Positions 1 to 17,709 of a DNA stretch of 17,709 nucleotides are shown here, piece by piece. Every line of letters begins with the position of its first letter. Within the stretch, counting starts at the first letter, position 1. The stretch covers positions 1-17,709 of the forward strand of contig NYZA01000076.1 of the NCBI GenBank assembly GCA_002686955.1, given 5' to 3'. Source of the DNA: Gemmatimonadota bacterium. Lineage in GTDB: Bacteria; GCA-2686955. Made by a program: the position numbers and the translations under genes. Below the pieces are notes generated by a model, which saw only the letters and a program-made list of their open reading frames with translations, had not been told where the DNA came from and did not search any database.

Positions 1-607
1 AGGAACAATGGTTCGCGCAGCCGCGCCCGGAGCTCACTCGCTTCATCGAGAGGGCGCTGAGATAGCCGTACCGAAAATAGATGTCTCGATCCGGGAGCGG
101 GAGGAGATCGAGATCTTTGAAGAGCGGTCGCATCCGGTTGTGTCGAATCTCCCCCTCCGGCGTTCGGATCGAGAAGTTGTCGATCTCTTCCAGAACGCTC
201 ACACCTTCTCGATCGACGTCGGACTCCGCAAGGTCGAGAAAGGCCCCTTCGGCTTCGCCTCGAATGAGCACCCGCGCCCGTCCGTCTTCCAGTAGTGAAT
301 CGGGCCGGAATGTCGCTGCCGTGCCGCATAGCACCGGCTCGAGTCCGGTCGCGTCGCGCGCCCGTTCACAAGTGTCGAGGGCCCACTCCTCGCCTCCAAT
401 ATCCGCCGGAATGATTACGGCGCGAGGGTCTTCGTCCACCAGCTTTCGGAAGAAACGCCTCTCGTTCCTCTCAATCAGTAGGCGGGTACGATGCCCCGCC
501 CTCTGTAGACAAGCCGAGCTCTCCGTGAGCGCCAGCGATTCGTTGATGCCGTCGTCTTGAAGGAAAACGATTCTCATCGCATCGGGATTCCGCGGATTGG
601 GGCTCAT
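1..607 (-). CDS. B12-binding radical SAM protein, N-terminal part (cut by window edge)
   Basis: This is the N-terminal ~200 residues of a cobalamin-binding-domain radical SAM protein. The gene runs off the left edge. The minus-strand frame is open from the start codon to base 1. It begins with a Rossmann-like strand (MRIVFLQDDG), typical of a B12-binding domain, followed by alternating strands and helices. A linker with acidic and proline residues leads into SGRGCANHC at the very end. This is the start of the CxxxCxxC cluster motif; the third Cys lies outside the window. Three in-frame ATGs are possible, at 619, 607 and 577. I chose 607 because a GGAG Shine-Dalgarno sits 5 nt upstream. The shorter start at 577 matches the usual family start but has no good ribosome site. 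The substrate cannot be inferred. The gene is divergent from the S8 protease and about 6.5 kb from the eight-gene operon, so a link to the second radical SAM enzyme is unproven. Confidence 0.8.
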   Translation of the reverse strand, partial: MSPNPRNPDAMRIVFLQDDGINESLALTESSACLQRAGHRTRLLIERNERRFFRKLVDEDPRAVIIPADIGGEEWALDTCERARDATGLEPVLCGTAATFRPDSLLEDGRARVLIRGEAEGAFLDLAESDVDREGVSVLEEIDNFSIRTPEGEIRHNRMRPLFKDLDLLPLPDRDIYFRYGYLSALSMKRVSSGRGCANHCS

Positions 608-656
608 CCCACTCCGCATCGATTGAAGGGCGTTCCCTCTCACCCAGCAAGCCTTG

Positions 657-684
657 ATTGTACACGAAGTCCAGGAGTTGAACA
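657..684 (-). promoter_or_regulatory. Candidate sigma-70-type promoter for the divergent radical SAM gene
   Basis: On the minus strand, TGTTCA (684-679) and TACAAT (662-657) are separated by 16 nt. The -10 matches the consensus at five of six positions, the -35 at only three. Transcription would start near 650, leaving a leader of about 40 nt before the ATG at 607. This is by-eye pattern matching in a GC-rich genome. The rest of the 608-879 divergent intergenic region shows no convincing promoter for the plus-strand protease and no RNA gene that I can see. Confidence 0.3.
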
Positions 685-879
685 GCACTGCTCAAACCCC
701 GAACACGCTGCCCGGCGCAGCGCCATCGCACTTCGCAATCTCTGGATGACGCGGCCTCAAGTGGCTGATTTACAGCTTGTTAGAGCGTTGCAGAATGCCA
801 CGATCCCTCCGGCACGCCTTGTGCAAGAGCCCCACCCGAGTTTCGATCGCTGACCGCCCTACGTGCCTGGAGCCCACCC

Positions 880-3036
880 ATGACCGCGCCTCTTCCTAAT
901 CGATGCCGGTTCGCCCAATCGCGGTGGAACGCGCCCCTCGCGCTAGTCGCATCACTGCTCACGATACTGCCTTTCGGCACTCGAGCCGAGGCCTTCACGA
1001 CTGCGCAGATTCGAGATCATCGCCAGGGGTTGACCGTGCCCGTAGTGGATGGCCAAGTGGTGGTGAGGCTCGCGGCCGGCGTCCCCCGGAACCAAGCCGC
1101 CGACCTCGCAGATGCCCTCGGATTCAAGGTGCATCGCGTGATCGACGCCCACACCTATCTGATCGAGGTCCCGCCGGCTCCGGAGCTCGCGGCCAATTTG
1201 CGCCACCGGGGCTTTGCCTACCGCTCCGACCTCGATCGCGTCGTGAACGCCGCCGCGGCGCTCCGCGCGGACGGACGTGTCCGATTCGCCGAGCCGAACG
1301 CCATCATGAAAGGGCAAGGGTTCTCGCCGAACGATCAGTACTACGAGGATCAGTGGCATCTCTTCGAGACCGATCTCGAAGAGGCTTGGGCGATCGAATG
1401 GGGCGAAGCAGAAGTCAAGGTCGCCGTTCTCGATACAGGATTGCGGTGGGGCATCTGGGCCTGGATCGCATTCCAGAACTGGATCGCCTACCCCTGGGAT
1501 TTCATCGACAACGACGACGAGCCCGACGATATGAACGGTCACGGAACCCACACCGCGGGCATCATCGGTGTTCGCTCCAACAACTATTCCGGCCTCGCTG
1601 GAATGGCGCCGGAGACCACGATCATGCCGATCCGGATTCTAGACGAAGCTGGGATCGGATCTCTCGATGGGCTTCTCTCCGGGCTCGACTGGGCGATTCA
1701 GCACGGGGCCGATGTCGTCAACATGAGTCTGTCGTTTCCTCCGGGTTACGATCCGGGACAGACCCTGTTGGACAAGATCCAAGAGGCTCACGCGGCCGGC
1801 CTCGTCCTGGTCGGTTCCACGGGGAACGACGGAGTCGGCGTGATCTCCTACCCCGCCGTCTACAACGAAGTCATCAGCGTTGGTGGACTCGACAAGTTTG
1901 GAGGACGGGCCGTCTACTCCAATGCCGGCGCCGGACTCGATGTGATGGCGCCGGGTGGTATGCCGGAAGATGAAGACGGCGACGGAGTGGTCGACGGCAT
2001 TCTCTCGATCAGCTTCGATGCCGAGGATCCGGATCGCCCCCTCGGCTACTGGTACGCCGCCGGCACGAGCCAGGCGGCTCCCCAAGTGGCTGCGCTCGCG
2101 GCACTGCTCAAGTCCCATGGAGTCACCGACAACGAGACGATCGCATCGCTGATCAAGTCGGGTTGTCGTTACATAGACGGAACGACCGCCGATTGCGCGA
2201 CCGGCTCGGCCTGGGATGTCGATGACAACGTTTCGGTAGATCGCACCAGTTGCTGGAACACCGAAACGGGCTACGGGTTGATCGACCCGCACGCGACACT
2301 CAGCGAACTGGTGACACTCGGAACGGGTGTCGATACGACGCTAGGCGGCCATGTCGCCGACTACGAAAGCCTCCCGACCGTATACCCAGCGGAGCTCCTT
2401 GGCGCGGTTCTCGACTTGCCCGAAGGCCTGCTCTTGATTCTGGAAGACGACGAAGGCCTCTACGCTTTCATCGACGATAGATGCGATTCCCGCGACTTCG
2501 TGACCGAGACCGAGGACGACTCGACTTTCGAGTCGGTCTGTGACATCGCCCAGTACGAACTGCAGGGGTGGACTCTCGATGATCTGCTCTCACAAGATGG
2601 CGGGCTGATCCAGTTCATTCAGAACAACGGCGGACTGGTCGGCTTCCTGAACGGCAACGGGGCGCTCCTCGGTTCGATCGCCAACAACGGCGGCCTGCTG
2701 GGCATGCTGACCAACAACGGCGGTCTGCTCGGGTTGCTGGCCAACAACGGCGGCATTCTGGGGCTACTCGATTCCAACGGTGCGGTGCTCGGCATGATCG
2801 ACGGCAACGGCGGCCTCGTCGGATTCCTGAACAACAATGGAGGGCTGCTCGGTGTCATGACCAGCAACGGCGGCCTCATCGGTCATATGGCCCAGAACGG
2901 CGGCTTGCTCGGATACCTCGCCAACAACGGTCAACTGGTCGCCATGGCGGACGTCAACGGCACGCGGGTCAACGGGCTTCACCAATCAGATCTCAGCGTG
3001 CGGGAAGACATCCCGGCGGAGTTCGACGAGGAGTAG
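880..3036 (+). CDS. Secreted subtilisin-like (S8) serine protease with C-terminal decapeptide repeats
   Basis: This is a 718-residue exported endopeptidase of the subtilase family. Residues 1-38 form a signal peptide: basic Arg8/10/15, a hydrophobic core at 18-32, and an Ala-Glu-Ala site before Phe39. Residues ~52-145 look like an I9-type propeptide that would be removed on activation. The catalytic domain spans ~150-475. It has the Asp motif VAVLDTG (Asp185), the His motif NGHGTHTAG (His221), the oxyanion Asn316 in GSTGND, and the Ser motif GTSQAAPQVA (Ser397). All key residues are present, so it is probably active. Several Cys residues after the Ser motif could form disulfides. Residues 571-690 are twelve 10-residue repeats, followed by a short acidic tail. 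I see no transmembrane anchor or known sorting signal after them. The ATG is preceded by GGAG with 7 nt spacing. The gene stands alone, convergent with the kinase gene; its substrate is unknown. Confidence 0.93.
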   Translation: MTAPLPNRCRFAQSRWNAPLALVASLLTILPFGTRAEAFTTAQIRDHRQGLTVPVVDGQVVVRLAAGVPRNQAADLADALGFKVHRVIDAHTYLIEVPPAPELAANLRHRGFAYRSDLDRVVNAAAALRADGRVRFAEPNAIMKGQGFSPNDQYYEDQWHLFETDLEEAWAIEWGEAEVKVAVLDTGLRWGIWAWIAFQNWIAYPWDFIDNDDEPDDMNGHGTHTAGIIGVRSNNYSGLAGMAPETTIMPIRILDEAGIGSLDGLLSGLDWAIQHGADVVNMSLSFPPGYDPGQTLLDKIQEAHAAGLVLVGSTGNDGVGVISYPAVYNEVISVGGLDKFGGRAVYSNAGAGLDVMAPGGMPEDEDGDGVVDGILSISFDAEDPDRPLGYWYAAGTSQAAPQVAALAALLKSHGVTDNETIASLIKSGCRYIDGTTADCATGSAWDVDDNVSVDRTSCWNTETGYGLIDPHATLSELVTLGTGVDTTLGGHVADYESLPTVYPAELLGAVLDLPEGLLLILEDDEGLYAFIDDRCDSRDFVTETEDDSTFESVCDIAQYELQGWTLDDLLSQDGGLIQFIQNNGGLVGFLNGNGALLGSIANNGGLLGMLTNNGGLLGLLANNGGILGLLDSNGAVLGMIDGNGGLVGFLNNNGGLLGVMTSNGGLIGHMAQNGGLLGYLANNGQLVAMADVNGTRVNGLHQSDLSVREDIPAEFDEE
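2590..2949 (+). repeat. Twelve in-frame 30-bp tandem repeats encoding a decapeptide
   Basis: Twelve consecutive 30-nt units occupy residues 571-690 of the protease. The consensus unit is x-N/S-N-G-G-L-L-G-x-L/M. The Asn-Gly pair and the Leu/Ile/Val positions are nearly invariant. The two x positions vary, and the first and last units are degenerate. The nucleotide units are also similar (AACGGCGG followed by CTGCTGGG-like cores), so the array probably grew by duplication. Its regular Gly/Asn turns and aliphatic positions suggest a beta-solenoid or an aggregating surface layer. That structural reading is inference. Confidence 0.93.
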
Positions 3037-3070
3037 TCCGGGCAACCATCCCAAGCGGCCGGCAGATCGA

Positions 3071-3120
3071 GAAGCGCCACTTCACCGGCGATCGAGGGGA
3101 TCGCCGCGAAGTGGCGCTTC
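3071..3120. terminator. Bidirectional stem-loop between convergent genes
   Basis: GAAGCGCCACTTC (3071-3083) is the exact reverse complement of 3108-3120. Nested inside, GGCGATC (3087-3093) pairs with 3099-3105 around a 5-nt loop. The structure lies between the stop of the protease gene (3036) and the stop of the convergent kinase gene (3125), as expected for a shared terminator. Neither side has a U-tract, so it may act through a helper factor or simply protect 3' ends. Confidence 0.65.
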
Positions 3121-3124
3121 GCGT

Positions 3125-6124
3125 TCACCCTCCCGACGCCACCACCAAGCGCGCTCGTTCCTCGCATCGCGCGACCTCCAACTTCCAGCCGAGCAATCCG
3201 AATAGCTCCGCCGCCCGATCGAACCGCCGTTTCGCCATCACGGCGTTCCCCTGCTGGAGACAGAATTCTCCAAGTGCCGCGGAGCTGCACGCCGCCGCCA
3301 AACGAGAGGTCGCCGACCAAGCGATGAGGTTCTTGAAGAAGGGGCTTTGGCGTTCGATGCAGTCGATCCGGGCCTGCCCTCGAATGAAGGCCAGGCAGGC
3401 GATCAGCTCTTCGAGAGCGGCCGACTCGGGCTGCACCGGTGCGGAGATATCGAGCGCGCTCGCGAGCGCCCGCCCCCCTGCATCGAGCCGGCTCTCGATG
3501 CGCAAACGCCAGAGCTGCCAGTGATCCCCATCCACTGTCTTCGGTAGCAGAGCGACCAGTGTTTCGATCTCATCCTCTCGATAGGGAGGGCCGGACAGAG
3601 TCTCAACGAGGAGCTCGAGCATCCGAGAATCCCGCTCATCACTCACCACCAGAGGGTTCTCCGACCAGCGTCGGTATCGAAGCAACGACTCTTTCGCGAC
3701 CAGTTCATCACCGGCGAGCACCGCGGCGATCGTCTGGTTGTGGAAGACCTGGCCTCGCAATCCGAGATCGGCGGCGGCCGAGGCGAGCGCGAAGCATTTC
3801 AGCGCGTATCGGCACCGCCCATTCTTGACCGCGAGCGTCCCGAGGGCGGTATGGAGCTGAGCGCGCCGGGTATCGGATTCACTCGCACGAGCCGCCCGCA
3901 GCGCTTTCTCACCTTTGTCGAGGATCTCACCCGATGAACTTGAATCGGTGCCCGGGCTCCAGAACGCCGCTCTGACGATTCCGTCGAGTTGAAGAGCGGG
4001 TTGCTGAGCCGCTAGAAAACGCTCCGTGTAGTGCGATAGGGCCGCATAGGACGCACGTTCACCACTCAGCCGTAGGCGTTTCGCCAGGAGGAGGATCGAG
4101 GAATCTGCCAACTGGCACCGCCTTTTTCGGCGATCGATGTGAAAGTCGAGGATTTCGCGCCTGAGGGTACCGCGGGATCGCGCGTCATCAGGGCCTCCTG
4201 CCCGCTCCGCCGCCGAGCACTCCATCACGCGGAGCCAGAGCTCTCCCATCCGAATCATGGGGTGCTGTTCGATCCCATCCCCAATCCCGCGGGACTCTTT
4301 CCAGCGCCTCAGGTCGGCCCGACACAGATCGAAATCGGCGGCCTCCGAGTCGAGATGCCATGGCCAGCTCGCGACGAGTGCCCTCATGCATCGGCCCTCG
4401 AGACCCTGCGCGGCCGCCACCCGGGCGAGCAGTCGGAAGCGTCGGCCAGCTTCTTCCGATCGACCGGTCGCAGCAAGGGCGTAGGCGATTCGGTGGTGGA
4501 GCATCCAGGCAGCGCGGGACCACGGTGGCAGCAAGTCGAGCGTTGTCTCGGCTGCATCCACGCTCGGGCGCCTCTCATGTCCGAGCTTTTGGCGGAGCTG
4601 GGCTTTTCGAATGTGCCAGAAGGGAGGGAGAAGATCCTCGCGCAGTCCTAACGCCAAGCAATTCAGCTCTTCGGAGCGGCTCGCACCCTTCCGTCGCCAA
4701 GCCGCTGCTCTCCTGAATCGCCGCCGAGCAGTCTCCGCGTCTCCCAGGCGCGCATGCGCGGCGATGGCGCTCAGATCTCGACCGCGCCCTCGATCGAGGG
4801 ATTCCTTCGATTCCCAGCGGCCGGCTCCCTCGATCGCGGAGAGATCCGGCATCGAGAGGCGCGACGCCAGAAAGACGGCCAGATCCGGCGCGCCGCGCAC
4901 CAATCGATTCCAGCCACCGGGTATCGGCTCCGGAGGATCGGTTCCGTCTCGCGGGCTCAGGATCGTCTTCGCCGCATAGGCCCGCAATGCGCCGACGTCC
5001 CCGACCTGGGATTCCAGCCAGTCGGCCAGGGGCGGCAAGAGCTCGCGCCGCTTATCGGGATCGATCAGACCGGGGTGACCGGTGATCAGCAAACCTTCGT
5101 CGATCTCGGCACCCACGACCCGTGCCAGCCGTGCCATTCGGCGCATGGGGATCGGCGTCACCGGCAGATCGGCCTCATCCCACCCCCGTTCCGCCCAGCT
5201 CTTCGGTGGAGGATCCCCCGCATACACAATCGTGGTTGCCCCCTCCCGATCGGCGAGCTCTCGAAGCGGATCCCAGCACGCCTCGCTCATCTCATCGCCG
5301 AAGACAACGATCGGCTCGTGGTGGTCGAGCGCCACTCCCACCAGTGGCCCCTTCGCGCCGCGGCTCCAGGCCAGCGCGCATTTCGGTTGGCTCGACAGCC
5401 GAAGCATGCTCGCCAAACGCCGCAGCAGCCACGATCGCCTGCTCCCCGGCGGACCGTTCAGCCGAATCGCGCGTCGGCCCCCTCTTCGAACCGATCTCCG
5501 CGCCTCCGCCGACAAACGCCCAAGCGCATCGCATTTCAGCAAACCGCGGGTTGGATCGAAGCGTGGCGACCGCCGGATCGAGCTACGCGACAGACTTTTC
5601 AAAGCCCGGCGCGACTGTCTCACATCGACGTAGCGGTGAATCGGCAGCGACGCGGTCATCGCATCGAGCCACCAGGTCCACGCCGAGACATCGAGGCCTT
5701 GCGTGGATTCCAGCGCTGATTCCACTCCGCTGTGCCACCAATGAGACGTTGGATCGGCATCGCCCGGAGGGGCTTCGCCGCTGACGAGGCGGACTGCCAA
5801 GAGGCCGACCGCGTACAGGTCGGCGGCGAAAGACACGTTATCTCCTTCGGGCTCAACGCCGTCGATCCGCCGGAAGATCTCAGGCGCTATGTGGCCTTTC
5901 GTGCCGTGGATCCTGTCCAACGACCGCGCTTCGCCGGGCCGCATCGCGTGTCCGAGATCGATGATGGTCACTCGATCTCCATCGACCAGCACGTTCGCCG
6001 GAGTCAGATCGAGGTGCAGCCAGCCGTGGCCGTGGAGCACCGAAAGGGCATCGAGCAGGCCGGCCAGCAGGGGAAGGGCGCGGTCGATCGGGATCGGTCC
6101 CCGCGGCCACGGCTCTCCCGGCAC
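3125..6124 (-). CDS. Ser/Thr kinase C-lobe fused to degenerate ATPase and helical-repeat region (PknK-like layout)
   Basis: This 999-residue frame starts with GTG at 6124 and begins inside a protein kinase domain, just after the hinge. It carries the catalytic loop HLDLTPAN (Asp39, Asn44), DLG in place of DFG (Asp56), APE (80-82) and the helix-F Asp102. The catalytic-loop Lys is replaced by Thr41. Residues ~200-450 resemble a STAND/AAA-type ATPase. The Walker A is degenerate (LNGPPGSRRS, 222-231, without Lys), the Walker B-like segment is IVVFGDE (272-278), and an ITGHPGL motif lies further on. Residues ~480-999 are Ala/Arg/Leu-rich paired helices typical of TPR-like arrays. This order matches kinase-ATPase-TPR regulators such as PknK. 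The ATP-binding N-lobe is encoded just upstream in another frame (6126-6389), so the kinase is split or frameshifted. No membrane segment is visible, so it is probably a cytosolic signalling protein. Confidence 0.82.
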   Translation of the reverse strand: MPGEPWPRGPIPIDRALPLLAGLLDALSVLHGHGWLHLDLTPANVLVDGDRVTIIDLGHAMRPGEARSLDRIHGTKGHIAPEIFRRIDGVEPEGDNVSFAADLYAVGLLAVRLVSGEAPPGDADPTSHWWHSGVESALESTQGLDVSAWTWWLDAMTASLPIHRYVDVRQSRRALKSLSRSSIRRSPRFDPTRGLLKCDALGRLSAEARRSVRRGGRRAIRLNGPPGSRRSWLLRRLASMLRLSSQPKCALAWSRGAKGPLVGVALDHHEPIVVFGDEMSEACWDPLRELADREGATTIVYAGDPPPKSWAERGWDEADLPVTPIPMRRMARLARVVGAEIDEGLLITGHPGLIDPDKRRELLPPLADWLESQVGDVGALRAYAAKTILSPRDGTDPPEPIPGGWNRLVRGAPDLAVFLASRLSMPDLSAIEGAGRWESKESLDRGRGRDLSAIAAHARLGDAETARRRFRRAAAWRRKGASRSEELNCLALGLREDLLPPFWHIRKAQLRQKLGHERRPSVDAAETTLDLLPPWSRAAWMLHHRIAYALAATGRSEEAGRRFRLLARVAAAQGLEGRCMRALVASWPWHLDSEAADFDLCRADLRRWKESRGIGDGIEQHPMIRMGELWLRVMECSAAERAGGPDDARSRGTLRREILDFHIDRRKRRCQLADSSILLLAKRLRLSGERASYAALSHYTERFLAAQQPALQLDGIVRAAFWSPGTDSSSSGEILDKGEKALRAARASESDTRRAQLHTALGTLAVKNGRCRYALKCFALASAAADLGLRGQVFHNQTIAAVLAGDELVAKESLLRYRRWSENPLVVSDERDSRMLELLVETLSGPPYREDEIETLVALLPKTVDGDHWQLWRLRIESRLDAGGRALASALDISAPVQPESAALEELIACLAFIRGQARIDCIERQSPFFKNLIAWSATSRLAAACSSAALGEFCLQQGNAVMAKRRFDRAAELFGLLGWKLEVARCEERARLVVASGG

Positions 6125-6134
6125 CTTACTCCAT
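6122..6134 (-). other. Frame break in the kinase hinge
   Basis: The minus strand reads ATG GAG TAA G GTG. The upstream N-lobe frame ends in FLVME then TAA. The downstream frame resumes as V-P-G-E-P, exactly where a kinase hinge would read LVMExVPGE. Four bases (TAAG) occupy the place of one codon. The downstream frame has its own TGA at 6136-6134, so a continuous protein would need a +1 shift within about three codons. GGAG (6132-6129) could also serve as a ribosome site for the GTG start at 6124. Confidence 0.85.
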
Positions 6135-6389
6135 CACGAGAAATGGGCCATCGATCCCCTCGATGCCGTCTACACGCGGCGCCAGGTCGAGGGCGCGGAC
6201 GATGTTCTCGCCCCCGATGACGCTCCCGAGGGCGAACTCCCGCGCCAGTGCGTCCACATCCCCGCCTCGCGCGGTTTTGATCACCACCGGCGCGTCGTTC
6301 AACGCATCGCTGCCGTACCAGACATGCGCTCGCTTTGCGTCTCGTCCATCGGCCGAGAACCTCGCGGATCGAGGTGCGTGCTTGCTCAT
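6126..6389 (-). CDS. Ser/Thr kinase N-lobe (ATP-binding half; frame-broken from the downstream kinase gene)
   Basis: This 87-residue frame starts at ATG 6389 (MSKHAPRSARF) and ends FLVME-stop. It holds the N-lobe of the kinase: a poorly conserved glycine loop, the ATP-anchoring Lys in APVVIKTAR, a helix-C-like segment (DVDALAREFALGSVIGGENI) and the strand leading to the hinge. Alone it cannot be a kinase. Joined in the +1 frame to the 3125-6124 product it would complete one, about 1,088 residues long. The frame is open up to 6488, but that start would overlap the preceding gene and its first residues resemble nothing, so I prefer 6389. The ribosome site there is weak (GGTGG). The gap to the upstream small gene is 37 nt, so they are probably cotranscribed. 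It may be a real split gene, a mutation or a sequence error. Confidence 0.7.
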   Translation of the reverse strand: MSKHAPRSARFSADGRDAKRAHVWYGSDALNDAPVVIKTARGGDVDALAREFALGSVIGGENIVRALDLAPRVDGIEGIDGPFLVME

Positions 6390-6426
6390 ACCACCGTCAT
6401 CGGTGTCCCATCTCCCTTCGTGCCTT

Positions 6427-6819
6427 TCAGGAGGGGTCGGGAATCTGGAGTGGAAAGTCGTCCTTGATGACCCACGGATCATCCCCATCCTTGAGCCAAA
6501 CGCGAATATCCCACTCCGACGGATCCGGCATGTCCTCGTCGATCCCGTGCGGGTGCTGAATCTCGAAGGGATCGGAGTCTACGGTGTGGGTGTTGGGACC
6601 GTCCCCCGTGCGCGTCTCGCTGGAACCGGTGTCGGTTCGCTTGAAGTCGGTCTTGAGCCTGACGTCGTGCGGCAGCGACGGCTGCCCGGCCACGCGCGTG
6701 AGCGTGCCCAGCAGATTGACGGTGCCTCCCGTATCGACCGGGACCGGCTCGTTGATCTGATTCTTCGACTGAAAATTGTCGACGGCGATAACGGTGAGAT
6801 TCCAATCAGAGTTTGCCAT
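6427..6819 (-). CDS. Small acidic hypothetical protein upstream of the kinase
   Basis: I do not recognise this 130-residue protein. It starts MANSDWNLTVIAVDN. The ATG at 6819 has AAGGGA about 9 nt upstream; the frame extends to 6918, but the extra 33 residues are Arg/Ser-rich and look non-coding. The sequence is acidic, with alternating hydrophobic positions, a Gly/Thr-rich turn region and an Asp/Pro/Trp-rich C-terminus (EWDIRVWLKDGDDPWVI), suggesting an all-beta domain. There is no signal peptide, membrane segment, Cys pair or catalytic signature. It lies 37 nt before the kinase N-lobe gene on the same strand. It may be a partner, substrate or sensor of that kinase, but only its position supports this. 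Confidence 0.72.
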   Translation of the reverse strand: MANSDWNLTVIAVDNFQSKNQINEPVPVDTGGTVNLLGTLTRVAGQPSLPHDVRLKTDFKRTDTGSSETRTGDGPNTHTVDSDPFEIQHPHGIDEDMPDPSEWDIRVWLKDGDDPWVIKDDFPLQIPDPS

Positions 6820-6840
6820 CTGTATCGTTCCCTTCGGTGT

Positions 6841-6857
6841 GCGCGCAAAGAGCGCGC
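6841..6857 (-). promoter_or_regulatory. Short GC hairpin in the leader of the small acidic gene
   Basis: GCGCGC at 6841-6846 pairs with GCGCGC at 6852-6857 around a 5-nt loop. It ends about 20 nt before the start codon at 6819, just upstream of the AAGGGA ribosome site. It could influence translation or mRNA stability. Such short GC hairpins also occur by chance in DNA of this composition. The remaining bases of 6820-7079 show no gene and no promoter I trust. Confidence 0.25.
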
Positions 6858-7025
6858 TTGTGGTTATCGAGCCTCGCGGTGACACCCCGCTCCTCTTCCG
6901 TCGCGAAGCGCGCTCCACTTCCCGCTACCTGCAGGCTTGACGCTCGCCTCGATGGGCCGCTCGTCCGATGCAATGCGACCGCACTTGCGCGGAAGAGACT
7001 CGGAGATCTCCTTCGTGCCCGTTGT

Positions 7026-7041
7026 TCGCCCCTTTGGGCGA
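7026..7041 (-). terminator. Candidate terminator hairpin after the operon
   Basis: TCGCCC (7026-7031) pairs with GGGCGA (7036-7041) around a 4-nt loop, about 40 nt past the stop of the last operon gene (luxC-like). The stem is short and has no U-run on the minus strand, so it is only a weak candidate. Its position at the end of the eight-gene run supports it. Confidence 0.4.
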
Positions 7042-7079
7042 GAGCAGCATAACAGAAGCGCGAGCGGCGCAACACTCCA

Positions 7080-8513
7080 CTACGGCGCCGACCCCTCACG
7101 GTCACACCAGCGTACCATCGCGCCGACGCAAGCTCTCCCATCGTGGTGCCACATCATCGAGGGAGTCGCCATCTGGCCCGGCGGGCAGATTCGGGTGGCG
7201 CCGAGCCGTGCGAGGGCCTCGCGAAGAGCCGCGGCATCGTCTTCATTCGCACCCAGCTCGATCGCGACGTTCTGCAGCCATCTTCGCGCGGGACGCAGCC
7301 GTTCGAGAACCGCATTGATCGATTCGTGCGGAACGATCCGCAAGAAACGATCGAGCGGCGAGGGCGGTAGACCGTCGACGTCCTCGACGAGGATCGTCCA
7401 CGCGCTGCTCCGATCGGTGGGCGTGAGCAGCCGAGTCGGCGAGCCGAGCGCCTCTGAGATCTCCGCCACGCCCCGAAGCTGCGCGAGCGCTGCCGCTAGC
7501 GCGGGCTCGAGTACCCGCGGCGGGAGCTCCTCACGCCAACGCTCCATCTGTCGGCCCACATCCACGCCGAGCTCGGCACAAGCGTCGAACGATCCCAGAG
7601 CCAGCACCACGTGCGGCGAGAGACAAGCATGTTGGTCGAAGACGGTGGCGTCGTAGGCGAGCCGCGCCGCCAGATCGTCTCTCGACTCGGCATCTTCCGG
7701 CACGCCAACGATCGATACACCCAGCCGGTGACCGTGAAAGAGGAGCGGTAGCCCCGCCGGCATCCGCGCGCGCAGCTCCCGCTCCGCCTGGGTTCCCCCG
7801 TAGGCGACCACGAAATCGGTCTCGTCGAAAAAGCTCGTCCAATGGGTTTCGGCCTCCCGCTCCCACCAAAGAACCCCCAAGCAGGATGCGAGGTCGGCGT
7901 CGATCTCTTCGAGGCTGCGAAGATAGAGGGGAAGAAAGGCCGGCTCCCCGGCCGACGAACGTCCCAGACAGGCCGATTTCACCAGGAGCGCTCGCATGAT
8001 CGTCAGGTGGGGCAGCGCTGGAATGTTGGCGCTGAAGACGCCGCCTACCAGGCCCGGACCGAACGCTCGATTCTCACCACCGGGCGCCAGGTGCCCGGAG
8101 GACCGGAAGCGGTCGAGCGCCGCCGGATCGCCGACCTCCGAACGCAGACACGCAAGCAGATGATCTCCGCGCGATGAACGTTGCTCGAGCTCGATAGCCA
8201 GCGCCACCATTTCGGGGGAATGCCCAGTGATTCTCGGGATCGTCTCGATCGCCGTCCGTCGATGAGGATCGCTCGGATCGAGCCAGCGAATCGCAGTCTC
8301 GTCCAGCCTATCCACGATTTCGGCGATGGGACGTCGCTGCAGCTCCCTTTCCGCTCGGCCCCGTAGCGCGCGCGCCGCTTCGGCCAGAGCATCCGAGGTG
8401 ATGCAAGGCATCTCCACGTCGAAATCGCCGTGCTCGGGCGTTGCGTGGCGCCGCGGTCGCACGTCATCAACCAGATGCCGCAGCTCGGCCGGAAGCCACC
8501 AGCCCTTGGTCAT
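7080..8513 (-). CDS. luxC: LuxC-family acyl-CoA / acyl-protein reductase
   Basis: This 477-residue protein belongs to the LuxC family, which reduces an activated acyl group to an aldehyde with NADPH through an acyl-cysteine intermediate. Visible family features are the Gly-rich segment GPGLVGGVFSANIPALPH (152-169), an AYGG motif (237-240), the nucleophile region DQHACLSPHVV with Cys297 (equivalent to Cys286 of Vibrio harveyi LuxC) and a C-terminal PGQM...WHHDGR segment. Length is normal for the family (~480). It starts with ATG overlapping the stop of the luxE-like gene by 4 nt (ATGA), so the two are translationally coupled, as expected for subunits of a fatty-acid reductase complex. No luciferase (luxAB) or acyl-transferase (luxD) gene is present, so a role in light emission is unlikely. 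It is the last gene of the operon. The natural acyl substrate is unknown. Confidence 0.92.
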   Translation of the reverse strand: MTKGWWLPAELRHLVDDVRPRRHATPEHGDFDVEMPCITSDALAEAARALRGRAERELQRRPIAEIVDRLDETAIRWLDPSDPHRRTAIETIPRITGHSPEMVALAIELEQRSSRGDHLLACLRSEVGDPAALDRFRSSGHLAPGGENRAFGPGLVGGVFSANIPALPHLTIMRALLVKSACLGRSSAGEPAFLPLYLRSLEEIDADLASCLGVLWWEREAETHWTSFFDETDFVVAYGGTQAERELRARMPAGLPLLFHGHRLGVSIVGVPEDAESRDDLAARLAYDATVFDQHACLSPHVVLALGSFDACAELGVDVGRQMERWREELPPRVLEPALAAALAQLRGVAEISEALGSPTRLLTPTDRSSAWTILVEDVDGLPPSPLDRFLRIVPHESINAVLERLRPARRWLQNVAIELGANEDDAAALREALARLGATRICPPGQMATPSMMWHHDGRACVGAMVRWCDREGSAP

Positions 8514-9601
8514 TGCGACAACATTTCATCGATCGTCAACGAACAGCCCCGGCTCTCGGCTCCCTTGGCTCTCCCGTCAATCTCGAAACCGCCATTCTCG
8601 AGGCGCCGCCCGATATCGTCGCTTTGCACCACGATCGGGCGCTCGAAGTTCGCGAGATCGACATGCAGAAGCAGCCCGGGTCGGCCCGGTGGAAGTGGAT
8701 CGAGCGTGATCGGATCGACCACTTCCGTACGGGTCCAGGGTGGGTTCACTTTGAATCGGGGCGCGGGCCGACCATCGCGCATGACATTGTCGTACATCTG
8801 GCTCGCGATCTCCGTCATCCCCAGCAGATTCACGCATCGTTCGGCCGGGATACCGAGTCGTGACTCGAAAGCCGCATTCAGTTCGTCACGATCCGCCTCA
8901 CGTGAGCGCCCCTTGAAACCTCCCGCATCCATCGCGCGCGAGCCGTGAGCGAGTGAAAAAGAGAGATCTCTCTCGGCCATTGCCTCGAAAAGGTGAACGA
9001 ACCCGAACGACGCGCCGATCAATGTCAGCGGTATTTCCTCCCGCTCCGAGTCCGCGAAAGCCCGCATCAACCCCGCGGAGTCCAGTCCCTCCGATCCGAT
9101 CAGGAAGCGACTTCCGGCCAATCCGTGCTCCCGGCGAAGCTGCTCCATCCCATGCGCCATGATCATATGAGGAGCTGCTTCCGGCGGCGGCGCGAGGATT
9201 AGAATCCGTGTTGCTCGTTCGTCGGGCAGGAGCATTGCGCGCGCGTTGACGCGAATCGCTTCCGCCATCAGCTCGAGCCCCTGGTCGCTGAAGAGAGCTC
9301 GGCCCGGCTTCGATCCGCTTGTGCCGCTGGTTCGAAACTCCCGAGGTGGATCGTCGCCGGCGAAGAGCTCGAATCGGCGAAAGGCCTCCGTCGGAACGGC
9401 GGGAATGTCGCGCCACTTTCGCATCGAATCGGGATCGACCGATCGCGCTTCGCAGAGGGCTCGAAAGGGGGGAATCTCGTCGTAGTGCCAGCGAGCGATC
9501 CGGACGGCAAGGGAGTCGAAGCGCTCTTCGGGCCAGGGCGCCATGCCACTCGAAATCGCCGCTTTCAGCTCATCGTACAGGGTGGGTTTCGGACGCTTCA
9601 T
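8510..9601 (-). CDS. luxE: LuxE-family acyl-protein synthetase (carboxylate-activating)
   Basis: This 363-residue protein belongs to the LuxE family. Members use ATP to make an acyl-adenylate from a free acid, move the acyl group to a Cys near their own C-terminus, then pass it to LuxC. The adenylate-forming signature FRTSGTSGSKPG is at residues 89-100. A GMTEIASQMYDN segment in the second half resembles the downstream motif of adenylating enzymes. Cys353, in ESRGCSL ten residues from the end, fits the acyl-carrying Cys described for Photobacterium LuxE. Start is ATG at 9601, 12 nt after the flavoprotein gene. The C-terminus overlaps luxC by 4 nt. The intact motifs suggest activity on a free carboxylic acid, probably made by the preceding enzymes (inference). 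Confidence 0.9.
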   Translation of the reverse strand: MKRPKPTLYDELKAAISSGMAPWPEERFDSLAVRIARWHYDEIPPFRALCEARSVDPDSMRKWRDIPAVPTEAFRRFELFAGDDPPREFRTSGTSGSKPGRALFSDQGLELMAEAIRVNARAMLLPDERATRILILAPPPEAAPHMIMAHGMEQLRREHGLAGSRFLIGSEGLDSAGLMRAFADSEREEIPLTLIGASFGFVHLFEAMAERDLSFSLAHGSRAMDAGGFKGRSREADRDELNAAFESRLGIPAERCVNLLGMTEIASQMYDNVMRDGRPAPRFKVNPPWTRTEVVDPITLDPLPPGRPGLLLHVDLANFERPIVVQSDDIGRRLENGGFEIDGRAKGAESRGCSLTIDEMLSQ

Positions 9602-9613
9602 GCCCTTTCGATT

Positions 9614-10849
9614 CTACCATTCCGTTGCGTGAACGGTCCCCAGCTTCTCCGCGATCAGCCGGTGTATCCAATCGCGGGCGTCACCAGTGTCGATCGTTTC
9701 GTCTTCACAGATCTCGCCAACCGAGCGAACACCATCGATCGCATCCAGGAAGTCCCGTGGAATCGCGCAACGCTCCACCGCATGCGCGATCGGTCCCAGC
9801 AGAACCGGTATCATCGAATCTTCGATCGGCGGAAGATCGCGATGATCCTCCGCGATCGGACCATCGGTCGCCGCGTAAGCGAAAAGTGGAGGCTCCTCGC
9901 CGAACTTCCCGCGGAAAACATGCCGATATGCGCCGAAGCCGGCATTGACACCATCGCCGATCGCCATTGCTGTAGACGCGTATCTACCGGTGATGTCCCC
10001 GGCTACGAAGATGCCCGTCACATTTGTCGCGCAATCGCGGTCGCAATCGACGAAGCCTCGGTCGCCTTTTCGCAAGGCAAGACCTTCGATCGCAAAGCTC
10101 GGTGCCAGCTCGAAGCCGTTGTAGTCGAGCAAAAGCGCGCCGCATTCGAGCACGCGCTCAGTGCCATCGCGACTACTGAGCCGAATCGCCCGGAGCATTC
10201 CCTCGGGACCCGCGAGCAGCTCCACGACTCGGCCCTGAAGCTGTTTGCCCGGCAAGTCCGCCGGATGACCCGCCCCTTCGTCGATCAGCCAAGTGGCCCC
10301 GCCCGCGCGCTCCATTCGGTTGCGCACCAGCCCGGCGATGTGAATCGATTTGCCGTTTCCCGCGATCGCGAGGCCGCGTCCGGCCGCGGCTTCGGTCGCC
10401 CGATCAAGTATCTCCGGGAAGTACTCGTAGCCCATGTAGGTGATGAAGACACCGCGCCCGATGAACTTTGCCTCGTTGCCGAGCGGACGAAACCCTGTCG
10501 CTACGATCACGCTTAGCGCTCGCACACGATTCCCCTTCTCCCCTTCTACCAGGAACACTCCGTCGCTCGATTCGATCGACACCGCCCGATCCGATACGGT
10601 CGGAATCTGAAACCGGTCGAAGTCGGCTCGGAGGTGACGCACCAGTCCATCGCCGCGAAACTTGAACCCTGGGCCGGTCAGGGCGCAGGACCGCCAGGTC
10701 GCGAGTCCACCCAGCTTACCGCTCTCGAACACCACGACCGAGCAGGGGACCGAGCGGTAACTTTTGGTCCAACGCACGCGAATCGCCGCGCTCATCCCCG
10801 CCGGTCCTCCTCCGATTACGGCGACGTCGAAGTCGTACCTCGTTTCCAT
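9614..10849 (-). CDS. Thioredoxin-reductase-like FAD oxidoreductase without redox cysteines, with C-terminal winged-helix-like tail
   Basis: This 411-residue flavoprotein has the FAD-binding VIGGGPAGMSAA (11-22) and the second FAD motif GIFVAGDITG near residue 290, as in thioredoxin-reductase-like enzymes. In the position of the active-site CATC, after GRGV, it reads ITYMGY, so there is no disulfide. The nucleotide-binding motif of the inserted domain is also modified (AIAGNGKSIH). It is therefore unlikely to reduce thioredoxin. It may be a ferredoxin/flavodoxin reductase-type enzyme or oxidise a small molecule. The last ~75 residues (IPRDFLDAIDGVRSVGEI and following helices) resemble the winged-helix fold of PqqD-like domains that serve radical SAM enzymes. 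It starts 3 nt after the aconitase small-subunit gene. One hypothesis is electron delivery to the operon's radical SAM enzyme. Confidence 0.8.
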   Translation of the reverse strand: METRYDFDVAVIGGGPAGMSAAIRVRWTKSYRSVPCSVVVFESGKLGGLATWRSCALTGPGFKFRGDGLVRHLRADFDRFQIPTVSDRAVSIESSDGVFLVEGEKGNRVRALSVIVATGFRPLGNEAKFIGRGVFITYMGYEYFPEILDRATEAAAGRGLAIAGNGKSIHIAGLVRNRMERAGGATWLIDEGAGHPADLPGKQLQGRVVELLAGPEGMLRAIRLSSRDGTERVLECGALLLDYNGFELAPSFAIEGLALRKGDRGFVDCDRDCATNVTGIFVAGDITGRYASTAMAIGDGVNAGFGAYRHVFRGKFGEEPPLFAYAATDGPIAEDHRDLPPIEDSMIPVLLGPIAHAVERCAIPRDFLDAIDGVRSVGEICEDETIDTGDARDWIHRLIAEKLGTVHATEW

Positions 10850-10852
10850 CGG

Positions 10853-11359
10853 TCACCGCCCCTCGCCCCGCGAACGCAGAAAGAGGATCAATCCTCCCGC
10901 TCTCACGACCGCACTCCAGAAAGGGTCGATCGCATCGACGCGAGTCTCGGCGCCTTGTGTTCGATTTCGTAGAAAGAGCCCGTCGAGATCGAGCTCGAGC
11001 GCGTCCCGATCATCGGCGAACGCATTCGCTCCGCTGCAAGTGACCGCGGGAATGCCGAGTGAGCACGCATTGCGAAAAAAAATACGGCCGAACGATGACG
11101 CGACCACCGCTTGAACTCCCGCCATGGCGAGCGCCCGAAGGGTCGTTTCGCGTGACGATCCACATCCGAAGTTCTCTCCCGCGACGACGATTCGTGGCTC
11201 ATCCGTCGATTCCGCCTCATCCTCCCGGCCCGGCACGGCACCGAGGAAGCCGGAGCGCACGGTCTTGTCGTCCAGAGAGTAGAAATAGGAAGGATGCAGT
11301 AGATCGGTGTTGACATCGTCGCCGAAGAGGAGCGCGCTGCCCCGCACAATCCAGCTCAT
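10853..11359 (-). CDS. Aconitase-family small subunit (LeuD / homoaconitase-like swivel domain)
   Basis: This 168-residue protein is the swivelling small subunit of a heterodimeric hydro-lyase, the partner of the large subunit encoded just upstream. It has FGDDVNTDLLHP near the N-terminus, the substrate-binding NFGCGSSRE segment, and VVASSFGRIFFRNACSLGIPAV. Length is normal for the archaeal/short bacterial type. The ATG at 11359 overlaps the stop of the large-subunit gene by 4 nt; upstream in-frame codons lie in the other gene and are not real. The specificity loop after HP reads SYFYS. Homoaconitases there carry YLRT, where Arg meets the extra carboxylate, and isopropylmalate isomerases a hydrophobic version. 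The loop suggests a hydrophobic or uncharged side chain (inference). I give no leuD symbol because the substrate is uncertain. Confidence 0.88.
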   Translation of the reverse strand: MSWIVRGSALLFGDDVNTDLLHPSYFYSLDDKTVRSGFLGAVPGREDEAESTDEPRIVVAGENFGCGSSRETTLRALAMAGVQAVVASSFGRIFFRNACSLGIPAVTCSGANAFADDRDALELDLDGLFLRNRTQGAETRVDAIDPFWSAVVRAGGLILFLRSRGEGR

Positions 11360-12636
11360 GAGACGGTTTTCTCCCGCAGAAGCTCCCTCGGATCGGTGAT
11401 CCGACCGGTGAGCGCGGTGGCCGCCGCCGTCAGCCCACTGGCGAGGTAGACACGCCCTTCCACATCCCCCATGCGTCCCCGGAAATTCCGATTCGATGTC
11501 GAAACACAAACCTCGCCCGCGGCGATCAACCCCTTGTCGATTCCGCCGCACGCCCCGCACGAAGGGTTGGTGACGACCGCGCCGGCGTCGATCAGGTCGG
11601 CGATCCATCCGCGACGCAACGCTTCTCGATAGACGCCCGTCGATGCCGGTGTTACCACCACCTTCACGAAGGCGGGGATGCGCTGGCCGCGCAGTAGAAG
11701 CGCCGCATCGCCAAGCTCTTCAAGCCGTCCTCCGGCGCACGATCCTATGAACACTTGATCGACCTCGATACCCTCGATCGAGGAAACGGGTACCGTATTC
11801 GCCGGAGACCAGGGCTGTGCGATCATCGGTTCGAGGTCGTCGAGCTCTACAGCGATACTCTGCTCGTACTCCGCGTCGTCGTCGGGGTAGAGCTCCGCCT
11901 CCGCGGGCCATTCCCCGCCCATCGAGTGAAAATATTGTCTCGTTCGATCGTCGGGAATCCAGATGCCGTTTTTCGCGCCGCATTCAACAGCCATATTCGA
12001 GAGAGTGAGCCGGCCGTCGAACGCGATGCCGGGAGCATCGCTGCGGTCTTCGAACTCCACGGCCTTGTAGCGCGCCCCCCCCTCGCCCAGATCGCCGAGC
12101 AGCCGAAGCGCAAGGTCCTTGCCGCGCAGATGCTCCGGCATCCGCCCATAGAAAGGCACCCGAATCGCGGGCGGCACGCGGAGCCAAGTCGTGCCCGTAA
12201 GCAGCACCGCCAGAATATCGGTAGAGCCCATGCCGCAGGCGAAGGCACCGAGAGCGCCCGCGGTGGTCGTGTGGGAGTCGGCGCCTACGATCAGGCTGCC
12301 CGGCACGCAACGCGAGCTTTCGACGAGAATCTGGTGACAAATCCCTTCGAAGAGGTGCACCTCTCCCGCGTCGCTGTTCTTCGCGAAGTCGAGGAATCTG
12401 CGAAGGATGTTCGCGCGATCGACCGTGGAGGGCGGAGCGAAATGGTCCGCGACGAGGAATAGTTTCTCAGGGTCGAGAATGCGTTCTATTGCTTCGCCGA
12501 TCTGGTCCACGATCAGCGCGATCGTCGCGTCGTGACCGAGGACGAGATCCGGCTCCACTTCGAAATAGTCGCTGCCCTCCCATTGAGAACCGGTCGCCCG
12601 GGACTCCAAGATACGGCGCGTCAATGTGCGACCCAC
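11356..12636 (-). CDS. Aconitase-family large subunit (LeuC / homoaconitase-like)
   Basis: This 426-residue protein is the [4Fe-4S] subunit of a 3-isopropylmalate dehydratase/homoaconitase-type isomerase, which dehydrates and rehydrates a 2-hydroxy tricarboxylate-like acid. Three cluster ligands are visible: Cys300 in FIGSCAGGRLEEL, and Cys360 and Cys363 in NPSCGACGG. VGADSHTTTAGALGAFACG (118-134) and STSNRNFRGRMG (379-390) are typical of the family. The cluster motif SCAGGR differs from the usual SCTNGR. I chose the GTG at 12636 (MGRTLTRRIL) because it gives the standard N-terminus, has GGAG 8 nt upstream and leaves 2 nt after the previous stop; the longer open frame up to 12858 only shadows the synthase gene. 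It works with the next gene, which overlaps it by 4 nt. Length fits the methanogen-type enzymes. Confidence 0.9.
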   Translation of the reverse strand: MGRTLTRRILESRATGSQWEGSDYFEVEPDLVLGHDATIALIVDQIGEAIERILDPEKLFLVADHFAPPSTVDRANILRRFLDFAKNSDAGEVHLFEGICHQILVESSRCVPGSLIVGADSHTTTAGALGAFACGMGSTDILAVLLTGTTWLRVPPAIRVPFYGRMPEHLRGKDLALRLLGDLGEGGARYKAVEFEDRSDAPGIAFDGRLTLSNMAVECGAKNGIWIPDDRTRQYFHSMGGEWPAEAELYPDDDAEYEQSIAVELDDLEPMIAQPWSPANTVPVSSIEGIEVDQVFIGSCAGGRLEELGDAALLLRGQRIPAFVKVVVTPASTGVYREALRRGWIADLIDAGAVVTNPSCGACGGIDKGLIAAGEVCVSTSNRNFRGRMGDVEGRVYLASGLTAAATALTGRITDPRELLREKTVS

Positions 12637-12638
12637 GA

Positions 12639-13775
12639 TCAAATCTCCGTGTCGCGAACGATCCGGTCGAGAGCTTCGATCGGAACGCCCTCTCCGGGTG
12701 CCTCGGAAGCCCGGCGCAGCGCTTCGGTCTTCACTTCCGAAAGGACCCTGTCGAGATGATCCGGTTCGAGCTCCCTGCCCATCTCGGAGAGTAGCGCCCG
12801 CAGGTGCGCGCGGCCGCTGTGCCGGCCGAGCACGAGAGAGCGGTTTCGTCCTACCCACTCAGGCGGGAATGCTTCGTATGCACGAGGGTTCTTCAGCATT
12901 CCGTCGACATGAATGCCCGACTCGTGGCGAAAAGCGTTGCGGCCGACGATCGGCGCATGGGGCGGCACGGGCAGCCCCGTGGCCTCGGAGACCGCGGTCG
13001 ATAGCCCGGACAGAAGAGTCAAATCGATCGATGTATCGAGCGTCAGAAGGCGCTCACTCGCGCAGACCAGCGCTTCGAGCGCCGCGTTTCCCGCCCGTTC
13101 ACCAATTCCGTTCACCGTGGCCGTGGGCCAACGGAGCCCAGCCTCGATCGCCACCAGCGTGTTGGCCGTGGCGAGCCCGTAGTCGTTGTGGCAGTGGATC
13201 CCGAGCGGCAGATCGATCTGCTCCGAGATCGTCGCGATCAGGGCCGAGATCTCCCTCGGAACCCGGCAGCCGACCGTATCGGCCAAGAAGATCCGCGCCG
13301 CGCCGATGTTCTTCGCGGCGCTCGCCAGAGCGCGGAGGTCGCCGGGCTCCGCTCGGGTCGCGTCTTCAGCGACCACTTCGAGACTGGCACCCTCGCCCTT
13401 GATCAGTCCGGCGCATCGCTCCAGATCGCCCAGGAGGCGGTCCAAGGACGAGCCCAGGCGCTCCACCAGGTGCTCGCGGCTGATCGGACAGATGACGAAG
13501 ACCGCTCTCAGCCCACAGCCGAGAGCCAGCTCCACCGCATCGGGCCGACAGCGCGCCGAGCCCCCGACCACCATGCGCTCGCAGGCCTGCACGGCATCAC
13601 GCAAGAAGGCGCGCTCGTCCTCCCCCAGGGCGGGCATTCCGGCATCGGCCATCGCCACACCGGCTCGATCCAGCATTTGGGCGATTCGCAGCTTCGCTTC
13701 AGGCCGCATCGCAACGCCCGGGGTCTGATCCCCCTCTCTCAATGTGCAATCGACGATGCGAAGGCGATCTCTCAC
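12639..13775 (-). CDS. Homocitrate / 2-isopropylmalate synthase-family enzyme (DRE-TIM, NifV-like length)
   Basis: This 378-residue enzyme would condense acetyl-CoA with a 2-oxoacid to give a 2-substituted malate. The DRE-type motif DCTLREGDQTPG (9-20) supplies the catalytic Arg13 and metal-binding Glu14. HCHNDYGLATAN (194-205) supplies His194 and His196 as metal ligands. VNGIGERAGNAALE (221-234) and FRHESGIHVDG (282-292) complete the signature. It lacks the C-terminal LeuA regulatory domain, so feedback inhibition by leucine is not expected. Length and the AEDATRAE segment are closest to NifV/homocitrate synthase-like enzymes, but no nif gene is nearby and the accepted 2-oxoacid cannot be read with confidence. 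The start is GTG at 13775, overlapping the radical SAM stop by 4 nt. The isomerase subunits follow directly, the order of a chain-elongation pathway. Confidence 0.9.
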   Translation of the reverse strand: MRDRLRIVDCTLREGDQTPGVAMRPEAKLRIAQMLDRAGVAMADAGMPALGEDERAFLRDAVQACERMVVGGSARCRPDAVELALGCGLRAVFVICPISREHLVERLGSSLDRLLGDLERCAGLIKGEGASLEVVAEDATRAEPGDLRALASAAKNIGAARIFLADTVGCRVPREISALIATISEQIDLPLGIHCHNDYGLATANTLVAIEAGLRWPTATVNGIGERAGNAALEALVCASERLLTLDTSIDLTLLSGLSTAVSEATGLPVPPHAPIVGRNAFRHESGIHVDGMLKNPRAYEAFPPEWVGRNRSLVLGRHSGRAHLRALLSEMGRELEPDHLDRVLSEVKTEALRRASEAPGEGVPIEALDRIVRDTEI

Positions 13776-15490
13776 ACCACCACCTCCGTCTCGATCGGCT
13801 GCTCGGGAACCCAGCGTCGCCTGGATCGCTCACCGCGGAGCTCTTCCTCCTCGGCGAGCGCGGCCTCGTAGTCGGCCGCCGTTCCAATGGCGACACGCGG
13901 CGCAGGGTGCCCTCTGCGCCGAGACAATTCGACCCTACGATCGAAACAATGTTGTCTTCCCTCGGCGGGCGCATTCCATTGGCGCGGATCCTTGGCCAAG
14001 AAACAGAACTCCAGACATTTCAGGTGCTGTATATGGCGTTCGAAATCGGCGATCCCACCTTCGTCTCGCTCGTCTCCAAAGTAGTCCAGGATCTTGTAGC
14101 CGAGCGAAGAGTAGGTGTCTGCCCGTTTGCCGCCGTGGGCTTCGTAGAAGTCCGCGAAGCAGTTCCGGTCGGTGAGCATGCCCAGCTCTCTCGGACGCTC
14201 GAACTGAGGCGAGCCCGGTTCGAGCTGCACCGTCCAGGTCATGACCCTGCGGGCATTGCGGAATGTCGTCGCGATCTCCCTCTTCAGGTCGGCCGTTCTG
14301 AGAGCCTGCCCGAGTCGCTCTCCTGGAAGTGCGAGGGTGAAGAAGACGTCGGCAGAGATCTCGAACTCATCGAGGGTCCGCAGCGTTTCGAGAAGCTCGG
14401 CATCGGTATAGAAGGGTTGCTTGTTGAGACGCCTCACCTGCTCGTCGCCCGCATCCGGCGAGATGGCGATGTACGATTCCGGTGAGGGGAAGGTGCGCCG
14501 GAACTCCCGGACGAAACGAGGGGTTGGCAGTCCCCAGCATTCGAAATACAGATCCACGTCGAGCCGCGCCGCGCGAATGCGACGGAAGAGTTCCACGTAG
14601 TAGTCGTCCCGGGTGGGTGTGGGATCGAAACACAGGGCCATCGTTCGATAGCCGAGCTCGCGGGCAAAGCGGATGTCGTCGACGACGCGGTTTTGGGCGC
14701 GCCACACTACCTTCGATGTGCCATTGACCTTCGCGAGCGTGCCGCGGTTGCCGCCGCAGAAGCTACAGATCCAGGGACAGCCTCGCCCAACGAAGAGTGG
14801 GAAGAACGCGCGCCCCATGCTGAGCATGCTCCGGTTCTCATCCGCCGTGAGCTCTCGGGCGTAGGCCAGCGGGAAACCGAAGCTCGTGGCGTAGAGGTCG
14901 GCGTGCCGCATCGTGCCGAGATCGCCGAAGACCAGATCGTCGAGAGGGATAGGCGACACCGCGGACACCCCGGTCTTGGCCGGTCCCCCGGTCTCCGGAT
15001 CTCGGAGGATCAGATTCGGAACCGATCCCAAAGAATCTCCGTTGCTGAGGGCAGCGAGGAGACCCGTGATGACCGATTCGCCATGTCCACGAACCACGGC
15101 GTCAATGAAGCGATAGCGATCGATGATCTCATCCGCGAAGTAGCCCGCCGTGATCCCTCCCAAAAAAATGAACGCTTCCGGGTGCGCCTTGGTCATCGCG
15201 GCGGCGACCTGAATGGTGTCGTAGGCTTGGTAGTGCCAGTAGAGAGGGAAGCCGATCGCCCGAATCCGCCGGCCCTCATAGATATTCTCGACGCTCTGGT
15301 CCGGGTCGGCCAGCCATTCCACGCCCAGATGGCAGATCTCGACGCGCCGGCCCTCTTCATGGAGAAGTTCCGCAATGGCGGGAATCCCCATCGGCATGTA
15401 GGTTATGTTGAAGAAGTCCCCGATCGGAAGGTAGTGGTTGTCGGCCTTCGGAACGTGAACGAAGAGACAGTCGAGATCGTAAGTAGCCAT
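13772..15490 (-). CDS. B12-binding radical SAM enzyme of the operon
   Basis: This 572-residue protein combines an N-terminal cobalamin-binding-type domain (~1-180) with a radical SAM barrel and a C-terminal extension. The cluster motif is RGCPWICSFCGG, with Cys238, Cys242 and Cys245. Before it lie FIFLGGITAGYFADEI and VRGHGESV, typical of B12-binding radical SAM proteins. The canonical DxHxxG cobalamin motif is not seen, as in many relatives. The barrel continues with ECWGLPTPRFVREF, YIAISPDAGDEQVRRLN and a LALPGE segment. Known members methylate unactivated carbons or rearrange rings; here the reaction is unknown. It lies 3 nt after the acyl-CoA dehydrogenase gene and overlaps the synthase gene by 4 nt, so it probably modifies an intermediate of this pathway. 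The ribosome site is weak, consistent with coupled translation. Confidence 0.9.
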   Translation of the reverse strand: MATYDLDCLFVHVPKADNHYLPIGDFFNITYMPMGIPAIAELLHEEGRRVEICHLGVEWLADPDQSVENIYEGRRIRAIGFPLYWHYQAYDTIQVAAAMTKAHPEAFIFLGGITAGYFADEIIDRYRFIDAVVRGHGESVITGLLAALSNGDSLGSVPNLILRDPETGGPAKTGVSAVSPIPLDDLVFGDLGTMRHADLYATSFGFPLAYARELTADENRSMLSMGRAFFPLFVGRGCPWICSFCGGNRGTLAKVNGTSKVVWRAQNRVVDDIRFARELGYRTMALCFDPTPTRDDYYVELFRRIRAARLDVDLYFECWGLPTPRFVREFRRTFPSPESYIAISPDAGDEQVRRLNKQPFYTDAELLETLRTLDEFEISADVFFTLALPGERLGQALRTADLKREIATTFRNARRVMTWTVQLEPGSPQFERPRELGMLTDRNCFADFYEAHGGKRADTYSSLGYKILDYFGDERDEGGIADFERHIQHLKCLEFCFLAKDPRQWNAPAEGRQHCFDRRVELSRRRGHPAPRVAIGTAADYEAALAEEEELRGERSRRRWVPEQPIETEVVV

Positions 15491-15493
15491 CGT

Positions 15494-17125
15494 CTAGTCC
15501 GATCGGAGCATTTCTCCAACCGCTCCCATGTCGCTGAGCAACCCGGCCATTCGGGCGGAATCATGGCTCTCCACTAGCTCGCTTTGCAGCTTCTTGGCCC
15601 CCTCAATCCCCGCATGGTCGCTGGATTCGAGGAATCCGGTCGCGCAGAGCTCGTTTCCGCGCAGCGTTTGTGACATCGCTTTTCGCGCGAACACGCGACA
15701 CATATCCACATCCGTGGGACGATCCGCGGTCCGGCGACAGAAAGCCGCCGCGACTTCGTTTGTCGCTATCGTGTCCGCGAGACTGAACATCACGCTCTGT
15801 TGGCGGGTCAGCTTCGATTTGTGCGCGTGTTGGATCGTCCGGTTCAGCCCTCGGACCGCCGCCGCGACCAGATCCGCGCCGATGTCGGGGCGAGAGCCGT
15901 GGAGTCCGTCCATTTCAGCCGCCAGATCTTCATAAAACGCGCCCTTCGAGCGCACGGTTTCTTTCCATCTGTACAGGGCGATAATATGTTGTTGAATCTC
16001 GCTGGTGCCTTCATAGATCGTCAGGATTCGACAATCGCGGCGGTACTTTTCCACCAGGTATTCACGTACATAGCCATAGCCGCCCAAAGCCTGGACCGCC
16101 GCGTCGGCGGCGCGGTTGGCCGTCTCGGTCGCCCAGAGCTTCGCGATCGATCCCTCGACCTGAAGTCCCTCTTCACCCCGATCGAGCCTGGTCGCGATCT
16201 CTTCGATATATGCCTTGCCGGCGCATAGATCGATCCAGTGCGGCACGAGGAGCTTGAATGTGTACCCCTGCTTGTCGATGAGCTTCGATCCGGACTGCAC
16301 CCGCACCTTCGCATAGGCGATGGCCCGATCGAGAGCGGCGCGAGCTCCACCCAATCCGAACCCTCCAACCATGAGGCGTGTGTAACCAAAAACCTTGTTG
16401 GCCTGGGACAATCCTTCCCCTTCGACGCCTCCGAGCAGATGACTCGCCGGAACTTCGAGATCCTCGAAGACCAGGCCGGTAGTGACCGAAGATCGTATGC
16501 CATGCTTCTCCTCTTGCTTGCCGATCACCAGTCCCTTCGCCCCCTTCTCGACGACGAAAAAGCAGGGCCCCCCCGGGGCCTTCGCCAAAACCGTGTAAAG
16601 ATCGGCGACGCCTCCGTTGGTGATGAACTGCTTCGCGCCGTTCAGGCGGTAGCCGGTGACATCCCCTCCGTCCCCAAGGATCGGCTCGGCGGTTGCGCGA
16701 AGTGCCGACAGATTGCTACCGGCTTCGGGCTCGGTCACCGCGTAGGCGACGATGCAACCCTCTTCGGCGATTCGGCCTAGCCAGTGCGCTCGCTGCTCCT
16801 CCGTCCCGCCTACGATGATCGGATCCGTCCCCAGAGAAACCCCGAGAAAAGCTGTCGCGAGCCCGATGTCGATCGTGGCGATCCGCTCGGCGAAGGCGCA
16901 AATATCGCGCGCCCCCCCACCCAGGCCCCCCACCGATTCTGGAAGAAAGACGAGATGCAGCCCGAGCTCGGGCGAGAGCATCTTCCGGATCAGGGCCTCA
17001 GGGAACTCCTCGCTTGCATCGAGCTCGAGCTGTTTGTCATCGGGAAACTCCCGCTCCAACACCTCCGAGAGGGTCTCGAGCACCATCTCGCGCATATCGG
17101 CGGCCATTCCGGCATTCCGATCCAT
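15494..17125 (-). CDS. Acyl-CoA dehydrogenase with C-terminal extension
   Basis: This 543-residue FAD enzyme would introduce an alpha,beta double bond into an acyl-CoA. It has the family motifs AYAVTEPEAGSNLSAL (127-142), NGAKQFITNGG (162-172), and the catalytic base Glu372 in IYEGTSEIQ. It is ~160 residues longer than a typical ~380-residue member. The extra helical C-terminal part resembles that of VLCAD/ACAD9-type enzymes. I chose ATG 17125 because GAGGAGG lies 5 nt upstream and the product has the normal N-terminus; the longer open frame to 17566 is a shadow of the upstream secreted-protein gene. It is the first gene of the eight-gene run. The electron acceptor (normally ETF) is not encoded here, so it must be supplied elsewhere. 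The substrate is unknown. Confidence 0.92.
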   Translation of the reverse strand: MDRNAGMAADMREMVLETLSEVLEREFPDDKQLELDASEEFPEALIRKMLSPELGLHLVFLPESVGGLGGGARDICAFAERIATIDIGLATAFLGVSLGTDPIIVGGTEEQRAHWLGRIAEEGCIVAYAVTEPEAGSNLSALRATAEPILGDGGDVTGYRLNGAKQFITNGGVADLYTVLAKAPGGPCFFVVEKGAKGLVIGKQEEKHGIRSSVTTGLVFEDLEVPASHLLGGVEGEGLSQANKVFGYTRLMVGGFGLGGARAALDRAIAYAKVRVQSGSKLIDKQGYTFKLLVPHWIDLCAGKAYIEEIATRLDRGEEGLQVEGSIAKLWATETANRAADAAVQALGGYGYVREYLVEKYRRDCRILTIYEGTSEIQQHIIALYRWKETVRSKGAFYEDLAAEMDGLHGSRPDIGADLVAAAVRGLNRTIQHAHKSKLTRQQSVMFSLADTIATNEVAAAFCRRTADRPTDVDMCRVFARKAMSQTLRGNELCATGFLESSDHAGIEGAKKLQSELVESHDSARMAGLLSDMGAVGEMLRSD

Positions 17126-17130
17126 GGAGG

Positions 17131-17137
17131 CCTCCTC
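17131..17137 (-). promoter_or_regulatory. Strong Shine-Dalgarno deciding the start of the acyl-CoA dehydrogenase gene
   Basis: GAGGAGG on the minus strand lies 5 nt before the ATG at 17125. It is the best ribosome site of the operon and marks the true start, against a 147-codon longer open frame. It lies in the 29-nt gap after the upstream gene. Confidence 0.85.
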
Positions 17138-17154
17138 GCGGTTTGGATCGTGGA

Positions 17155-17709
17155 CTATTGAACGGTCACATCGAACCCGGCGTAGCCGAGGTGGGTCGTT
17201 GGATCTTGGCTCATGTACGGCCCCACGATGGTCTCGAGATTGTAGCGACCGACGGGAGTCGTGGGTGGCAGATCGACCGAGACGGCGACCGTTGCTTGGG
17301 TCCCGCCCGGAATGGTCGTGTTCGCCCGCAAGAGAAGGGGATAAGGAGAGAGGGCGCCGATCGAGGGGCTGGTGGCCGAGAGCCACACGTCGGCGGTCTG
17401 GCTCTGTCCGATCAGACTCTCGATTTCGAGATGGTAGGTGAGGGTGGATCCTGGGGCGACCGTCACATGATCCTCGGTGATATCGAGGGCGAGCGTGGGC
17501 CGGCGGGCCGGATCGGAGTAGCGCAAATAGCGACCGGAGTTCGACAAATAGAAGCCGCTGACCCAACCTTCACTTTCGTCCACGAAGTCCATCCCTCTGG
17601 GATCGCAGTTGACGTGGTAGCTCGACAGGTTCCAGTTCGCGCCCCCGTCGAGGGTGTGGTAGAGCTGGGCGCGCTGGTTCGCGGCGCCGTCGTTGTGTCC
17701 CACCGCCCA
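17155..17709 (-). CDS. Ycf48/BNR-like repeat protein with Ig-like C-terminal domain (cut by window edge)
   Basis: These are the last ~184 residues of a larger, probably secreted protein whose 5' part is beyond the right edge. The visible sequence opens WAVGHNDG and continues with LYHTLDGGANWN and GMDFVDESEGWVSGF, which are blades of a Ycf48/BNR-like beta-propeller. From ~70 on it turns into an Ig-like beta-sandwich (LALDITEDHVTVAPGSTL, then GTQATVAVSVDLPPTTPVGR), ending with ...GFDVTVQ and TAG. It has no visible anchor. No start codon is in view; the frame is open to the edge. Such proteins are usually exported and bind ligands or surfaces. Only 29 nt separate it from the acyl-CoA dehydrogenase gene, so the operon may share its transcript, but its function looks unrelated. 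Confidence 0.8.
   Translation of the reverse strand, partial: WAVGHNDGAANQRAQLYHTLDGGANWNLSSYHVNCDPRGMDFVDESEGWVSGFYLSNSGRYLRYSDPARRPTLALDITEDHVTVAPGSTLTYHLEIESLIGQSQTADVWLSATSPSIGALSPYPLLLRANTTIPGGTQATVAVSVDLPPTTPVGRYNLETIVGPYMSQDPTTHLGYAGFDVTVQ

Follow-up and report, generated by a model that had tools for sequence, protein, structure and literature searches.

A recurrent seven-gene operon predicted to join alkylmalate formation, B12-radical SAM chemistry and LuxE/LuxC-type carboxylate reduction in uncultured bacteria

The window, by which we mean the whole stretch of 17,709 nucleotides analysed here, is the entire contig C76 (NYZA01000076.1) of a Gemmatimonadota genome (GCA_002686955.1) of 4.28 Mb, which is 84.5% complete. 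The lineage is an isolated one; the other genomes searched, with the exception of one from the same family, are related to the host at domain level only. One part of the window encodes a secreted-looking subtilase (Peptidase_S8; 880–3036, plus strand) with C-terminal tandem NNGGLLG-type repeats and DNA repeats at 2623–2876. A 999-aa protein (3125–6124, minus strand) follows, with an N-terminal protein kinase domain and a long uncharacterised remainder, and the kinase may begin in a neighbouring ORF in another frame (6126–6488). Eight genes occupy the minus strand between 7080 and 17125, and their Pfam and NCBIfam assignments agree with the families named in a preliminary description of this DNA. 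The one gene left unnamed there encodes a thioredoxin reductase (TrxR)-fold flavoprotein without a CxxC motif. The eight genes are:

15494–17125, minus strand: acyl-CoA dehydrogenase (ACAD), 543 aa, with Pfam Acyl-CoA_dh domains; first gene of the window copy, outside the conserved core and without counterpart in related loci.
13772–15490, minus strand: B12-binding radical SAM enzyme (rSAM), 572 aa, CxxxCxxC at C238/C242/C245; assigned from domains and an AlphaFold model (pLDDT 91.3).
12639–13775, minus strand: 2-alkylmalate synthase of the LeuA/NifV/homocitrate type, 378 aa, without the LeuA regulatory domain; assigned from domains, its own clade and pocket residues.
11356–12636, minus strand: aconitase-family dehydratase/isomerase large subunit (LeuC-like), 426 aa; assigned from domains and its own clade (100/100).
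10853–11359, minus strand: aconitase-family small subunit (LeuD-like), 168 aa, specificity loop SYFYS; assigned from domains and alignment.
9614–10849, minus strand: FADox, a thioredoxin-reductase-fold FAD/NAD(P) oxidoreductase without CxxC and with a C-terminal extension of ∼100 residues; assigned from domains, alignment and model.
8510–9601, minus strand: LuxE-type acyl-protein synthetase, 363 aa, catalytic Cys353 (RGCS) conserved; assigned from Pfam and its own clade (98/95).
7080–8513, minus strand: LuxC-type acyl-protein thioester reductase, 477 aa, active-site Cys297 conserved; assigned from Pfam and alignment.

The measured spacings are 3 nt (ACAD-rSAM), −4 nt (rSAM-synthase), 2 nt (synthase-LeuC), −4 nt (LeuC-LeuD), 3 nt (LeuD-FADox), 12 nt (FADox-LuxE) and −4 nt (LuxE-LuxC), which bears out the tight packing, with gaps of 2–12 nt and 4-nt overlaps, that had been reported for the eight genes.

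To see whether the neighbourhood recurs in other genomes, 84,980 species were scanned using aligned sequences of the radical SAM enzyme. Seven loci (L071–L077) were found at 47–65% identity to the radical SAM enzyme, a number which is a lower bound as the scan relied on two short peptide patterns; all seven lie in metagenome-assembled genomes (MAGs) labelled Deltaproteobacteria, Proteobacteria or Myxococcota. The order rSAM-synthase-LeuC-LeuD-FADox-LuxE-LuxC is identical in the window and in L071, L074, L075, L076 and L077, and neighbouring genes in these five loci mostly overlap by a short distance. An unrelated, inverted ATPase gene is inserted between the synthase gene and leuC in L076. Two further genomes, G193 and G194, contain all seven genes split over separate contigs. 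In G193, rSAM-synthase-LeuC is on one contig and LeuD-FADox-LuxE-LuxC on another; in G194, a contig end truncates rSAM-synthase, and a second contig has LeuC-LeuD-FADox-LuxE-LuxC. The same order in five independent MAG contigs, with all seven genes in two more genomes, exceeds chance, and the co-occurrence that the preliminary description had proposed looking for is therefore found. The conserved core consists of the B12-radical SAM enzyme, alkylmalate synthase, LeuC, LeuD, TrxR-like flavoprotein, LuxE and LuxC. The operon had been described as one of eight genes; eight are present in the window, but ACAD has no counterpart in any related locus at E 1e-6. It was consequently rejected as a core gene, and desaturation by this enzyme, previously suggested as a pathway step, is not supported as part of the core.

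The flanking genes are not shared between loci, apart from a TetR regulator, which in three of them directly precedes the radical SAM gene. A 2-oxoacid:ferredoxin oxidoreductase adjoining L072 and the rhodopsin/photolyase genes adjoining L071 were set aside on this ground; in the latter locus, from Deltaproteobacteria bacterium UBA2957, a gene resembling bacteriorhodopsin and two ORFs that together make up a DNA photolyase (L071, 7535–9783) immediately precede the operon. Radical SAM homologues below ∼40% identity (L078–L123, G095, G148 and G168) have no core partner genes, and no synthase or LeuCD adjoins the LuxE/LuxC pairs seen in other phyla or on plasmids of Azospirillum and Pantoea. Across the two classes searched, the operon-type radical SAM enzyme was detected in 2/71 and 4/52 genomes, which indicates an accessory, sporadic operon; this low frequency also accounts for the small sample of operons. 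G001, from the same family as the host, yielded no close radical SAM copy and no LuxE match.

Phylogenetic trees place the operon enzymes apart from their housekeeping relatives. The operon synthases form one clade (98/99), separate from LeuA (100/100), from the lysine homocitrate synthases and from NifV and the phosphonomethylmalate synthases; operon LeuC forms its own clade (100/100), as does operon LuxE (98/95), a clade that leaves out the additional LuxE proteins encoded by three of the operon-bearing genomes. The three trees are concordant: each joins the window to L071 and the G193/G194 sequences to L074. The placement of these enzymes inside ordinary leucine or lysine clades, which the preliminary description had said would tell against it, was thus not observed. 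Second, clearly different LuxE proteins are found in three operon-bearing genomes (L138, L139 and L140), with LuxC adjoining in L144, and LuxE/LuxC pairs have therefore diversified within these lineages.

The host also possesses other copies of the biosynthetic families. A LeuA-like synthase lies beside LeuB (LeuB by NCBIfam) on contig C247, a fused LeuC-LeuD is encoded on C134, and on C12 there is a single-chain homoaconitase of the fungal type (L245, 306–2327), which exceeds the TIGR00139 cut-off of 530 with a score of 725 bits and suggests that lysine is synthesized via the alpha-aminoadipate route.

The substrate of the synthase was approached through its pocket. Five residues are thought to select the 2-oxo acid in HphA, a 2-benzylmalate synthase, according to a 2026 study (PMC12961565). 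These positions were mapped via 6ktq, and both controls were read correctly (HRTSH for 6ktq and LESNE for 3rmj). The window synthase has S73, E133, V135, F163 and T218 at these sites, and the pattern S-[ENHS]-[VA]-[FYI]-[TS] describes all eight operon synthases. LESNE is present in 26/26 genome-derived rows of the LeuA clade, as in 3rmj, while both lysine homocitrate synthases have HR at sites 1–2 and the NifV/phosphonomethylmalate synthases have W at site 1 and R at site 4. The operon synthase and isomerase thus have neither the LeuA and LeuC clade placement nor the LESNE-type pocket of the leucine pathway, and the synthase is likewise outside the NifV-phosphonomethylmalate synthase clade and without its Trp and Arg. 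One could suppose that housekeeping leucine genes have been displaced to a site beside an unrelated LuxE/LuxC cluster, given that 0/8 genomes have a LeuC above the TIGR00170 cut-off, for which reason the leucine role of the host's fused LeuC-LeuD rests on domain make-up. The fused protein and the LeuA-LeuB pair elsewhere in the host, the rarity of the operon-type radical SAM enzyme and the departure of the synthase pocket from LESNE make this scarcely credible.

Lysine homocitrate synthases hold the side-chain carboxylate of 2-oxoglutarate with a His and an Arg; 8/8 operon synthases have Ser in place of the former and Glu, Asn, His or Ser in place of the latter. In the specificity loop of LeuD, Tyr/Phe stands in place of the Arg of homoaconitase 2pkp, and in plant isomerases substrate preference is determined by this same region (PMC7308503). 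Both replacements, together with the position of the synthase outside the homocitrate synthase and NifV clades and the separate homoaconitase of the host, render homocitrate-type or other dicarboxylate chemistry (for lysine, for nitrogenase homocitrate, or for 2-oxosuberate as in coenzyme B) very improbable. The best NCBIfam models would favour such chemistry, being NifV for the window synthase (347 bits, under the cut-off of 463) and the homoaconitate/isopropylmalate families for LeuC/LeuD.

HphA itself has the pocket A-D-A-M-S and a homologue of it A-N-A-F-S (PMC12961565). The operon pocket is unlike that of each primary-metabolism class and, with modest confidence, appears nearest in kind to that of HphA, the comparison being one of five aligned residues, mostly similar rather than identical; mutants of HphA at D157 or M186 did not give the predicted shift (PMC12961565). 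The pocket and the LeuD loop together point, again modestly, to a side chain that would be bulky and uncharged, perhaps aromatic. The loci have no aromatic aminotransferase in common, nor any other aromatic gene.

None of the operons contains a LeuB-type dehydrogenase, and at least one Iso_dh-family gene is present in every operon-bearing genome. The 2-oxoacid chain elongation of the preliminary description is consequently encoded as far as its synthase/isomerase half, but not in its final step. In the absence of a dedicated LeuB, a substituted maleate or a 3-alkylmalate may be the end point. Alternatively, one-carbon elongation could be completed by the ordinary LeuB of the host, giving a homologated 2-oxo acid to be modified and then reduced by LuxE/LuxC. 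HphA-HphCD-HphB perform such an elongation, LeuB enzymes can be permissive, and the Iso_dh-family gene of the host is LeuB by NCBIfam. Clusters that need a dedicated dehydrogenase often encode one, however, as with HphB, and none of the operons does so; we regard complete elongation as unlikely, although it deserves to be kept in mind.

The radical SAM enzyme carries the B12-binding domain, radical SAM domain and CxxxCxxC motif of the B12-dependent methyltransferases. The CxxxCxxC is invariant, and C492, C496 and C515 are invariant in the operon copies and in four sequences of A1. The nearest folds to the AlphaFold model are MgmA, TsrM and CysS, which are B12-dependent radical SAM methyltransferases and which the operon enzyme also resembles in domain order. 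Methyl transfer is the likeliest activity predicted from the model, and other chemistry is possible for this fold because OxsB and AprD4 are among the structural matches. The TIGR04190 (Ta0216) family of B12-binding radical SAM proteins has the same domain order and CxxxCxxC, but the operon enzymes score 143–179 bits against its cut-off of 500 and are thus a separate family. FADox has the fold of TrxR and ferredoxin-NADP-reductase. The redox-active CxxC of thioredoxin reductase is absent from 6/6 copies of A6, the window protein having ITYMGYEYF at this position. The FADox model is fair (pLDDT 83, TM under 0.5) and does not separate a TrxR-like from a ferredoxin-NADP-reductase-like function; a fold of this kind lacking CxxC would suit electron donation or redox tailoring.

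LuxE activates free acids with ATP. The window proteins have the expected family domains (Pfam, 78.8 bits for LuxE and 233.9 bits for LuxC), both can be aligned to the corresponding chains of 7xc6, and the catalytic cysteines, LuxE Cys353 (RGCS) and LuxC Cys297 (ACLxP), are invariant. The NCBIfam bioluminescence equivalog cut-offs were missed by a wide distance (56.6 of 550 and 66.7 of 750 bits), and there is no luciferase among the identified genes of the window. The catalytic cysteines and the adjacent, overlapping genes are shared with LuxC-LuxE of the lux operon, whereas the window operon has no nearby luciferase or LuxD, belongs to a different clade and gives no sign of a fatty acid substrate. 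Tetradecanoic acid is a substrate of LuxE/LuxC in luminous bacteria, and one can envisage a lipid pathway in which the operon pair supplies fatty aldehyde to the formation of an ether lipid, a plasmalogen or a hydrocarbon, with a long-chain 2-oxo acid being extended by the synthase. The nearest structure is 7xc6, the radical SAM enzyme is weakly similar to ladderane and hopanoid models, and the small pocket residues of the synthase would admit a long chain too. We consider this rather improbable, as no acyltransferase, glycosyltransferase or carrier protein is common to the loci, the LuxE of the operon and the second LuxE found in the same genomes belong to different clades, and the one clear lipid enzyme, ACAD, is not conserved.

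The reading that we prefer is one of four steps. From its family and pocket residues, the synthase would condense acetyl-CoA with a 2-oxo acid that is bulky and uncharged, the phenylpyruvate/4-hydroxyphenylpyruvate type being the likeliest, and so generate a 2-alkyl- or 2-benzyl-malate, which LeuC/LeuD would dehydrate to a substituted maleate or isomerize to a 3-alkylmalate. At a third step, which may come earlier or later in the order, the B12-radical SAM enzyme would alter an unactivated carbon, methylation being the likeliest change, and the TrxR-like flavoprotein is the putative electron donor or redox tailoring enzyme. Finally, by the chemistry of their families, LuxE would activate a free carboxylate with ATP and carry it on Cys353, and LuxC would reduce the LuxE thioester with NADPH to an aldehyde; the resulting semialdehyde could cyclize to a lactol with the second carboxylate. 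The two halves fit together without CoA thioesters or a carrier protein, since LeuA/LeuCD chemistry yields free diacids that LuxE can use.

Gene content, conserved order, co-occurrence, separate clades, intact catalytic residues and the absent LeuB form the basis of this scheme, and from them the chemistry is inferred. The dedicated pathway that had been proposed is supported, in that the neighbourhood recurs and the synthase, LeuC and LuxE lie outside ordinary clades; the branched or unsaturated aldehyde suggested along with it is a conjectural product. We put the chance at about even that the seven-gene core is a dedicated accessory, probably specialized-metabolite, alkylmalate-to-aldehyde pathway with the steps as set out above.

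Several known systems share parts of this gene set. The HphA/HphCD/HphB homophenylalanine-homotyrosine pathway of cyanobacteria similarly has a synthase, with a pocket similar in kind, and a LeuCD-type isomerase, but it has its own dehydrogenase, lacks the radical SAM enzyme, flavoprotein, LuxE and LuxC, and makes amino acids. The pantaphos (hvr) phosphonate cluster of Pantoea also combines a synthase (HvrC) and LeuCD (HvrDE) without LeuB, and is proposed to stop at a substituted maleate (PMC7858074), after which flavin chemistry follows. It differs in needing PEP mutase, in a synthase of a NifV-related clade with a W/R pocket, and in having no LuxE/LuxC or B12-radical SAM enzyme. A cluster resembling the hvr operon was seen on a plasmid of Pantoea agglomerans from onion leaf (L129, NZ_CP134747.1). 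On a Streptomyces scopuliridis plasmid (L128, NZ_CP109092.1), a phosphonate-type cluster with PEP mutase family, phosphonomethylmalate-synthase-like, aconitase and isopropylmalate-dehydrogenase-like genes adjoins a lanM lanthipeptide gene. The leucine (LeuA-LeuC-LeuD-LeuB) and alpha-aminoadipate lysine pathways use the same enzyme families for the first two steps and differ from the operon in clades and pocket residues.

A literature search for the gene set found no published pathway, in agreement with the earlier statement that no characterized system has it, and alkylmalate formation, B12-radical chemistry and CoA-independent carboxylate reduction are joined in none of the papers searched. 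Every enzyme is from a known superfamily, and there is a fair chance that the product is of a new class. More specifically, and as a tentative proposal somewhat short of even, the operon may specify an undescribed natural-product or cofactor pathway, sporadic in Myxococcota-like lineages and an isolated phylum, in which a benzylmalate-/alkylmaleate-type diacid is remodelled by the B12-radical SAM enzyme and has one of its free carboxylates reduced by LuxE/LuxC, the product being an aldehyde or lactol of a new class. With seven enzymes the pathway is compact and open to direct reconstitution or heterologous expression. If correct, these proposals would extend the use of LuxE/LuxC beyond fatty acids, provide a function for a branch of TIGR04190-like radical SAM enzymes and, probably, add a new metabolite from uncultured bacteria.
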